DNA of 64,000 nt. Source: Microbispora bryophytorum. Its GTDB lineage: Bacteria; Actinomycetota; Actinomycetes; Streptosporangiales; Streptosporangiaceae. Both the position numbers and the translations under genes were made by a program. The stretch spans positions 1-64,000 of the forward strand of contig NZ_VIRL01000015.1 of the NCBI RefSeq assembly GCF_006874465.1, in the 5' to 3' direction. Under the pieces are notes generated by a model that saw only the letters and a program-made list of their open reading frames with translations, did no database searches and was not told the DNA's origin. This document shows positions 1-64,000 of this stretch, one piece after another. Numbering within the stretch: the stretch's first letter is position 1; each line of letters opens with the position of its first letter.

Positions 1-1
1 G

Positions 2-451
2 GCGAACAGGAAGAAGGCCGTCGCCCGTGTCGCCCGCGCACACGCCAGGGTGACCGACGCGCGCCGGGACTTCGCGCACAAGCTCTCCACCCGGATTATC
101 CGCGACAACCAAGCGGTGATGGTGGAGGACTTGTCCGTGAAGGGCCTGGCCCGCACGAAGCTCGCCAAGTCCGTACACGACGCCGGATGGGGCCGGCTCA
201 CGGCGATGCTCGCCTACAAGGCCGCCCGGCACGGCCGGACCTTCGTGAAGGTGGATCGCTGGTTCCCCAGCTCGAAGCTCTGCTCGGCCTGCGGGACCGT
301 CGCCGAGTCGATGCCGCTGAACCTCCGGTCGTGGACCTGCCCGTGCGGGGCCGTCCACGACCGGGACGTCAACGCGGCGATCAACATCCTGGCCGCCGGA
401 CGGGCGGACAGGCTAAACGCCTGCGGAGGGACCGTGAGACCCGCCGCCTAG
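2..451 (+). CDS. tnpB: TnpB/OrfB-type IS200/IS605 transposon nuclease, C-terminal part (5' end outside window)
   Basis: The frame is open from base 2 and continues left out of the window, so only the last ~149 residues are present. Visible hallmarks are the RuvC-II glutamate region (MVEDLSVKGLA), a CxxC...CxC zinc ribbon (CSACG, then CPCG) and the RuvC-III aspartate in HDRDVNAAINI. These are the conserved C-terminal elements of TnpB RNA-guided nucleases of IS605-family elements. The RuvC-I aspartate must lie upstream, off the window. No tnpA is visible here. The gene is followed by a right-end hairpin. The coding sequence shows no frameshift in the visible part, so the protein may be intact. 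Confidence 0.92.
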   Translation, partial: ANRKKAVARVARAHARVTDARRDFAHKLSTRIIRDNQAVMVEDLSVKGLARTKLAKSVHDAGWGRLTAMLAYKAARHGRTFVKVDRWFPSSKLCSACGTVAESMPLNLRSWTCPCGAVHDRDVNAAINILAAGRADRLNACGGTVRPAA

Positions 452-550
452 CGGAGGGCAGGACCCGGTGAAACAGGAAGCCACAGAAGCGCCGCACGCG
501 CGGCCCAGGCTGAATCCCCAGCCTTCACTTCAGGCTGGGGAGCGCGTCAA
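452..550 (+). mobile_element. Right end of the IS200/IS605-type element, with terminal hairpin
   Basis: Downstream of tnpB is a perfect 9-bp hairpin, CCCCAGCCT (516-524) and AGGCTGGGG (532-540) with loop TCACTTC, followed by AGCGCGTCAA. This is the usual subterminal structure of actinobacterial IS605-family right ends, so I place the element end near base 550 (TCAA at 547-550). In active TnpB systems this region also forms the 3' end of the guide (omega/reRNA), with the guide read from flanking DNA beyond the end. The left end is outside the window. Confidence 0.75.
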
Positions 551-1224
551 ACCTGCTCTGCCCCGGGAATCGGAATCCGGCTGGGCGGGGTGACCGGCCG
601 GCCGTAGAGGATCGATGCCCAGGCGTTGGTGAGGACGTCGACGAGGACCTCCTCGTCGACGAACGGGGGGACACCGGCCGCGGCCAGATAGTAGAGCCGT
701 TCACCCATCCAGGTCAGCGACGCGGCGACCGCGCGCACGTCCATGTCCCCGAGCCGCCTGCGGACCTGCGGGTCGGACTCGATACGGGCCGCGGCGGCGT
801 CGGTGAACAGGTTCATCTGTTCCAGCCAGAGGGCTCGCAGCCCCTCGTCCGAGCCCTGGCTCTCCACGATCGCCATGAGGATGCCCGCGTTGTCGCGCCA
901 CAGCCGGGCGCCGTCCCGCACCCCCGCACGCAGCGCGGCGACGGGGTCCTGCGACCCGCCGATCCACGGGTCCGCGGCCTGCTGCCCCTGCGCGACGGCG
1001 TCGCGCACCAGCTCGCCGAGCACGGCCTGCTTGCTCGGGAAGTAGAAGTAGAAGCTCGCCCGGGAGACCTCCGCGGCGGTGAGGATGTCGGCGACGCTGA
1101 GGGCGTCGAAGCGGCGCTCCCGCAGCAGCTCGCGGGTCGCGGACAGGATCCGCTCCCGCAACCCGGTGGACGCCGGCTCCGCGGCCGATCTACGGGCCGG
1201 CTGCGCGCCGGGCTTCGAAGGCAT
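547..1224 (-). CDS. TetR/AcrR family transcriptional regulator
   Basis: A 225-residue TetR repressor. Residues ~20-68 form the helix-turn-helix domain (LRERILSATRELLRERRFDALSV... then SRASFYFYFPSK, the typical recognition helix), followed by an all-helical ligand domain. I start it at the ATG at 1224, preceded by GAGGGG on the coding strand, because upstream residues would run through the operator. It is divergent from the aldo/keto reductase gene, which it probably controls through the palindrome at 1276-1292. Its stop codon lies inside the right end of the IS element, so the natural C-terminus may have been altered by the insertion. Confidence 0.9.
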   Translation of the reverse strand: MPSKPGAQPARRSAAEPASTGLRERILSATRELLRERRFDALSVADILTAAEVSRASFYFYFPSKQAVLGELVRDAVAQGQQAADPWIGGSQDPVAALRAGVRDGARLWRDNAGILMAIVESQGSDEGLRALWLEQMNLFTDAAAARIESDPQVRRRLGDMDVRAVAASLTWMGERLYYLAAAGVPPFVDEEVLVDVLTNAWASILYGRPVTPPSRIPIPGAEQV

Positions 1225-1275
1225 GCCCCTCAGGATACCGACGTGCTGTACGGACGCCTTGTACATACATTGTGT

Positions 1276-1292
1276 CCATACATGATGTATGG
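1276..1292. promoter_or_regulatory. Perfect palindromic operator between tetR and the aldo/keto reductase gene
   Basis: CCATACAT-g-ATGTATGG is a perfect 8-bp inverted repeat with a 1-base centre. A third half-site (GTACATACAT, 1261-1270) lies just to its left, so TetR dimers could bind two overlapping sites. The palindrome ends 7 bases before the proposed ATG of the reductase and sits in the only gap between the two divergent genes, as expected for autoregulation plus control of the neighbour. Confidence 0.75.
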
Positions 1293-1299
1293 TGCTTCC

Positions 1300-2367
1300 A
1301 TGACACATTCTGCCATCGGCATGAGGTACCGCACCTTGGGCACGAGCGGTCTTCGGGTGCCCGAACTGATCCTGGGCGCGATGACCTTCGGAGAGCAGGG
1401 CGGGGTGGGCGCACCGCTAGCGGAGTGCCGGCGGATGCTCGACCTGTACGCCGAGGCCGGCGGCAACATGATCGACACGGCCGTCAACTACCGCGACGGA
1501 GCCAGCGAGGAGATCCTCGGCGAGCTGCTCGAGGGCAGGCGCGAGTCGTTCGTCCTCGGCACGAAGTACACCGTCTCCCGCGACCGCTCCGACCCGAACG
1601 CCGCGGGGAACCACAGGAAGAACCTCCGGGCCTCCCTGGAGACCAGCCTGCGCCGGCTGCGTACGGACTACCTCGACCTCTTCTGGGTGCACATGTGGGA
1701 CCGTGACACGCCCATCGAGGAGACCATGCGCGCGCTGGACGACGCCGTCCAGGCCGGCAAGGTGCTCTACGTGGGCATCTCCGACGCCCCCGCCTGGGTC
1801 GTGGCCCGCGCCAACACCCTCGCCGAGTGGCGCGGCTGGAGTCCCTTCATCGGCCTGCAGGTGCCGTACAGCCTGCTGCAACGGGACATCGAACGGGAAC
1901 TGCTCCCCATGGCCGAGTCCCTCGGGCTCGGCGTCACGGCGTGGAGCCCGCTCGGCGGCGGGGTGCTGTCCGGCAAGTACACGCTGCCCGGTGGACACAC
2001 CCGCCAGGACGGGGCCGCGCCCACGGGACGGCTGAAGGCCGAGTCGCTCTCGGCCCGCGACCACGCCGTCGCCCGGGCCGTGCAGGAGGCCGCCGACGAC
2101 CTCGGCGCGACCCCGGCACAGGTCGCGATCGCGTGGACGATGAGCCGCTCTCCCGCCGTCCATCCGATCGTCGGGGCGCGTTCCGCCGACCAGCTACGTG
2201 GCAATCTCGCCGCAGCCGGCCTCGCGCTCCCCCCTGAAGTGCGCACGCGCCTGGAAGATGCCACCGAGTTCACCCTCGGATTTCCCGGCGACTTCATCGC
2301 CCAGACCTCGCCGTGGGTGTTCGGCGCCGCGCTCGCCGACCCCTCTTCCGGCACATCCAGGCGATGA
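1300..2367 (+). CDS. Aldo/keto reductase
   Basis: A 355-residue AKR of the potassium-channel-beta/YajO-like type, predicted to be a cytosolic NADPH-dependent oxidoreductase for carbonyl substrates. The catalytic tetrad is visible: D59 and Y64 in IDTAVNYRDG, K89 in LGTKY, and H131 in FWVHMWD. The C-terminal NADPH site includes the GARSADQLRGNLAA segment. ATG 1300 gives MTHSAIGMRYRTLG; ATG 1321 (MRYRTLG) is a possible alternative, since most family members begin there. It is divergent from and probably repressed by the adjacent TetR protein. The natural substrate cannot be told from sequence. Confidence 0.9.
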   Translation: MTHSAIGMRYRTLGTSGLRVPELILGAMTFGEQGGVGAPLAECRRMLDLYAEAGGNMIDTAVNYRDGASEEILGELLEGRRESFVLGTKYTVSRDRSDPNAAGNHRKNLRASLETSLRRLRTDYLDLFWVHMWDRDTPIEETMRALDDAVQAGKVLYVGISDAPAWVVARANTLAEWRGWSPFIGLQVPYSLLQRDIERELLPMAESLGLGVTAWSPLGGGVLSGKYTLPGGHTRQDGAAPTGRLKAESLSARDHAVARAVQEAADDLGATPAQVAIAWTMSRSPAVHPIVGARSADQLRGNLAAAGLALPPEVRTRLEDATEFTLGFPGDFIAQTSPWVFGAALADPSSGTSRR

Positions 2368-2442
2368 GGGCCGCGTCAGCGCCTGCGGCCCACTCCGCCG
2401 AGGAACCGCCTGCTTCCCCGGCGCGATAACGACCGTTCCCTC

Positions 2443-3015
2443 CTACCGGTGGCGGAAGGCGGCGGCACCGGCGGCGGCGATCGCCACCGACAGGACCACG
2501 ACGACCGTGAGCGCCCCCAGAGGGTTGCGGTGCCGTACGGGCGCGATCGCGCGCATGGCCGGCACCCGGTAGACCGGTGACCTCGACGGCGACGGGGTGG
2601 GGCGCGGCGTCGGACGAGGGCGGGGGGACGGCACCGCGACGGGCGGCCGGGGCGCGGCCGCCGCCCGATGCGGGGAGTGCCGTGGCGCCGGTGCGGGCTT
2701 CTCGGGGGCCCGTGGCGGTGGCGGCGGCTCGGGGGAGGGCGCGGGGGGCGGTTCCGGAGGGGGCACGGCGGTCGGCGGCGTGCAGCCGGGTCTTCCGATG
2801 CCGATCTCGGCGTGCAGGTCGACGATCACGTCCACGTTGAGGCAGACGCCGACCCGCAGGCCCGGTACGCCCGGGTCGTCGGCCGTGAGGGACGCGCCCG
2901 CGTCGGCCCGCACCGGGGCGGGAGACGCGGCGGTCAGCGTGGCGCACGTCAGCGCGGCGCAGGCGGAAGCGGCCGCGACCGCGACGGCCGCGCGCGGGCC
3001 CGCCGTCCTGCCCAT
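2443..3015 (-). CDS. Proline-rich secreted, membrane-anchored protein of unknown function
   Basis: 190 residues. The layout is an N-terminal signal peptide (alanine-rich segment ending near ASPAPVRA), a short globular part with two cysteines (GVCLNVDV and GRPGCTPP), a long Pro/Ala/Arg linker (about residues 80-150), a hydrophobic helix (LTVVVVLSVAIAAAGAAAF) and a basic tail (RHR). This looks like a wall-spanning surface protein anchored by its C-terminus; the tail resembles a sortase-type hydrophobic segment plus charged end, but no LPxTG motif is seen. Its ATG is 1 base after the stop of the DUF4239-like gene, so the two are co-translated. Confidence 0.7.
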   Translation of the reverse strand: MGRTAGPRAAVAVAAASACAALTCATLTAASPAPVRADAGASLTADDPGVPGLRVGVCLNVDVIVDLHAEIGIGRPGCTPPTAVPPPEPPPAPSPEPPPPPRAPEKPAPAPRHSPHRAAAAPRPPVAVPSPRPRPTPRPTPSPSRSPVYRVPAMRAIAPVRHRNPLGALTVVVVLSVAIAAAGAAAFRHR

Positions 3016-3016
3016 G

Positions 3017-3784
3017 TCAGTGGCCCTCGGGGATCCGCTGGAACTCGTGCAGGGCGCTCACGAACGCGTCGGGCTTCACCGCCAGGCCTCCGCTGAAGGG
3101 GTGGGAGATGTTCCAGGCGAGATAGACGCCGACGCCGAGCAGGACGGCCATCGCCGTCACCGGCACGAGCGTGAGCCCCCGGGGGCGGGCCCCGGCCAGG
3201 AACGGGAAGACGACGACGAGGACGCCCGTGAGGACCGTCAGCAACATGACGCCGGGAGGCAGCGCGGTGCCCACATCGGCGGCGCGCTGCCGACGGGCGG
3301 CGGACAGGTCCCCCATCCGCTCCAGCACCGTGTCCCTGGCGTCGCGCGCCTCGTCGGTCGTGATCGGCAGTTCGGTCACGCGGGCGCGCAGCGACTCCAG
3401 TCGCGCCGTCCCCTCGGTGCCGAGGTGTCCTGCCGCCATCTGCGGCCATTCGTCCTCGAGGACGTATCTCGCGTACTCGCGCAGTCCCTCGCGCACCTGG
3501 GCGGCGTCGGGGGCGGGGAGCGGCGCGGCGGCCCAGTAGGCCTCCACCAGCGCCTGGGTCTCCGCGTAGGTGTTCTGCCGCGCCGAGTCGGCCGAGGTCC
3601 ACGGCACGACGATCGCGATGGCGAACACGAGCAGGAACAGCGAGGAGAGCATCGAGCCGGCGTGACCGGCGGACGCGCCGCCGGGATCGCGATCGTCGGT
3701 GCCCCGGCCCAGCACGCGGAACAGAAGGGCCGCCACGGCCACCAGCCCGACGGCCGCCGCGACCGCGAGTACGCCTATGAGCAT
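3017..3784 (-). CDS. DUF4239 (bestrophin-like) integral membrane protein
   Basis: 255 residues with two N-terminal transmembrane helices (MLIGVLAVAAAVGLVAVAAL and MLSSLFLLVFAIAIVVPW), a soluble helical stretch of ~110 residues (including YAETQALVEAYW), and two more helices (MLLTVLTGVLVVVFPFL and VTAMAVLLGVGVYLAW). This 2+2 arrangement with ARQNTYAET...YW is typical of the DUF4239 family found across actinomycetes, whose function is not settled. ATG 3784 has GGAG upstream on the coding strand. It is the first gene of a two-gene unit with the proline-rich protein. Confidence 0.82.
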   Translation of the reverse strand: MLIGVLAVAAAVGLVAVAALLFRVLGRGTDDRDPGGASAGHAGSMLSSLFLLVFAIAIVVPWTSADSARQNTYAETQALVEAYWAAAPLPAPDAAQVREGLREYARYVLEDEWPQMAAGHLGTEGTARLESLRARVTELPITTDEARDARDTVLERMGDLSAARRQRAADVGTALPPGVMLLTVLTGVLVVVFPFLAGARPRGLTLVPVTAMAVLLGVGVYLAWNISHPFSGGLAVKPDAFVSALHEFQRIPEGH

Positions 3785-3932
3785 GTCATCTCCACAGACA
3801 CTTTGCTGATTACAAGTAGTGACATGACTATCACATGAAGTAACCATTGACCAGCGAGGACGGGCAAGTGACGGCGCGGCCTGCCCCGGCGGCCGGGACC
3901 TGTCATGGCAGGATCGGCGCGGAGGTGAGCGC

Positions 3933-4595
3933 ATGCGCGTAGTGATCGCGGGCGGGCACGGGAAGATCGCCCTTCGGCTGGCACGTCTGATGAGCGGGCG
4001 GGGCGACGCGCCGGTGGGGCTGATCCGCAACCCGGATCAGATCGCGGACGTGGAGGCGGCCGGCGCCGAGGCGGTGCTGTGCGACCTGGAGCGGACCACG
4101 CCGCAGAAGGTGGCCGAGATCCTCCGGGGAGCCGGAGCCGTCGTCTTCGCCGCCGGGGCGGGACCGGGCAGCGGCGCCGCGCGCAAGTTCACGGTGGACG
4201 AGGGCGCCTCGGTGCTGCTCGCCGACGCGGCCGAACGGGCCGGCGTGGCCCGCTTCGTCCAGATCTCCTCGATGGGCGCGGGATCGCCGCCCGCGCCGGG
4301 CAGCGACGAGGTCTGGGCGGCCTACATCACCGCGAAGACGGCCGCGGAGGAGGACCTGCGCGCCCGCCCGCTCGACTGGACGATCCTGCGGCCGGGGCGG
4401 CTCACCGACGGGCCGGGGACCGGCCTGGTGACACTGGCCGATCCGTCGCTTCCCTCCGGGGCGGTGCCGCGCGACGACGTCGCCGCCGTGATCGCCGCGC
4501 TGATCGACGCCCCGGAGACGCGGCATCGCGTCCTCGAACTCATCGGCGGGGGCGTGCCCGTCGACGAGGCCGTGCGCCTCGTGCTGATGCGGTGA
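3933..4595 (+). CDS. NAD(P)-binding atypical SDR (NmrA/YwnB-like) protein
   Basis: 220 residues. An N-terminal Rossmann motif (MRVVIAGGHGKIALRLA), the central FVQISSMGA strand and the DWTILRPGRLTDGPG segment place it among atypical short-chain dehydrogenases of the NAD(P)H-binding type. The canonical YxxxK is represented only by YITAKTAAE. A strong ribosome site (GGAGGTGAG, 3919-3927) precedes the ATG. Members act as nucleotide-sugar/flavin-type reductases or redox sensors; the role here is unknown. It stands alone between a divergent and a downstream secreted gene. Confidence 0.85.
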   Translation: MRVVIAGGHGKIALRLARLMSGRGDAPVGLIRNPDQIADVEAAGAEAVLCDLERTTPQKVAEILRGAGAVVFAAGAGPGSGAARKFTVDEGASVLLADAAERAGVARFVQISSMGAGSPPAPGSDEVWAAYITAKTAAEEDLRARPLDWTILRPGRLTDGPGTGLVTLADPSLPSGAVPRDDVAAVIAALIDAPETRHRVLELIGGGVPVDEAVRLVLMR

Positions 4596-4818
4596 CCGAC
4601 CGGACCTCGCCGGTACCGTTACCCATGTTGCCTCAGATGGCAAGGGGCCTTAAATACCCAATCGAGCACTAAGTTATACCGTTACGGAAAAATCCCATAT
4701 GTGGGGCGTTCATGCGCCTTGACGCCGTTTTCGGGGTGCCAAAGACTTCCCTCGAACTCGCGTGATCACTCCGGGCCGGCCCCCCTTCCCGGAAGGCACG
4801 CCAGATGGAGGAAACTCG
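4596..4818 (+). promoter_or_regulatory. AT-richer leader/promoter region of the carboxypeptidase gene
   Basis: The 223-base gap contains a notable AT-rich stretch (about 4650-4700, including TTAAATACCC and AAGTTATACCGTTACGG), unusual in this window, and ends with a GGAGGA ribosome site (4807-4812) six bases before ATG 4819. No terminator-like hairpin is obvious. I infer the carboxypeptidase promoter lies here; exact -10/-35 elements cannot be assigned with confidence. Confidence 0.4.
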
Positions 4819-7554
4819 ATGAGTAGCTCTCCCCGGCGAGCGCGGCGCTACGCCGCCGCGCTGGCACTCCCCCTGGCGATCGCCCTGAACGCCCTTCCGG
4901 CGTTCGCCGATCCCTCTCCCGCTCCGGTCCCGCCCGACCGCGCGTCCAGCACCGCGCAGAACGGCGTCGCGCTGATGCGCGTCGTCGTCGCCGACCAGTC
5001 GGCCGTGGACAGGCTGATCGCCCTGGGCGTCGACCTCGCCGAATACAGCAAGCCGGTCGACGGCGGCATCGAAGTGCACGCCGTGCTCAGTCCCGAAGAG
5101 GCGCGGAATCTGCGCGACCGTGGCTTCGACGTCCGCGACGCCATCTCCGACCAGAGCGACTACGCCGCGAACCTCACCGAACGCCGGCAGGCCCTCGCCG
5201 CCGCGTCGGCCGACGCGGCGGAGACCGACACGCTGACCCCGCTGCGCGCCGAGTGGTTCACCAGCCTCGACAACCAGCGTTTCCTGTCGGTGGAGGTGAA
5301 GACGAGCGCGACCGACGCCCAGACGGTGCTCACCGCCACCTGGGACAGCGGCCCCGGCACGGCCCCCGACTCCGGCGGCTCGACGACGATGTCCCGCTTC
5401 ACCGACGCGGGGCAGTACATGTACCACCGGTTCAACTCGCCGCTGCCGATCACGGAGGCCCCCGCCCAGGTCACGATCACCAGCAGCCGGGGCGGCTCGA
5501 TCACCGTGCCGGTGACCAAGTGGCTGGGCGAGCCGCGCAAGGCGCCGAGCAAGCACTACGTGCAGGACTTCGTCGACCACTACATGGACCCCACCGAGGT
5601 CACGAACCGGATCGTGTGGCTGTCCAAGCAGTTCCCGGAGATCTCGGAGGTCGTCGACCTCCCGTACAAGACGAACGGCTACCGCCGCCAGGCGCAGGCG
5701 CAGTTCGGCGCGGGCTCGGGAAGCGCGCTGGCGAGCACGTTCTACGTGACGTCCAAGGCGTACGGCAGCGAGGGCGGCAACGACGTCAGCGTCGCGCTGG
5801 TGAACCCCGGGACCGCCTCGGCCCCGCTTTCCGTCGCCGTCAACGGCAAGGACGTCGTGGTCAACCTGGCCACGGACGCCTCCGGCGCGGTCAGCAGCAC
5901 GGCCGCCCAGGTCGTGGGCGCCGTCAACGGCGACTCGGCGGCGTCGACGCTGCTGACCGCCGACCTCTACCGGACCGGCAACGGCTCCGGTGTGGTGACC
6001 GCGGCTCCGGCGACGAAGCTGACCGACAACCTGAAGGCGCCCGCAAGCATCTCGCGTCAGCCGTTCCAGATGAAGGCGCTGCGCATCGGCAAGAGCCGGG
6101 ACGGCTCGAAGACCGGGGTGTTCCTCTACTGCCAGGAGCACGCCCGTGAGTGGGTGACCCCGCTCACCTGTGTGGAGACCGCCGAGCGGCTGCTGCGCAA
6201 CTACGCGCTCGACGCGGACACCAGGAAACTGGTGAACAACCTCGACATCTTCATCGTGCCGACGATCAACCCCGACGGCGCCCACTACTCGATGTACGAC
6301 TACAACATGCAGCGCAAGAACATGGTCAACTACTGCGCCGCCGACGGGTCGGACCCGGCGCGCCGCAACTCCTGGGGCGTCGACCTCAACCGCAACTTCT
6401 CGGTGGGCAGCGTCTTCGACGGATTCAACGGCGGCTCGACCACCTGCACCGGCGAGACCTTCTCCGGCCCGGCGGAGCTGTCGGAGCCGGAGACGCGCAA
6501 CGAGGTGTGGCTCACGGAGAAGTTCCCGAACATCAAGTTCGCGATGAACACCCACTCCTACGGCGGCTACTTCATGTGGCCTCCGGGGGCGTACAAGACC
6601 GCCGGTCGGGAGACGCTGCCGCGCCCCGATCTGGGCACGGAGGAGTACTTCTGGAACGCCTCCACCCACATCCTGTCCGCCGTCCAGGGCTGGCGCGGCA
6701 CGGCGATCTGGCCGGGGCGCACCGGCCCGGTGATCGACGTGCTCTACTCGGCGGCCGGCAACAGCGCCGACGAGTTCTGGTACAACAAGGGCATCATCGG
6801 CTGGGACTTCGAGGTCGGCGCCGACGTCTACGACCCGGCGACCAAGAGGTACAACGCGGTCGGCTTCCAGCCTCCGTTCGAGGAGGGCCACGAGGAGGCG
6901 ATGGAGTTCTCCAACGGCCAGATCGGCATCCTTGAGGTCGCCCAGATGTACCAGAAGGACAAGCAGAAGCCCGAGTCGAAGCTCGTGGTGACCGACAGGG
7001 CCGACACCTCGGCGACGTTCACCTTCACGGTGGACGAGCCGGCGAACGTCTACTACACCCTCGACGGCAGCCGGCCGAACCTGAGCTCGCCCAAGCTGAC
7101 CTCCGCGGGCATGCGCGAGGGCGCCGCGAAGATCTCGATCGACAAGACCACCGAGGTGCACTGGTTCGCCATGGACCTCGCGGGCAACGTCGAGAAGAAC
7201 TACAAGCCGAACGGCAACGGCAAGAACTACAACACGGAGACCGTCACGGTCGAGACGGCTCCGGCGCTCGCGCTGACCGCGACCGCCTCGTCCCGCTGCA
7301 TCGGCACCTCGGCGTACGTCGCGGTGACGGCCGTCAACGGATCGGACGCACCCGCCACGGTGACGCTGACGACCCCGTACGGCAACAAGACGGTGGCCGA
7401 CGTGGCTCCGGGCAAGCAGGCCTACCAGTCCTTCAACACCCGGGCCGAGCAGCTCGACGCGGGCACGGTGACCGTCACCGGCACCGCGACGGTCAACGGC
7501 AAGCAGGTCACCTCGTCCTACGACGCGCCCTACACGGCGACCGGCTGCCGCTGA
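4819..7554 (+). CDS. Secreted M14-family zinc carboxypeptidase
   Basis: 911 residues. It has a twin-Arg-like/basic start and hydrophobic signal peptide (ending near LPAFADPSP), a propeptide-like N-terminal region, then the M14 catalytic domain. Zinc ligands are H441 and E444 (QEHAREW) and H579 (NTHSYGG); substrate binding is DLNRNF; the general base is E665 (DFEVGAD). The C-terminus has a chitobiase-like/Fn3-type segment (YYTLDGSRPNLS) followed by a beta-sandwich with a disulfide-compatible Cys pair. A large insert before the HxxE motif resembles the LTADLYRTG region of related actinomycete peptidases. It should be an extracellular exopeptidase used for protein nutrition. The ATG is set by GGAGGA at 4807. 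Confidence 0.93.
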   Translation: MSSSPRRARRYAAALALPLAIALNALPAFADPSPAPVPPDRASSTAQNGVALMRVVVADQSAVDRLIALGVDLAEYSKPVDGGIEVHAVLSPEEARNLRDRGFDVRDAISDQSDYAANLTERRQALAAASADAAETDTLTPLRAEWFTSLDNQRFLSVEVKTSATDAQTVLTATWDSGPGTAPDSGGSTTMSRFTDAGQYMYHRFNSPLPITEAPAQVTITSSRGGSITVPVTKWLGEPRKAPSKHYVQDFVDHYMDPTEVTNRIVWLSKQFPEISEVVDLPYKTNGYRRQAQAQFGAGSGSALASTFYVTSKAYGSEGGNDVSVALVNPGTASAPLSVAVNGKDVVVNLATDASGAVSSTAAQVVGAVNGDSAASTLLTADLYRTGNGSGVVTAAPATKLTDNLKAPASISRQPFQMKALRIGKSRDGSKTGVFLYCQEHAREWVTPLTCVETAERLLRNYALDADTRKLVNNLDIFIVPTINPDGAHYSMYDYNMQRKNMVNYCAADGSDPARRNSWGVDLNRNFSVGSVFDGFNGGSTTCTGETFSGPAELSEPETRNEVWLTEKFPNIKFAMNTHSYGGYFMWPPGAYKTAGRETLPRPDLGTEEYFWNASTHILSAVQGWRGTAIWPGRTGPVIDVLYSAAGNSADEFWYNKGIIGWDFEVGADVYDPATKRYNAVGFQPPFEEGHEEAMEFSNGQIGILEVAQMYQKDKQKPESKLVVTDRADTSATFTFTVDEPANVYYTLDGSRPNLSSPKLTSAGMREGAAKISIDKTTEVHWFAMDLAGNVEKNYKPNGNGKNYNTETVTVETAPALALTATASSRCIGTSAYVAVTAVNGSDAPATVTLTTPYGNKTVADVAPGKQAYQSFNTRAEQLDAGTVTVTGTATVNGKQVTSSYDAPYTATGCR

Positions 7555-7590
7555 ACCGCCCAGGAGCGTCAGCCACGACTCAGCACAACC

Positions 7591-7620
7591 CGGGGCCGGC
7601 CGACAAGCCGGCCGGCCCCG
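7591..7620 (+). terminator. Strong hairpin terminator after the carboxypeptidase
   Basis: A perfect 12-bp stem CGGGGCCGGCCG / CGGCCGGCCCCG (7591-7602 and 7609-7620) with a 6-base loop, 36 bases after the stop. There is no U-tract (a run of C follows), which is common for actinomycete terminators. Confidence 0.8.
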
Positions 7621-7647
7621 CCCCCCCATATATGGAGCGATGACCAC

Positions 7648-8280
7648 ATGAGAATCACCAGGACCACGCAGGTGCTCGCCGCGTCGGTGCTCGGCCTCGC
7701 CCTCGCCGGCCTGGCCACCCCCGCACTGGCCGACGACCCCGGCAGCGGCAGCGGCATCGACGTGTCGGTGACGATCGAGCCCACCACCACCCCCGGCCAG
7801 ATCTCCATGACCGTCGCCGACAACGACGGCGTGTCCCTGCAGGAGAACGGCTCCGACGCCACCGCCCGCCAGTTCGTCGGCACCCTCCCGACGGTCACGG
7901 TCACCGACACCCGCCGGCCCGAAGACATCCCCGCCGGGGAGTTCTGGGCCGTCGTCGGCCAGTCCAGCCAGTTCGTCGCGGCCGACGACCCGGCCAAGAC
8001 CATCGGCCCGGAGTACCTGGGCTGGAAGCCGCGCCTGCTCAGCGAGTCCACCACCGGCGCGGTGGCGGCCGGTGAGCCGGTCTCCAGCGTCATCGGCGAC
8101 GGCACCGGAGCCCCCGAGGTGGGTCTGGAGAGCCAGGAGCTGCTGGTCTCCACCGCCAACTCCGCCGACGAGATCGGCACCTCCCAGGTCAACGCCGACC
8201 TCGCCCTGCGCACCTCCACCGACGTCGCCGCCGGTGAATACCACTCCACCCTGACCCTGTCCCTGTTCAACCAGTCCTGA
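7648..8280 (+). CDS. Secreted beta-rich protein of unknown function (WxL-like architecture)
   Basis: 210 residues with a clear signal peptide (MRITRTTQVLAASVLGLALA...ALADDP). The mature part is a Thr/Ser/Asp-rich beta-sandwich ending in ADLALRTSTDVAAGEYHSTLTLSLF, the kind of closing strand seen in WxL-type and related actinomycete surface proteins. A tryptophan occurs as GEFWAVVGQSS. No catalytic motif is visible. GGAG at 7634 sets the ATG. It lies between two strong terminators, so it forms a single-gene transcript. The WxL comparison is by pattern only. Confidence 0.7.
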   Translation: MRITRTTQVLAASVLGLALAGLATPALADDPGSGSGIDVSVTIEPTTTPGQISMTVADNDGVSLQENGSDATARQFVGTLPTVTVTDTRRPEDIPAGEFWAVVGQSSQFVAADDPAKTIGPEYLGWKPRLLSESTTGAVAAGEPVSSVIGDGTGAPEVGLESQELLVSTANSADEIGTSQVNADLALRTSTDVAAGEYHSTLTLSLFNQS

Positions 8281-8310
8281 ACCGGAGGCGGGTGACAACC
8301 GCCCCCTGTG

Positions 8311-8353
8311 GACGTCCGCACCGTGGGCGAGTCCGGCCCACGGTGCGGACGTC
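8311..8353 (+). terminator. Perfect 18-bp hairpin terminator
   Basis: GACGTCCGCACCGTGGGC (8311-8328) and GCCCACGGTGCGGACGTC (8336-8353) form an uninterrupted 18-bp stem with a 7-base loop, 30 bases after the stop of the secreted protein gene. Confidence 0.85.
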
Positions 8354-8560
8354 TGTGATGAGACCGTTCCCGGGGCGCCCTCGCCCTCCTCGCCGTCCTT
8401 CCCACTGTCGGTGCGACCGCGTTCGCCCGCCGAACCCGCCCTGTTCGGGGCGAGGTGACACAGGGTTAGGAAATCCTGACTTAGCGGAATGTTGACCGGG
8501 CGGTCAATCAGGCAGACCGTCGGGTCAACAGGTCACCTCTCCCCCCGTACGGAGGCACGG

Positions 8561-8905
8561 ATGGATCTCACGAGATCGTTGTCCGACATCGTCGCCCTCG
8601 TCGCCGGGCTGGTCGCGGTGCTCGCGCCGTTCTTCTGGGCCGACGCCCAGGCCGCCGCGCAGCCGCTGCTCATCCTCGGCGCTCTGCTCGTCGTCTCCGC
8701 CCTGTGGTCCATCCTGGGCGCGGGCGGCGCCGGCTCCTGGGTGACCGCGGCGTTCGGCGCACTGCTGTTCGTCTCCCCCTGGGCGTTCGGCTTCGACGGC
8801 GACGCCGCCTCGGCGTGGACCGCCTGGATCACCGGCGCGGTCACCGTCGTCGTCGGCCTGCTCACCGTCCTGCAGGTGCGCGGCCGCACGACCGCGGCCG
8901 CCTGA
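8561..8905 (+). CDS. SPW-repeat integral membrane protein
   Basis: 114 residues with four hydrophobic helices. The sequence FVSPWAFGF carries the SPW signature; the first repeat has the diverged LAPFFWAD. The pattern matches small SPW/VIT-associated membrane proteins of unknown function. ATG 8561 is chosen because GGAGG (8551-8555) lies at ideal spacing; an earlier in-frame ATG at 8489 has no ribosome site. A strong hairpin follows the gene. Confidence 0.8.
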   Translation: MDLTRSLSDIVALVAGLVAVLAPFFWADAQAAAQPLLILGALLVVSALWSILGAGGAGSWVTAAFGALLFVSPWAFGFDGDAASAWTAWITGAVTVVVGLLTVLQVRGRTTAAA

Positions 8906-8925
8906 CCCCTCACCCGCACCACGAC

Positions 8926-8980
8926 GCGTACGGCCCCGCCGCCCGTCGCCCCTCCGGCGACCGGCGGCGGGGCCGTACGC
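8926..8980 (+). terminator. Long hairpin terminator after the SPW gene
   Basis: Outer arms GCGTACGGCCCCGCCGCC (8926-8943) and GGCGGCGGGGCCGTACGC (8963-8980) pair perfectly. Inside them GTCGCC/GGCGAC (8945-8950, 8956-8961) continues the stem after one C-C mismatch, giving about 24 paired bases around a 5-base loop. Confidence 0.85.
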
Positions 8981-9165
8981 CTTTCCGGCCTTTCCGGCTC
9001 GGGCGGTCGGCAGGAGCGGTGAACAGGGGTCTCACCTGCGCCGGGACCAGGGTCGCGCTTATCACCCCGCAGGCGATGTGTCGCCACTTGACTTTGGCGC
9101 GATCTCCGCTCAATCTGTTGCGTATAGCGCTTCCTGTTCCACCTTACGAAACCGGAAACCTCCGC

Positions 9166-9513
9166 ATGATTCCTGCGTGCCCCATCGCCGCCCTGCCCCG
9201 GGGCGAGGCTCTCCGAATCGAGACAGATCCCCCGATCGCCGTCTTTCACACCGAGGACGGTGAACTGTACGCGGTGGACGACACCTGTACGCACCAGGAC
9301 GCGTCGCTGGCGGACGGGTGGCTGGAAGGGTGCGAGGTGGAGTGCCCCCTGCACGCGTCGCGCTTCGACCTGCGCACGGGCCGGGTGGACGCTCCTCCCG
9401 CGAAGCTTCCGGTGCGCACCCACCAGGTGGTGGTCCGGGACGAGACCGTCTACGTCGTGCCCTCGGACCTGCCGCCGAACCTGCCGCCCGGCGTCCGCAC
9501 CGGTTCGGCCTGA
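9166..9513 (+). CDS. Rieske-type [2Fe-2S] ferredoxin
   Basis: 115 residues, the size of BphF/HcaC-type ferredoxins. Cluster ligands are C41 and H43 (CTHQDASL) and C60 and H63 (CPLHASRFD). These soluble ferredoxins pass electrons from an FAD reductase to a Rieske oxygenase (or sometimes a P450). The matching reductase starts 17 bases downstream, so they form an electron-transfer pair. No oxygenase component is seen beside them. ATG 9166 is preferred; the open frame extends far upstream but without a ribosome site. Confidence 0.9.
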   Translation: MIPACPIAALPRGEALRIETDPPIAVFHTEDGELYAVDDTCTHQDASLADGWLEGCEVECPLHASRFDLRTGRVDAPPAKLPVRTHQVVVRDETVYVVPSDLPPNLPPGVRTGSA

Positions 9514-9530
9514 GCCACCGTGAGGGTGCC

Positions 9531-10697
9531 GTGAAATCCGTCGCCATCGTCGGCGCGTCGCTCGCCGGGCTGTCGGCGGCCCGCGCGCTGCGCGCCCAGG
9601 GCTTCGGCGGGCGCCTGACGATCGTCGGGGCCGAGCCGCACCGCCCCTACGACCGGCCCCCGCTGTCCAAGGAGTTCCTCGCCGGCCAGATGACGACGGC
9701 GGACCTCGCCCTGGAGGGCGACGGCGAGGACCTCGACGCCGAGTGGCGCCTGGGCGTCGCCGCGACCGGGCTGGAGCAGGGCCGGTCGCTGCGGATCGCG
9801 CTCGCCGACGGCTCCGCGGTCGAGGCCGACGGCGTGGTGATCGCCACCGGCGCGGTCGCCCGCACCCTCGGGGGCAACCTCGCCGGCGTGCACACGCTGC
9901 GCACGATCGAGGACGCGGCGGCCCTGCGGGCCGATCTCGACGCCGCCCGGCGGCTCGTGGTGATCGGGGCGGGCTTCATCGGCGCGGAGGTCGCCTGCGT
10001 CGCGCGCACGCTCGGGCTCGACGTGACGATCGTCGAGGCGGCGCCCGCGCCGTTCGCCCGCGCGCTCGGGCCCGAGATGGGCACCGCGCTCGCCGGGCTG
10101 CACGAGGCGCACGGGGTGCGCCTGATCTGCGGCGCCGCCGTACGAACCCTGACGGGCGAGGGCCGCGTCGACGGCGTGCTGCTGGAGGACGGGCGCCGCC
10201 TGGACGCCGATGTGGTCCTCGTCGGCATCGGCGCGCGGCCGGCGGTGGACTGGCTCGACGGCAGCGGCGTGACGGTCGGCGACGGCGTCGTCTGCGACAC
10301 CGGCGGCGCGACGAGCGTGCCGGGAGTCGTCGCGGTCGGCGACTGCGCCGCCTGGTTCGACCCCGCTCTCGGCGCCCACCTGCGCGTGGAGCACTGGACC
10401 GGCGCGGCGCGGCGTCCCGCGACCGCCGCGCGAACGCTGCTGTCCGGCGGCGCCGCCGTTCCGGACACCCTCGCGCCGCCCTACCTGTGGTCCGACCAGT
10501 ACGGCATGCGCGTGCAGTTCGCCGGGCACACGCTGCCGGGAGACGAGGTGAGCGTCGAGGAGGGCGACCTCGCGTCCCGCCGCTTCCTGGCCGTCTACCG
10601 GCGGGAGGGCCGCACGGTCGCGGTGCTCGGCGTCGACCAGCCGCGCTCGTTCACCCGGTGGCGGCGGCGCGTGAACGAGCCCGCCGGGGCGCGATGA
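9531..10697 (+). CDS. FAD-dependent ferredoxin reductase (pyridine nucleotide-disulfide oxidoreductase family)
   Basis: 388 residues. It begins at GTG 9531 after GAGGG (9522-9526). The N-terminal FAD motif (VAIVGASLAGLSAARALRAQG), the typical RPYDRPPLSK block, a second GxGxxG (VVIGAGFIGAEVAC) for NAD(P)H and the FAD-contacting VVAVGDCAAW segment define the BphA4/CamA-like oxygenase-coupled reductases. It should take electrons from NADH and reduce the upstream Rieske ferredoxin. Confidence 0.92.
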   Translation: MKSVAIVGASLAGLSAARALRAQGFGGRLTIVGAEPHRPYDRPPLSKEFLAGQMTTADLALEGDGEDLDAEWRLGVAATGLEQGRSLRIALADGSAVEADGVVIATGAVARTLGGNLAGVHTLRTIEDAAALRADLDAARRLVVIGAGFIGAEVACVARTLGLDVTIVEAAPAPFARALGPEMGTALAGLHEAHGVRLICGAAVRTLTGEGRVDGVLLEDGRRLDADVVLVGIGARPAVDWLDGSGVTVGDGVVCDTGGATSVPGVVAVGDCAAWFDPALGAHLRVEHWTGAARRPATAARTLLSGGAAVPDTLAPPYLWSDQYGMRVQFAGHTLPGDEVSVEEGDLASRRFLAVYRREGRTVAVLGVDQPRSFTRWRRRVNEPAGAR

Positions 10698-10721
10698 GCG
10701 CCGTCGCGCCCACGACCCGCG

Positions 10722-11564
10722 TCATCCCGCGTGGCCGAGACGGTGGCTGATGTCGGCGGCGCCCGCGACGAGCACGGGCGCGAGCTCGCGCATGCGCTCC
10801 TCGCTGAACCGGTAGGCCGGGCCGGAGGCGCTGACGGCCGCCACCACCTCGCCCTCGTGGGAGCGGATGGGCGCGGCGATGGCGTTCAGCCCGATCTCGT
10901 ACTCCTCCGCGGTGACCGCGTAGCCCCGCCGCAGCGCCTCGTCGAGCTGCCGGCGCAGTACCGCGGCGTCGGTCACCGTGGCGGGGGTGAAGCGCTCCAG
11001 CCCGGCGGCGGCGATGAGCCGTTCGCGGCGCCGCTCGTCGAGGTGGGCGAGCAGGACCTTGCCGCTCGACGTGGCGTGCAGCGGGGTGGGCTGGCCGACC
11101 CAGTTGTACGCGGTCACGGCCGCCTGGCCGCGCACCTGGTCGAGGTTGATGGCGTAGTGGGACCGCGCGACGGCGATGTTGACGGTCTCGCCGATCTCCT
11201 CGGCGAGCCGCCGGCACACCGGGCGGCTCTGCTGGACGAGGTCGAGGCGCGCGGCCACCCCGGCGGCGAGCCGGACGACGCCGAAACCGAGGCGATACTT
11301 GCCGCGGTCCTCGGCCTGCTCCGCCAGGCCGCGTGCCTCCAGGGCGCCGAGGAGCCGGAACGCGGTGGACTTGTGGACGCCGATCTCCGCGGCGACCTCG
11401 CTCACACCGGCCTCACCGCGCTGGGAGAGGATTTCCAGAATCGTCACGGCCCGGTCCACCGACTGGACGCCGCCGCTCCCCTCGGGCCGTACGGCGGCCT
11501 CACCGGCTTCCGCGAGATCGGGGCCCGGCGCGTGACGTTGCGAATGCTGCACTCTATTGCGCAT
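10722..11564 (-). CDS. IclR family transcriptional regulator
   Basis: 280 residues. A winged HTH lies at about 35-95 ([13 protein letters not shown]...[19 protein letters not shown]), followed by the IclR effector domain, including [26 protein letters not shown] and AISASGP-like [11 protein letters not shown]. It is divergent from the GMC oxidoreductase/aldehyde dehydrogenase operon, with only 29 bases between the start codons. A short inverted element ATTG-N7-CAAT (11556-11570) overlaps its own start. It probably controls the neighbouring alcohol/aldehyde oxidation operon. Confidence 0.9.
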
Positions 11565-11593
11565 ATCAATATCATCCTGCCCGGGAGGCGGAC

Positions 11594-13228
11594 ATGTATG
11601 ACTTTGTCATCGTCGGTGGTGGATCAGCGGGGAGCGCTCTCGCGAACCGGCTGTCGGCCGACCCCTCGAACCGCGTACTCGTGCTGGAGGCGGGCCGTCC
11701 CGACTACCTGTGGGACGTGTTCATCCACATGCCGGCCGCGCTGATGTTCCCCATCGGCAGCCGGTTCTACGACTGGAAGTACGAGTCCGAGCCCGAGCCG
11801 CACATGAACGGCCGGCGCATCTACCACGCCCGGGGGAAGGTGCTCGGCGGGTCGAGCAGCATCAACGGCATGATCTTCCAGCGCGGCAACCCCATGGACT
11901 ACGAGCGCTGGGGCGCCGACCCGGGCATGGAGACCTGGGACTTCGCCCACTGCCTGCCGTACTTCAAGCGCATGGAGAACTGCCTGGCCGCCGACGCGTC
12001 GGATCCGATGCGCGGGCACGACGGGCCGCTGGTGCTGGAGCGCGGCCCGGCCAGGAATCCGCTGTTCAAGGCCTTCTTCGAGGCCGTGCAGCAGGCGGGC
12101 TACCCGCTGACCGACGACGTGAACGGCTACCGCCAGGAGGGCTTCGCGCCGTTCGACCGCAACCTGCGCCGCGGGCGCCGCCTGTCGGCCGCCCGGGCCT
12201 ACCTCCACCCGGTGATGAACCGCCCGAACCTCACGGTCAAGACCGGGGCGTTCGTCACGAAGATCCTGTTCGAGGGCACGCGCGCGGTCGGCGTCGAGTT
12301 CGACGGCAAGCGGGTGCGGGCCGGCGAGGTCGTCCTCTGCGGCGGCGCGATCAACTCCCCGCAGCTCCTGCAGCTGTCCGGCGTGGGCGACGCCGACCAC
12401 CTGAAGGCGCACGGCGTCGACGTGGTCCACGACCTGCCCGGCGTCGGCGAGAACCTCCAGGACCACCTGGAGGTCTACATCCAGTACGCCTGCAAGCAGC
12501 CGGTCTCGATGCAGCCCGCGATGAAGTGGCGCAACCGGCCGATGGTCGGCGCCCAGTGGCTGTTCCTGCGCAGGGGGCCCGGCGCGACCAACCACTTCGA
12601 GGCCGGCGGCTTCGTCCGCGGCAACGACGACGTCGACTACCCCAACCTGATGTTCCACTTCCTGCCCGTCGCCGTGCGATACGACGGCAGCGCGCCGGCC
12701 GGCGGGCACGGCTACCAGGTGCACATCGGGCCGATGTACTCCGACGCCCGCGGCACGGTGAAGATCAAGAGCTCCGACCCCCGCGTGAAGCCCGCGCTGC
12801 GGTTCAACTACCTGTCCACCGACCAGGACCGCCGCGAGTGGGTCGAGGCCGTACGGGTGGCCCGCGACATCCTCAACCAGTCAGCCATGAACGGGTTCAA
12901 CGGCGGCGAGCTGTCCCCCGGCCCGGAGGTCGAGACCGACGAGCAGATCCTCGACTGGGTGGCGAAGGACGGCGAGACCGCTCTGCACCCCTCCTGCACG
13001 GCGAAGATGGGCGTCGACGAGATGTCCGTGGTCGACCCGCTGACCATGGGGGTGCACGGTCTGGAGGGCCTGCGGGTCGTGGACGCCTCGGTCATGCCGT
13101 ACGTCACGAACGGCAACATCTACGCGCCGGTGATGATGGTCGCGGAGAAGGCGGCCGACCTGATCCTCGGTAACACTCCCCTGGCCCCCGAGCCGGTGGA
13201 GTTCTACCGGCACAGGAAGGACGCCTGA
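11594..13228 (+). CDS. betA: GMC family FAD oxidoreductase, choline-dehydrogenase-like
   Basis: 544 residues. FAD-binding [13 protein letters not shown] at 8-20, the GMC signature [13 protein letters not shown] near 82-93, the second signature [14 protein letters not shown], and active-site His465 (HPSCTAKMG) with the [10 protein letters not shown] loop near 506 all match choline dehydrogenase (BetA) size and order. GGGAGG (11583-11588) fixes the ATG. The next gene starts one base after the stop and encodes a betaine-aldehyde-dehydrogenase-like enzyme, which supports choline to glycine betaine. Other primary alcohols remain possible, since many GMC enzymes are mis-assigned as BetA. Confidence 0.85.
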
Positions 13229-13229
13229 C

Positions 13230-14687
13230 ATGAAGGACCTGTACATCGGCGGGCAGTGGCGCGACGCGGCCGAGGGCGGGCGGCGCGAGATCCACTGCCC
13301 GGCCGACGGACAGCACGTGGCCACCGTCGCGGAGGCCGGCCGCGCCGACACGGAGGCCGCGATCGCGGCGGCCCGGCAGGCGTTCGACGAGGGCCCGTGG
13401 CCGCGCACGCCGGAGCGGGAGCGCGGGGCGTTGCTGCTGCGGGTGGCCGATCTGCTGCGGCGCGACAAGGCCGAGATCGCGCGGGCGGAGTCGCTGGACA
13501 CCGGCAAACGCCTGGTGGAAAGCGAATACGACGTCGACGACGTGATCGCGAGTTTCCGCTACTTCGGCGGGATCGCGGGCACCGACGCCGGGCGGGCGGT
13601 CGACACCGGCCGCGCCGACGCGATCAGCCGCGTGGTCTACGAGCCGGTCGGGGTCTGCGGCCTGATCACGCCGTGGAACTACCCGCTGCTGCAGACCTCC
13701 TGGAAGGTGGCGCCCGCGCTGGCGGCGGGCAACACCTTCGTGCTCAAGCCGAGCGAGCTGACCCCGTCCACCGCGATCCTGCTGATGCGGCTGCTGGAGG
13801 AGGCGGGCCTGCCGCCGGGGGTGGGCAACCTGGTGCTCGGGGCCGGCGCGGAGGCGGGCGCGCCGCTGGCCGAGCACCCCGCGGTGGACATGGTGTCGTT
13901 CACCGGCGGTCTGGCGACCGGGCGCTGGATCATGGCCTCCGCCGCGCAGACGGTCAAGCGCGTCGCCCTGGAGCTGGGCGGCAAGAACCCCAACATCGTG
14001 TTCGCCGACGCGGACTTCGACGCCGCGGTCGACTTCGCCGTGACCGCGGTGTTCCTGCACTCGGGGCAGGTCTGCTCGGCCGGCGCCCGGCTGCTGGTGG
14101 AGGACTCGATCCACGAGAGGTTCGTGGACGCGGTGGTGCGCCGGGCCGAGCGGATCAGGCTGGGCGGGCCGTTCGACCCCGAGGCCGAGACCGGGCCGCT
14201 GATCTCGGCCGGGCACCTGGCCAAGGTCGAGGCGTACGTCGAGGCGGGGATCGCCGAGGGCGCGAACCTGCGCTGCGGCGGGCGGCGCCTGGAGGGGAAG
14301 GGCCACTTCTTCCCGCCGACGGTGCTGGACGGCTGCCACCGCGGCATGCGGGTGGTCCGGGAGGAGTCGTTCGGGCCGGTGCTGACGGTGGAGCGGTTCT
14401 CGGGCGAGGACGAGGCCGTCGCCCTGGGCAACGACACCGACTACGGCCTCGCCGGTGCCGTGTGGACGACGGACGCGGGCAGGGCGCAGCGGGTGGCCGG
14501 CCGGCTGCGGCACGGCACCGTGTGGATCAACGACTACCACCCGTACGTGCCGCAGGCGGAGTGGGGCGGGTTCAAGCAGTCCGGCGTCGGCCGGGAGCTC
14601 GGCCCGACCGGCCTGAACGAATACCGCGAGATCAAGCACATCTGGCAGAACACCGATCCCCGCCCCCAGCACTGGTTCCGCCCCTGA
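13230..14687 (+). CDS. betB: NAD-dependent aldehyde dehydrogenase, betaine-aldehyde-dehydrogenase-like
   Basis: 485 residues, the usual ALDH length. Cofactor and catalytic elements are intact: the PWNYPLLQTSWK oxyanion Asn region, E248 in LELGGKNP, catalytic C282 in SGQVCSAG, and a conserved EEVFGP-like EESFGPVL. Coupled (1-base gap) to the GMC oxidoreductase, it should oxidise the aldehyde made by that enzyme to the acid, plausibly betaine aldehyde to glycine betaine for osmoprotection or for choline catabolism. Confidence 0.9.
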   Translation: MKDLYIGGQWRDAAEGGRREIHCPADGQHVATVAEAGRADTEAAIAAARQAFDEGPWPRTPERERGALLLRVADLLRRDKAEIARAESLDTGKRLVESEYDVDDVIASFRYFGGIAGTDAGRAVDTGRADAISRVVYEPVGVCGLITPWNYPLLQTSWKVAPALAAGNTFVLKPSELTPSTAILLMRLLEEAGLPPGVGNLVLGAGAEAGAPLAEHPAVDMVSFTGGLATGRWIMASAAQTVKRVALELGGKNPNIVFADADFDAAVDFAVTAVFLHSGQVCSAGARLLVEDSIHERFVDAVVRRAERIRLGGPFDPEAETGPLISAGHLAKVEAYVEAGIAEGANLRCGGRRLEGKGHFFPPTVLDGCHRGMRVVREESFGPVLTVERFSGEDEAVALGNDTDYGLAGAVWTTDAGRAQRVAGRLRHGTVWINDYHPYVPQAEWGGFKQSGVGRELGPTGLNEYREIKHIWQNTDPRPQHWFRP

Positions 14688-14688
14688 G

Positions 14689-15564
14689 TCAGTCGCCTCG
14701 CCCGTGCGCGGCGAGGAACTCCCCGATGCGCGCGTCCATCTCGGCCGGCGCCGCGAGGGGAAGGGTGTGATGGGTGGCCCCGGGCAGCACGGCCGTCTCC
14801 ACGCGGGGCAGCAGCGCCGCGGCGGAGGCGGCCACCCGGCCGATGTCGTGCGCCCTGCTGCGCTCGGCCAGCAGGAGCAGCACCGGGAGCCGCAGCGCCC
14901 GCAGCGCCTCCGGGCCGGGGCGCGGACCGGTCAGGGGCCGGGCGGCGGGGAAGGCGGCGGCGTGGTCGTAGAGGCGCAGCCACGTCTCGTCCAGCGCCGC
15001 GCCCCGGGTCTCCCATTCGAGGAACGCGCGGCGTCGCCGTACGGTCGGGCGCAGCAGCATCGGCAGGGCGCGCAGCAGGTAGCGGCGGGAGAAGCCGGTG
15101 AAGCAGTTCGTCGGGTCGACCAGGACCAGCGCCCTCACCCTTGCGGGCGCGTGCGCCGCGTAGTGCAGGGCGCTCCACGCCCCGTAGGAGTGGCCGCACA
15201 GAGACACTGCCGGGGACACTCCTGAGGCGCCGAGCCCGTCGAGCACGGCGTCGAGCCAGGCCATCTGGTCGCGCAGCGTCCGGATCGCCCGCTCGCCGGC
15301 GACGCTGCGTCCCGCCTCTCCGACGGTGTCGACCGCGTGCACCCGGTGGGCCGTGCCCAGCGCCCTCGCCGTGCCGGACCAGACGGTCGAAGTGGTGCCG
15401 CCGCCGTGGAGGAGGACCACCGGCGGTGCGCCCGCGGGGCCGACGGAGTTGACGTGGGTCGTGCCGTAGGGCGTGCGGATCTCCGCCGCCTCGGTGGAGG
15501 CGGGCCAGCGCGCCGCCAGGACGGCGTCGTAGGCCGCGAGAAATCCGTCGTCAGTGCTCTCCAT
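14689..15564 (-). CDS. Alpha/beta hydrolase
   Basis: 291 residues. It has an oxyanion segment (VVLLHGGGTTSTVW), nucleophile elbow CGHSYGAWS, and a C-terminal catalytic His in LPGATHHTLP. These are features of the esterase/peroxidase-type alpha/beta fold. The substrate is not recognisable. It is convergent with the aldehyde dehydrogenase (1-base gap) and divergent from a MarR gene with a clear operator between them, so it is probably induced through that MarR protein. Confidence 0.87.
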   Translation of the reverse strand: MESTDDGFLAAYDAVLAARWPASTEAAEIRTPYGTTHVNSVGPAGAPPVVLLHGGGTTSTVWSGTARALGTAHRVHAVDTVGEAGRSVAGERAIRTLRDQMAWLDAVLDGLGASGVSPAVSLCGHSYGAWSALHYAAHAPARVRALVLVDPTNCFTGFSRRYLLRALPMLLRPTVRRRRAFLEWETRGAALDETWLRLYDHAAAFPAARPLTGPRPGPEALRALRLPVLLLLAERSRAHDIGRVAASAAALLPRVETAVLPGATHHTLPLAAPAEMDARIGEFLAAHGRGD

Positions 15565-15596
15565 GACCGCCTCCACAATGCCTCGCTGAGCGATAC

Positions 15597-15611
15597 TCTC
15601 GTTCAACGAGA
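15597..15611. promoter_or_regulatory. Palindromic operator between the hydrolase and marR
   Basis: TCTCGTT-c-AACGAGA is a perfect 7-bp inverted repeat with a 1-base centre. A second, weaker dyad (TCGCT-g-AGCGA) lies a few bases to the left. Both lie in the 61-base divergent promoter region, as expected for a MarR-family repressor site. Confidence 0.7.
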
Positions 15612-15625
15612 TAATAGGAGGTTTC

Positions 15626-16087
15626 ATGATGACGCGCGGCCACGAGGGCCCGGAGATGGAGATCTTCCACCTGCTGCGGGCGGTCACGGTGGAGTACGGC
15701 CTGCGGCAGGCGGAGTTCGCGGCCGAGCACGGCATGCACGTCACCGACGTGCGGGCGCTCATCTGCCTGCTGGACGCGGAGCGGGCCGGGATCGACGCCA
15801 CCGCCGGCTTCCTCGGCGCCGGGCTGGGCCTGAACTCGGCGGGCACCACGGGGGTCGTCGACCGGCTCGAACGGCTCGGCCTGGTCAGCCGGGCCCGCGA
15901 CGTCAGGGACCGGCGCCGGGTCCTGCTGAGAGTCGAGGACCGCGCCAAGGAACTGGGCTGGAGCTACTTCGGCCCGCTCATCGACAGGACGGTCGGAGTG
16001 CTGTCCGGGTTCGACGAACGGCAGACGGCCGCCGTGCGACTCTTCCTCACCACCGCGCTGGACGCGTTGACGGCGCGAGACCGATGA
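15626..16087 (+). CDS. MarR family transcriptional regulator
   Basis: 153 residues. The winged HTH runs through GLGLNSAGTTGVVDRLERLGLVSR and the wing VRDRRRVLLRV, as in MarR repressors; the flanking helices form the dimer interface. AGGAGG at 15616-15621 fixes the ATG. It is divergent from the alpha/beta hydrolase and likely represses it and itself through the TCTCGTT palindrome. Confidence 0.9.
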   Translation: MMTRGHEGPEMEIFHLLRAVTVEYGLRQAEFAAEHGMHVTDVRALICLLDAERAGIDATAGFLGAGLGLNSAGTTGVVDRLERLGLVSRARDVRDRRRVLLRVEDRAKELGWSYFGPLIDRTVGVLSGFDERQTAAVRLFLTTALDALTARDR

Positions 16088-16113
16088 GCCGACACGGGGA
16101 GCATGCTGGGGGT

Positions 16114-16830
16114 ATGGAGGTGTCCGTACGCTTCTCGCCCGAGCTGTGGATCTTCCTCGCGTCGCGCGACCGGCGGCCCGAGGTGCGCCTGCCGTACGAC
16201 GGGACGTCCTCGCTCGGCCACCTGATCGAGTCGGCGGGCGTTCCGCTGACCGAGATCGGCGAACCGGTCGCCGGAGGCCGCCCGGTCGAGCGGTCGTATC
16301 GGCCGGGCCCGGACGAGGTGGTGGAGGTGCCGGCCGTGCCCAGGCCGCAGGCCGTGCCGGACTGCCGGTTCGTCCTCGACGTCCACCTCGGCACGCTGGC
16401 GCGGCGGCTGCGCCTGGTCGGCCGGGACACCGCCTACCGCAACGACATGGACGACGACGCCCTGATCGCGCAGGCCGGCGCCGAGGACCGGGTGCTGCTC
16501 ACCCAGGACCGGGGCATCCTGCGCCGCCGGTCGCTGCGGTGCGGCGCGTACGTGCGCGGCGCCCGGCCGGACGACCAGTTCCTCGACGTGCTCGACCGCT
16601 TCCGCCCGCCGCTGACTCCGTGGACCCGCTGCACGGCCTGCAACGGGCGGCTCGCCCCGGTCGGCAAGGCCGAGGTGGAGGACGCGCTGGAACCCGGGAC
16701 CCGGCGCAGCTACGACGAGTTCGCCCACTGCCTCGCCTGCGGCCGGATCTACTGGCACGGCGCCCACGGCGGGAATCTGGCCGCCGTCGTCGACCGCGCC
16801 CTCCGCGCGGCCGGGTTGCGTCTCCAGTAG
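16114..16830 (+). CDS. Mut7-C RNase-domain protein with N-terminal ubiquitin-like domain
   Basis: 238 residues. Residues ~1-80 form a ThiS/MoaD-like beta-grasp (MEVSVRFSPELWIFLASRDR..., including YRPGPDEVVEVPAV); residues ~85-235 match the Mut7-C PIN-like nuclease (RFVLDVHLGTLARRLRLVGRDT, then VLLTQDRGILRR) and end in a zinc ribbon (CTACNGRL ... CLACGRIYW). This is the standard two-domain arrangement of bacterial Mut7-C proteins, predicted RNases whose target is unknown. The ATG is 26 bases after marR stops, so the two may be co-transcribed. Confidence 0.88.
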   Translation: MEVSVRFSPELWIFLASRDRRPEVRLPYDGTSSLGHLIESAGVPLTEIGEPVAGGRPVERSYRPGPDEVVEVPAVPRPQAVPDCRFVLDVHLGTLARRLRLVGRDTAYRNDMDDDALIAQAGAEDRVLLTQDRGILRRRSLRCGAYVRGARPDDQFLDVLDRFRPPLTPWTRCTACNGRLAPVGKAEVEDALEPGTRRSYDEFAHCLACGRIYWHGAHGGNLAAVVDRALRAAGLRLQ

Positions 16831-16852
16831 GGGGAGGCGCGAGGGTGGGGGC

Positions 16853-17776
16853 ATGGACGGCGACACGCTCTACTCGATCGGTGAGCTGGCCCGGCGGACC
16901 GGACTGACGGTCAAGGCCATCCGGTTCTACTCCGACTGCGGGATCGTGCCGCCCACCGGCCGCAGCCCGGCCGGCCACCGCCTCTACGACATCGACGCCG
17001 CCGCCCGGCTGGAGCTCGTACGGACGCTGCGCGACCTGGGGATCGACCTGCCCACGATCCGCAAGGTCCTCGACCGGGAGCTGTCCCTGGCGCAGGTCGC
17101 GGCGGCGCACGCCGAGGCGCTGGCGACGCAGATCCGGGTGCTGCGCCTGCGGCGCGCGGTGGCGACGGCGGTGGCACGGCGCGGCTCCACCCCTGAGGAG
17201 ATGTATCTCATGCACAGACTGGCCAGGCTTTCCGACGGCGAGCGCCGCCGCCTGATCGACGGCTTCCTCGACGCCGCCTTCGGCGGCCTGGACGCCGGCC
17301 TGACGGGGATCAGGCGCACGATGACCCCCGAACTGCCCGACGACCCCGAGGACGGGCAGGTCGAGGCGTGGATCGAGCTGGCCGAGCTGGCCGCCGACCC
17401 GGAGTTCGGGGCGCTCATGCGGCGCGTCACCGAGCAGCACCTGACAGACCACGTGCGGGGAGACGTCCCGCGCCCGGGCGCGGTGGCGATGGTCCGCGAC
17501 CACGTCGCCCCCGCACTCGCGGCGGGCGTCGGCAGCGCCTCACCCCAGGCGGACGCGGTCGTCGCCTCAGTGGCCGCCCGGTACGCCGACCTCGTCGGCC
17601 ACCCGGACGACACCGCCCTGCGACGCCGGCTGCTCACCTTGCTGGAGACCGCGAACGACCCGCGCAGGGAGTCGTACCTCCGGCTGCTCGCGGTGGTCAA
17701 CGGCTGGCCGCCCCCGGACCCGCTGGCCCCGGCCCTCACCTGGTTCGTCGCCGCCCTGCGCGCTCGCACTTCGTGA
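16853..17776 (+). CDS. MerR family transcriptional regulator with large C-terminal domain
   Basis: 307 residues. The N-terminal MerR HTH is clear (YSIGELARRTGLTVKAIRFYSDCGIVPP, then GHRLYDIDAAARLELVRTLRDLGI). After the dimerisation helix, a ~200-residue helical domain of the kind used for small-molecule sensing follows. The ligand is unknown. It follows the Mut7-C gene by 22 bases on the same strand. Confidence 0.88.
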   Translation: MDGDTLYSIGELARRTGLTVKAIRFYSDCGIVPPTGRSPAGHRLYDIDAAARLELVRTLRDLGIDLPTIRKVLDRELSLAQVAAAHAEALATQIRVLRLRRAVATAVARRGSTPEEMYLMHRLARLSDGERRRLIDGFLDAAFGGLDAGLTGIRRTMTPELPDDPEDGQVEAWIELAELAADPEFGALMRRVTEQHLTDHVRGDVPRPGAVAMVRDHVAPALAAGVGSASPQADAVVASVAARYADLVGHPDDTALRRRLLTLLETANDPRRESYLRLLAVVNGWPPPDPLAPALTWFVAALRARTS

Positions 17777-17840
17777 GACGCGCCCCGGCGCCTTCTGCGA
17801 AGATCACTCCGAAATGTCCCCGCGCTCCGGAGTGTCCGCC

Positions 17841-18755
17841 ATGACCGATGGCCGCTCAGCCTTCGCCGAGGTGTTCTCCCACTACCGGGAGCTGCTGCGG
17901 AAAGAGCCGTGGCTGGAGACGGCCGTCTGCTGGACGGTCGTCGTCCCGCACGAGCCCCGGCCGTTCTCCGCCGCCGACTTCGGAGCCCGGGTGAGCGGCG
18001 GAACCCCGCACGAGGCGCACGAGGCCGCCCCGCTGGAGGCGCTCCCCTACTACGACGGGGTCCACCCGATGTCGGTGGCGCCCGCGGGCCCGGCCGTGGT
18101 GCTGTTCGAGAACAACGGATTCTTGGGCAGCCTGCCCGAGGTGCTGCGACGGCTCAGCCGCGACGGACGGGTGTGCGGCGTCTACTGGAACGTGGAGGGC
18201 GACAACAGGCTCAACTACGCGGCCGACGGCCGGGTGCTGGTCGGCCTCGACGCGATGTTCTGGGACGAGTGGACGGGCGACGACGTCGCGGTGCTCGAAC
18301 CCGAGTTGCGCGCCATGACCGACCTGCTGGCCGGGGACGAGGACGACTGGCAGGCCGCCGCGATGACCGTGGTCGAGCTGGTGACGGGGGTGCGCCTCAC
18401 CGCCGAATGGCTGTCCGGAGCGCATCCCTACCTCACCTTCCAGTGGCCCCTGGCGACGGAGCCGCCCTCACCCGAGGAACTCGCCGAATACCGGAACGAC
18501 CCGGAGGTGAAACTGAGGGACGCGGTGCGGGCCGCGCCGGAGTCGCGGCAGTTCACCGCTCTCACACACCTGGCAGGGCTGCTCGCCACCCGGTTCCGCC
18601 TGGGCGAGTTCCCCGTCGTACGAGACGTCCTGGTCGACCTCGCGTCGGGGCGGCGCGCCGGGGACGCCTACCATCACGCCGGTCTGGCCCTGGGCGACGG
18701 CTGGCCGGCGGTCCGCGAGACCATTCGCGAGATCCTGTCCGGCACGGACGCCTGA
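17841..18755 (+). CDS. DUF6461-like protein of unknown function
   Basis: 304 residues, no signal peptide or membrane helix. The central region (VVLFENNGFLGSLPEVLRRLS, then VYWNVEGDNRLNYAADGRVL) resembles the DUF6461 family that is common in actinomycetes and often duplicated. A helical C-terminal half ends in AYHHAGLALGDGWPAVRETI. I prefer ATG 17841 because the family starts close to it; ATG 17814 is in frame too. A short GC hairpin (18758-18771) separates it from the convergent oxidase gene. Confidence 0.7.
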   Translation: MTDGRSAFAEVFSHYRELLRKEPWLETAVCWTVVVPHEPRPFSAADFGARVSGGTPHEAHEAAPLEALPYYDGVHPMSVAPAGPAVVLFENNGFLGSLPEVLRRLSRDGRVCGVYWNVEGDNRLNYAADGRVLVGLDAMFWDEWTGDDVAVLEPELRAMTDLLAGDEDDWQAAAMTVVELVTGVRLTAEWLSGAHPYLTFQWPLATEPPSPEELAEYRNDPEVKLRDAVRAAPESRQFTALTHLAGLLATRFRLGEFPVVRDVLVDLASGRRAGDAYHHAGLALGDGWPAVRETIREILSGTDA

Positions 18756-18777
18756 ACGCCGCGCACGCGGCCCGGAA

Positions 18778-19947
18778 TCACGAGGTCGTGACGCCTCCCA
18801 CGCGACGTAGCGCCTCGGGCGTGAGGTCCTTGAGGGTGGGATATCCGTCGACGGCCATGATGAGGTCCGCTTCGGCCAGTATCGAGCGCAGCACGTGCAC
18901 GACACCGTCGACGCCGCCGACCGCCAGCGCGAACGCGTACGGGCGGCCGATCCCCACCGCGGTGGCGCCCAGCGCCAGCGCCTTGACGACGTCGGCGCCG
19001 CTGCGCACACCCGAGTCGAACAGGACCGGCAGCCCGTCGGCGGCCTCGACCACGCCGGGCAGGCACTCCAGGGCGGGCAGTCCTCCGTTGGCCTGCCGTC
19101 CCCCGTGGTTGGAACAGTAGACGGCGTCCACGCCGTGGTCCTTGGCGCGACGGACGTCCTCGGGGTGGCAGATGCCTTTGAGCATCAGCGGCAGTCTGGT
19201 CTGCGACCGCAGCCAGTCGAGGTCGTCCCACCTGAACGGTCCGCCGAAGATCGGGAATCTGCGCACGAACGCCTCGGTGGCGTCCTCGCCGGGTCGCAGT
19301 CCCCGCCGGAACACGGGGTCGCTGGTGTAGTTGCTCAGGCATCCGCTGGGCACCTGCGGATAGCTCGATGCGCGCAGGTCCCGGGGCCGCCAGCCGGTGA
19401 CCCAGGTGTCCAGGGTGACGGCGATGCCCGTGAACCCCACCGCCTCGGCGCGGTGCACCAGGCTCGCGGCCAGGTCCCGATCGGGCGGCGTGTAGAGCTG
19501 GAAGAAGCCGGGCGTGTCGCCGAGCGCCGCGGCCACGTCCTCCATCGGATCCGCGGAGAGGGTCGCCGCGAAGAACGGAACGTGCGTACGCGCGGAGGCT
19601 CGCGCGCACGCGAGGTCGCCGTGGCCGTCCTGGGCGCACACCCCGATCACTCCGATGGGCGCCATGAACACCGGCGAGGGCAGCCGCGTCCCGAACAACT
19701 CGATCGACATGTCGCGCTCGGCGGGAGCGACCAGCATGCGCGGATACAGGCCCCAGTGCGTGAACGCCTCGCAGTTGGCCCGCTGGGTGTGCTCGTCGCC
19801 GGCGCCGCCGGCCACGTATCCCCAGACCTTCGGCGGCATCGCGGCCGACGCCCGCTCTTCCAGCTCCGCGAAGGTCATCGGATAAGGCGGCTGATGGCCG
19901 GTCTGTCCCTGGGCGTACAGCTCGTCCTGATACTCCGCGAAACTCAT
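18778..19947 (-). CDS. FMN-dependent alpha-hydroxy-acid oxidase, lactate 2-monooxygenase-like
   Basis: 389 residues. The TIM-barrel FMN family is identified by the FMN-phosphate site (VLFDSGVRSGADVVKALALGA), the substrate/FMN Lys (LMLKGICHPEDV) and the active-site His/Arg in SNHGGRQANGG. The long N-terminus (YVAGGAGDEHTQRANCEAF) and overall size match actinobacterial lactate 2-monooxygenase-like proteins. It oxidises a small 2-hydroxy acid, probably lactate. No electron partner is needed. It is transcribed alone; its upstream neighbour ends with a hairpin. Confidence 0.88.
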   Translation of the reverse strand: MSFAEYQDELYAQGQTGHQPPYPMTFAELEERASAAMPPKVWGYVAGGAGDEHTQRANCEAFTHWGLYPRMLVAPAERDMSIELFGTRLPSPVFMAPIGVIGVCAQDGHGDLACARASARTHVPFFAATLSADPMEDVAAALGDTPGFFQLYTPPDRDLAASLVHRAEAVGFTGIAVTLDTWVTGWRPRDLRASSYPQVPSGCLSNYTSDPVFRRGLRPGEDATEAFVRRFPIFGGPFRWDDLDWLRSQTRLPLMLKGICHPEDVRRAKDHGVDAVYCSNHGGRQANGGLPALECLPGVVEAADGLPVLFDSGVRSGADVVKALALGATAVGIGRPYAFALAVGGVDGVVHVLRSILAEADLIMAVDGYPTLKDLTPEALRRVGGVTTS

Positions 19948-20072
19948 ACGTGCGCGTTACCCCTGGCCGGATGCACTACCCGAGCCGGGCGGCCAAGCGG
20001 CCTCCAAGTATGCGGAAAGGAGCCGGTGGCCCGTCCGCGGCGTCCGGCGCTGCCGTTCCAGCCGCCCGTCGC

Positions 20073-20106
20073 CCGCCCCGGGCAGCCCCGGGCAGCCCCG
20101 GGGCGG
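20073..20106 (-). terminator. Hairpin terminator at the end of the heptose/glycan operon
   Basis: CCGCCCCGGG (20073-20082) and CCCGGGGCGG (20097-20106) form a perfect 10-bp stem with a 14-base loop just downstream of the last gene of the leftward operon. The sequence is also a short tandem repeat (CCCCGGGCAG twice). Confidence 0.65.
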
Positions 20107-20114
20107 CGGACGCG

Positions 20115-21077
20115 TCAGGAGGCGGCCGAACAGGACGAGTTCAGCTCCTTGTCGAACCAGTCGATCGTGCGGCGCAGGCCGGTGACGGGATCGACGCGCG
20201 GACGCCAGCCGAGCCGCTCCTGCGCGAGCGAGGTGTCGGGACGGCGGACGGCGGGGTCGTCGACCGGCCGCTCGACGAACCGGATTGGGGAGGACGAGCC
20301 CGCCAGATCGCGGATCGTCTCCGCCAGCTCGGTCATCGACATCTCCGCCGGGTTGCCGATGTTCACCGGCCCGGCGAAGTCGCTCTCGGCCAGCGCGAGC
20401 ACGCCGTCGATCGTGTCGTCGACGTAGCAGATCGACCGCGTCTGGCTGCCGTCGCCGGTCACGGTGATCGGCTCGCCCAGCAGCGCCTGACGGATGAACG
20501 TGGGGATCGCCCGGCCGTCGTGGGGCCGCATTCGCGGGCCGTATGTGTTGAAGATCCGCACGATCGCGGTGTCGGCGCCCCGCGAGTCGCGGTAGGCCGT
20601 GGACAGCGACTCGGCGAACCGCTTGGCCTCGTCGTACACGCTGCGCGGCCCGACCGGGTTGACGTTGCCCCAGTACGTCTCCTTCTGCGGGTGCTCCAGC
20701 GGGTCGCCGTACACCTCGCTGGTGGAGGCGAGGACGAACCGCGCGCCCTTCTCGGCGGCGAGCCCGAGGGCGTGCAGCGTCCCCATGCTGCCGACCTTCA
20801 GCGTCTCGATCGGATGGCGCAGGTAGTCGGCGGGAGACGCGGCCGAGGCGAAGTGCAGCACCAGGTCGACCTGGCCCGGCACATGGACGAACCCGGTGAG
20901 GTCGCACTCCACCAGCCGGAAGGCCGGCCGCCCGATCAGATGCTCGACGTTGCGCGGCGACCCGGTCAGGAAGTTGTCCAGGCAGACGACCGCCGCACCA
21001 CGCTCCACCAACCGTTCGCACAGGTAGGAGCCGAGGAACCCGGCTCCCCCGGTGACCACGACACGGGATCCCTTCAC
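20115..21077 (-). CDS. NAD-dependent nucleotide-sugar epimerase/decarboxylase (UDP-glucuronate decarboxylase-like)
   Basis: 320 residues, extended SDR. The NAD motif (VVVTGGAGFLGSYLCERL), STSEVYGDP, catalytic Tyr/Lys in RSVYDEAKRFAE, and the RIFNTYGPRMRPHDGRAIPTF block typical of UDP-glucuronate decarboxylases/UDP-xylose synthases are present. It starts at GTG 21077, which overlaps the upstream stop by 4 bases (GTGA), so it is translationally coupled. It may supply a pentose, or act as the 6-epimerase missing from the heptose pathway; the sequence favours the decarboxylase group. Confidence 0.85.
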   Translation of the reverse strand: MKGSRVVVTGGAGFLGSYLCERLVERGAAVVCLDNFLTGSPRNVEHLIGRPAFRLVECDLTGFVHVPGQVDLVLHFASAASPADYLRHPIETLKVGSMGTLHALGLAAEKGARFVLASTSEVYGDPLEHPQKETYWGNVNPVGPRSVYDEAKRFAESLSTAYRDSRGADTAIVRIFNTYGPRMRPHDGRAIPTFIRQALLGEPITVTGDGSQTRSICYVDDTIDGVLALAESDFAGPVNIGNPAEMSMTELAETIRDLAGSSSPIRFVERPVDDPAVRRPDTSLAQERLGWRPRVDPVTGLRRTIDWFDKELNSSCSAAS

Positions 21078-22021
21078 CGCACTCCCACCCTTCGCAACCT
21101 TCCGACGGCGTCGAGCACCTCGGGCACCCCGATCTCGAGCAGCCCCTCCGACGGCCGGTCGCCGTGCGGGTCGCCCCTGCGCCCGGCCCACAACGCGATG
21201 TGCGGGCGGCCCGGCGGCGGCCCCCACAGGGCGGGCGGCACCGGGCCGTAAAGGATGACCGAGGGCGTGCCGACGGCGATGGCCAGATGCGACATGCCCG
21301 TGTCGCCGCAGACGACGAGCGCCGCGTGCGCCGTCAACGCGGCGAGCTCGGGCAGGTTCGTACGACCGGCCAGCACGGACTCCTCCGGCAGACCGGCGAG
21401 CACGGCGACGTGCCGGGCCAGCGCGATCTCGGTCATGCCGCCGGTGACGACGACCCGGTGGCCCTGGCCGGCCAGTTCCGCGGCCACCTGGGCGAAGCGG
21501 TCCGGCGGCCACTGCCGTGCCCGGAACGCCGCCCCCGGGTGGATGATCACCTCGCCGCCGGCGAGCGGGCTCGGCCCCGGGTCGCGCAGCGCGAGGTCCT
21601 CCGGGTCGGCCGGGACGCCGTACCACTCCAGCAGGGCGCACCACCGCCGCCTCTCGTGCGTCTCCGGCTCCCAGGACGGCCCGTCCGGGCCCGGCACCAG
21701 GTGGTGGGCGTGCGTGAGCATGCGGCCCGGCCGGGTGCGGCGCAGCGCCTGGATGCTCTCCGGGCCGCTGCCGTGCAGGTTGACCGCGACGTCCGGCGAC
21801 TCGTACGGCACGGGCCCCGGCCCGGACACGTCGAGCAGCTCGTCGACGCCGCCGATCAGCGGCAGCAGCCCGCCCAGGTAAGCAGGGGCGGCCAGCACCA
21901 AATGGTGCTCCGGGTGCGCCCGCCGCAGCGCCCGCAGCGCGGGCACCGAGGTCAGCAGGTCGCCGAGCCCGAGCCCGCGCAGGGCGAGCAGGACCGGTCT
22001 TCGCGGATCTTCTAGGGCCAT
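21074..22021 (-). CDS. Glycosyltransferase family 9 (ADP-heptose heptosyltransferase-like) protein
   Basis: 315 residues. Family-9 signatures are visible: N-terminal LLALRGLGLGDLLTSVPALRAL, GEVIIHPGAAFRARQWPPDRFA, and VCGDTGMSHLAIAVGTPSVILYGP. In Gram-negatives these enzymes add heptose to lipopolysaccharide; here the acceptor must be a different surface glycan or a metabolite. Its start overlaps the SDR stop by 10 bases and its stop overlaps the epimerase start by 4, so it is inside one coupled operon. Confidence 0.87.
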   Translation of the reverse strand: MALEDPRRPVLLALRGLGLGDLLTSVPALRALRRAHPEHHLVLAAPAYLGGLLPLIGGVDELLDVSGPGPVPYESPDVAVNLHGSGPESIQALRRTRPGRMLTHAHHLVPGPDGPSWEPETHERRRWCALLEWYGVPADPEDLALRDPGPSPLAGGEVIIHPGAAFRARQWPPDRFAQVAAELAGQGHRVVVTGGMTEIALARHVAVLAGLPEESVLAGRTNLPELAALTAHAALVVCGDTGMSHLAIAVGTPSVILYGPVPPALWGPPPGRPHIALWAGRRGDPHGDRPSEGLLEIGVPEVLDAVGRLRRVGVR

Positions 22022-22692
22022 GACGTCTCCGTGGAGGCGCACACGACGAGCTCCCTGACCTCGCAGTCCCGCGGCTGGCCGAGCGCGAACAGGATCGCCG
22101 AGGCGACGTCCTCCGGCTGGTTCAGCCGGGCGTCGGGGCCGGGCTTGTACTGGTCGGGGCGGTCGTCGAAGAAGTTCGTCCGCATGCCGCCGGGGATCAG
22201 CAGGGTCACTCCCACCTGCCCGGCCAGCTCGGCCGCCAGGGCCCGGGTGAAGCCCACGACGCCGAACTTCGAGGCGCAGTAGGCCGTCGCGTCGCCGAGC
22301 GCGCGCACCCCGAGCGTGGAGGCGACGGTGACGACCCTGCCTCCCGACTCGCGCAGATGCGGCAGGGCCGCCCGGACCACCGCGGCGGTCCCGAGCAGGT
22401 TGACCCCGATCACCCGTTCCCACTGCTCGGCGGCCACGTCCTCCAGCCGTCCGCAGGCGTCTATGCCCGCCGCCGTCACGACGCCGTCGAGCCCGCCCGC
22501 CCGGTCGGCGAGCTCGCGCACGGCCCGCTCGGCCTGCTCACGGTCGGCCAGGTCGGCCCGGACGTGGTCGAACCCGCCGTCCGGCTCGTTCACGTCCACG
22601 ACCAGCGGACGTCCGCCCGCCTTGGCGACCGCCGTGGCGGTGGCCCGGCCCAGGCCGGACGCGCCACCGGTGATCAGTACGTTTCCCACCAT
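22012..22692 (-). CDS. Short-chain dehydrogenase/reductase
   Basis: 226 residues, classical SDR: TGGASGLGRATATAVA cofactor loop, the NAAG-like TAAGIDACG, catalytic Ser in VASTLGVRALGD and YxxxK in AYCASKFGVV. The likely job is oxidation or reduction of a sugar intermediate or lipid-linked precursor in the surrounding glycan locus. It follows HldE by 31 bases. Confidence 0.85.
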   Translation of the reverse strand: MVGNVLITGGASGLGRATATAVAKAGGRPLVVDVNEPDGGFDHVRADLADREQAERAVRELADRAGGLDGVVTAAGIDACGRLEDVAAEQWERVIGVNLLGTAAVVRAALPHLRESGGRVVTVASTLGVRALGDATAYCASKFGVVGFTRALAAELAGQVGVTLLIPGGMRTNFFDDRPDQYKPGPDARLNQPEDVASAILFALGQPRDCEVRELVVCASTETSWP

Positions 22693-22723
22693 TGAGGTCG
22701 ATCCCTTCGATAGGCGGCCGATG

Positions 22724-24121
22724 TCACGAAGCGGCTCGGGCGGCGGCGATCAGGCCGGTGGTGGAGTAGCCCGGCACGGTCGGCAGGATGACGACCTCCC
22801 CGCCGGCCCGGCGCACGGCCTCGGCCTCCGGCATCGACCGCTCGTCGTAGTCGCCGCCCTTCACCCACACGTCGGGGCACAGGCGCTCGATGACCCGCGA
22901 CGGCGTGTCCTCGCCGAAGACCGTCACCGCGTCCACGCAGCCGAGCGCGCGCAGCACCTCGACCCGGTCGCGCTCGCTCACCAGCGGCCTGCCCGGCCCC
23001 TTGAGCCGCCGGATCGAGTCGTCGGAGTTCACACAGACCACCAGGGCGTCGCCTAACGCCCGGGCCCGCCGCAGCAGGCTCACATGCCCGGCGTGCAGCA
23101 GGTCGAAACATCCGCCGGTCGCGATCAGGCGGCCTCCTGCGGCGCGCACGGCGGCGGCCACCTCGAAGCCGGACGCGCCGGGCGCGAACGGCGCCGGCGA
23201 CTCCCCGGCGGGACAGTGCCGGTCGGGATGGTGCAGGCGCAGCGCGGCGGCCCCGCCCTCCGCCACGAACCTGGTGGCCTCGCCGACCGCGCGGGCGACG
23301 GCGTCCTCCGTGGACGCGCCGTCCGCCAGTGCGAGCGCCGCCGCCGCCGCGAAGCGGTCGCCCGCGCCGCAGGCGTCCGGGCCGGACGCGACGTGCGGGA
23401 CGGGGACCGGTCCGAACCTGCCGCCGCGGCGGGCCAGCATCGCGCCGCGCTCCCCCAGGGTGATCGCGACGGCCTCGGCGTCGAGGTCTCGCACCAGCCT
23501 GCGGGCGGTGCGCTCCGGTGAGACGTACGGCTCCTCGCACATGCCGCGCGACTCGGCCTCGCTGGGCGTGACCAGCGCGCATCCCGGCACGGGCAGCGAA
23601 CCCCGGGGATGGGGGTCCCAGACCAGCGGCACGTCGAGGCCGCGCAGCGGCTCGCGCAGCAGGTCGGCCACGCCGCGCCCGTAGTCGGCGACCAGGACCG
23701 CGCTCGCCGCGCCGAGGGCGTCGGCCGCGCGGGCGAACGCGGAGGCGGAGGCCACCTGGCCGGGCCGCCCCATCGCCCGCCCGTCGCCGGTGTCGATCCT
23801 GACCAGCGTCTGCCCGCGGGCGCGGACCCGCGTCTTGCGCACGGTCGTGCCGCGCAGCGGCAGCCGCACGATCTCGACGTAGGGCGACAGCAGACCCTCC
23901 AGGCAGCGGCCGGAGGGGTCGTCGCCCAGGGCGGTGATCAGCACCACCCGCGTGCCGTCGCGGGCGGCCAGCAGCGCCGCGAGCCCCGCGCCGCCAGGAC
24001 GGCGGTGCTCCGCCCGCCCATCCACGACGGGGACGGGGGCGTCGGGGGCCAGCCGGTCGGCGGTGCCCTCGACGTCGACGTCGAGCAGGGAGTCTCCGAC
24101 GATGACGAGTGGTCCGCTCAC
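22724..24121 (-). CDS. hldE: Bifunctional D-beta-heptose 7-phosphate kinase / heptose 1-phosphate adenylyltransferase
   Basis: 465 residues, fused as in HldE. Residues 1-~310 form a PfkB/ribokinase-like kinase (VIVGDSLLDVDVEGTADRL at the start; catalytic GPDACGAGDRFAAAAALAL). Residues ~330-465 form the nucleotidyltransferase (ATGGCFDLLHAGHVSLLRRAR with the HxGH motif, then VKGGDYDERSMPEAE). The enzyme phosphorylates heptose 7-phosphate at C1 and, after GmhB, couples it to ADP. The stop-to-start order with gmhA overlaps by 4 bases. The pathway is unusual in Gram-positive bacteria. Confidence 0.9.
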   Translation of the reverse strand: MSGPLVIVGDSLLDVDVEGTADRLAPDAPVPVVDGRAEHRRPGGAGLAALLAARDGTRVVLITALGDDPSGRCLEGLLSPYVEIVRLPLRGTTVRKTRVRARGQTLVRIDTGDGRAMGRPGQVASASAFARAADALGAASAVLVADYGRGVADLLREPLRGLDVPLVWDPHPRGSLPVPGCALVTPSEAESRGMCEEPYVSPERTARRLVRDLDAEAVAITLGERGAMLARRGGRFGPVPVPHVASGPDACGAGDRFAAAAALALADGASTEDAVARAVGEATRFVAEGGAAALRLHHPDRHCPAGESPAPFAPGASGFEVAAAVRAAGGRLIATGGCFDLLHAGHVSLLRRARALGDALVVCVNSDDSIRRLKGPGRPLVSERDRVEVLRALGCVDAVTVFGEDTPSRVIERLCPDVWVKGGDYDERSMPEAEAVRRAGGEVVILPTVPGYSTTGLIAAARAAS

Positions 24122-24669
24122 GCGACAGCCTTCTCGATCACGTCACAGAGCATGTGGATCACCGTGAGATGCACCTCCTGGATGGTCGCGGTGTCGTCCG
24201 CGGGCACGGTCAGGGCCTCGTCGCACAGCTCGGCGAGTGGGTTCGGCCCGGGGCCGGTCAGCGCCCAGGTCGTCAGGCCGCACTCGCGGCCGGCCTCGGC
24301 CGCCTCGGTCACGTTGCGGCTCGTCCCGCTGGTGGACAGGCACATCAGCACGTCGCCGGGGCGGCCGTGCGCCCGCACCTGCCGCGCGTACAGCTCGGCG
24401 ATGCCGAAGTCGTTGCCGATGGCGGTCAGCGACGAGGTGTCGGCGTGCAGCGGGATCGCGGCGTACGGCCGCCGGTCGACGCGGTAGCGCCCGACCAGCT
24501 CCGCGGTCAGGTGCTGCGCCTCGGCGGCGGAACCGCCGTTGCCGCAGGCGAGCAGCCGTCCGCCGCCGCTCAGCACGGCCGCGAGCTTGTAGCCCCAGGC
24601 GTGGATCTTGGGCGTCTCCGGGTCCACCGCCGTCAGCGCGGTGCTCAGCCGGGCCAGATGAGGATGCAT
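24118..24669 (-). CDS. gmhA: Sedoheptulose 7-phosphate isomerase (SIS domain)
   Basis: 183 residues, the typical size of GmhA. SIS-domain signatures are LLACGNGGSAAEAQHLTAEL, the SSLTAIGNDFG loop, and the phosphate-binding LSTSGTSRNV; the C-terminal EVHLTVIHMLCDVIE helix carries the catalytic His found in GmhA. It converts sedoheptulose 7-phosphate into D-glycero-D-manno-heptose 7-phosphate, feeding HldE encoded directly downstream. Confidence 0.92.
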   Translation of the reverse strand: MHPHLARLSTALTAVDPETPKIHAWGYKLAAVLSGGGRLLACGNGGSAAEAQHLTAELVGRYRVDRRPYAAIPLHADTSSLTAIGNDFGIAELYARQVRAHGRPGDVLMCLSTSGTSRNVTEAAEAGRECGLTTWALTGPGPNPLAELCDEALTVPADDTATIQEVHLTVIHMLCDVIEKAVA

Positions 24670-24672
24670 CGC

Positions 24673-25866
24673 TCAGCCTCCCGCGGCGGCGAGGGCGCCC
24701 AGGCGCCCGCCGGTCAGGTTCCGGAACACGGACTCGGTCTGCTCGGCGATCCTGGGCCAGCCGTAGCGGGCGCGGGCCCGCCGGGCCCCTGCGGCCGACA
24801 GCGCCGCCCGCAGGCCGGGCCGGACCAGCAGATCGCAGAGCGCGCGGGACAGCGCGCTCGGCCGCCGGGGCGGCACGAGCACGCCGCATCCCGCGACGGT
24901 GTCGAGGTGGCCGCCGACCGCCGAGGCGACCACCGGCACCCCGCAGGCCAGGGCCTCCAGCGGCACTATGCCGAACGGCTCGTACCACGGGACGGTCACC
25001 AGGACGTCCGCGGAGCGCATGAGGGCGGGCACCTCGGCCCGGCTCACGCTGCCGATCAGCCGGACCCGGTCGCCGAGGCCGAGGCCGTCGGCCAGCGTGC
25101 GCAGCCGCGTCCCCTCCTCGTCGCCCGGGTCGCCGCCCGCGATCACGAGCTCGGCGCCGGGCACCTGCCGCATCGCGCGCACGACGGTGTCCACCCCTTT
25201 GCGCGGCACCATGCGGCCGATGCTCAGCACCCGGAGCCGGTCGCCGCGCGGGGCGGCCGGGCCGTCCGGGTGGAACAGGCCGAGGTCGACGCCACACGGC
25301 ACGACCGCGATCCGGTCGCGCGGCACGCCCATCGCGACGAGTTCGCCCACCTCGTCGGAGCAGGTCGCGATGACCGCGACCGCCCGGCGGCCGATGTCGC
25401 GCTCGATCGCGAGCCGGCTCGGCGGGCTGGTGTCGGCCTCGCCCTGCCAGCGCCGCTTCACGGTGCCGAGCGCGTGGTAGGTCTGCACGACCGGTATCCG
25501 CAGAGGCTCCGCCGCCGTCAGTGTGGCCAGCCCGCTCATCCAGAAGTGCGCGTGCGCCACGTCGGGCGGCTCTGCCTTCCACCTGCGGGCCAGGTGCTCC
25601 CCGAACTCGGGCATGTGCGGCAGCAGCTCGTCCTTGGGCAGCGGCTCGGCCGGTCCGGCCGGCACGTGCTCGACGGTGACGCCGGGCGCCATGGGCACGG
25701 TGTCCAACTGGCCGGGGGAGGTCCGCCGCGTGTGCACGACGACCTCGTTGCCCCGTTCGGCCAGGGCCAGGGCCAGCGCCGCGACGTGCACGTTCTGCCC
25801 GCCGGCGTCCACACCGCCGAGGGTCGCCAGCGGGCTGGCGTGCTCCGACACCAGGGCGATCCTCAT
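24673..25866 (-). CDS. Glycosyltransferase family 4
   Basis: 397 residues with the GT-B fold. The N-terminal part has ISEHASPLATLGGVDAGGQNVHVAAL-like sequence (a glycine-rich acceptor loop as in MshA and sucrose-phosphate synthases). The C-terminal donor domain has LSIGRMVPRKGVDTVV and the EX7E motif in YEPFGIVPLEALACG. The nucleotide-sugar donor is not identifiable; ADP-heptose is plausible from context. ATG 25866 overlaps the upstream stop (ATGA). Confidence 0.88.
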   Translation of the reverse strand: MRIALVSEHASPLATLGGVDAGGQNVHVAALALALAERGNEVVVHTRRTSPGQLDTVPMAPGVTVEHVPAGPAEPLPKDELLPHMPEFGEHLARRWKAEPPDVAHAHFWMSGLATLTAAEPLRIPVVQTYHALGTVKRRWQGEADTSPPSRLAIERDIGRRAVAVIATCSDEVGELVAMGVPRDRIAVVPCGVDLGLFHPDGPAAPRGDRLRVLSIGRMVPRKGVDTVVRAMRQVPGAELVIAGGDPGDEEGTRLRTLADGLGLGDRVRLIGSVSRAEVPALMRSADVLVTVPWYEPFGIVPLEALACGVPVVASAVGGHLDTVAGCGVLVPPRRPSALSRALCDLLVRPGLRAALSAAGARRARARYGWPRIAEQTESVFRNLTGGRLGALAAAGG

Positions 25867-26957
25867 GGCACCCTCTCCTTCACCGCCTCTTCGGCCGGGA
25901 TGAGGCGGCGCACCGCGTCGACCACCTGCTCGCCGCCGATCGAAGTCAGGCACGGGTGACCGGGCAGGGGGCAGATCCTCGCCCTGCTCCCCCGGCAGGG
26001 GGCGCCCTGGTCGCCGAGCACCACCGTGGGCACGCCGTACGGCGCCCAGCGGGCGGCGGGCACGACCGGCGCGAACAGGCTGACCACGGGCGTGCCGACG
26101 GCGGCCGCGAGGTGGGCCGGGCCGGTGTTGGCGGCGACCACCGCCGACGCCCCGGCGAGCACGGCGGCGAGCTCGGCGAACGTGGTCGCCCCGCCCAGAT
26201 CGAGCGGGAAACCGGGGCCGAGAGGGTAACCGGAGCCGAGCGCCGGCCCTGAGACGAGCTCCGGCCCTGAGACGAGCGCGGTCAGCGCCCGCTCGCCCGG
26301 ACTGCCGGTGACGACGACCCGCTCGCCGGCGGCCAGCAGCGCCTCGACCGCCTCCGCCCACCTCTCGGCGGGCCACGCCCTGGCCGGCGCGGTCGTGCCG
26401 GGATGCACCACCACGTAGCCGGGCGGACCGGTGAGGTGCTCCACGTCCGGCAGCGGGCCGCGCACGGCGAGCCGCCCGTCGTCGCCCGGCGGGAGGTCGA
26501 AACCGGCGGCGCGGGCGAGGCCGAGCATGCGCTCCGGCTCGGGGACGTCCACGCTCTCGTCCACGACGTGACGCACGTCGAGCAGGGAGCCGGGGTAGTC
26601 CTCGCTGATCGCGGCGATCCGCGGCACTCCGGCCAGCCGCAGCAGCAGGGCCGCCGGCAGCGCCGACTGGTGGAAGGACGTGAAGACGACGGCCACGTCC
26701 GGGCCGACGGCGCGGACCTGCTCCACCAGGCGGGCCGCGTGCTCGGAGGTCATCGGGACCGGCTCGGGGTCGATCCACGGGGCGCGCCACTCCAGGACGC
26801 GGTCGACGCCGGGAAGCAGTTCGGCCGCGGCCCTGCCGTGCGGGCCGGCGAGCATCACGACCTCCCGCGCCCCGGCGGCGACGGCGCGCACGGCGGGCCC
26901 CGCGAGCAGCACGTCGCCCGCGTTGTCGGGCCGGACCACCAGAGCGGTCCCGATCAC
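25863..26957 (-). CDS. Second glycosyltransferase family 9 (heptosyltransferase-like) protein
   Basis: 364 residues. It starts at GTG 26957 (VIGTALVVRPDNAGDVLLAGPAVRA). The family-9 signatures YVVVHPGTTAPARAWPAERWAEA and ANTGPAHLAAAVGTPVVSLFAPVVPAARW are intact. An internal low-complexity stretch (SGPELVSGPALGSGYPLGPG) expands the linker. With the other GT9 protein this gives two predicted heptosyltransferases in one operon, suggesting at least two heptose additions. It overlaps both neighbours by 4 bases. Confidence 0.87.
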   Translation of the reverse strand: MIGTALVVRPDNAGDVLLAGPAVRAVAAGAREVVMLAGPHGRAAAELLPGVDRVLEWRAPWIDPEPVPMTSEHAARLVEQVRAVGPDVAVVFTSFHQSALPAALLLRLAGVPRIAAISEDYPGSLLDVRHVVDESVDVPEPERMLGLARAAGFDLPPGDDGRLAVRGPLPDVEHLTGPPGYVVVHPGTTAPARAWPAERWAEAVEALLAAGERVVVTGSPGERALTALVSGPELVSGPALGSGYPLGPGFPLDLGGATTFAELAAVLAGASAVVAANTGPAHLAAAVGTPVVSLFAPVVPAARWAPYGVPTVVLGDQGAPCRGSRARICPLPGHPCLTSIGGEQVVDAVRRLIPAEEAVKERVP

Positions 26958-27988
26958 GAGCGCCTCCCCGTCGTGCCCGTCCGCACCCTCGCCTCTCCTG
27001 CGATCCGCTGCGCGCAGGCCACCGGAGGGATGACCACGCTGGTCACGGCCATCCGCACGATCTCCTCCGGCGTACGCGGGCCCGGGGCGATGCGGGCGCG
27101 GGCGAACTCGGCCGTGAGGCCGAGCCACGCCAGCCCGGCCGCGGCGGCGAGCCGCCTGCGGCGACCCCCGGTGGCGGCGAGCGTGAGCGCGAGCAGGCCC
27201 ATGCCGGTGGTGAGGGCGTGCCGCCTGAGCCTGCCCGGGTGGCCGCCGATGATCACCCGCCAGTCGGGGCCGTGCACGTGCCGCATGAGCGCGTCGGACG
27301 CGTTGCCGCGCTGGAGGCGCACGCTCGACCAGAAGCCGTCGTCGCGCACCGGGTGGCGGGTCAGCCGCTCCCCCTTGACCAGCGAGAACCCCGCGCGCTC
27401 GACCCGCAGCGCGAGATCGGCGTCCTCGCGATACGCCCCAGGGAAGCGCTCGTCGAACCCGCCGCTCGTCTCCAGGGCGGTCCTGCGATACGCCATGTCG
27501 GCGGTGATCCAGTGCGCGCCGGCCAGGCCGGCGGTGTTGCGCTCGGCGTCGGTCGGGCGGCGGTCCGCGGGCAGCGGCACCTCCAGCCGTCCCTGGCTCC
27601 CGCCGACGTTGTCCGGCAGGCGGGCGAGGTCGTCCGTCAGCGCGCGCGCCCAGCCGGGGCCCGGCACCACGTCGTCGTCGAGGAACACCACCCACGGCGT
27701 CGTCGCGGCCCGCCATCCGGCGTTGCGCGCGGCGGCCGGGCCGCGCCCGCCCGACCTGAGCACGCGCACGCGGCCGGGCACCGTCAGCGGCTCCAGGCTC
27801 TCGCCCGGCCGGTCGTCCACCACGATCACCTCGGGCCCGTGACCATGAACGCGGCCGACGGCGGCGAGTGTGGCGGCCAGGCTCGGCCGGCCGATCGTCG
27901 GGATCACGACCGTGACGGCCGGTCCCGTCTCTCGGTGCGGCTCCCCGGGGGAAGCCGCGTTCGTCTCCCGGGTCATCTCAGTCGTCAT
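26954..27988 (-). CDS. Glycosyltransferase family 2
   Basis: 344 residues, GT-A fold: VTVVIPTIGRPSLAATLAAV, nucleotide-binding EVIVVDDRPG, and metal-binding FLDDDVVPG. The ED pair of the active site is in YREDADLALRVERAG. The C-terminal third contains hydrophobic stretches (MGLLALTLAATGG, LAAAAGLAWLGLTAEF) that may attach it to the membrane. It is coupled by ATGA overlaps on both sides. Confidence 0.87.
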   Translation of the reverse strand: MTTEMTRETNAASPGEPHRETGPAVTVVIPTIGRPSLAATLAAVGRVHGHGPEVIVVDDRPGESLEPLTVPGRVRVLRSGGRGPAAARNAGWRAATTPWVVFLDDDVVPGPGWARALTDDLARLPDNVGGSQGRLEVPLPADRRPTDAERNTAGLAGAHWITADMAYRRTALETSGGFDERFPGAYREDADLALRVERAGFSLVKGERLTRHPVRDDGFWSSVRLQRGNASDALMRHVHGPDWRVIIGGHPGRLRRHALTTGMGLLALTLAATGGRRRRLAAAAGLAWLGLTAEFARARIAPGPRTPEEIVRMAVTSVVIPPVACAQRIAGEARVRTGTTGRRS

Positions 27989-29625
27989 CCGGCGAACACC
28001 GCCCCCCTGCGCACGACGTACGGACCGAGGACGAGCACGTCCACCGGGGCCGAGCCGAAGCACTCCAGCGCGTCGCGGGGGTCGTCCACCATCGGGCGGC
28101 CGGCCGTGTTGAGGCTCGTGTTGACCACCACCGGCAGCCCGGTGCGCGCCTCGAACTCCTCAAGCAGCCGGGCGAGCAGCGGGTCGCGGCCGCGCTCGAC
28201 GGTCTGGATCCGGGCCGTGCCGTCGACGTGCACCACCGCGGGGACGCGGTCGCGCCACTCCGGCCGCACGTCGTGGACGAACAGCATGTACGGGCTCTGC
28301 ATCGGGCCTCTGCCGAAAATCGTCGGGGCGCGTTCCGCCAGCACCATCGGGGCGATGGGGCGGAACTGCTCACGGCCCTTCACGTCGTTGAGCCGCTCGG
28401 TGTTGCGGGGGTTGCCGGGGTGGGCGAGCAGAGAGCGGCGGCCGAGCGCGCGGGGGCCGTACTCGGCGCGTCCCTGGAACCAGGCGACCACGCGGTCGGC
28501 CGCGAGCTCGGCGGCGACGGTCGCGGCGAGGTCGGCGGGGCGTTCGTACGGCACGCGCGCGACGTCGAGCCAGGCGCCCAGCTCCTCGTCGGTCCACCCC
28601 CGCCCGAGGTCGGCTCCGGGCATCGGCGTGACGGGGTCGCCGCCGGCCTGCGCGAGGTGCAGCGCACCCCCGAGCGCGGTGCCCGAGTCGCCCGCCGCGG
28701 GCTGCACCCACACCTCCTCGAACGGGCCCTCGGCGAACAGGCGGGTGTTGGCGACGCAGTTGAGCGCCACTCCCCCGGCCATCGTGAGGTGGCGCGCCCC
28801 GGTGCGCTCGTGCAGCCACGTGGCGAGGTCGAGCAGCACCTCCTCAAGGCGGATCTGCACGCTCGCGGCGAGGTCGGCGTGGTCGGCCGTCCACTTCTCG
28901 CCCTTGCCGAGCGCCTTGGCGTAGACGCTCCAGTCGATCGCCTCGACCCGGAAGCCGCCGTCGCCCGTCGGGTAGATGAGCTCGCGCATCTCGCGCAGGA
29001 AGCGCGGCTCGCCGTAGGAGGCGAGGGCCATCACCTTGTACTCGTCGCTCGACCGGAGGAAGCCGAGGTGCTGGGTGAGGTCCTCGTACATCAGCCCGAG
29101 GGAGTGCGGCAGCGCCTGGCTCGCCAGGACGGTCAGCTCGCCGTCCCGGTAGTGCCCGGCCAGGTGCGAGACGGCCTCGCCACGGCCGTCGCAGACCAGC
29201 ACCGCCGACTCGCGGTAGGGCGCGGCCAGCCCGGCCGACGCGGCGTGCGCGATGTGGTGGGGGACGAACCGCACCTGGGCGGCGTCGAGGCCGGGCAGCG
29301 CGGTGGCCAGGAAGGCGGGAGCGCGGCGTGCGTAGGCGGTGCGCAGGTCCTCCCAGCGCTCGTCCTGCCCGGGGCCTGCGGGAACCACGAGCGCGGGGTC
29401 GTAGGAGTAGGCGACGCCGTCGAGGTCCTCGGGCCGCAGACCGGCCTGTTCGAGGCACCACGCGGCGGCCAGCTCCGGCAGCTCCCAGGCGGAGAACGGG
29501 ACCGGGCGCTTGCCGTGCTTGCGGCGGCTGAAGCGCTCTTCCTCCGCTGCGGCGATCACCTCACCGTCCACGACCAGCGCGGCGGCCGGATCATGGAAAA
29601 TCGCGTTTATCCCCAAGAACCGCAT
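27985..29625 (-). CDS. Carbamoyltransferase, NodU/CmcH family
   Basis: 546 residues with the usual two-domain build: an N-terminal Kae1-like domain (FLGINAIFHDPAAALVVDG; HHIAHAASAGLAAPY with metal-binding His) and a C-terminal YrdC-like domain (FRPIAPMVLAERA; VVNTSLNTAGRP). These enzymes O-carbamoylate sugars or antibiotics using carbamoyl phosphate and ATP. It is the first gene of the heptose operon, so a carbamoylated heptose or other glycan sugar is the likely product. GGAGGG upstream of ATG 29625 fixes the start. Confidence 0.9.
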   Translation of the reverse strand: MRFLGINAIFHDPAAALVVDGEVIAAAEEERFSRRKHGKRPVPFSAWELPELAAAWCLEQAGLRPEDLDGVAYSYDPALVVPAGPGQDERWEDLRTAYARRAPAFLATALPGLDAAQVRFVPHHIAHAASAGLAAPYRESAVLVCDGRGEAVSHLAGHYRDGELTVLASQALPHSLGLMYEDLTQHLGFLRSSDEYKVMALASYGEPRFLREMRELIYPTGDGGFRVEAIDWSVYAKALGKGEKWTADHADLAASVQIRLEEVLLDLATWLHERTGARHLTMAGGVALNCVANTRLFAEGPFEEVWVQPAAGDSGTALGGALHLAQAGGDPVTPMPGADLGRGWTDEELGAWLDVARVPYERPADLAATVAAELAADRVVAWFQGRAEYGPRALGRRSLLAHPGNPRNTERLNDVKGREQFRPIAPMVLAERAPTIFGRGPMQSPYMLFVHDVRPEWRDRVPAVVHVDGTARIQTVERGRDPLLARLLEEFEARTGLPVVVNTSLNTAGRPMVDDPRDALECFGSAPVDVLVLGPYVVRRGAVFAG

Positions 29626-29821
29626 CGGTTTCCCTCCGTGGCGCAGTGGAGGTCTGGTTACCGAGAGAAGCGCTTCCAAACACTGCTTTGTAGAGAAGTC
29701 GACGTGAGTGGGGGATGCACTCAATATTTGCTACTCCGCGTAGTCACGGGCGCAGTTGTGGCAGTGTTTGCCGATCTGTCCCTCGGGTAGCCCGGCGGGC
29801 GATTCGTGCAGGAGGTTCCTT
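29626..29821. promoter_or_regulatory. Divergent promoter region of the glycan locus, with a LacI-type palindrome
   Basis: The gap separates the leftward carbamoyltransferase operon from rightward gmhB. It contains GAAGCGCTTC (29667-29676), a 10-bp perfect palindrome with the central GCGC typical of LacI/GalR-family operators, 41 bases upstream of the carbamoyltransferase start. GmhB has its own AGGAGG (29810-29815). Confidence 0.45.
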
Positions 29822-30373
29822 GTGCCACAGGCCGCTCGTCCACCCGCCGCGGTGCTTTTCGACCGCGACGGAACGCTCATTCACGATGTTCCCTACAACA
29901 GTGATCCCGAGCGCGTGCGGCCCGTCGCCGGGGCTCGGGAGGCGCTCGACCGGCTGCGCGCGGAGGGCATCCCCATCGGGATCGTGACCAACCAGTCGGG
30001 GGTCGCCAAGGGCCTGATCGCCCCGGAGGACCTGCGCGCCGTGAACGACCGGGTGGACGCCCTGCTCGGCCCCTTCGAGGTGTGGGAGATCTGCCGGCAC
30101 GACGACGGCGACCGCTGCGACTGCCGCAAGCCCGCGCCCGGTCTCGTGCTGCGCGCGGCCCGGCGGCTCGGCGTGCCTCCGGAGGACTGCGTGGTGATCG
30201 GCGACATCGGCCGGGACGTGGAGGCGGCCCGTGCCGCCGGCGCCCGGGGCATCCTCGTGCCGACCCCGGTGACGCTGCCGGAGGAGGTGGCCGCGGCCCC
30301 CGAGGTGGCGTCCGACCTCGCCGCGGCGGTCGATCTGGTGCTCGGGGGGCGTTCAGCTCATAGCGGAGGATGA
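29822..30373 (+). CDS. gmhB: D-glycero-D-manno-heptose 1,7-bisphosphate 7-phosphatase (HAD family)
   Basis: 183 residues. HAD motif I with D14 and D16 (LFDRDGTL), motif II TNQSG, and the GmhB zinc site C91-H93-C99-C101 (CRHDDGDRCDC) are all present, followed by KPAPG and GDIGRDVEAARAAG. It removes the C7 phosphate from heptose bisphosphate, the step between the two activities of HldE. AGGAGG precedes the GTG start at 29822. It is divergent from the main operon but completes the same pathway. Confidence 0.9.
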   Translation: MPQAARPPAAVLFDRDGTLIHDVPYNSDPERVRPVAGAREALDRLRAEGIPIGIVTNQSGVAKGLIAPEDLRAVNDRVDALLGPFEVWEICRHDDGDRCDCRKPAPGLVLRAARRLGVPPEDCVVIGDIGRDVEAARAAGARGILVPTPVTLPEEVAAAPEVASDLAAAVDLVLGGRSAHSGG

Positions 30374-30425
30374 AGAGGAGACGACCAGGGCAGGTGGGTG
30401 GGGCGCCCGCGGGCGGAGGGCAGGG

Positions 30426-30464
30426 GTGTTGCGACACGGTGTTGCGACACGGTGTTGCGACACG
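30426..30464. repeat. Three perfect tandem copies of a 13-bp unit
   Basis: GTGTTGCGACACG occurs three times head to tail, followed by a partial fourth copy (GTGT). Each unit contains the dyad GTGT-TGCG-ACAC. It lies in the 132-base gap upstream of a glycosyltransferase gene, 41 bases before its ATG. Confidence 0.9.
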
Positions 30465-30505
30465 GTGTGGCGAGGTCGGCGGAACGACGGACGGGGAGCG
30501 ACGCG

Positions 30506-31459
30506 ATGAAGATCATGGTCTGGCATGTCCACGGTTCGTGGACCACCTCCTTCGTGCACGGGCGGCACGACTATCTGGTGCCGCTCACCCCCGACCGCGG
30601 GCCCGACGGGCGGGGCCGGGCCGACACCTATCCCTGGCCCGGCACGGTGCGGGAGGTCCCGTACGACCGGCTGGCCGGCGAGGACGTCGACGTGGTCGTC
30701 TACCAGCGGCCGCACGAGCTCGGCCTGGCCCGCGAATGGCTGGGGCGCGACGTGCCCGGCGTCTACGTCGAGCACAACACGCCCGCTGGGGACGTGCCCA
30801 AGACCCGTCATCCGCTGGCCGACCGCGACGACATCCCGATCGTCCACGTCACCCACTTCAACGACCTGTTCTGGGACTCCGGCCGCGCCTCCACCCATGT
30901 CATCGAGCACGGGGTCGTCGACCCCGGCTACCTCTACACGGGTGAGCTGGCCCATGCCGGCGTGGTTGTCAACGAGCCGATCAGGCGCTGGCGGGTGGCG
31001 GGCACCGACCTGCTGCCCACGTTCGCCGCGACGGCCCCGCTCGACGTGTTCGGCATGAAGGTGACGAACCTGCCGTCCACGCTCGGCCTGTCCGGGGAGA
31101 TGGAGGCGTTCGAGGACCTGCCGCAGGCCGCCATGCACGCGGAGCTCGCCCGGCGCCGGGTCTACCTGCACCCCTACCGGTGGACCTCGCTCGGACTGTC
31201 GCTGATCGAGGCCATGATGATCGGCATGCCGGTCGTCGCGCTCGCCACCACCGAGGCCGTGGAGGCGGTGCCGCCGGAGGCGGGGGTCGTCTCGACCAAA
31301 CTGCCGACGCTACTGCGGGCGCTCGACCGGTACACCAACGAACCCGAGCTCGCCGCACAGGCGGGCAAGGCCGCCCGCTCGGCCGCACTGGCCCGCTACA
31401 ACCTCGACCGCTTCCTCGCCGACTGGGACAGGCTGCTCGGCTCGATCGTCCCGGGATGA
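30506..31459 (+). CDS. Glycosyltransferase (GT4-like, short form)
   Basis: 317 residues. The C-terminal donor domain is recognisable (RRRVYLHPYRWTSLGLSLIEAMMIGMPVVAL, an EX7E-type motif); the N-terminal half is short and begins MKIMVWHVHGSWTTSFVHGRHDYLVP. Related actinomycete proteins accompany heptose/carbamoyl glycan loci. GGGGAGCG lies upstream of ATG 30506. The substrate is unknown. Confidence 0.8.
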   Translation: MKIMVWHVHGSWTTSFVHGRHDYLVPLTPDRGPDGRGRADTYPWPGTVREVPYDRLAGEDVDVVVYQRPHELGLAREWLGRDVPGVYVEHNTPAGDVPKTRHPLADRDDIPIVHVTHFNDLFWDSGRASTHVIEHGVVDPGYLYTGELAHAGVVVNEPIRRWRVAGTDLLPTFAATAPLDVFGMKVTNLPSTLGLSGEMEAFEDLPQAAMHAELARRRVYLHPYRWTSLGLSLIEAMMIGMPVVALATTEAVEAVPPEAGVVSTKLPTLLRALDRYTNEPELAAQAGKAARSAALARYNLDRFLADWDRLLGSIVPG

Positions 31460-31729
31460 CTCTGCCGCGGGCACGCCGCAACGGAAAAGCCGAAATCTAG
31501 AAAGTTACTGTCCGTAATAAGGTACAAATCATGTCAATGTGTCCATTGAGGCGATCAGTGCTTAAATAGCGATAGATCGCGGGATTGCCTTCTCCTCCAC
31601 CATCAGGCCGGACGCCGTCTGAGGCAACACGATCGTTTGAGCGAGGTGTATCGAGAGGAGGTCCAGTGGGCGAAACCCCTGGGCACCGCGCGTGACGACG
31701 GTCCGGAATTCGCCGAGTCTGGGGTTTCG
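31460..31729 (+). promoter_or_regulatory. AT-richer leader before the XRE/NB-ARC regulator gene
   Basis: This 270-base gap has an AT-rich block (about 31490-31580, including TAATAAGG and TTAAATAGC) that stands out from the local base composition and marks the border between the glycan locus and the biosynthetic cluster. A small dyad GCGAT-ag-ATCGC lies at 31569-31580. No gene is convincing here. Confidence 0.4.
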
Positions 31730-33226
31730 ATGGAGAACGCGTCGTTTGGGGTCGCACTCCGGAATCTACGCAGGGAACGTGGCCTGTCCCTGGCATCCCT
31801 GTCGGCGTTGACCCATTACAGCAAGGGCTACTTGAGCAGGATCGAGACGGGCGAACGCCCGCCGACGCCGCTGGTGGCCAGGCGCTGCGACGAGGTGCTC
31901 CGGGCCGAGGGCGCGCTTGCCGGGCTCGTTCCCGCGCGACATCGGCATCACGGACGTTTCCTTCGTCCGGCGCAGCTTCCGGCGGCCCCGCGCGCCTTCG
32001 CCGGCCGCTCGGCCGCGCTCGCCGAGATCGAGGACGCTCAGCTGGGCCATCAGGTGGTGATCGTCTCCGGCCCCGCCGGTGTGGGCAAGACGGCGACGGC
32101 GCTGCACTGGTCCCATCGCGCCGCCCGCCGGTTCCCCGACGGATGCCTGTTCGTGGACCTGCGCGGCTTCGACCCGACCGGCACTCCGGCCGAACCGGCC
32201 GACGTGCTCGCCCGGTTCCTCCATGATCTCGGGTGCTCCCCCGCGTCCATACCGGCCGGCCTGGAGCCGCGCTCCGTCCTGCTGCGCACCCTTCTGGACG
32301 GCAGACGTACGCTGATCGTCGTCGACAACGCGGCCACGTCCGGCCAGGTACGTCCGCTGATCCCCGGCTCGGCCGGATGCCGGCTGGTGGTGACCAGCCG
32401 GAGCCGGCTGTCCGGCCTGGTCGCCAGGGACGGCGCCGCGCGCGTCGTGCTCGCGCCGCTGCCGGAGCACGAGGCGCTGGACCAGCTCGGCCGTGCCATC
32501 GGCGGCCGGCGCGTCGTGGAGGAGCCCAAGGCCGCGGCGGAGATCGCCAGGAGGTGCGGCTATCTTCCGCTGGCGCTGCGGATCGCGGCGGAACGGGCGC
32601 AGGCACGTCCGTCGCTGCGGCTGACGACTCTCGCCGCCGAGCTCGCGGCCACCCGCGGGATGCTGGACCTGCTGGCCACCACCGAAGACGAGGCGACCAC
32701 CCTCCGTTCGGTGTTCTCCTGGTCCTACCGCACGCTCGATCCGGACACCGCTCGCATGTTCCGGCTGCTCGGCCTGCATCGCGGAGGCGAACTCGGTGTT
32801 CCAGCGGCCGCCGCGCTGGCCGGGATCGGCCACCGGCACGCGCGGCGTCTGCTCGACGCGCTGGCCGCCGTCCACCTGCTGGAGGAGACCGGCGGCGCGC
32901 GATACCGCTTCCACGACCTGGTCCGGCTGTACGCCGCCGACTGCGCCGAGGCCGACGAATCGCCCGAGGACCGGTCCGCCGCGGTGCGCCGGCTGGTCAC
33001 GTGGTATCTGCACGCCGCCGCCGGCGGGCGGCCGGCGGCGTCCGCCGGTTGTGACGACGCTCCCGGCTGGTCCGACGCCGAGTGCGGGCGTCCGGCCGCG
33101 GCCCATGACGACCTGGACGATCTCGACCAGGCGCTGGGATGCTGCGAACAGGCCCTGGCGATCCTGCGGCGCGTCGGCGACCGGGCGGCCGAGTGTGCCT
33201 GCCCGAACCACCCGGACGGCAACTGA
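31730..33226 (+). CDS. XRE-type HTH / NB-ARC transcriptional regulator, shortened
   Basis: 498 residues. An N-terminal Xre helix-turn-helix (LRNLRRERGLSLASLSALTHYSKGYLSRIETG) is followed by an NB-ARC ATPase: P-loop VSGPAGVGKTATAL, Walker B LIVVDNA, the TSRSRLSGL sensor and YLPLALRIAAE. The winged-helix part (YRFHDLVRLYAADCA) is present, but the usual long TPR array is reduced to one motif (ALGCCEQALAILRRVGDRAAE) before an abrupt Cys-rich end. Full-length relatives are typically much longer. ATG 31730 is chosen because the HTH begins just after it; a TTG at 31637 is less likely. It probably regulates the adjacent cluster. Confidence 0.8.
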   Translation: MENASFGVALRNLRRERGLSLASLSALTHYSKGYLSRIETGERPPTPLVARRCDEVLRAEGALAGLVPARHRHHGRFLRPAQLPAAPRAFAGRSAALAEIEDAQLGHQVVIVSGPAGVGKTATALHWSHRAARRFPDGCLFVDLRGFDPTGTPAEPADVLARFLHDLGCSPASIPAGLEPRSVLLRTLLDGRRTLIVVDNAATSGQVRPLIPGSAGCRLVVTSRSRLSGLVARDGAARVVLAPLPEHEALDQLGRAIGGRRVVEEPKAAAEIARRCGYLPLALRIAAERAQARPSLRLTTLAAELAATRGMLDLLATTEDEATTLRSVFSWSYRTLDPDTARMFRLLGLHRGGELGVPAAAALAGIGHRHARRLLDALAAVHLLEETGGARYRFHDLVRLYAADCAEADESPEDRSAAVRRLVTWYLHAAAGGRPAASAGCDDAPGWSDAECGRPAAAHDDLDDLDQALGCCEQALAILRRVGDRAAECACPNHPDGN

Positions 33227-33267
33227 CACCCGCTGGGTGATCTCCTCCTCGTCGCCGGTCGCCGTCC

Positions 33268-34035
33268 TCAGGCGTTCCTCCTGGCGAAGAGGCGGGCGCC
33301 GAGCGCCAGGCAGCACGCGGCGGTGGCGAGGGCGACCCCGGCGCCCGCCACGACGACCGAGCTGCCGTAGTCGCCGTACAGGGCGGTACGCATGCCGTCG
33401 ATGACGTAACGGAACGGAGTGAGCCGGGAGAGGATGTCGAGCCATTGGGGCGCGAGCGTCATCGGGAGCAGGATCCCGGACAGGAGCAGCAGCGGGATGG
33501 CCGCCGCGTTGAGCAGGGGGGTGAACGACTCCTCGTTGCGCACGAGCAGGCCGAGCCCGTGGGACAGGGCCGACAGCCCGACCGCGATGGCCGCGACGAA
33601 CAGGAACATCAGGAGAAGGCCGAGGGCGGGAGCGCGCAGGCCGAACGCGTACGCCACGGCGAGCAGGACCGCCGTCTGGACGAGCAGGACCACGGTGTCC
33701 CTCATGACCCGGCCGGCGAGCAGGGCGAACCGGCTCACCGGGGTGACGCGCATCCGCTCGAACACACCCGATCGCAGGTCGGCGATGATGGACAGGCCCG
33801 CGAACAAGGGCCCGAACAGGCCGAGCTGGATCAGCAGGCCGGGCACGAAGAAGCGCCATGCCGCCCCGGCCGGCAGGCCGTCGACTCCCGCACCGGCCAC
33901 CCTGACCAGGAGCGGGCCGAGGAACGCCAGGTAGAGCGCCGGCTGGAACAGGCCGATGACCGGCCACGCCGGGGAGCGCAGCGACAGCCGCATCTGTCGC
34001 GCGAAGATCAGCAGGCTCGCAGGGATGAGGGACAC
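33268..34035 (-). CDS. ABC-2 type transporter permease (DrrB-like)
   Basis: 255 residues, six predicted transmembrane helices in the ABC-2 pattern (for example LLIQLGLFGPLFAGLSIIADL, ALGLLLMFLFVAAIAVGLSAL). The conserved SGVFERMRVTPVSRFALLAGR loop is the hallmark of DrrB/NodJ-like permeases. With the upstream ATPase it forms a daunorubicin-resistance-type exporter, probably for the cluster product. It is the last gene of the leftward arm. Confidence 0.88.
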   Translation of the reverse strand: MSLIPASLLIFARQMRLSLRSPAWPVIGLFQPALYLAFLGPLLVRVAGAGVDGLPAGAAWRFFVPGLLIQLGLFGPLFAGLSIIADLRSGVFERMRVTPVSRFALLAGRVMRDTVVLLVQTAVLLAVAYAFGLRAPALGLLLMFLFVAAIAVGLSALSHGLGLLVRNEESFTPLLNAAAIPLLLLSGILLPMTLAPQWLDILSRLTPFRYVIDGMRTALYGDYGSSVVVAGAGVALATAACCLALGARLFARRNA

Positions 34036-34075
34036 GCAAGCTCCTCCACGGTCGGGGACCGCCGCAGCGCCACGG

Positions 34076-35053
34076 TCACGAATGGTTCTCGCTGAGCGAG
34101 GACCCGGTCAGGGCAAGGAAGACGTCGTCCAGCGTCGGCCGGGCGATGTTGACGGATCGCAGGTCGAGGTCCGCCTGGTCCGCCGCCCGCAGCAGCCAGA
34201 CGAGCGCCTTCTCGCCACCGCGCGCCGTGAGCCGGACGGTCTGCCCGGACACGGCGATCTCGTCCAGACCGGGGCACTCGGCGAGCACCGCCTTCGCCCG
34301 GTCGGCGTCGCCGCCCAGGGTCAGGCTGATCACATCGCCGGAGATCCGGCGTTTGAGAGCGTCGGGGGTGCCCTCCGCGATGATCCGCCCGTGGTTCATC
34401 ACCAGGATCCGGTCGCAGAGCGTGTCGGCCTCGTCGAGATAGTGCGTGCTGAGGAAGACCGTCGTGTCGAAGTCGTCCCGCAGCCGGCGGATGTGCGTCC
34501 ACAGGTCGCTGCGGCTCTGCGGGTCCAGGCCGACGGACGGCTCGTCCAGGAAGACCAGCGGCGGCTGGTGGACGAGCCCGAGGGCGATGTCGGTGCGCCG
34601 CCGCTGCCCGCCCGACAGCGTCCTGATCGGCCGGTCCGCGAGCCCGGTCAGATCGAGGCGCTCGCACAGGTCGGCGGCACGGCGCACCGCGTCCTGCTTC
34701 GCGATGCCGTACAGCCGCGCCTGCAGGATCAGCTCCTCGGCCACCCGGCAGTTGCCGTCGGTGCCGCCGGACTGCGCCACGTAGCCGATGCGCCGGCGGA
34801 CGGCGCCGGGGTCGGTGTTCACGTCGGCGCCGACGACGACGGCCCGGCCCGCGCTGGGTTTGAGCAGCGTGGTGAGGATGCGCAGCGTCGTGGTCTTCCC
34901 GGCGCCGTTCGGCCCCAGGAACCCGATGATCTCGCCGGGACGCACCTCGAAGTCGACGCCCCGGACCGCCTCGACCTGCTGGCGGCCGACCCTGAACGTA
35001 CGGGTCAGCCCGGTGGCCTGGATGATGGGCACGGCCGCTCCCGATGTGCTCAT
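34076..35053 (-). CDS. ABC transporter ATP-binding protein (DrrA-like)
   Basis: 325 residues: Walker A GFLGPNGAGKTTTLRIL, Q-loop VAQSGGTDGN, ABC signature LSGGQRRRTDIALG, Walker B LVFLDEPSVGLDP, H-switch LSTHYLDEAD. The C-terminal extension (ISGDVISLTL...SVNIARPTLDDVFLALTG) is that of DrrA drug-export ATPases. It pairs with the permease 40 bases downstream and overlaps acpS by 4 bases, placing export and self-resistance in the biosynthetic operon. Confidence 0.92.
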   Translation of the reverse strand: MSTSGAAVPIIQATGLTRTFRVGRQQVEAVRGVDFEVRPGEIIGFLGPNGAGKTTTLRILTTLLKPSAGRAVVVGADVNTDPGAVRRRIGYVAQSGGTDGNCRVAEELILQARLYGIAKQDAVRRAADLCERLDLTGLADRPIRTLSGGQRRRTDIALGLVHQPPLVFLDEPSVGLDPQSRSDLWTHIRRLRDDFDTTVFLSTHYLDEADTLCDRILVMNHGRIIAEGTPDALKRRISGDVISLTLGGDADRAKAVLAECPGLDEIAVSGQTVRLTARGGEKALVWLLRAADQADLDLRSVNIARPTLDDVFLALTGSSLSENHS

Positions 35054-35424
35054 GACCAGCCCGCCGCCACCGCGACGACCAGATCGCCCTTGTGTGTTAT
35101 CGAGACGTCGAGATGCCGCACGCCGGCGGCGTCGGCGGCCGTCCGGGCGGCGCCGAGCAGCGTGACCTCGGGGGCTCCGGAGGAGGCGCGGGCGACCACG
35201 ATCTCGCGTGGCGCCACGCCCTGGAACAATCCCATCCGGAACGCCTTGAGCACGGCCTCCTTGGCGGCGAACCGGCCGGCCAGGAACTCTACGGCGCGCG
35301 CGTCCGACAGACTCTCGGCCTCCGAGAGTTCCGCCGGGGCGAAGGCGTAGCCGTCGAACCAGCGGCGCGCACGCAGCCGCTCCAGCTCGCCGACGGACAT
35401 CAGGTCGACACCGACACGCATCAC
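35050..35424 (-). CDS. acpS: Holo-[acyl-carrier-protein] synthase (AcpS-type phosphopantetheinyl transferase)
   Basis: 124 residues, the AcpS size. The metal-binding Asp in MMRVGVDLMSVGEL, the RFAAKEAVLKA motif and the final SITHKGDLVVAVA strand are intact. It transfers phosphopantetheine to carrier proteins. Placement inside the operon, coupled to the dehydrogenase and DrrA by 4-base overlaps, suggests a dedicated role with the discrete ACP of this cluster and perhaps the PKS ACPs. Confidence 0.9.
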   Translation of the reverse strand: MMRVGVDLMSVGELERLRARRWFDGYAFAPAELSEAESLSDARAVEFLAGRFAAKEAVLKAFRMGLFQGVAPREIVVARASSGAPEVTLLGAARTAADAAGVRHLDVSITHKGDLVVAVAAGWS

Positions 35425-36671
35425 ATCACCCCTTCGACGGCACGTCCGGGACGGGCGTCCCGGTCTCGCGGCGTGAAATAGTCATCCCTCAACAGCCCCT
35501 GGAAGACGCCACGGCGGTGGATGTTCCCGGTGCCCTCCATGAACTCGAACGCGCGTACGTCCCGGTAGAGCTTGTCCAGCCACGGATGCTCGACCAGCGA
35601 CGCCGGGCCGAGCAGCCGGGCGGCGAGCATCGTGGCGTCCTCCGCGAGGTGCGCGGCGCGCATCTTGACGCCGCTGACCCGGAACGTGTTGGGCGAACCG
35701 GCGTCGATCTCCGCCGCGACCTCGTGAAGGAGGCGGCGCAACCGGCGTATCCGGTCGGCCAGGGCGTCGATCCGGGCGCGGTCGGCGCCGGCGAGCGCGG
35801 GGCGCTGCTCCAGCACGTAGTCGCAGGCCGCCCGCCCGGCACCCAGGGCGAACGCGGCCACACTCGGCCGGAACCACAGCATGGCCTGGAGCGCGCCCTG
35901 CAGCCCGCGCCGGCTGCGTGGCCGGTCCCGGCCGAGTATCCGCTCGGGCGGGATGTACATGCCGTCGAACCGCAACCGGCTGATCCGCGCGCCGCGCAAC
36001 CCGATGATCGGGAGCGTCTCGGCGTGGAAGCCGGGATCGCCGGTGTCCACCATGACGGCCTCGATTCCCCACGGTCCCGGGGCCCGCCGGCAGAACACCA
36101 CTCCGGCCCGCGCGTGCGCGCCGTTGCCGATGTACATCTTCTCGCCGGTCAGCACCCAGCCGTCGCCGCCGGGGGCGGCGTCGAGGCGGGTCGTGAGCTC
36201 GGTCGCCGCCGAGCCCTTCTCTGGTTCGGTCAGCGCGAAGAAGGCCCACGAGGGCCAGTCGGCGGTCTTGGTGAAGAACCAGTCGCGCTGCGCCTCGTCG
36301 GCCAGGGCCCGCAGGACCGCGGTCGACAGGGCCGGACCCGGGCTGGCCAGCGTCATGCCCGGGTCGCCGTAGGCGAGCCACTCCGCCGCGAGTATCCACT
36401 CCGCGCACGAGGCCTCGGCGGGCACGAAGGACGGCAGGAGATCCCCGCCCCCGGCGTACCGGGCCGGGGTGAGCATGTGCTGCTGGACGCGCACCGCGGG
36501 CAGGTGCAGGAACCGGGAGACGGCGTCCGGATCGGCGTCGAGCTCCTCGCCCGGTCCGCGCAGATCCCGCGCGGCCTCCCGGAGGAAGTGTTCGAGCTCG
36601 CCCGCCCGCCCGCCGTACGTGTCCGGGTGGTACGCCGAGGCCGTCCGGCCGGAGTCAGACATCGCCGTCAC
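35421..36671 (-). CDS. Acyl-CoA dehydrogenase family flavoprotein
   Basis: 416 residues. All three ACAD parts are visible: N-terminal helices, the central beta domain with FALTEPEKGSAATELTTRL and WVLTGEKMYIGNGAHA, and the C-terminal helices ending in FEFMEGTGNIHRRGVF, which keeps the catalytic-base Glu of the YEGT motif. Homologues that oxidise aminoacyl groups on carrier proteins are known (prolyl-PCP dehydrogenases such as RedW/PigA). Given the ACP, ligase and decarboxylase upstream, I infer it desaturates an ACP-bound acyl or aminoacyl group. Start is GTG 36671 or ATG 36662; both overlap the upstream gene. Confidence 0.88.
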   Translation of the reverse strand: MTAMSDSGRTASAYHPDTYGGRAGELEHFLREAARDLRGPGEELDADPDAVSRFLHLPAVRVQQHMLTPARYAGGGDLLPSFVPAEASCAEWILAAEWLAYGDPGMTLASPGPALSTAVLRALADEAQRDWFFTKTADWPSWAFFALTEPEKGSAATELTTRLDAAPGGDGWVLTGEKMYIGNGAHARAGVVFCRRAPGPWGIEAVMVDTGDPGFHAETLPIIGLRGARISRLRFDGMYIPPERILGRDRPRSRRGLQGALQAMLWFRPSVAAFALGAGRAACDYVLEQRPALAGADRARIDALADRIRRLRRLLHEVAAEIDAGSPNTFRVSGVKMRAAHLAEDATMLAARLLGPASLVEHPWLDKLYRDVRAFEFMEGTGNIHRRGVFQGLLRDDYFTPRDRDARPGRAVEGVM

Positions 36672-37272
36672 CCGCCTCGGGCTGGAGGTAGACGTTCCCC
36701 GTCACCTCGGCCAGGTACAGATCGACGCCGGGTCCCTCGGCGAGCATGCTGTAGCCACCGAGGAGGCGGAGCAGGACCCGCCCCGCGCGGGTCAGGCGCA
36801 GGTGGCGAGCCCAGCGGACGTCGCGGCCCGTCTCCTCCGCCGGTTCCGCCGCCGCCTCCTGCAGCTCCATCGCGACATCGGCCAGGTCGGCCTGGAGCTG
36901 AGGCCGCGTCAGCAGGCTGGTGCCCTCGCTGGCCCGCTCGCCCAGGCGTGCGATCGTGTGCGTCAGCGTCCGGTGGACGACCTCGCGCTGCAGGGTGAGC
37001 AGCCCCTCGGCGAACCGGCCGGCCGTCACGTCGTCCCGGGCGCTGCCGCCGGGTGCGGGCACACACGCGAGCCCGAAGCGGGTGAACCTCCGCGTCCCGT
37101 CCCCGCCGAGCGCCCGCGCCGACGCGAGGACGCGTCCGGAGGGCGAGGCGACGAAACGACCGGACGCCACGTCGGCGTGCAGGGCGTCGAGCAGGGCCGG
37201 ATAGTCTCCGAACCCACCGGTCGTCGATGCGCCTGTGGTCAGTGCGCCTGTGGTCAAAGCGCCTGTCGTCAT
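36655..37272 (-). CDS. Acyl-CoA dehydrogenase C-terminal-domain-like protein, no flavin domain
   Basis: 205 residues, mostly helical. Its C-terminal part (VLLRLLGGYSMLAEGPGVDLYLAEVTG) resembles the last helices of acyl-CoA dehydrogenases, but the N-terminal and beta domains that hold FAD are absent. It lies next to a complete acyl-CoA dehydrogenase and overlaps it, so it may be a partner subunit. The N-terminus is a triple TTGA(L/S) repeat encoded by 15-bp tandem copies. ATG 37272 overlaps the upstream stop (ATGA). Assignment to the ACAD fold is by pattern only. Confidence 0.6.
   Translation of the reverse strand: MTTGALTTGALTTGASTTGGFGDYPALLDALHADVASGRFVASPSGRVLASARALGGDGTRRFTRFGLACVPAPGGSARDDVTAGRFAEGLLTLQREVVHRTLTHTIARLGERASEGTSLLTRPQLQADLADVAMELQEAAAEPAEETGRDVRWARHLRLTRAGRVLLRLLGGYSMLAEGPGVDLYLAEVTGNVYLQPEAGDGDV
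37229..37272 (-). repeat. Three 15-bp in-frame tandem units at the N-terminus of the ACAD-like protein gene
   Basis: Units beginning at 37229, 37244 and 37259 (GCGCCTGTGGTC + 3 bases; the third differs by one base) encode repeated TTGA(L/S) at the very start of the protein. The copy number could vary without breaking the frame. Confidence 0.85.
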
Positions 37273-38135
37273 GGGTGCCCTCCCCGCCTGTTTCCGGCGG
37301 CGACGGCACGCTCGCGACGGGTGAACGTCGCCACGTGGCCGGCGCCGGTGCGCGGATCGACATCGCCGAACACGATCGTCCGGTAGGCGTCGCGCCACTC
37401 CTCGTGGTGCCTGGCGAACTCCAGCCAGACACCGGTGCAGTAGGAGCCGGGAGGCGCCTGGTGGGCCTTCGGCCCGGCCGGCCCCAGGTCGAGGGAGTCA
37501 CCCCACGAGCCGGTCACCACCAGCCGGTCGCCGGGCCGCTCGTCGCCCGGCAGTCCCGGCGGCTTGTCGAGCAGGGCGGCGAGGTCGCAGTGCGGGCCCG
37601 AGGAGCCGACCCCGGCCAGCTCCCAGCCGCCGGCGGGTCCGAGCGCCAGCAGCACCGCCGAGTCCACCAGGTCGCCGTCCTGGACGAACGGCTCCGGATA
37701 GGGGAACGACGTCTGTTCGAGGATCAGCAGGACAACGCTGCGGCAGCGGCCGGAGCGCAGGTAGGCGTCGGCGATCCGCAGTGCCGTGAACGGGGCGCCG
37801 AGTCCCTGCTCGGAGACCGCGAAACTCAGGGGACGGCCGTCGAACACGCGGGTGAGGTGCGCCGCCAGGGTCTTCTCCGGCGCGTGCGGGTCGGGCAGCG
37901 CGTAGGCGACGATCAGCAGGTCCGGGGCGGGCAGCGGGCCGGGGGCCTCCCGCAGCACCCCCTCCGCGAGTTCGAGGAAGGTGGTGTTGCTCCCGCCCGC
38001 CGCGTACGACGGATCGAACCGCATCCCGTACGGCGCGAGCACGCCCTGGTTGAACTCGAGGATGTCGGGTTCGAAGTGGCACGGACGGGCGGCCCGCGGC
38101 ACGTAGGCGACCGCGGTCTCCAGTGACAGGGACAT
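37269..38135 (-). CDS. KAS III-like (thiolase-fold) protein lacking the catalytic cysteine
   Basis: 288 residues, shorter than FabH. The N-terminal half follows the thiolase fold, with IVAYALPDPH and SFAVSEQGLGAPFTALRIADAYL. Aligned to the KAS III of this operon (AFAVTQQNCASGLAAVDIA), the nucleophile Cys is Leu112, and the HNxN and second His/Asn motifs are missing. It cannot be a normal condensing enzyme. Pairs of active and inactive KAS III-like subunits (PqsC/PqsB) are known to form heterodimers, which suggests it partners the product of 41155-42102. Overlap with the next gene is 4 bases. Confidence 0.75.
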   Translation of the reverse strand: MSLSLETAVAYVPRAARPCHFEPDILEFNQGVLAPYGMRFDPSYAAGGSNTTFLELAEGVLREAPGPLPAPDLLIVAYALPDPHAPEKTLAAHLTRVFDGRPLSFAVSEQGLGAPFTALRIADAYLRSGRCRSVVLLILEQTSFPYPEPFVQDGDLVDSAVLLALGPAGGWELAGVGSSGPHCDLAALLDKPPGLPGDERPGDRLVVTGSWGDSLDLGPAGPKAHQAPPGSYCTGVWLEFARHHEEWRDAYRTIVFGDVDPRTGAGHVATFTRRERAVAAGNRRGGHP

Positions 38136-38144
38136 GACCGTGCG

Positions 38145-38417
38145 TCAGCCCGCGTTGCCGGTGGCGACCAGGTCCACGAGCCCCTGAAGGTAGTCGACCA
38201 GGGTGCCGACGGTCCGGAAGCTGTCCATGTCCAGGCCCTCGGGGTCGATCTCGACGTCCATCGTGTCCTCTACGGCCATGAGCAGTTCGAGGATCGACGT
38301 GGAGTCCAGCTGGAGGTCGTCGAACAGCCGGGTGTCCTCCGTAACGCCGGGGATCTCCCGCTGGAGGACCTCGCCGATGGACCGGACGACGGCTGCGACG
38401 ATCTCGGATCGGGTCAT
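38145..38417 (-). CDS. Discrete acyl carrier protein
   Basis: 90 residues. The phosphopantetheine serine is S39 in DLQLDSTSILELL, with an acidic helix II as usual for ACPs. The LQLDSTSILELL pattern is like that of BtrI, the ACP used in butirosin side-chain assembly. It sits between the KAS-like and decarboxylase genes, 9 and 31 bases from its neighbours, and is the probable carrier for the amino acid activated by the ATP-grasp ligase. Confidence 0.93.
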   Translation of the reverse strand: MTRSEIVAAVVRSIGEVLQREIPGVTEDTRLFDDLQLDSTSILELLMAVEDTMDVEIDPEGLDMDSFRTVGTLVDYLQGLVDLVATGNAG

Positions 38418-38448
38418 TGCCGGGTTTCCCTTCTCACTGTGGGACTGA

Positions 38449-39759
38449 TCACTGTGGAGCTGTCTCTGCGGTGCCCGTCTCCGGGCCGCCGGCCGCCGTA
38501 GTCGGTGGGTCGACGAGGATCTGCCGGCCCAGCAGGTCCTCCACGGTGTCGCGGTGCCGGACGAGGTGTGCGGTGGCGCGAGAGACGAGGACCTCGGCGG
38601 GATAGCCGTGGCTGAGGAACAGCACCGGTGACGAGGTGGGTCCGTAGGCGCCCGAGCGTTCGACGCCGATCAGGTCGCCCGGCCGCACCTCGGGCAGGGC
38701 CACCTTGCGGCCGAGCACGTCGTCGGGGGTGCACAGCGGCCCGGTGACGGTGTACCGGCGGTCGGCGAGCGCGTCGTGGTGGTCGATCGACCGGATGGGG
38801 AAGTTGCGCTTGACGAAGCTGCCCACCCCGACGGCGGCCATGTGGTGGTTCATCCCGCCGTCGGTGACGACGAACCACTCCCCCTTGGACTGCTTCACGT
38901 ACCGGGCCCGGACGACGTACGTGCCGCAGCGGCCCGCGAGGTACCGGCCGAGTTCCATGATCACCCGGCAGCCCGGGTGCTCGGCCGCGAATTCCGCGAC
39001 GACCGCGTTGACCCCCTCGGTCAACTGGTCGAGATCGAGATCCTTCTCGTTCTCGAAGTACGCGATGCCGAGGCCTCCGCCGATGTCGACGGTCTCGAGC
39101 GGGAAACCGAGCTCGGCGCTCAGCTCGCGCGCGGCGGCGAGAATGCCGGCGGTGTTCTGGACGATGCCGTCCGGGTCGAGGATGCGGGTGCCCATGTACG
39201 CGTGTATCCCGATGACGCGTACGTTGCGCAGGGCGCGCAGCGCCGCCCCGCTTCGCAGCAGCAGCTCGTGGTCGATGCCGAACTGCCGGGGCTTGCCGCC
39301 CATGGACAGCCGGGCGCCCTTGGTGCTGAACGCCGGGTTCACCCGCAGCAGGGCCCGGGTCCCCGGGCGGCTGATCCGGTCGAGCGCGGCCAGCTCGTCG
39401 AGCGACTCGCAGACGACGGCCGCGATCCCGTACTCCAGGCAGGCCCGCAGTTCCTCCTCGGACTTGCCCGGCCCGAGGAAGATGACGTCGGACGGCTGCG
39501 CCCCGGCCCAGCGCGCCGTGGCGAGCTCCGCCAGGGAGGACACCTCGAGGCCGGCGCCGAGCGACCGCATGACGGCGCAGACGCTGACGTTCGGGTTGGC
39601 CTTCGCCGAGTAGAAGACGTCGACGGCCGGATGGAGGCGGCGCCGGAGCGCGGTGTAGGTCTCGGCCAGCACCTCGGCGTCGTAGACGTACAGGGGGGTG
39701 CCGAACCGATCGGCGAGATCCGCGACCGGGATGCCCTGGACTGCGTACGCGTCGGTCAT
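38449..39759 (-). CDS. Fold-type III PLP-dependent decarboxylase (BtrK/LysA-like)
   Basis: 436 residues, alanine-racemase-like barrel plus beta domain. PLP lysine is K53 (FYSAKANPN), phosphate loop is D225-IGGGLG, ELGRYLAG provides the conserved Glu/Arg, and C343 in GPLCTPDDVLG is the active-site Cys given to the partner subunit. VTDGGMNHHMAA is the form seen in BtrK-type enzymes that decarboxylate ACP-bound glutamate. The gene overlaps the ATP-grasp ligase by 4 bases and lies beside the ACP, so decarboxylation of a carrier-bound amino acid is the best inference. A free diamino acid substrate is the alternative. Confidence 0.88.
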   Translation of the reverse strand: MTDAYAVQGIPVADLADRFGTPLYVYDAEVLAETYTALRRRLHPAVDVFYSAKANPNVSVCAVMRSLGAGLEVSSLAELATARWAGAQPSDVIFLGPGKSEEELRACLEYGIAAVVCESLDELAALDRISRPGTRALLRVNPAFSTKGARLSMGGKPRQFGIDHELLLRSGAALRALRNVRVIGIHAYMGTRILDPDGIVQNTAGILAAARELSAELGFPLETVDIGGGLGIAYFENEKDLDLDQLTEGVNAVVAEFAAEHPGCRVIMELGRYLAGRCGTYVVRARYVKQSKGEWFVVTDGGMNHHMAAVGVGSFVKRNFPIRSIDHHDALADRRYTVTGPLCTPDDVLGRKVALPEVRPGDLIGVERSGAYGPTSSPVLFLSHGYPAEVLVSRATAHLVRHRDTVEDLLGRQILVDPPTTAAGGPETGTAETAPQ

Positions 39760-41141
39760 GAGCCCTCCCTGGGCTGTAGCACACCGGACAGGGCGGCCCG
39801 AGCGGCTTCGTCGAGCGCCGCCAGCCGGTCGTGGTCGGGAGCGGTGAGCAGGGTGTAGAGCCGGCCCTGATACGGCGGGCCGTCGCCGGTCCCGGCGTTG
39901 GCGGTCCCGGCGTTGACGGTGCCGAAACAGGTGACGACGACCCGGCCGCCCGGCGCCGGGGACAGCAGCGGGCCGAGGACCCGGCGCAGGTCGTCGAAGA
40001 CGATCGGCGCCGCGGTCCGCACCGGATAGTGCCGGGCCAGGGCGACGTGACCCGGCTGATGGAACAGCTCGGTCATGCCGCCCTGGTAGGTCGACATGTT
40101 GAGCCTGGCATTGATCTCCAGGACGGGGTGGACCCGTTCGTCTTCCGCGACGATCGCGTCGATGCCCGCCACCCCGAAGAACCCGTCGGCGGCCAGCCGG
40201 CCGCCGATCTCCGCGGCGGCGCGGCGCAGCAGCGCGTGCTGGTCCGCGCCGAGATCGGGAGGCATGAGATGCCCCTGGTGGACGCCGCGCTCGGTCAACG
40301 CCTGCTTGACGAAGTCGAACCGCACGTCGCCGCGCCGGTCGACGGTGATCTGGTAGTTCAGGTCGGCGCGCTTGGGGATCCAGCGCTCGACCACCACCGC
40401 GAGCCGGTCGTCACCGGTGCGGGCCGCGCGCCGCTCCACGATGCGCAGCAGCCGGTCGGCCTTGGCCGGGGTGTCGAGCACGACCAGGCCCTTGCCGGAG
40501 ACTCCGTAGGCGTCCTTGACCACCACCGCCCCCGGGGCGCCGGCGGCCTCGGCGAGCGCGTGCCGCAGCTCGCCGAGCGACTCGCAGCACCATCCGGGCA
40601 CGGCGGGCAGCCCGAGCTCCTCGGTGATCCTGCGGCTGTAGATCTTGCTGTTGACCCGCTCGAACGTCGTCGCGTCCGGCACGGCCAGCGGCACCTGGGC
40701 GGAGACCGCCAGTTTCTCCTCGGACTCCGAGGTCCCCATCGGCATGAGCCGTGCCCCCCGCCGGCCGAGAAGGCTCAGCCGGTCGAGCGCGCGCGGCGAG
40801 TTCAGCAGGTCCTCCGCGGTCGGCCTGTCCTCGGTGGTCGTCTCCGGCACGAGCACCGCCGGGAGGCCGACCCCGAGATCCTCCTCCAGGTAGCGGAGGT
40901 AGCCCTCGTCCGGCGCGTGTTTGACGACGAGGACGTCGCCGGGCCCGGCGAGCAGGATGCCGAGCTCCTCCATCCGCTGGACGATCGCCGTGGGCGTCGC
41001 CGCGGGCGCCGGCAGGCCGACATGGTGCCGGGCCCACTGGGCCTCCACCTCGAAGTTGCACAGGAACGCCAGAGGCGTGGCCGGGTCCCCGGTCAGCGCG
41101 GTCTTCAGCCGCCGGAGGTAGTCCGTGCTCTCGCGTGTCAC
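39756..41141 (-). CDS. ATP-grasp ligase, probable amino acid:ACP ligase (BtrJ-like)
   Basis: 461 residues. The ATP-grasp core has K209 and the glycine loop (VVVKDAYGVSGKGLVVLD), a VVVERWIPKRADLNYQITVD segment and metal ligands in PVLEINARLNMS. An N-terminal ~150-residue domain precedes it, as in peptide/carrier ligases of the BtrJ type. BtrJ loads glutamate on its ACP and later adds a second gamma-glutamyl cap. Adjacent ACP and decarboxylase make the same first step likely here. Which amino acid is used cannot be read from the sequence. Its start lies 13 bases after the KAS III stop. Confidence 0.85.
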   Translation of the reverse strand: MTRESTDYLRRLKTALTGDPATPLAFLCNFEVEAQWARHHVGLPAPAATPTAIVQRMEELGILLAGPGDVLVVKHAPDEGYLRYLEEDLGVGLPAVLVPETTTEDRPTAEDLLNSPRALDRLSLLGRRGARLMPMGTSESEEKLAVSAQVPLAVPDATTFERVNSKIYSRRITEELGLPAVPGWCCESLGELRHALAEAAGAPGAVVVKDAYGVSGKGLVVLDTPAKADRLLRIVERRAARTGDDRLAVVVERWIPKRADLNYQITVDRRGDVRFDFVKQALTERGVHQGHLMPPDLGADQHALLRRAAAEIGGRLAADGFFGVAGIDAIVAEDERVHPVLEINARLNMSTYQGGMTELFHQPGHVALARHYPVRTAAPIVFDDLRRVLGPLLSPAPGGRVVVTCFGTVNAGTANAGTGDGPPYQGRLYTLLTAPDHDRLAALDEAARAALSGVLQPREGS

Positions 41142-41154
41142 AGCGTGTTCCCTC

Positions 41155-42102
41155 CTATCCGCCGATCACCATCGCGGCGTACGTCGCACCCAGGCCGACG
41201 GCGGCGAGCAGGTACACGCCGTCGTCGCGCAGCCGGCCCTCGTCACGCATGCTGGCGAGATTGATGAACGGATCCGATCCGAAACAATGGCCATATCGGG
41301 GCACGTTGTCGAGATATATTCGCTCGACCCCGAAACCCAGCTCCCGAATCACGCCCCGCCACGACGAGTTGTTCACGTTGTGCGGCACGATCATTGTTAT
41401 TTCCTGCGGGCTCAGGCCCGCCTCGTGAACGGCCTGGCGAATGATCTCGACGACGGCCGGCGTGTAGGAGGTGAAGAATTCCGCGAGCACGTCGGGTTGC
41501 GGGCGGTACAACTGCGCGTATTCGCCGCGGGTCCGCACCGCGTACGACCGGATGCGCCGGCCGGCGCCCGCCACGCCGACCAGGCAGGCGGCCGACCCCT
41601 CCCCCATCACCGTCGTGTTGGGAATCACCGAGAAAATCCGCGACGACGCCTTCTCCCCGGTCACGACGAGGGCGCGCCCGTCGGTGTCTCCGTCCGCCAG
41701 CAGCAGTTGCACCGCGATGTCGACGGCGGCCAGCCCGCTGGCGCAGTTCTGCTGCGTGACCGCGAACGCCTCGGCCCTGGGCAGGTCCAGCCTGCGGCAC
41801 AGCTCCTGCGCCGTGCTGACGTGCGCGGGCGCGACGTCCGGGGCGGTGTGCGCGTAGACCAGGTAGCGGATCCGGTCGCGGTCGGCCGCGGTGGGGACGA
41901 GTGCCCGTGCCGGCGCGACGAGCAGATCGATGAGGTCGAGGTCCGGATCCATGGGCAGCCGTGCCAGACCGTGGACGCGCTGGAACACCCGTAGCTGGTG
42001 CCGGTTGATCCCGAGCCGGTCGGCCACCTCCTCGATGGCGACCGACCGGCTCGGGACGAAACCCTGCACCGCCTCTATGGCCGGGACGGGGGCGGTGGGC
42101 AT
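41155..42102 (-). CDS. 3-oxoacyl-[ACP] synthase III family protein (KAS III), catalytic Cys present
   Basis: 315 residues. Active-site C120 lies in VTQQNCASGLAA and H241 in VPHNVNNSSW; the FabH Asn position carries His (RYGHCFGSD), so the triad is C-H-H rather than C-H-N. It should condense or transfer an acyl group onto a carrier protein. ATG 42102 is preferred because GGAGG lies 8 bases upstream; GTG 42117 overlaps that site. It is the first gene of the leftward arm and divergent from the condensation protein. Its inactive relative is encoded four genes downstream. Confidence 0.87.
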   Translation of the reverse strand: MPTAPVPAIEAVQGFVPSRSVAIEEVADRLGINRHQLRVFQRVHGLARLPMDPDLDLIDLLVAPARALVPTAADRDRIRYLVYAHTAPDVAPAHVSTAQELCRRLDLPRAEAFAVTQQNCASGLAAVDIAVQLLLADGDTDGRALVVTGEKASSRIFSVIPNTTVMGEGSAACLVGVAGAGRRIRSYAVRTRGEYAQLYRPQPDVLAEFFTSYTPAVVEIIRQAVHEAGLSPQEITMIVPHNVNNSSWRGVIRELGFGVERIYLDNVPRYGHCFGSDPFINLASMRDEGRLRDDGVYLLAAVGLGATYAAMVIGG

Positions 42103-42313
42103 GAAACGCGCCTCCACTGCTCACGTGATCGAAACGATGCACACGCTAGGCCCGACCACCCCCGGAGCAATATTGGGGTTTTCCCTACCGTTGCCCGCCG
42201 GACGGCGGGACGGGAGATGTAGGGGTTTCCCCAATAGGCCTCCGATCCGCCGGATAAATACTCTCCGCATGAAATTCGTCGAACGCCCGGGTGCTGAGTG
42301 CTCAGGAGGCGGC
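42103..42313. promoter_or_regulatory. Divergent promoter of the cluster, with nested inverted repeats
   Basis: Two 17-base elements, TATTGGGGTTTTCCCTA (42171-42187) and TAGGGGTTTCCCCAATA (42220-42236), are inverted copies of one another at 13 of 17 positions, and each is itself a small GGGG/CCC dyad. Between them is CCCGCC-ggac-GGCGGG (42194-42209). The arrangement sits midway between the two arms, so one regulator could control both. AGGAGG (42304-42309) serves the condensation gene. Confidence 0.6.
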
Positions 42314-44107
42314 ATGGGTGACCTGACTTTCACCGAACGCATGCTTGTTAAATACGCCGGAGAACGCGCGGTGGAGGCGCCGTTGACACTCGGGCAGATC
42401 AACACCCTCGAATGGCTCGGCGACGACACGCGGGCCGGGCTGTACCGGATGATGGAGTGGGCCGTCACGGTGCCGGACGGAACCACGCTGGACGACGTGG
42501 CCGAGACGCTCGCCGTCCTGGTCGAGCGCCACGAGTCGCTGCGGACGTCCTGCGTCACCGGCGATTCGGCACGCCAGCGCGTGTCGGGCTCGGGCCAGGT
42601 GGCCGTCGACGTGTACGAGACCGCGGCCGGCGCCGGCTCGCCCATCGACCCGGTTGAGGTCACCGATCTCATCTCGGCGCTCCAGGCCAGGCCCGTGGAC
42701 GACGTGGGGGATCCGATGCTCCGCGCGGCGGTCGCCGTGCGCGACGGCGCCATCCGGCTGGTCCTCATCGCGTGCAGCCACCTGGCGGTCGACTGCGAGA
42801 GCCTGGCCGTAGTCGTCCGGCAGTTCAACTGGTTGATCCGCCATCCCGCCGAGCGCCGCGCCGGGCCGCTCACGCACCAGCCCGTCGACCAGGCGGCCGC
42901 CGAGCACTCCCCACGCGGCCGGCGCCGCGCCGAGGCGTCGCTCCGATACTGGGGGCAGCACATGTCGCGGATGCCGCAGAGCGTGTACGCGATGCCCCGG
43001 CCGACCGGCGGCGGCGAACGCGAGGTGCGCCACGACTACGCGGTGCCGGGCGCCGCCTCCGGCGAGGGTGACCCGCTCGGCTGCTGGCTCGACTCGCCCG
43101 CGCTGCGGCTCGCGCTGCCGCACATCGCGGCGCGCACCCAGACCACCCTGCCCATGGTGCTGTCGGCCGCCTTCTGCGCGGTGCTCGCCTGGCGCACCGG
43201 CAGCACGGACCTGGTCTTCGCCTCGCTGGCGAACAACCGGATCGGCCGGAACCTGCACGACTACGTCGGCACCCTGGCGCAGGACACCCTGCTCGCGGTC
43301 GACGCCGGCACGACCAGCTTCGACGAGCTGATCCGGCGGGCGGGCAGCGGGACGCTCCGGGCGGCCATGCACGGGCTGTACGACGTCAAGCTGCTCCAGA
43401 GCCTGCAGTCCGAGATAGGCGACCGCCGCGGCGTGCTGTTCCAGCGGGACTGCGCCTGCAACATCAATCTCTTCGACTTCGACGGCGAGACCCGGCCGGC
43501 CGGTCCGCCGGAGGCGGCGCGGGACGCGCTCGCCCGGACCGCCCTCCGCTGGCACGTGCCGCCGTACTTCCGGGTGCTGCTCCTGCTGCGGGTCATCGAC
43601 TCCGACGGCGAGCCGCTGCTCGGCCTCACCACCGGCCACGCCGATCTGGTGCCCGCGGCCGAGATCGAGTCGCTGCTGCTCGGGATCGACCGGCTGCTGG
43701 CCGCGGCCGCCACCGGGGACGTGGATCTGCGCCGGATGACCGAGATCACCGGGCTGACACCGGTCACCCGCGGCCCGGAGTGGCAGCGGGTGGACGGCTG
43801 CTGGATCGAGTTGCCGGAGGTGCAGCGACTGGTCGACGACGCCGTCCGGGTCCCGGCCCGGGTGATCGCCGTCCCGGACGACGACGGCCGCCCCGTCCTG
43901 ACCGCCTACATCACCGCCGGCGGCCCCGTCCGGACGCCGCGGGAGGCCCATGACGCCTGCATGAGCCTGCTGACGGGCCGGTACACCGCGATGGCTCCCG
44001 GCCGGTACGTGATCTGTGCCGGGCCGCCCGGCGATCCGGACGACCCGGCGGCCTGGCGCCGCAGACCCGTCCTCGCCGAAGGCGACGGCCGGGAGGAGCA
44101 GCGGTGA
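42314..44107 (+). CDS. Free-standing NRPS-type condensation-domain protein with a remnant adenylation C-terminal subdomain
   Basis: 597 residues. Residues ~20-480 fit a condensation domain: [12 protein letters not shown] start, [11 protein letters not shown], and SHLAVDC (155-161), where the HHxxxDG catalytic motif keeps its second His (H156) and Asp but has lost the first His and the Gly. The last ~90 residues ([22 protein letters not shown]...[16 protein letters not shown]) resemble the small C-terminal subdomain of adenylation domains without its catalytic Lys region. It is therefore a stand-alone amide- or ester-forming or releasing enzyme. AGGAGG at 42304 sets the start. The stop overlaps the PKS GTG start by 4 bases. 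Confidence 0.82.
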
Positions 44108-47100
44108 GCCACGCCGAACCGATCGCCGTGCTCGGCCTGGCCTGCAGGCTTCCCCAGGCGCCCGACCCGGACGGATTCTGGCGGCTGCTGCGGTCGGGCA
44201 CGGACGCGATCACCGATCCGCCTCCCGGCCGGCCGGAGGCCGCACCGGGACACCGGCGAGGCGGGTTCCTCGAAGGGATCGACGAGTTCGACGCCGAGTT
44301 CTTCGGGATCCCGCCGATCGAGGCCGCCGCCATGGACCCGCAGCATCGGCTCATGCTGGAGCTCGCCTGGGAGTCGCTGGAGAACGCCCGGATCGCGCCG
44401 ACCTCGATCAAGGATCACCCGGTCGGCGTGTTCGTCGGCACGATGTCCGGCGACTACGACACGGTGCTTCACCGCAACGGGCCGTCCGGGATCACCCACC
44501 ACACCCTGACCGGCTCCAACCGCGGCGTCATCGCCAACCGGATCTCCCATCACCTCGGCCTGCGCGGGCCGAGCTTCGCCGTGGACAGCGGCCAGTGCTC
44601 GTCGCTGCTGGCCGTCCACCTCGCCTGCGAGAGCCTGCGCGACGGGGAGGCGGAGCTGGCGATCGTGGGCGGGGTCAACCTGACCATCGTGCCCGAGAGC
44701 ACGGTCGGCGCGGAGCGGTTCGGCGCGCTGTCGCCCGACGGCCGCTGCTTCACCTTCGACTCCCGTGCCAACGGGTACGTGCGCGGCGAAGGCGCCGCGG
44801 CCGTAGTCCTCAAGCCGCTGCGCCTCGCCGAGGCCGACGGGGACCGCGTCCACTGCGTGATCCTCGGCAGCGCCGTGAACCACGACGGGAGCGCCGGCGC
44901 TCTCACCGTCCCGAACCGCGAGGCGCAGGAGCGGGTGATCGAGCTCGCGACGCGCCGCGCGGGCGTCGGCCGGACCGAGGTCCAGTACGTCGAGTTGCAC
45001 GGCACCGGCACCCGGGTCGGCGATCCGATCGAGGCGGCCGCGCTCGGCGCGGCCCTGGGGACGGGGCGGCCGGACGGCGACCGGCTGGCGGTCGGCTCGG
45101 CCAAGACCAACGTCGGGCACCTGGAAGGCGCGGCCGGAATCGTGGGGTTGCTCAAGGTGGCCCTCAGCCTCGCGCACCGGGAGCTCCCGCCGAGCCTCAA
45201 CTTCGTCACGCCGAATCCCGCGATCCCGCTGGAGCGGCTGGGCCTGCGGGTCCAGACCGGGCTGTCCCCCTGGCCGAAGCCCGACCGGCCGCTGGTGGCG
45301 GGCGTCTCCGCGTTCGGCATGGGCGGCACCAACTGCCACGTCGTGCTGGGCGAGGCTCCGGCACGGCGTCCGGCGCGGCGTGCGGCGCGGCGTCCGGCGC
45401 GGCGTCCGGCGCGGCGTCCGGCGGCACGCGCCGCCGCCGACGGCCTGCTCCTGCCGTGGGTGCTGTCGGCGAGGACCGGGCAGGCCCTGCGCGCCCAGGC
45501 CGGACGGCTCATGGAGTTGGCCGAGGCCGACCCGCGGCTCCTGCCGATGGACGTCGGGCGCTCGCTCGCCGTGACGCGGGCGCCCCTGCGGGAGCGCGCC
45601 GTCATCCTGGGCGCCGACCCCGCGGAGTTCCTGACCGGCCTCGCGGCGGCGGCGCAGGGCGCACCGGCCGGGAATCTCCTCCGCGGGGACGCCGGCGAGG
45701 AGGCCGGGCTGGTCCTCGTGTTCCCTGGGACGGCACCCGGCGACGTCCTCGACCGGCTCACCGCGCCGGGCGGTTCGATGGACTCGGCCACACCCCTCGG
45801 GCGGATGTTCCGCCGCCACCTGGACGAGTGCGCCGAGGCGCTCGCGCGGCTCACCGGCCGCTCGCCCCTCGACGTGTCGCGGAGCGCGCCCGGAGCGCCC
45901 CGCTCCGAGACGCCGGAGGCCGCCCGGTCCGCGTCGTGGGCCGTCGCGGTGGCGTTCGCCGCGACGCTGCGGTCGTTCGGCGTCCGGCCCGACGCGGTCG
46001 TCGGCCACCTCGACGGAGAGATCGCGGCCGCCTGCGCGGCCGGTCTGCTGAGCCTCGACGAGGGCGCCGAGCTGATCGCCGGCGGCGCGGATCGCGGACG
46101 TGGCACGCCCTCCCCGGCCCTGCCCGGCGACGGCGCGATTCCCTGCCACTCGACGCGTACGGCCGGCCTGCTCGACCGGGCCGCCGTCGGCTCCGCACCC
46201 GCGGACGCCCCCGATCGGCTCGGTCCACTCGTCGGCGCCCTGGTCCGCGAGGGACACCGGGTCTTCATCGAGGTCGCGGCGGAACCCCTGCTGAGCGGCG
46301 CGATACAGGCCGCACTCGACGCGTCCCGCGAGAGCGGGGCGGACGGCAGCACGGACGGCAGCGCGGTCCTCACCGCCGGGCCCGACCGCGCCGGTGTGCT
46401 GCGCTCGATGGCCCTGGCCCACGTCCACGGGGCGGACGTCGACTGGTCCGCCGTCTTCGCGGACGAGGCGGCCCTGGTCGACCTGCCGACCTACGCCTTC
46501 CAGCGCACGTCGCACTGGATCGCGCCGGCCGCCGCCGGGGCGACCGGCCCCGGCCACTCCCCGGCCGCGGCCACGCCGCCGGCCGGCGACGCCGGCGCGT
46601 GGAGGCACATGATGTCCGGCCTGCCGGAGGCGGAACGGCGCGAAACGGCGATCGCGCTGGTACGCGCGCAGGTCGCCGGCGTTCTCGGCCACTCGGCGCC
46701 GGAGGCCGTCGCCGTGCGGCACACCTTCGGCGACCTCGGCCTCGACTCCGTCACCGGCGTCGAGCTGAGCCACCGCCTGAGCGCCGCGACCGGGCTGCGC
46801 CTGCCGGAGACGCTGATCTTCGACCATCCCACGCCGATCGCGCTCGCCGAGCACCTGGCCGAGCATTCGGCCGGGCATCTGACCGGGCCTTCGGCCGGGC
46901 TGACGCCGCACGCCGCGGCCGAGGCCGGCGAGCCGATCGCCGTAGTGGCGATGGCCTGCCGGTTCCCCGGCGGCGTACGCTCGCCGGAGGATCTGTGGCG
47001 GCTGGTGGAGTCCGGCGTCTGCGCCGTCTCCGGTGTGCCCGCCGACCGTGACTGGCAGATCCCAGCCGTCGGCGGCTTCCTGGCGGACGCGGCCGGCTTC

Positions 47101-50100
47101 GACGCCGGCTTCTTCGGTATCTCGCCGCGCGAGGCGCTGGCGATGGACCCGCAGCAACGGCTCATGCTCGAAGTCACCTGGGAGGCCCTGGAACGGGCCG
47201 GGATCCCCGCCGAGACGCTCGCGGGCAGCGACACCGGCGTCTACGTGGGCGCCATACCGCAGGAGTACGGCCCGCCCGCGCACGAGGGGCCCGACGAGCT
47301 CAAGGGCTACCTCATGACCGGTGGCACCGGCAGCGTCATCTCCGGCCGCATCGCCTACACGCTCGGCCTCGGCGGCCCCGCGGTGACCGTCGACACGGCC
47401 TGCTCGTCGTCGCTGGTCGCGGTGCACATGGCCTGCCAGGCGCTGCGACTGGGCGAAAGCGATCTGGCCCTGGCCGGCGGCGTGACCGTCATGGCCTCTC
47501 CCACGATGTACACCGAGTTCGGACGGCAACGCGGGCTCGCGGCCGACGGCCGGTGCAAGCCGTTCGCCGCCGCGGCGGACGGCACGAGCTGGGGTGAGGG
47601 CGCGGCGCTGCTGGTGCTCGAACGGCTGTCCGACGCGCGGCGCAACGGCCATCCGATCCTGGCGCTGGTCCGCGGCAGCGCCGTCAACCAGGACGGCGCC
47701 AGCAACGGGCTGACCGCGCCCAGCGGCCCCGCCCAGCGGCGGGTGATCCGCGCGGCCCTGGCCGCCGCCGGGCTCGGACCCGCGGACGTGGACGCCGTCG
47801 AGGCGCACGGCACCGGCACCTCGCTCGGCGACCCGATCGAGGCCGAGGCCCTGCTGGCCACCTACGGCCGGGACCGGCGGGCCGACCGGCCGCTGCTGCT
47901 CGGCTCGGTGAAGTCCAACATCGCGCACTCCCAGGCCGCCGCCGGCGCCGCGGGAGTCATCAAGATGGTCATGTCCATGCGCGCGGGACTCCTGCCCAGG
48001 ACCCTGCACGTCGACGAACCCACCCCCCGTGTGGACTGGTCCTCCGGCGCCGTCCGGCTCCTGACCGAGCCGGCCGCCTGGCCGGACACCGGCCGCCCCC
48101 GCCGCGCGGCGGTCTCGTCCTTCGGCATCAGCGGCACCAACGCGCACCTCATCGTCGAGCAGGCCCCGGCCGCCGCGCCGCCGCGGACCGCGCACGCCGA
48201 CGACGACCCGCCCGCGGCCTGGCTGATCTCGGCCAAGACCGAGCCGGCCCTCCTGGCGCAGGCGCAGCAGCTCAGGGACTACGTGGCCGCCCGACCCGGG
48301 CTCGACACCGACGCCGTCGCGCACGCCCTCGCGTCGGGCCGCACCGTCTTCGAGCACCGCGCCGTGATCACGGCGGCCGACCGATCGGGCCTGCTGGCCG
48401 GCCTCGGCGCGCTCGCCGCCGGTGAGTCCGCTCCCGGCGTGCTCCGCGCCGCCGGCCCGGTCGGCGGGACCGCCTTCCTGTTCGCCGGGCAGGGCAGCCA
48501 GCGGCCCGGCATGGGCCGTGAGCTCTACGAGGCGTCCGCGGTCTTCGCGGCCGCGCTCGACGAGGCCTGCGCGCACCTCGACGCACACCTGGACCTGCCG
48601 CTGCGCGACGTCATGTGGGCGCCCGCCGGATCGGCCCGCGCGGAGCTGCTCGGCCAGACCCGCTACACCCAACCGGCGCTGTTCGCCCTGGAGACCGCGC
48701 TGTACGCGATGGCCCGGGAGCGTGGCATCACCCCGGACTATCTCATCGGCCACTCGATCGGCGAGCTCGCCGCCGCGCACGTCGCGGGCGTGCTCTCCCT
48801 GGCCGACGCCGCCACGCTGGTGGCGACCCGCGGGCGGCTGATGCAGGAGTTGCCGCAGGGCGGCGCGATGGTGTCCATCCGGGCCTCCGAGGACGCCGTG
48901 CTCGGTCTGCTCGCCGGGCAGGAGGACAACGTCGGCCTGGCGGCCGTCAACGGCCCGGCCTCGGTCGTCGTCTCCGGCGACACCGACGCCGTGCTCGCGG
49001 TCGCCGAGCGCTGCGCGGAGCTGGGCTGGGCGACCCGGCGGCTGGACGTCAGCCACGCCTTCCACTCACCGCACATGGACGGCATGCTCGACGGCCTCGT
49101 CGACGTCGCGGCCGGTCTGACCTTCCGGCCGCCCGCGATCCCCGTCGTCTCCAACCTCACCGGCCGGATCGCCACTCCGGAGGAGCTGTGCTCGCCCGCG
49201 TACTGGGCGCGGCACGCGCGCGAGGCGGTGCGTTTCCTCGACGGCGTCCGCCGGCTCGCCGAGCAGGGCGTCACGTCCTACCTGGAGCTGAGCCCCGACG
49301 CCGTGCTCGCCCCGCTCGCACGGACCGCGCTCACGGCCCCGATCCCCGACGGCGCGGCACCCGAACCAGGCGCGGCGCCGGCGGTCATGGCCGTCCTGCA
49401 GCGCGGGCGCCCCGAGGCCGAGACCGCCGACCGGGCCGTCGGCTGGGCACGCGCGCGCACCGCCGGCGTCACGCGGCCCCCGGGCCGCGCAGGGCGGCCG
49501 GACGCCTGCACCGACCTGCCGACCTACCCCTTCCAGCGCCGGAGGTACTGGCTGACCGGCACGTCCGGATCACGGCCGTCCCCGGCCGTCCCCGCCGAAG
49601 CGCGCTTCTGGGCCGCCGTCCGCGACGGCGACCTCGGCGCCGTCGCGGACGCGCTCGGGATCGCCGGCGCGGACGAGCGGTCGTCGCTGCGCGCCGTCGT
49701 GCCGATCCTGTCGGACTGGCATCGGCGGCAGCGCGGGCAGGCGGCCGCCGACGGGGCGCGGTACCGCGTCGCCTGGCGGCCGATCCCCATGACGGCGGCT
49801 CCCGCTCCACGCGGCACCTGGCTCGTGGTGGTTCCGGCCGGGTACGCCGGCCACGAGTGGGTGACCGCGTGTGCGAGCGCCCTCGGCGACGGAGGCGCGG
49901 ACGTCCGCGTGATCGCCGACGACGGCGGCGACGGCGGCGAGACCGGCCCGGAGGCGCTCGCGTCGCGGCTGCGCGCCGCGCTCGGTGACGGCGCCGCGGC
50001 GCCGGGCGGGGTGCTGTCGCTGCTGGCGCTCGACGACCGCCAGGACCCGCGTCATCCGGAGATCTCGCGCGGCCTGTCCGCGTCGCTGACGCTGGTGCGG

Positions 50101-53100
50101 TCCCTGGCCGGCGCCGCGCTCGGCGCCCCGCTGTGGCTGCTCACGCGGGGGGCGGTCGGCACCGGTCCCACGGATCCGGTGGAAAACCCCGCCCAGGCCC
50201 AGATATGGGCACTCGGCCGATCCTTCGCCCTGGAACATCCGCGGATGTGGGGCGGCCTGGTCGACCTTCCCGCCGACATCCGGTCCGCGCATCTGGTGCG
50301 TACGGCCCTGACCGCACCGGGTCACGAAGAGGAGATCGCGATACGCCCCGCCGGGCTGTTCGGACGCCGCCTGGTGACCGCCCCGCGGCCGGAGCCGGCC
50401 GCCGAGCCCTGGCGTCCCCGCGGGACCGTCCTGGTCACCGGCGGCACCGGCGGTCTGGGCGCGCACGTCGCCCGCTGGCTGGCCGCCGCGGGCGCCGGCC
50501 ATCTGGTGCTGGTCAGCCGCCGGGGCAGGGCCGCGCCCGGCGCCGAGGCCCTCGAAACGGAGCTCACCGCGGCCGGCGCCGCCGTCACCATCGCCGCCTG
50601 CGACGTGGCCGACCGCGCCGCGCTGGCCGGCCTGATCGCCACCGTGACCGCCGGGCACGGCCCCATCAGGTCGGTTTTCCACACGGCGGGCGTCGGACGG
50701 CGCGTACCGATCGCGGAGCTCACGGCGGATGAGCTCGCGGCGGCCTGCTCCAAGGCGGCCGGCGCCGCCAACCTGGACGACCTGCTCGGCGAGAGCGCGC
50801 TGGACGCGTTCGTGCTGTTCTCCTCGATCGCCGGCGCCGGCGTGTGGGCCACCACCGGCCAGGCCGCCTACGCGGCGGCCAACGCCTTCCTCGACGCCCT
50901 GGCCGAGCGGCGCCGCGCGCTGGGCCGCACCGCGACCTCGCTCGCCTGGGGACTGTGGGCCGGGCCGGGCATGGGCGCGGACCCCGCGTTCGCCCGCCAC
51001 CTCGCCCGGCACGGCGTCGAGGCGATGCCGCCCGAGCGGGCGATCGCCGCCCTCCAGGCCGCCCTGGACGACGACGCCACCTGCCTGACCGTCGCCGACA
51101 TCGCCTGGGAGCGGTTCGTGCCGCCGTTCACCGCGGGGCGCACCCGTCCGCTGCTCGACGACCTCGCGGCGGCGCGGGAGGCGCTGAGCCCTCCGGCGGA
51201 CGCCCCGGACCAGGCGTCCGGTCCGGGGCTGCGGCAGGAGCTCGCGGCCCTGCCCGCCGTCCGGCGGCGCCCGCGGATCCTGCAGGTGGTGCTGGGCCAC
51301 ACGGCGGCGATCTCCGGCGACTCCGCCGGGGCGACCGACCCGAGCCGGCCGTTCCGCGACCTCGGGTTCGACTCGCTGATGACCGTCGAGCTGCCGGAAC
51401 GGCTCACCGCCGCCACGGGCCTGGCGCTTCCCGCCACGCTCGCCTACGACCACCCGACGCCGGCCGCGGTCGCCGATCACCTGTACGCCGAGCTCACCGG
51501 CGAGCGCTCCCCCGTCGCGGGCCCGGCCGGCGCCACCGCCGCGTCCGAGGACCCCATCGCGATCGTCGCCATGTCCTGCCGGTATCCGGGCGGCGTGCGC
51601 TCCCCCGAGGATCTGTGGGACCTGCTCGCCGCCGGCACCGACGCGGTGTCGGAGTTCCCCGCCGACCGTGGATGGGACCTCGACGGCCTGTACGACCCGG
51701 AGAGCGCGCGCCCCGGCACGTCGTACACGAACCTCGGCGGCTTCCTCCACGACGCGGGGGAGTTCGATCCCGCGTTCTTCGACATCAGCCCGCGCGAGGC
51801 CCTCGCGATGGACCCGCAGCAGCGGCTGCTGCTCACGCTCACGTGGGAGGCCCTGGAGCGCGCCGGAATCGACCCCGCCACCCTGCGCGACAGCGACACC
51901 GGCGTCTTCGTCGGAGCCTCGTCGCACCAGTACGGCGGCGGCGGCGCGCACGTACCCGAGGACGTCGCCGGTCACCTGCTGACCGGCACGGCGGCGAGCG
52001 TGAACTCCGGCCGCGTCGCCTACAGCCTCGGCCTGCGGGGACCGGCCCTGACGGTGGACACCGCGTGCTCGTCGTCCCTGGTCGCCGTGCACCTCGCCGT
52101 CCGGGCGCTCCGTTCCGGGGAGTGCGGCATGGCACTGGCCGGCGCGGCCGCGGTGATGGCCACTCCCATGGTCTTCACCGAGTTCAGCAGGCAGCGCGGG
52201 CTGGCCGCCGACGGCCGGTGCAAGCCGTTCGCCGCGGCCGCCGACGGGACGGCGTGGGGTGAGGGGGCCGCGATGCTCCTGCTCGAACGGCTGTCGGACG
52301 CCACCCGCAACGGTCACCGGGTCCTCGGACTCATCCGCGGCAGCGCCGTCAACCAGGACGGCGCGAGCAACGGGCTGACCGCGCCCAACGGGCCGGCGCA
52401 GGAACAGGTCATCGGGCAGGCCCTCGCCGCCGCCGGGCTCGAACCGGCCGAGGTGGACGTCGTGGAGGCGCACGGCACCGGCACCACGCTCGGCGACCCC
52501 ATCGAGGCCGGGGCGCTGCTCGCCGCCTACGGCCGGGACCGGGACGCGCGGCTGCCGCTGCTGCTGGGATCGGTCAAGTCCAACATCGGGCACACGCAGG
52601 CGGCGGCCGGAATGGCCGGCGTCATCAAGCTGGTCATGGCGATGCGACACGGCGTGCTGCCGAAGACCCTGCACGTCGACCGGCCCACCCCGCACGTCGA
52701 CTGGTCCTCGGGGGCGGTCCGCCTGGTGACCGAGCCGACCGCCTGGCCCGGCACCGGCCGGCCGCGCCGCGGCGCGGTCTCGTCGTTCGGCATCAGCGGC
52801 ACCAACGCCCACGTCGTCATCGAGCAGTCTCCGCCGGAGGAGGCGCCCGAGCGCGTGTCCGGGACACGTCCGGAGGAACCGGTCCCGGTGCCGTGGCTCG
52901 TCTCGGCGCGGTCCGAGACGGCGTTGCGGGCGCAGGCCGGCCGGCTGCGGGAATTCGCCCGGCGTCACCCGGAGCTCTCCCCCGGTGACATCGCCCACGC
53001 GCTCGTCACCACCCGGCACGCGTTCGAGCACCGCGCCGCCGTGACCGGCCGGACCCACGCGGAGCGCGTCGAGGCGCTGGACCGTCTCGCCGCCGGCGAG

Positions 53101-56100
53101 GAGCATCCCGGCATCGTGCGCGGGGTCGCGAAGACCGCGCCGACGGCCTTCCTCTACTCCGGCGAGAGCGCCGGGGGGAGCGCCGGGGAAAGCGCCGGGC
53201 AAACCGGTGCCGCGCTCGACCTGTACGACGCGTTCCCCGTGTTCGCCGCGGAGTTCGACGCCGTCTGCGCCGCGCTGGACGTCCATCTGGACGCGCCCCT
53301 GCACGACGTGCTCCGCGACGCCCCGGACACGCTCAGGGACGGCCGCTCCGCCCACGCGTACGCCGCGCGGTTCGCGCTCGACGTCGCGCTCACCCGGCTG
53401 CTCGAACACCTCGGACCGGTGCCCGAGCACGTCCTCGGCGTCGGAAGCGGCGCGCCGGCCGCCGCGTACGTCGCCGGCGCCCTGTCCCTCACCGACGCCG
53501 CGGCTCTGGCCACCGCCCTCGGCCGGCTCAGCCGGCGGCCCGGCGAGGAGGCGGCGCTCGGCGAGTTCCGCGCGACCGTCGAACGCATCCGGTTCGGCGA
53601 GCCCGCCATGTCGATGGTCTCTCCCTCGACCGGCCGGCTCGTCACCGCCGCGGATCTGGCCGTCCCCGAGCACTGGACCGGCCGGGAGCCGACCGCGCCT
53701 TCCGACGGCGTCCGGCTGCTCGCCGAGAGCGGGGCCGGCCGCGTCATGGTGCTCGGTCCCGCCGCGTTCGCCGACCAGCCGGGCACGGCGATCCCGGTCG
53801 TACGGCCGGGGCACGGCGCGGTGCGGGGCCTGACCGCCGCGCTGGCCGACGCGTACTGCCAGGGCCAGGCCGTCATGTGGCGCGACCTCCTCCCCACCGA
53901 GACGGGCGCGCCCGTCGACCTGCCCACGTACGCCTTCGACGACCGGCGGTTCTGGCTGCCGGTCTCCGGCCGCGGCCGGGCCGCCGACGGACCGCCGGCG
54001 GCCGAGCGCCATCCCCTGGCCGGCCAGGCCATCGAGCTCGACGACGGCGGCATGCTGTTCACCGGTGGCTTCTCGGCGCGCACGCAGCCGTGGCTCGCGG
54101 ACCACGAGGTGCACGGTCATGTCGTCGTGCCGGGTGTGACGTTCCTGGAACTCGCCGCGTGGGCGGCCCGGCAGAGCGGCTGCGCCGGGGTCGTCGAGCT
54201 GACCCACAAGGCTCCGCTGATCGTGCCGCAGGACGGCAGGGTCGAGCTCCAACTGCGGACCGGGCCCGCCGACCCTGCCGGGCGGCGGGAGTTCTCACTG
54301 CGGTGCAGGAGCGAGACCGCGGCACGCGGGCGTCCCTGGTCGCAACTGGCCACCGGCGTCCTCGGACCGGCCGGGACCTCCGGCGTGCCGTCACCGCACG
54401 CCGTCGTCCCCGACGGCGCGGTCCCGATCGAGATCGGCGACTTCTACCAGCGGTTCAACGCCCACGGCCACTACGGCTGGGGTCCGGTGTTCCAGAGCCT
54501 GCGCGCCGCCTTCCGGCACGGCGACCATCTCTACGCCGAGCTCCGGCTGCCGGAGGACCCGCGCCTTCGCTCCGGCCCGTTCGACCTGCATCCGGCCCTG
54601 CTGGACGCGGTGATGCACGGGCTCGGCCTCGACGGCGCGCCGGAGTCGCTCATCGACCTGATCAGCGACGGCGGAGACGGGACCCTACGGCCGCGCATCC
54701 CGTTCATCTGGAACGGGGTCGCCGTATCCGGGCACGGCGCGCGCGAGCTGCTGGTGCGGATCTCACCCGCCGGCCCCGGCGCGGTGTCGATCACCGCGTG
54801 GGACGAGGCCGGCCGGCCGGCGGTCGTCGTCGAGTCGCTGGTCATGCTGCCCGTCTCGCCGAAGCAGCTCGGAAGTTCGTCCGGCCGCCGGGGGGCGTTG
54901 CACCGCGTCGCCTGGCAGGTCGCCGAGCCGCCGCGCGAAAAGCCGCGCCCCGTCGTCACGGTGCCCGGTGGCGAACCGTCCGCCGCGCGGGCGGCGATCG
55001 CGGCGGAGGCGGAGCCGCCGGCCGCGGTGGTCGTCCCGCTGCCGCCGGACGACATGACGCCCGCCGCCGCCCGCCGCGCGACCCGCCGCACGCTGGAGAT
55101 CGCCCAGCGGTGGCTCTCCGACGACACCCTCGCCGGCGTCCGGCTGGTCTTCCTCACGCGGCACGCGGTCGCCGCCCTCCCCACCGACCCGGTCGAGGAC
55201 CTCGCCAACGCGGCGTCATGGGGCCTGATCCGCTCGGCCCAGGCCGAGAATCCGGGCCGGTTCACGCTCGTCGACCTCGACCGGACGCCCGAGTCCGAGG
55301 ACGCGATCGCGGCGGCGGTGGCGACCGGTGCGCCGCAGGTCGCCATACGCAACGGAATCCCGCACCGGCCGGAGACCACCCCGGTCCCGCTCATCACCGG
55401 CCGGACCGGCCGGCCCCTCGACCCGGGCGGCACCGTGCTCGTCACCGGGGGAACCGGCGGCCTCGGCGCGCTGTTCGCCCGGCACCTCGTCACCGAGCAC
55501 GGCGTGCGCCACCTGATCCTGGCGAGCCGCCGGGGCGACGCCGCGAAGGGCGCCGGCGCGCTCGTCGCCGAACTGGCCGGCCACGGCGCCGAGGTCAGGG
55601 TCGTCGCCTGCGACGTCGCCGACCGCGCCGCCGTGCAGGCCCTGCTCGCCGCGGTCGCGGCGGACCACCCGCTCACCGCGGTCGTCCACGCCGCCGGCGT
55701 GCTCGACGACGCCGTGGTCACCGCGCTCTCCCCGGAGCAGGTCGACGTCGTCATGCGGCCCAAGGCGGACGGCGCGTGGCATCTGCATGAGCTCACCCGC
55801 GGGTTCGACCTGGACGCCTTCGTGCTGTTCTCCTCCGTGGCGAGCGTGCTCGGCACCGCGGGCCAGGCGAACTACGCGGCGGCCAACGGTTTTCTCGACG
55901 CCCTCTCCCACCACCGCCACTCCCTCGGGTTGCCCGCGACGTCACTCGCCTGGGGGCTGTGGGACGCCGACGGCATGGGCGGCGGCCTCGGGCAGGCCGA
56001 CCTCGAACGGATGCGGCGCGCCGGGATCAGGCCGCTCTCGGCGGAGGACGGACTGGGGCTGTTCGACGACGCCCTCACGGTGGCCGAACCGCTGCTCATG

Positions 56101-56457
56101 CCGGCCGATCTGGACCTCGCGGCGACACGTACCGAAGGGGCGACCTCGCGGGACCCCGCGGCCACGCCGATGCCGTCCGGCCTGTCGCCGGACGAACGCG
56201 ACGCGTTCCTGCTCGACCTGGTCGTGGGGCACGTCGCCGAGGTCAGCGGCCATTCCGACGACGCGATCGAGCCGGACGCCACCTTGTTCGAACTCGGCCT
56301 GGACTCGCTCATGATCGTGGAATTGCGCAACCGCCTGGCCTCCGCCAGCGGGCTGGCGCTGCCCGCGAACGTCGCGTTCGACCATCCGACGCCCGCGGCC
56401 CTGGTCGATCACCTGCGCGACCGGCTGCTCGGGGAGCGCCGGCCGGTGGACGCGTGA
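44104..56457 (+). CDS. Modular type I polyketide synthase: KSQ-AT(dead)-ACP / KS-AT-KR-ACP / KS-AT(dead)-DH-KR-ACP
   Basis: 4117 residues. Loading module: KSQ with Q164 in place of the Cys ([12 protein letters not shown]299 and H339 present); AT with L636 replacing the nucleophile (VGHLDGE); ACP S882. Module 1: KS C1100, H1235, H1275; AT S1551 (GHSIGE) with HAFH at 1651-1654, i.e. malonyl-specific; KR with Y2256 and W2248 but no LDD, so A-type; ACP S2424. Module 2: KS C2655, H2790, H2830; AT without nucleophile (G3112-V-G-S-G) and without the ferredoxin-like subdomain carrying the catalytic His; DH H3334 and D3501; KR Y3924 with LDD 3867-3869, so B-type; ACP S4068. There are no docking domains or thioesterase. 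If all units were malonate supplied in trans, ACP2 would carry a 5-hydroxyhex-2-enoyl chain. GTG 44104 overlaps the condensation gene. Confidence 0.93.
45364..45423 (+). repeat. Five 12-bp in-frame tandem units in the KSQ-AT linker
   Basis: CGGCGTCCGGCG (encoding RRPA) occurs five times with a single base change in the second copy (RRAA). It encodes residues 421-440, a very basic linker just after the KSQ domain. Confidence 0.9.
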
Positions 56458-56459
56458 CG

Positions 56460-57518
56460 TCACGAGGACGGCGCGTCCACGCACACGTCGGTTTCGGGCA
56501 CGGGGTAGTGGAACCAGCCGCGTTCCGCCGCCTGTGCCCCGGCCTGGAACCGGCTGCGGGCGCCCAGCCGGTTCATCAGGTCGGCCGTGATCCTGCGGCA
56601 CGTCCTGGTGGAGATCCCGAGTTTGCGCGCGACCACCTCGTCGGTGTGCCCCTCGTACAGGAACCTCAGCAGTTCGCGCTCCTGGCCGGTGAGGCCGTGG
56701 CGGTCGCGTGCCCGGGGCGCGCCGAAGTCCCGGCCGCGTTCCCACAGCAGGTCGAACAGCGTGCGCATCGCCACGACCATGCCCGCGCCGCGGACCAGCA
56801 CCGCGCCCAGCGCGGTGTGCTCGGAGTCGACCGGGACCATCGCGACCTCCCGGTCCACGATGATCATCCGGATGGGCAGCACGGGAACGGTGCGCACCCG
56901 GGCGCCGAGCCGGGTGAGCCGGCGGGCATAACCCGACGTGGCCGGATCCCGATCGATCGTGTCGAGGCAGAGGGCGCGCACATCCACCCCGCGTTCCAGC
57001 ATCTGCCTGTCCGCCGACCGGCTCGCCGTCATGCTCTCGGCGGACTGCGCGCCGATCGGCATCAGGGACAGGAACTCATGGCGCGCGTCACGCGCCAGCT
57101 GCACCGACCGCTCTCGGACCGCGTCGATGTCCGCGAGGCGTTCGAGGACATCGCCGGACGCGTGACGGGTGATCGCGTACTCGGCCGCCAGCACGGCGAT
57201 CACCGCCCGGCTCTCCGCGATCTGGTTCTGCTGCCGGACCAGCTCGGCCTCTTGGTGTTTGACGAGGGCTTCCAGCGCGATCTCCGGGCTCACCGGGCAC
57301 AGCGCACCCGGGCTCTCCCGCGACGGCCGCAACAGCGAGAGCCCTTGCAGGCAGTCCAGTGCGGCCCGGACGTCGTCCTCGTTCAGGTCCAGCCGCAGCC
57401 CCAAATCGGCGACCGTGCTGTCCGGCTCCGCCAGGACGGTAAGGTAAACCGATTCGCTGATAGCGTCCAAACCGAAACCCTGGAGCACGCTGTTACGGCA
57501 ATGCCTGCGAATCAACAT
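56460..57518 (-). CDS. LuxR-type regulator with TrmB-like N-terminal domain
   Basis: 352 residues. The N-terminal winged helix (LQGFGLDAISESVYLTVLAEPDSTVADLG) resembles TrmB sugar-sensing regulators; the middle region is a PLD-like sensor (DRQMLERGVDVRALCLDTID...VPVLPIRMIIVDREVAMVP); the C-terminus is a LuxR HTH (LTGQERELLRFLYEGHTDEVVARKLGISTRTCRRITADLM). This group regulates many antibiotic clusters. ATG 57518 has GAGGGA upstream. It is convergent with the PKS gene, two bases apart, and divergent from the LAL gene. Confidence 0.85.
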   Translation of the reverse strand: MLIRRHCRNSVLQGFGLDAISESVYLTVLAEPDSTVADLGLRLDLNEDDVRAALDCLQGLSLLRPSRESPGALCPVSPEIALEALVKHQEAELVRQQNQIAESRAVIAVLAAEYAITRHASGDVLERLADIDAVRERSVQLARDARHEFLSLMPIGAQSAESMTASRSADRQMLERGVDVRALCLDTIDRDPATSGYARRLTRLGARVRTVPVLPIRMIIVDREVAMVPVDSEHTALGAVLVRGAGMVVAMRTLFDLLWERGRDFGAPRARDRHGLTGQERELLRFLYEGHTDEVVARKLGISTRTCRRITADLMNRLGARSRFQAGAQAAERGWFHYPVPETDVCVDAPSS

Positions 57519-57942
57519 GCCATTTCCCTCGCACACCGCCGGCAGTTCGCTGTATCGCGTCACATGGCAGTTATCCGGCGCTGAGCATCGCGGCAGCCTG
57601 CCAGGCACCGTCATATTAAGGCTGCCCCGCCAACTCGTCTCCGCGGCGCCGGTTGCCATCTGCTTTGGCAACCGGGCAGGTCGGCGGATCGTGTGGACCG
57701 GTCCGACGGGAAGTCGTCAAACGCTCACGGAGCGTGGACGCGCGGGTGGCGACGCCATTTCACGAGCGGGCGGCGGCTGACAACATCCTGCCAGGACACC
57801 TCTTGCCAGTCGGCGGCCGCTGACATTCCGGCGACAATTCTGTAAACATTGTGGGAGCGCTCCCATTGCAATCCGCCGATCGTTTCACAGCTGCGCCCGA
57901 AAGCCGGCCAGCAAGCACCGGACAAGAGTGCGAGGCAGTTGA
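57519..57942. promoter_or_regulatory. Divergent promoter region between the LuxR/TrmB-like gene and the LAL gene
   Basis: A 424-base gene-free stretch. The clearest element is the 14-bp operator at 57852-57865 (listed separately). AT-richer patches occur around 57610 (CATATTAAGG) and 57835-57850 (CAATTCTGTAAACATTG). No ORF with a ribosome site and coding bias was found. A GAGG site at 57932-57935 serves the LAL gene start. Confidence 0.6.
57852..57865. promoter_or_regulatory. CelR/CebR-type operator TGGGAGCGCTCCCA
   Basis: A perfect 14-bp palindrome identical to the site described for the LacI-family cellulose/cellobiose regulators CelR (Thermobifida) and CebR (Streptomyces). It lies 77 bases before the GTG of the LAL regulator gene, a position suited to blocking its promoter. 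No cellulase or cellobiose transporter gene is nearby, and no cebR/celR gene is in the window. Confidence 0.8.
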
Positions 57943-60819
57943 GTGACAGATATGAGTGCGCTGCCGCGGTGGTATCCGGCGCCCGGAAACACGGCTGCCG
58001 CCGCGGCGCCGGATCGATGTCGGCCGACGGGTCCGCTCATCGGACGGGAGGCACAACACCGGGAGATCGAAGCCGCCGTTTCCCGCTTGTCGAAGGGCCG
58101 CCCCGCGCTCATCGAAATCAGCGGGGATCCCGCAATGGGCAAGACCGCGTTACTCGCCGAGGTGACACGCGTCGCACGGGTGGCGGGAATCGCCGCGTTC
58201 ACCGGCCGGCCGCACCCGGCCGACGGCGATCTGGCGTTCGGAGCGATCGTCGACGCTCTGGACGGTCCGCTCTCCGCCACGCGGAGCGGACGGCTCGAAG
58301 GGCTGACGGCGGTCCATCTGGACGTGCTGGCGGCCGTCTTCCCCTCCCTGGCCGCGGGCGCCGGCGCGCCTCCGGAGGCCACGGCGCCCCACCGCACCGG
58401 TCACGCCGTTCGCGTGCTCCTGGAGGTGCTCGCCTCGTCCCGGCCGATCGCCCTCGTCCTCGACGATCTGCATCACGCCGACGCGGGCACCGTCGACGTG
58501 GTGTCCCGGCTGATGGCCACGCCGCCGCGCGCCCCCGTGCTCCTCGCCTTCGCGCACCGCCCCCGGCAGGCGTCCCCGCGACTGCGCGCCGCCGCGGACA
58601 CGGCGCGGGAGGTCACCCGTCTGCGCCTGCAACCGCTGGCCGAAAGCGACGCCCTCACTCTGGTCGACGAGGACCTGCCCGCGGAATGGCGCAGGGATCT
58701 GTATCGCGCGAGCGAGGGCAATCCGGGTTATCTCGGAGCCCTGACCGATCTGCTGCACGGCGGCCCGCCCGGCATCGACGAGGCCGACATCGCCCCGGTG
58801 CCGCCGTGGTTCGCCTCGCTCGTGACCACCGAGGTCGCCCGCCTGTCGGCCACGGGGAGACTGGTCGTCGCCGCGTGTTCCGTGCTCGGCGACCCTCTCA
58901 CCGTGCCGTTGGTGGCCGCGGTCGCCGAGCTCGACGAGCAGGACGCCTATCCGGCCATCGACGAGATCGCCTCCCACGACCTCATCCGTCTCGTGGCGGG
59001 CACCGGGCGGTTCGAGTTCCGGCACTCGCTGGTGCGTCGCGCCGTCTATCACGACGTGAGCCCCGGCTGGCGGCTCGGCGCCCACGCGCGGGTGGCTCGG
59101 CTGCTGACCGGCCGTACGTCCGGCGTCGCCGGGAGTGCGGTCGAGGGGGCCGTCGAGAGGGCGCCGCACGTCACGCGGATCGCCACCTCGCGCGACCTCG
59201 GCGCGGTCGCGCTGCTCGCCGCGGCCGCCGACGACATCGAGACGGCGTGTCCGCGGCGGGCGGCCCAATGGCGGCGGGCGGCCCTCGACATGCTTCCCGG
59301 CGACCTAGCCAGTGATCTGCCCGGCGATCTGCCCGGCGATCTTCTCGGCGATGACGACGAGCGTGCCGGCGGCCGCGTCGGTCTGCTGCTCGCGCTCGGC
59401 AGAGCCTGCGCGTCGGCGGGGCAGCCGGAGCAGGCGTCCGACGCCTTGGCCGAGGCCCTGCGGCTGCTCCCCCCCGGCGTCCACGGCCTGCGCGCCGCGG
59501 TGGTCGCGGAGCGCGCCCACCTTCTGCACGACCTGGGCCGATCCGGCGAGGCCCGCGTCCTGGTGGGCGCCGAACTGGCGCACACCCGGCATGAGGCCGA
59601 TCGCGCGGCCCTGTCGTACGAGCAGGCGTGGCTCGAAACGGTGAGCGGTGACCCCGCCACGGCGTGCGACGACGCCGCGCGGGCCGGCCGCATGGCCGAT
59701 CGGCTCGATCTGCGCCTGCTGGACTGCGCGGCGCGAGGGACTCTCGCCGTCGCGGCGGTGCTCTCGGGGACGCCGTCGGCGGGAAGACTCGACGAGCTCC
59801 CCCGAGCCGCCGCGGTCCTCGGCGCCCTCACCGACGACGAACTGGCCATGCGCCCCGACGCGCCGCTGTGGATCGGCTGGGCCGTGCTTCTCCTCGAACG
59901 CCCGCACGACGCGATACAGCATCTCGATCGCGCCGTGACCGTCAGCCGGTCGGCGGGCCGGTGGGCCGTCGAATGCCACGCGCTGGTGGCGCGGGTCATG
60001 GCGCTGTGCGCCGGCGACCGGCTCACGGCGGCCCAGGAGAGCGCCGACGAGGCCGCGCAGGCGGCCTGGCGGTCGGGGAGCGCCACGCTCCGCTCCTACG
60101 CGCAGGCGGCGCGCTGCCTGGTCGCGGCCCGCATGGGCGACCTCGACACCCTGCGACGCCGCCTGGCGGCCTCCGGCCCGCCGGTGGTGCGTGGCTGGCC
60201 CGGGGCGCTGGCCGCCGAGATGGTCGCGGAGGCGAGGCTGGCCGCGGGCGATCCCGACGGCTGCCGGAGCCTTCTCGAGATCGCCGGTGAAGAACGCGCG
60301 GCGGGTCCGGCGGCCGGGGTCCGGCGATGCGGGCTGCTCGCCCGCGCGGCGCTCGACGCCGGGCGGCCCGACGTGGCCGGCCGATGGGCCGCCGCGGCCG
60401 AGGCGCTCGCCGCCCGGTTCGAAGCCCCCGCGCCGGCGGCCGTCGCGCTGCTCACCCGAGCACAGGTCCTTGCCGCCGCCGACGCGACGGCCGGGGCGAA
60501 GGCCGCGTCCGACGCCGCCGCCGCGCTGGACGCCGCCGGGCTGACGTGGGACGCGGCGCGGGCCAGAAGCGTCGGGGAGGCGCTGCGGCGCTGCGGCCCG
60601 CCCGGCGACCGGCCGGGCGCCGCCCCCCTCACCGAACGCGAACGGCAGATCGCCGGGCTGGTCAGTGAAGGGCTGAAGAACCGGGAGATCGCCGACCGGC
60701 TCTACGTGACCCAGAAGACCGTGGAGATGCACCTGTCGCGCATCTTCGCCAAGCTCGGCGTGTCCAACCGGGTCGGCGTCGCCCGCGCGCTCTACGCGAC
60801 GTCCGTGAAGCCGGGGTGA
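57943..60819 (+). CDS. LAL-type (large ATP-binding LuxR) transcriptional regulator
   Basis: 958 residues. Walker A is ISGDPAMGKTALL (about 59-71), Walker B is ALVLDDLHHAD (170-180), then a long helical/TPR-like middle and a C-terminal LuxR HTH (LTERERQIAGLVSEGLKNREIADRLYVTQKTVEMHLSRIFAKLGV). LAL proteins often activate polyketide clusters. GTG 57943 is preferred to ATG 57952 because GAGG (57932-57935) has proper spacing to it. A linker near residues 450-465 (LPGDLASDLPGDLPGDL) is encoded by 12-bp repeats. The CelR/CebR box upstream suggests sugar-dependent expression. Confidence 0.9.
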   Translation: MTDMSALPRWYPAPGNTAAAAAPDRCRPTGPLIGREAQHREIEAAVSRLSKGRPALIEISGDPAMGKTALLAEVTRVARVAGIAAFTGRPHPADGDLAFGAIVDALDGPLSATRSGRLEGLTAVHLDVLAAVFPSLAAGAGAPPEATAPHRTGHAVRVLLEVLASSRPIALVLDDLHHADAGTVDVVSRLMATPPRAPVLLAFAHRPRQASPRLRAAADTAREVTRLRLQPLAESDALTLVDEDLPAEWRRDLYRASEGNPGYLGALTDLLHGGPPGIDEADIAPVPPWFASLVTTEVARLSATGRLVVAACSVLGDPLTVPLVAAVAELDEQDAYPAIDEIASHDLIRLVAGTGRFEFRHSLVRRAVYHDVSPGWRLGAHARVARLLTGRTSGVAGSAVEGAVERAPHVTRIATSRDLGAVALLAAAADDIETACPRRAAQWRRAALDMLPGDLASDLPGDLPGDLLGDDDERAGGRVGLLLALGRACASAGQPEQASDALAEALRLLPPGVHGLRAAVVAERAHLLHDLGRSGEARVLVGAELAHTRHEADRAALSYEQAWLETVSGDPATACDDAARAGRMADRLDLRLLDCAARGTLAVAAVLSGTPSAGRLDELPRAAAVLGALTDDELAMRPDAPLWIGWAVLLLERPHDAIQHLDRAVTVSRSAGRWAVECHALVARVMALCAGDRLTAAQESADEAAQAAWRSGSATLRSYAQAARCLVAARMGDLDTLRRRLAASGPPVVRGWPGALAAEMVAEARLAAGDPDGCRSLLEIAGEERAAGPAAGVRRCGLLARAALDAGRPDVAGRWAAAAEALAARFEAPAPAAVALLTRAQVLAAADATAGAKAASDAAAALDAAGLTWDAARARSVGEALRRCGPPGDRPGAAPLTERERQIAGLVSEGLKNREIADRLYVTQKTVEMHLSRIFAKLGVSNRVGVARALYATSVKPG

Positions 60820-60928
60820 CCGCGCCGCCGCGACACCGGCGTCCGGCGGCCGGGCGGACCTTGATTGTTTACCGAAGACGGAGCACCGCGAGGGCAGGTG
60901 ATCCGATCCGGGTGGGAAAAGGCTCCTC

Positions 60929-61453
60929 ATGATGCGCAACCTGGTGAACGGCGCCGTCGGCGGCGCGCTCGCGACGGCCGTGTACAGCGCGATGCTGATG
61001 GCGGCGGACAGGGCCGGCCTGCTGGAGGAGCCGCCGCCGAGGCGGTTCGCGCGGCTGACCCTCTCCGGGCGGGACAAGCCCCGGAGGGGGGAGAACGTGC
61101 TGGGCACGATCGCGCACTTCGCGTTCGGCTCCTCCTGCGGCTCGATGCTCGGCCTGCTCTCGGCCGGACAGCGGGTGCCCGTTCCGATCGGCACGGCGTA
61201 CGGGTTGCTGGTGTGGTATTTCGGCTACCAGGGCCTCGCGCCGAGCATCGGCGCCTACCCGCCCTTGCCGAAGGATCGCGCGGGACGCCAGGCCGCGCTG
61301 CTGGCGGGACACCTGCTGTGGGGCACCGCGCTCGCCCTCGCGCTCAACCGGCTGCGTACCGAGAAGGCGCCGATGACCGCCGGGCTCGCGCCCCGAGCGC
61401 GCGAGCAGGTCCGGCGCATCATGCCCACCCCCGAGCCCGTCCCGGCTCGGTGA
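60929..61453 (+). CDS. Small membrane protein (DUF6789-like)
   Basis: 174 residues with about four hydrophobic segments (NGAVGGALATAVYSAMLMAAD, NVLGTIAHFAFGSSCGSMLGLL, GTAYGLLVWYFGYQGL, LLAGHLLWGTALALALNRL). The GxxATxxYSxxM start and AHFAFG segment resemble the DUF6789 family, whose role is unknown. It follows the LAL gene on the same strand by ~110 bases. Confidence 0.7.
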   Translation: MMRNLVNGAVGGALATAVYSAMLMAADRAGLLEEPPPRRFARLTLSGRDKPRRGENVLGTIAHFAFGSSCGSMLGLLSAGQRVPVPIGTAYGLLVWYFGYQGLAPSIGAYPPLPKDRAGRQAALLAGHLLWGTALALALNRLRTEKAPMTAGLAPRAREQVRRIMPTPEPVPAR

Positions 61454-61456
61454 CGT

Positions 61457-61579
61457 TCACCAGAACCTGACTTCCGGATATTTCGCCGACGGCCCGTCCA
61501 GCAGGGGCCGGCGCCTGCCCTTCAGGTGGGTGTCGAGGAAGGCGGTGACGTAGTCCCGGGTGATCCGGAGGGAACGCTG
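61457..61579 (-). pseudogene. 3' remnant of an alpha/beta hydrolase (PAF-acetylhydrolase-like) gene
   Basis: On the minus strand this frame encodes a C-terminus, QRSLRITRDYVTAFLDTHL then KGRRRPLLDGPSAKYPEVRFW, ending in TGA. This matches the typical end of secreted alpha/beta hydrolases of the platelet-activating-factor acetylhydrolase type. Upstream of it the sequence belongs to a response regulator gene on the other strand, so the rest of the hydrolase is missing. It appears to be a leftover of a rearrangement. Confidence 0.6.
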
Positions 61580-61590
61580 ATTCCCGCCGC

Positions 61591-62241
61591 ATGATCCGCG
61601 TACTGATCGTCGACGACGAGGCGCTGGTCAGGTCGGGGCTGCGGATGATCCTGGAGGCGGCGGGCGACATGGTGATCGTGGGCGAGGCGCGCGACGGCGA
61701 GGAGGCGATCGGCGCGGCCGCCCGGCTCCGGCCCGAGGTCGTGCTCATGGACGTCCGGATGCCCGGCATGGACGGCCTGACCACCGCGGGGCGGCTCCTG
61801 CGCGCCGCCGCCGGCGCCCCGAAGGTGGTGATGCTGACCACCTTCGATCTGGACGAGTACGTCCACGAGGCGCTGCGTCTCGGCGCCGTGGGGTTCCTCC
61901 TCAAGGACACCCCGCCGCGCGAGCTGATCGCCGCGGTCCGCACCGTCGCCGCGGGGAACGCGATGCTCTCCCCGGCCGTTCTGAAGCGGCTCATCGGCTC
62001 GTTCGTCCACAAGGCGCCCTCGCGTGCCGAGGCCGCGCGCGAGCGGCTCGCCGCCCTCACGGCCCGGGAGGACGACGTGATCAGAGCGCTGGCACGCGGC
62101 CTGTCGAACGCCGAGGTCGGACGGGAGCTGATGCTGTCGGAGCCGACGGTGAAGGCGCACGTGAGCCGGCTGCTCGCGAAGCTGGGCCTGGCCAACCGAG
62201 TGCAGGCCGCGATCCTCGTCCACGACGCCGACCTCTCCTGA
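61591..62241 (+). CDS. LuxR (NarL-type) response regulator, no adjacent kinase
   Basis: 216 residues. The receiver domain has the acidic pair (LIVDDEALVR), phosphoacceptor Asp (VVLMDVRMPGMDG), Thr (VVMLTTFDLDEYV) and Lys (GFLLKDTPP); the C-terminal HTH is LTAREDDVIRALARGLSNAEVGRELMLSEPTVKAHVSRLLAKLGL. Such genes normally follow a kinase gene, but here the upstream DNA is a hydrolase remnant on the other strand. The few in-frame codons before it (GTLIPAA then TGA overlapping ATG) look like a kinase tail, hinting that a kinase was deleted. Confidence 0.9.
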   Translation: MIRVLIVDDEALVRSGLRMILEAAGDMVIVGEARDGEEAIGAAARLRPEVVLMDVRMPGMDGLTTAGRLLRAAAGAPKVVMLTTFDLDEYVHEALRLGAVGFLLKDTPPRELIAAVRTVAAGNAMLSPAVLKRLIGSFVHKAPSRAEAARERLAALTAREDDVIRALARGLSNAEVGRELMLSEPTVKAHVSRLLAKLGLANRVQAAILVHDADLS

Positions 62242-62452
62242 GGCCGGCGTTTCCCCATACGAAAGTAGGGACTGACGCCCGCCGATCGTCCGATGTGCCG
62301 TGACCTGCCGAGTGTCTAGTTTCATGCCGTGTCGGCCCTGACCCCCGTGCCGGGGATGCGCCAGCGTCCGATCCGGGACCTCCCGGATGTCCCCGATGCT
62401 CCCCGGCCGACACGGTGTACCCAAGCCCTGACGGACGAACGGAGTCACGCTG

Positions 62453-63076
62453 ATGTCGCACGCGATCCTCGACCTGGTCCAGCAGGTGATGTCATCGCCC
62501 TGGTTGTATGTGGCGCTGTTCGCCCTGGCGCTGCTCGACGGGTTCTTCCCGATCGTGCCGGCCGAGACCTCGGTGATCACCGCCGCGGTGTTCGCCGCGT
62601 CGGGCGAGACCAACCTGGCCCTGGTCATCGTGGTCGCGGCTCTCGGCGCATGCGCGGGTGACCACGTCTCCTACCTGATCGGCAGCAGGTCGGCGGGCAG
62701 GCTGCGGGAGAAGAAGCCGTTCGTCTGGGCGCGGAGCGCGCTGGCCGAGCGGGGTGGTCTCGTCCTGGTCATGGCCAGATACATCCCCGGTGGACGCACC
62801 GCGACGACGCTCACCATGGGCGCCGTACGGCATCCGCTGCGCTCGTTCACGTTCTTCGACGTGATCGCGGCGGGCTCGTGGGCGGTGTACTCCGGGCTGA
62901 TCGGCTTCTTCGGCGGGACGGCGTTCGAGAGCGACCCGATCAAGGGCCTGCTCCTCGGCCTCGCCATCGCGCTGTCGATCGCCGCGCTCGTCGAGCTGGT
63001 GAGATGGCTCAGGAAACGACGCGCCGCCCGGCTCTGCCTGGAGCGTCTTCCCGCTCACGCGGCGGCGCGCAGGTAG
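62453..63076 (+). CDS. DedA family integral membrane protein
   Basis: 207 residues. DedA/VTT features are the N-terminal re-entrant region (LFALALLDGFFPIVPAETSVITAAVFAA), GDHVSYLIGSRSAG, and the conserved Arg/Gly stretch MARYIPGGRTATTLTMGAVRHP. These proteins move or scramble lipids such as undecaprenyl phosphate or phosphatidylethanolamine. Its 3' end overlaps the convergent response regulator gene by 22 bases. Confidence 0.9.
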   Translation: MSHAILDLVQQVMSSPWLYVALFALALLDGFFPIVPAETSVITAAVFAASGETNLALVIVVAALGACAGDHVSYLIGSRSAGRLREKKPFVWARSALAERGGLVLVMARYIPGGRTATTLTMGAVRHPLRSFTFFDVIAAGSWAVYSGLIGFFGGTAFESDPIKGLLLGLAIALSIAALVELVRWLRKRRAARLCLERLPAHAAARR

Positions 63077-63711
63077 GCGAGCACGGCGAGCACCCGGCGG
63101 TGGTCGTCGGCGTCCGGAGGCAGGTCCAGCTTGGCCAGGATGCTCGCGATGTGCTTGGCGACGGCCGCCTCGGAGACGAACAGCGCGCGGGCGATCGCGG
63201 CGTTCGACCGCCCCTCCGCGACGAGGGCGAGCACCTCGCGCTCGCGCGGCGTGAGCCGGGCCAGCGGGTCGCGGCGCCCGCGCAGCAGCTGCCGGACGAC
63301 CTCGGCGTCGATCACCGTGCCGCCGCCCGCGACCGTCGTCACCGCGTCGGCGAACTGCGTGACCTCGCCGATCCGGTCCTTCAGCAGGTAGCCGACGCCG
63401 CCCCCGCCCGAGGGGCGGGCCTGGTCGAGCAGTTCGGCGGCGTAGGTCTGCTCGACGTACTGGCTGAGCACCAGCACCGCGAGGGACGGCCGCGCCGCCC
63501 GCAGCTCCAGCACGGCCCGCAGTCCCTCGTCGCTGTAGCCGGGCGGCATGCGCACGTCGGCGACCACCACGTCCGGGTCCTGCTCGGCGACCGCCGCAAT
63601 CAGCGCGGGGGCGTCGCCGACGGCCGCGACGACGCTGTGCCCGAACCGCTCCAGCAGGCCGGCGAGGCCCTCCCGGAGCAGCACCGAGTCCTCGGCGATC
63701 ACCACTCGCAC
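63055..63711 (-). CDS. LuxR (NarL-type) response regulator
   Basis: 218 residues starting at GTG 63711 (VRVVIAEDSVLLREGL). Phosphoacceptor Asp is in VVVADVRMPPGYSDEGLRAV, conserved Lys in GYLLKDRIGEV, and the HTH is LTPREREVLALVAEGRSNAAIARALFVSEAAVAKHIASILAKLDL. It overlaps the kinase gene by 13 bases, forming a two-component operon. Confidence 0.92.
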   Translation of the reverse strand: MRVVIAEDSVLLREGLAGLLERFGHSVVAAVGDAPALIAAVAEQDPDVVVADVRMPPGYSDEGLRAVLELRAARPSLAVLVLSQYVEQTYAAELLDQARPSGGGGVGYLLKDRIGEVTQFADAVTTVAGGGTVIDAEVVRQLLRGRRDPLARLTPREREVLALVAEGRSNAAIARALFVSEAAVAKHIASILAKLDLPPDADDHRRVLAVLAYLRAAA

Positions 63712-64000
63712 GGGATCTGCGCCCTCACCGTGGTCGGGCCGCCGCACGGGCTCTCGACGGTCAGTGTGCCGCCGACGGCCGCCACCCGGTCGGCGAGCCC
63801 GGTCAGGCCGGTGCCGCCCGCCGGGTCCGCTCCCCCGATCCCGTCGTCGGCGATCTCCAGCAGGAGCCTCCCCCGGCGCAGCCGGCCGCGCACCGCGCAG
63901 GAGCCGGCCCCGCTGTGCTTGGCCACGTTCGCCAGCGCCTCGCAGGCGACGTAGTAGGCGGCGGCCTCCACCCGCTCGGGCAGCCGCCGGTCCAGCTCGA
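63699..64000 (-). CDS. Sensor histidine kinase (NarL-partner type), C-terminal part, runs off the window
   Basis: The frame is open to the end of the window. Residues visible are the ATPase part: LDRRLPERVEAAAYYVACEALANVAKHSGA (N box), EIADDGIGGADP (G1) and GTGLTGLADRVAAVGGTL (G2). It lacks its own sensor and DHp regions here because they lie outside. It is coupled to the response regulator downstream. Confidence 0.92.
   Translation of the reverse strand, partial: ELDRRLPERVEAAAYYVACEALANVAKHSGAGSCAVRGRLRRGRLLLEIADDGIGGADPAGGTGLTGLADRVAAVGGTLTVESPCGGPTTVRAQIPCEW

Follow-up and report, generated by a model that had tools for sequence, protein, structure and literature searches.

A candidate dehydro-beta-alanine cassette beside a short polyketide synthase in Microbispora bryophytorum

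What does a locus make that places an ATP-grasp ligase, a fold-III PLP decarboxylase and a discrete acyl carrier protein (ACP) in a row, among KAS III-type proteins and acyl-CoA dehydrogenase (ACAD)-type flavoenzymes? The question is raised by 64,000 nucleotides of Microbispora bryophytorum (assembly GCF_006874465.1, contig NZ_VIRL01000015.1, positions 1 to 64,000), referred to here as the window. A sequence-only reading had likened the locus to the butirosin pathway, with glutamate decarboxylated to an aminobutyryl thioester and possibly extended by the KAS III, and had recognised no described pathway. The reading preferred here, with a probability of about 0.75, is that the cassette makes dehydro-beta-alanine (Dba, an enamide) capped by a short polyketide. 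Such units are rare in natural products; according to the available part of the bolagladin report, only the enamidonins were known to its authors beyond bolagladin itself (PMC7756342).

Gene content and limits of the cluster

The cassette genes are real, closely coupled and conserved. All are found at the following positions:

35050..35424, minus strand: AcpS-type phosphopantetheinyl transferase (PF01648)
35421..36671, minus strand: ACAD-family flavoenzyme, proposed N-acyl-beta-alanyl-ACP desaturase (PF02770, PF00441; catalytic-type Glu379)
36655..37272, minus strand: half-ACAD partner (modelled fold resembling the helical C-domain of ACADs, without the FAD domain)
37269..38135, minus strand: KAS III-like protein without the Cys, a proposed partner for the KAS III (predicted fold)
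38145..38417, minus strand: discrete ACP, proposed amino acid carrier (PF00550)
38449..39759, minus strand: BtrK-like fold-III PLP decarboxylase, proposed to turn aspartyl-ACP into beta-alanyl-ACP (Orn/DAP/Arg decarboxylase Pfams, bit scores, tree)
39756..41141, minus strand: PreATP-grasp/ATP-grasp ligase, proposed aspartate:ACP ligase (PF18604; match to P0105)
41155..42117, minus strand: KAS III homologue, proposed N-acyl (amide-forming) transferase (PF08541; Cys125, His246, His277, Asp282)

The ATP-grasp, decarboxylase and ACP genes are consecutive, as had been read from the sequence, and their coupling is borne out by short gaps and overlaps throughout: −4 bp (AcpS/ACAD), −17 bp (ACAD/half-ACAD), −4 bp (half-ACAD/KAS-like), +9 bp (KAS-like/ACP), +31 bp (ACP/decarboxylase), −4 bp (decarboxylase/ATP-grasp) and +13 bp (ATP-grasp/KAS III). 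The half-ACAD probably starts at 37272, not at 37398. Whether this order recurs, a check proposed with the earlier reading, was followed in 39 loci, every one found via its ATP-grasp gene. The order KAS III/ATP-grasp/PLP decarboxylase/ACP/Cys-less KAS/half-ACAD/ACAD is present in 26 of them (24 scored whole, plus L043 and L061, where frame midpoints alone misorder the ACP and the KAS-like gene), a repetition which argues that the arrangement is not due to chance. These loci come from several genera of actinomycetes and from at least one proteobacterium. The ATP-grasp occurs in 23 of 297 genomes of the family, accompanied by the KAS-like protein in 23/23 and by the half-ACAD in 19/23.

The range 35050..42102, to which the earlier reading was confined, holds the genes that it named but is part of a larger cluster; it leaves out a neighbouring polyketide synthase (PKS), the likely acyl donor, and a condensation (C)-domain protein, together at 42.3-56.5 kb. 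A block bounded by the regulator at 31.6 kb and the LuxR gene at 60.8 kb is present in four other Microbispora, and its remaining members are:

31637..33226, plus strand: HTH/NB-ARC regulator (Pfam; edge of the conserved block; neighbour of the ABC pair in five other Microbispora)
33268..34035, minus strand: ABC-2 permease, DrrB-like exporter (Pfam/NCBIfam)
34076..35053, minus strand: ABC ATPase, DrrA-like exporter (TIGR01188, 313.3 bits, cut-off 312.45)
42314..44107, plus strand: stand-alone C-domain protein, proposed final transfer or release (PF00668 on a slightly longer reading; start inferred)
44104..56457, plus strand: triketide PKS, proposed acyl donor (domain and motif reading)
56460..57671, minus strand: LuxR-type regulator (PF00196; present in four other Microbispora)
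57943..60819, plus strand: large AAA/LuxR regulator (PF13191, PF00196; present in four other Microbispora)

A group of heptose-type genes at 22.0-31.5 kb (SDR, HldE-like, SIS, glycosyltransferases, carbamoyltransferase, HAD) was excluded from the cluster. It adjoins the cluster in the closest relative, G010, and was not found beyond the regulator in G001, G011, G004 and G009 (about 12.9 to 16.9 kb read in each).

Loading and decarboxylation of the amino acid

The discrete ACP keeps its Ser in 36/36 rows of the alignment of related loci. The decarboxylase, recognised earlier as a fold-III enzyme and confirmed as such by its Pfams, scores 308 bits against BtrK and 171 bits against the best DAP decarboxylase among solved structures, in support of an ACP-tethered amino acid being decarboxylated by a BtrK-like enzyme. 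Placement with LysA, raised earlier as contrary evidence, is not what was found: the match to the lysA model TIGR01048 (294.7 bits) falls just under the cut-off of 297.9, and the tree separates the cassette decarboxylases from the remaining fold-III decarboxylases found in eight genomes, among which LysA is assumed to be present. BtrK falls beside the cassette rows, with weak support (83/65) and on a long branch. Judged by its sequence, the decarboxylase is thus nearer to BtrK than to LysA. BtrK acts on glutamyl-ACP, and therefore this kinship leaves the substrate of the decarboxylase unfixed.

The ATP-grasp ligase is 57% identical to P0105, whose UniRef name as listed begins 'Aspartic acid-holo car'. 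L120, a 19.9-kb locus with no ATP-grasp match, holds a decarboxylase 55% identical to that of the window, together with an ACP, KAS III, KAS-like protein, half-ACAD and ACAD; its adenylating enzyme is nearest to 3wvn and 3wv4 (379 and 311 bits; next 220), which we take to be VinN. The same adenylating type (374 bits vs 213 for the next other protein) lies in L113, a contig piece, beside a KAS III, a KAS-like protein and a piece of an ACAD. Of the VinN residues named in the literature (Asp230, Ser299 and Arg331; PMC7756342), Asp230 and Arg331 are kept and Ser299 is Thr in both enzymes. A predicted VinN-like, aspartate-type adenylating enzyme stands in for the ATP-grasp in L120 and, partly, in L113. 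The L120 genome, G027 (90% complete, 7% contaminated), carries an ATP-grasp copy on a separate 6.3-kb contig, so that the swap holds for the locus and not for the genome. L119 is another locus that lacks the ATP-grasp, and its AMP-binding enzyme matches an NRPS domain (297 bits) better than VinN (230); this and the Ser299 change count against the Dba reading.

The database name and the loader swap suggest that aspartate rather than glutamate would be the substrate. A butirosin-like route, in which glutamate is loaded, decarboxylated to 4-aminobutyryl-ACP and then processed or transferred, draws on the kinship with BtrK in bit score and tree, and on the ATP-grasp loader; BtrJ is likewise an ATP-grasp loader. 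Against it stand the P0105 name, the VinN-like loader beside the same type of decarboxylase in L120 and the lack of any oxygenase Pfam, including a BtrO-type flavin monooxygenase, among the cluster genes scanned, an absence already read from the sequence. An alpha,beta-desaturating ACAD also suits the published N-acyl-beta-alanyl route (PMC7756342). The butirosin-like route is very unlikely: of the likeness first drawn, the decarboxylase alone holds, and relatives point to aspartate in place of glutamate and aminobutyrate.

Acyl chain, amide bond and desaturation

The C-domain gene (SHLAVDC motif; C-terminal extension of about 200 residues) ends at 44107 and overlaps the PKS start at 44104. 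The PKS order is KSQ-AT(degenerate)-ACP / KS-AT-KR-ACP / KS-AT(degenerate)-DH-KR-ACP, with no TE; the PKSs of the window and five relatives (one partial) each carry a KSQ, one GHSxG and one HAFHS. Gln at the KS active site marks priming by malonyl decarboxylation. By domain order, the chain would be (E)-5-hydroxyhex-2-enoyl, and the PKS is the likely acyl donor. The AT of the KSQ loading module is degenerate, which makes its loading doubtful and counts against the Dba reading. If the Dba unit were instead the starter of the PKS and not the acceptor of its chain, it would parallel the beta-aminoacyl starters that feed the vicenistatin and fluvirucin PKSs (PMC7756342, PMC12186527); with Gln at the first KS in the window and five relatives, and with the core set also found beside non-PKS neighbours, this is quite improbable.

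The KAS III keeps its Cys in 37/37 rows with a residue there, whereas the FabH Asn is replaced by His in 38/38 rows and Asp282 is invariant. Without the FabH Asn, acyl transfer is likelier than the chain extension first suggested. Extension of the aminoacyl-ACP with malonyl through a C-C bond, the ACAD and KAS-like protein processing the beta-keto product to a polyketide or alkaloid, would agree with the KAS III C-terminal Pfam domain and the adjoining PKS. However, the minus-strand operon has no ketoreductase or dehydratase, the PKS begins with its own KSQ, and a KAS III-like enzyme of AFC-BC11 with Cys/His/Asp serves as acyl carrier or transferase (PMC12186527), which leaves extension very unlikely indeed. 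The KAS III is proposed as the amide-former. The KAS-like protein has no Pfam match; its model (pLDDT 86.5) matches the OleA/FabH fold (E 3e-11). In line with the earlier description as Cys-less, Gly stands opposite the FabH-type Cys in 34/34 rows, a position set by a weakly scoring alignment (2ebd, E 0.79). A different Cys, C233, is present in 30/34 rows. Both KAS proteins also occur in one locus that showed neither an ATP-grasp nor a PLP gene.

Alternatively, the stand-alone C-domain protein could make the beta-alanyl amide, with the KAS pair acting like AfcL to shuttle or release the completed acyl unit. In favour of this are the overlap between the C-domain gene and the beginning of the PKS gene, and the C-domain matches close to KAS III/KAS-like genes at several loci that have no PLP match. 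AFC-BC11 uses AfcA for N-acylation, with AfcL at release (PMC12186527); because the acylating enzyme there is a ligase and not a KAS III homologue, this alternative gains weight and the Dba reading loses some. Nevertheless, the eight loci with the enteromycin-type methyltransferase family (L039, L040, L041, L043, L044, L051, L057, L060) all have the KAS III, and no C-domain match appears in any of the stretches read, those of L041 and L044 being shorter; C-domain amide formation is considered unlikely.

Under the preferred Dba reading, desaturation would follow, and this step, already suspected, is likely. The ACAD keeps Glu379 in 28/29 rows. The half-ACAD has no Pfam match, but its model (pLDDT 85.7) gives weak Foldseek matches to ACADs (best E 1.2e-3), which agrees with its earlier description as an ACAD-like partner. 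Both occur together in 29/39 loci, neither in 10/39 and one alone in none. Six loci lack them despite flank on the relevant side (L042, L047, L051, L057, L060, L073), which counts against the Dba reading; of these, L051, L057 and L060 are enteromycin-type.

The genes present, their order and co-occurrence, their motifs, predicted folds and closest solved relatives lead us to infer the following steps. AcpS would prime the discrete ACP, to which the ATP-grasp enzyme would attach L-aspartate via its side-chain carboxylate; the BtrK-type enzyme would strip the alpha-carboxylate to give beta-alanyl-ACP. The PKS would build its triketide from malonyl units, and the KAS III (Cys125), probably together with the Cys-less KAS-like protein, would acylate the beta-alanyl amine. 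The ACAD and half-ACAD would desaturate the amide to an N-acyl-dehydro-beta-alanyl-ACP, on the best reading N-(5-hydroxyhex-2-enoyl)-Dba-ACP. The C-domain protein would take the final step, transferring the unit to an amine or alcohol, or closing or dimerising it via the chain hydroxyl, and the ABC pair would export the product. Aspartate loading, decarboxylation and desaturation are the firmest of these steps; amide formation by the KAS III is less firm, and the C-domain step least.

Relation to known systems

An ACP-loaded amino acid, a BtrK-like decarboxylase, an ACAD and a KAS pair match the Dba logic of bolagladin and AFC-BC11, so that the combination is not without a described counterpart: according to the available text of both reports, Asp on an ACP becomes beta-alanyl-ACP, which is then N-acylated and desaturated (PMC7756342, PMC12186527). 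In bolagladin (BolO/BolC/BolN/BolM-BolP/BolQ, Burkholderia gladioli), bolQ deletion gives a beta-alanine analogue, and bolN deletion abolishes the product with no rescue by beta-alanine; that a KAS III homologue carries out the N-acylation is a proposal only (PMC7756342). Both systems have the ACP, the BtrK-like decarboxylase, two KAS III homologues and an acyl-CoA-dehydrogenase desaturase, that of the window being assigned by family (PMC7756342). The two bolagladin KAS III homologues lack Cys, which the Microbispora KAS III has; the loader is a VinN-type ligase and not an ATP-grasp; the acyl group is a citrate-primed fatty acyl chain in place of a triketide; an NRPS stands downstream where Microbispora has a C-domain protein; and the available text mentions no half-ACAD (PMC7756342).

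AFC-BC11 (AfcQ/K/P/A/L/O/R/E, Burkholderia cepacia complex) shares Asp loading and on-carrier decarboxylation, the latter with in vitro activity of AfcP on AfcK loaded with Asp, as well as KAS III-like enzymes and a BolQ-like dehydrogenase, families also found in the window (PMC12186527). It differs in its iterative Dba trimer, its adenylating enzyme, its use of a fatty acyl-AMP ligase (AfcA) for N-acylation and the assignment of a KAS III-like enzyme, AfcL, to release with Lys (PMC12186527). Autucedine, olenamidonin and enamidonin share the Dba residue but are cyclic lipopeptides, unlike the product proposed for the window; as far as the available source describes, the 3-oxoacyl-ACP synthase AutS/OleH is proposed to join acyl-CoA and Dba-ACP.

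Butirosin (BtrI/BtrJ/BtrK) shares a BtrK-like decarboxylase acting on an ACP-bound amino acid. Its route runs through glutamate, gamma-glutamyl protection and hydroxylation, and to our knowledge includes no KAS III and no ACAD. The structure of enteromycin contains NH-CH=CH. Enteromycin-type neighbourhoods (AurF family, LCM methyltransferase) contain the core set including the ATP-grasp (L039, L040 and L043: 56-58% identity), and a KAS III encoded by Streptomyces achromogenes is 80-86% identical to those of five of them. By BLAST clustering, the AurF family is present in 7/38 and the methyltransferase family in 8/38 related loci; the Pfam scan of these families covered members from L040 and L051 only. 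Their acyl donor is a glycine-derived nitronate, in contrast to the Microbispora PKS, and some of these clusters lack the ACAD and half-ACAD; neither a diiron AurF-type oxygenase nor a nitronate methyltransferase was found among the window cluster genes scanned.

The likely acyl suppliers beside the set thus vary: nitronate in enteromycin-type loci, a fatty-acyl-AMP ligase, and the triketide PKS with KSQ in Microbispora. A wider and rather doubtful proposal is that of a portable enamide machine, in which a KAS III and a Cys-less KAS pseudo-enzyme would link two groups, each held on a carrier, through a C-N bond, after which an ACAD with its half-ACAD would desaturate the product on its carrier. 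The machine would draw on three or more types of acyl supplier and on interchangeable loaders, either ATP-grasp or VinN-type. The Microbispora version would cap a triketide made by a KSQ PKS whose three modules share one working AT, the C-domain protein closing or dimerising hydroxyhexenoyl-Dba into a small enamide lactone or diolide new to description. The cassette offers a genome-mining handle for enamide units across actinomycete genera and at least one proteobacterium, and predicts which genes are acyl donor, loader and desaturase. The few small proteins involved make KAS III amide formation between two carrier proteins testable, together with the roles of the Cys-less KAS and the half-ACAD. 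A literature search largely outside subscription journals found no description of an ATP-grasp version of the Dba route; with its different loader and its own small PKS, the Microbispora cluster appears to be a new variant of known Dba chemistry.

Layout of the cassette and its polyketide synthase

The cassette is read as a route of the dehydro-beta-alanine (Dba) type, in which aspartate would be loaded on the ACP, decarboxylated to beta-alanyl-ACP, N-acylated and desaturated to an enamide, because of the precedents of bolagladin, AFC-BC11 and olenamidonin. Its genes are:

42117-35050, minus strand: in transcription order, KAS III, ATP-grasp ligase, PLP decarboxylase, ACP, Cys-less KAS-like protein, half-ACAD, ACAD and AcpS
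Within 42117-35050, minus strand: PreATP-grasp/ATP-grasp ligase
Within 42117-35050, minus strand: fold-III PLP decarboxylase

A DrrA/DrrB-like ABC pair directly follows AcpS in this minus-strand run, in which several stops and starts overlap and the remaining gaps are of 40 bp or less. In the opposite direction lie a stand-alone condensation-domain (C-domain) protein and then a PKS of 4117 residues. Four further genomes of Microbispora share the block from the regulator (31.6 kb) to a large LuxR (60.8 kb): G001, G004, G011 and, with its regulator divided between two fetched stretches, G010. A fifth, G009, whose contig comprises loci L036 and L082, has the core, the C-domain protein, the PKS start, the ABC pair and the regulator. 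The frame of the window regulator (31637-33226; start set by a simple caller) spans 529 aa, against 746-782 aa in three other Microbispora. Adjoining the cluster is a heptose-like sugar block (22012-31459: SDR, PfkB/cytidylyltransferase, SIS, GT2, carbamoyltransferase, HAD phosphatase and GT4), which is also present in G010 and was not found in the examined stretches of G001, G011, G004 and G009. A single stretch at 11333-19947 encodes a GMC oxidoreductase, an aldehyde dehydrogenase, a MerR regulator and an FMN-dependent dehydrogenase.

The first ketosynthase of the window PKS carries the motif DSGQCSS (among five relatives examined, DSGQSSS in four and DSGQCSS in G010); with Gln at the catalytic Cys position, it is therefore, by its motif, a KSQ loading domain. 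Each PKS copy examined, that of genome G186 being partial, has one GHSxG and one HAFHS, the latter a malonyl-type AT motif, and in the window AT1 reads GHLDG and AT3 GVGSG. By motif scan, a single AT is intact among the three modules of the PKS (44104-56457); GHSxG is missing from the remaining two ATs, as also in five relatives. KR and DH motifs were found, and the Pfam scan gave no TE match. By domain order, three malonyl units would yield an (E)-5-hydroxyhex-2-enoyl chain; since this triketide would be made by a PKS with no TE match, KAS III would be a natural off-loader, and the C-domain protein (motif SHLAVDC) would be a natural last enzyme.

Recurrence and variation of the core

Of 297 family genomes, 23 have the ATP-grasp ligase at E <= 1e-40, among them the source genome of the window and five other Microbispora; it was also found in 6 of 394 class genomes, again with the window's own. 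Identity to the window protein is 85-95% in the five Microbispora and 41-67% elsewhere. The 18 named contigs that carry it belong to Microbispora (three), Streptomyces, Kitasatospora, Saccharothrix, Kibdelosporangium, Dactylosporangium, Micromonospora and Telmatospirillum. The sequence-only reading had asked whether the gene order recurs, and the full order from KAS III to ACAD was scored in 24 of 39 loci (38 around ATP-grasp matches plus one Streptomyces decoyicus plasmid), every locus being chosen through its ATP-grasp gene and scored with profiles built from these same loci. Two more (L043 and L061) have match coordinates in the usual order, only frame midpoints swapping ACP and KAS-like protein; the remaining 13 are cut off, rearranged or without the desaturase pair. 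The Microbispora genome G004 has two cassettes (L038 and L059), one PKS-type and the other with additional ACADs and a gene of the AMP-ligase family next to it.

Half-ACAD and ACAD occur together in 29 of the 39 loci and are both missing from 10, never one alone. Four of the ten (L044, L056, L058 and L068) are cut by a contig end, and in G186, the genome from which the piece L056 comes, both genes lie on a separate contig (L124). The pair is absent despite flank on the relevant side in L042, L047 (PLP and KAS-like matches fragmentary), L051, L057, L060 and L073, among which L051, L057 and L060 are of the enteromycin (AurF) type. In L042, L051, L057 and L060 the KAS-like gene is present without the pair, and these cassettes may yield a beta-alanine unit that stays saturated. 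Half-ACAD was found in 21 of the 297 family genomes, including 19 of the 23 with ATP-grasp. Its model (pLDDT 85.7) matches ACADs weakly (best E 1.2e-3); the co-occurrence with ACAD supports a role as its partner.

In the KAS III alignment (38 rows), Cys is kept in 37 of the 37 rows reaching that position and His in 36 of 37, while all 38 have His at the FabH Asn position and an invariant Asp five residues further. The model of the KAS-like protein has a KAS III fold (pLDDT 86.5; OleA/FabH match, E about 3e-11). Since it occurs in all 23 family genomes with ATP-grasp and in 6 more, where KAS III is in the same locus, the two look, from this distribution, like a unit of their own. Loci L113-L118 and L121 likewise combine them, with neither an ATP-grasp nor a PLP match and often with C-domain matches, as a more widespread enzyme pair (the contigs of L113 and L115 are short, and 7 kb separates the two genes in L117).

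Decarboxylase and amino acid substrate

Among solved structures, BtrK is nearest to the window decarboxylase (308 bits; best DAP decarboxylase, 171). A grouping of the PLP enzyme with LysA, the outcome that the sequence-only reading had set against itself, was not seen: in the tree, 35 cassette rows and BtrK stand apart from the other fold-III decarboxylases of eight genomes (17 rows, LysA presumably among them), the position of BtrK having a support of only 83/65 and a long branch. Such kinship in sequence indicates the type of reaction rather than its substrate.

As predicted substrate, aspartate is favoured over glutamate by three findings. The first is the UniRef name of the ATP-grasp relative P0105 (57% identical to the window protein, 73-79% to five enteromycin-type loci), which begins 'Aspartic acid-holo car'. 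The second is locus L120, where a decarboxylase 55% identical to that of the window, ACP, KAS III, KAS-like protein, half-ACAD and ACAD stand together with no ATP-grasp match at the locus; as a caution, an ATP-grasp copy does lie elsewhere in its genome, G027 (7% contamination), on a separate small contig. The adenylating enzyme of L120 is nearest to 3wvn and 3wv4 (379 and 311 bits; next 220), which we take to be VinN, a beta-methylaspartate ligase. L113, a contig piece, has an adenylating enzyme of the same type beside KAS III, KAS-like protein and an ACAD piece. The third concerns the VinN residues Asp230, Ser299 and Arg331, singled out in the bolagladin paper (PMC7756342): at these positions both enzymes have Asp, Thr and Arg (numbering offset of 16, derived by hand). 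A second caution is L119, which also has no ATP-grasp and whose AMP-binding enzyme is closer to an NRPS domain (297 bits) than to VinN (230 bits).

Acyl supply and comparison with known systems

Different likely acyl suppliers neighbour the core in different loci, as judged from BLAST clusters over 38 loci, with one or two members per family Pfam-scanned. The first set comprises an AurF-family diiron protein (7/38) and an LCM-type methyltransferase (8/38); L057 additionally encodes an asparagine synthase, together with a protein whose nearest match is amino acid:[ACP] ligase (112.8 bits against a cut-off of 357); the relative of this protein in L060 had no match in the Pfam scan. The second has a fatty-acyl-AMP-ligase-like family (13/38, the AurF-type L051 among them), extra ACADs, ACP and often a MatE transporter (9/38). 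The third is the PKS type (6/38: five Microbispora and G186), and the S. decoyicus plasmid locus has an NRPS neighbour. On this linear plasmid (NZ_CP108348.1, L084) the core has as neighbours a large NRPS and an MMPL transporter, as well as genes for an asparagine synthase-domain protein and a TauD-like protein.

Enteromycin contains an NH-CH=CH-COOH unit. The KAS III of Streptomyces achromogenes is 80-86% identical to those of five AurF/methyltransferase (enteromycin-type) loci; the species is named as producer in PMC11035981, a species-level match in which the strain may differ from the producer.

For bolagladin (PMC7756342), Dba is proposed to arise from Asp through BolO, BolC and BolN, BolM or BolP serving as the N-acylating enzyme and BolQ as the desaturase, and deletion of bolQ gave the beta-alanine analogue. 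For AFC-BC11 (PMC12186527), Asp loading and decarboxylation on the carrier are backed by in vitro evidence. KAS III-like enzymes with Cys, His and Asp are described there, as is AfcL, which carries acyl groups and attaches Lys at the release step; N-acylation is done by a fatty acyl-AMP ligase. For olenamidonin, a 3-oxoacyl-ACP synthase is proposed to join the acyl group and Dba-ACP (PMC11204786). Because N-acylation in AFC-BC11 is done by a ligase, it is the proposals for bolagladin and olenamidonin that underlie the putative N-acyltransferase role of KAS III.

Some results count against the Dba reading: six flanked loci, of which three are enteromycin-type, have no desaturase pair; the VinN-like enzymes have Thr in place of Ser; L119 and G027 are less clear cases; half-ACAD matches ACADs weakly; and N-acylation in AFC-BC11 is achieved differently. 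The window cassette, still read by analogy as a Dba-type route, stands out by its predicted ATP-grasp loading, its half-ACAD and its triketide PKS as the putative acyl donor.
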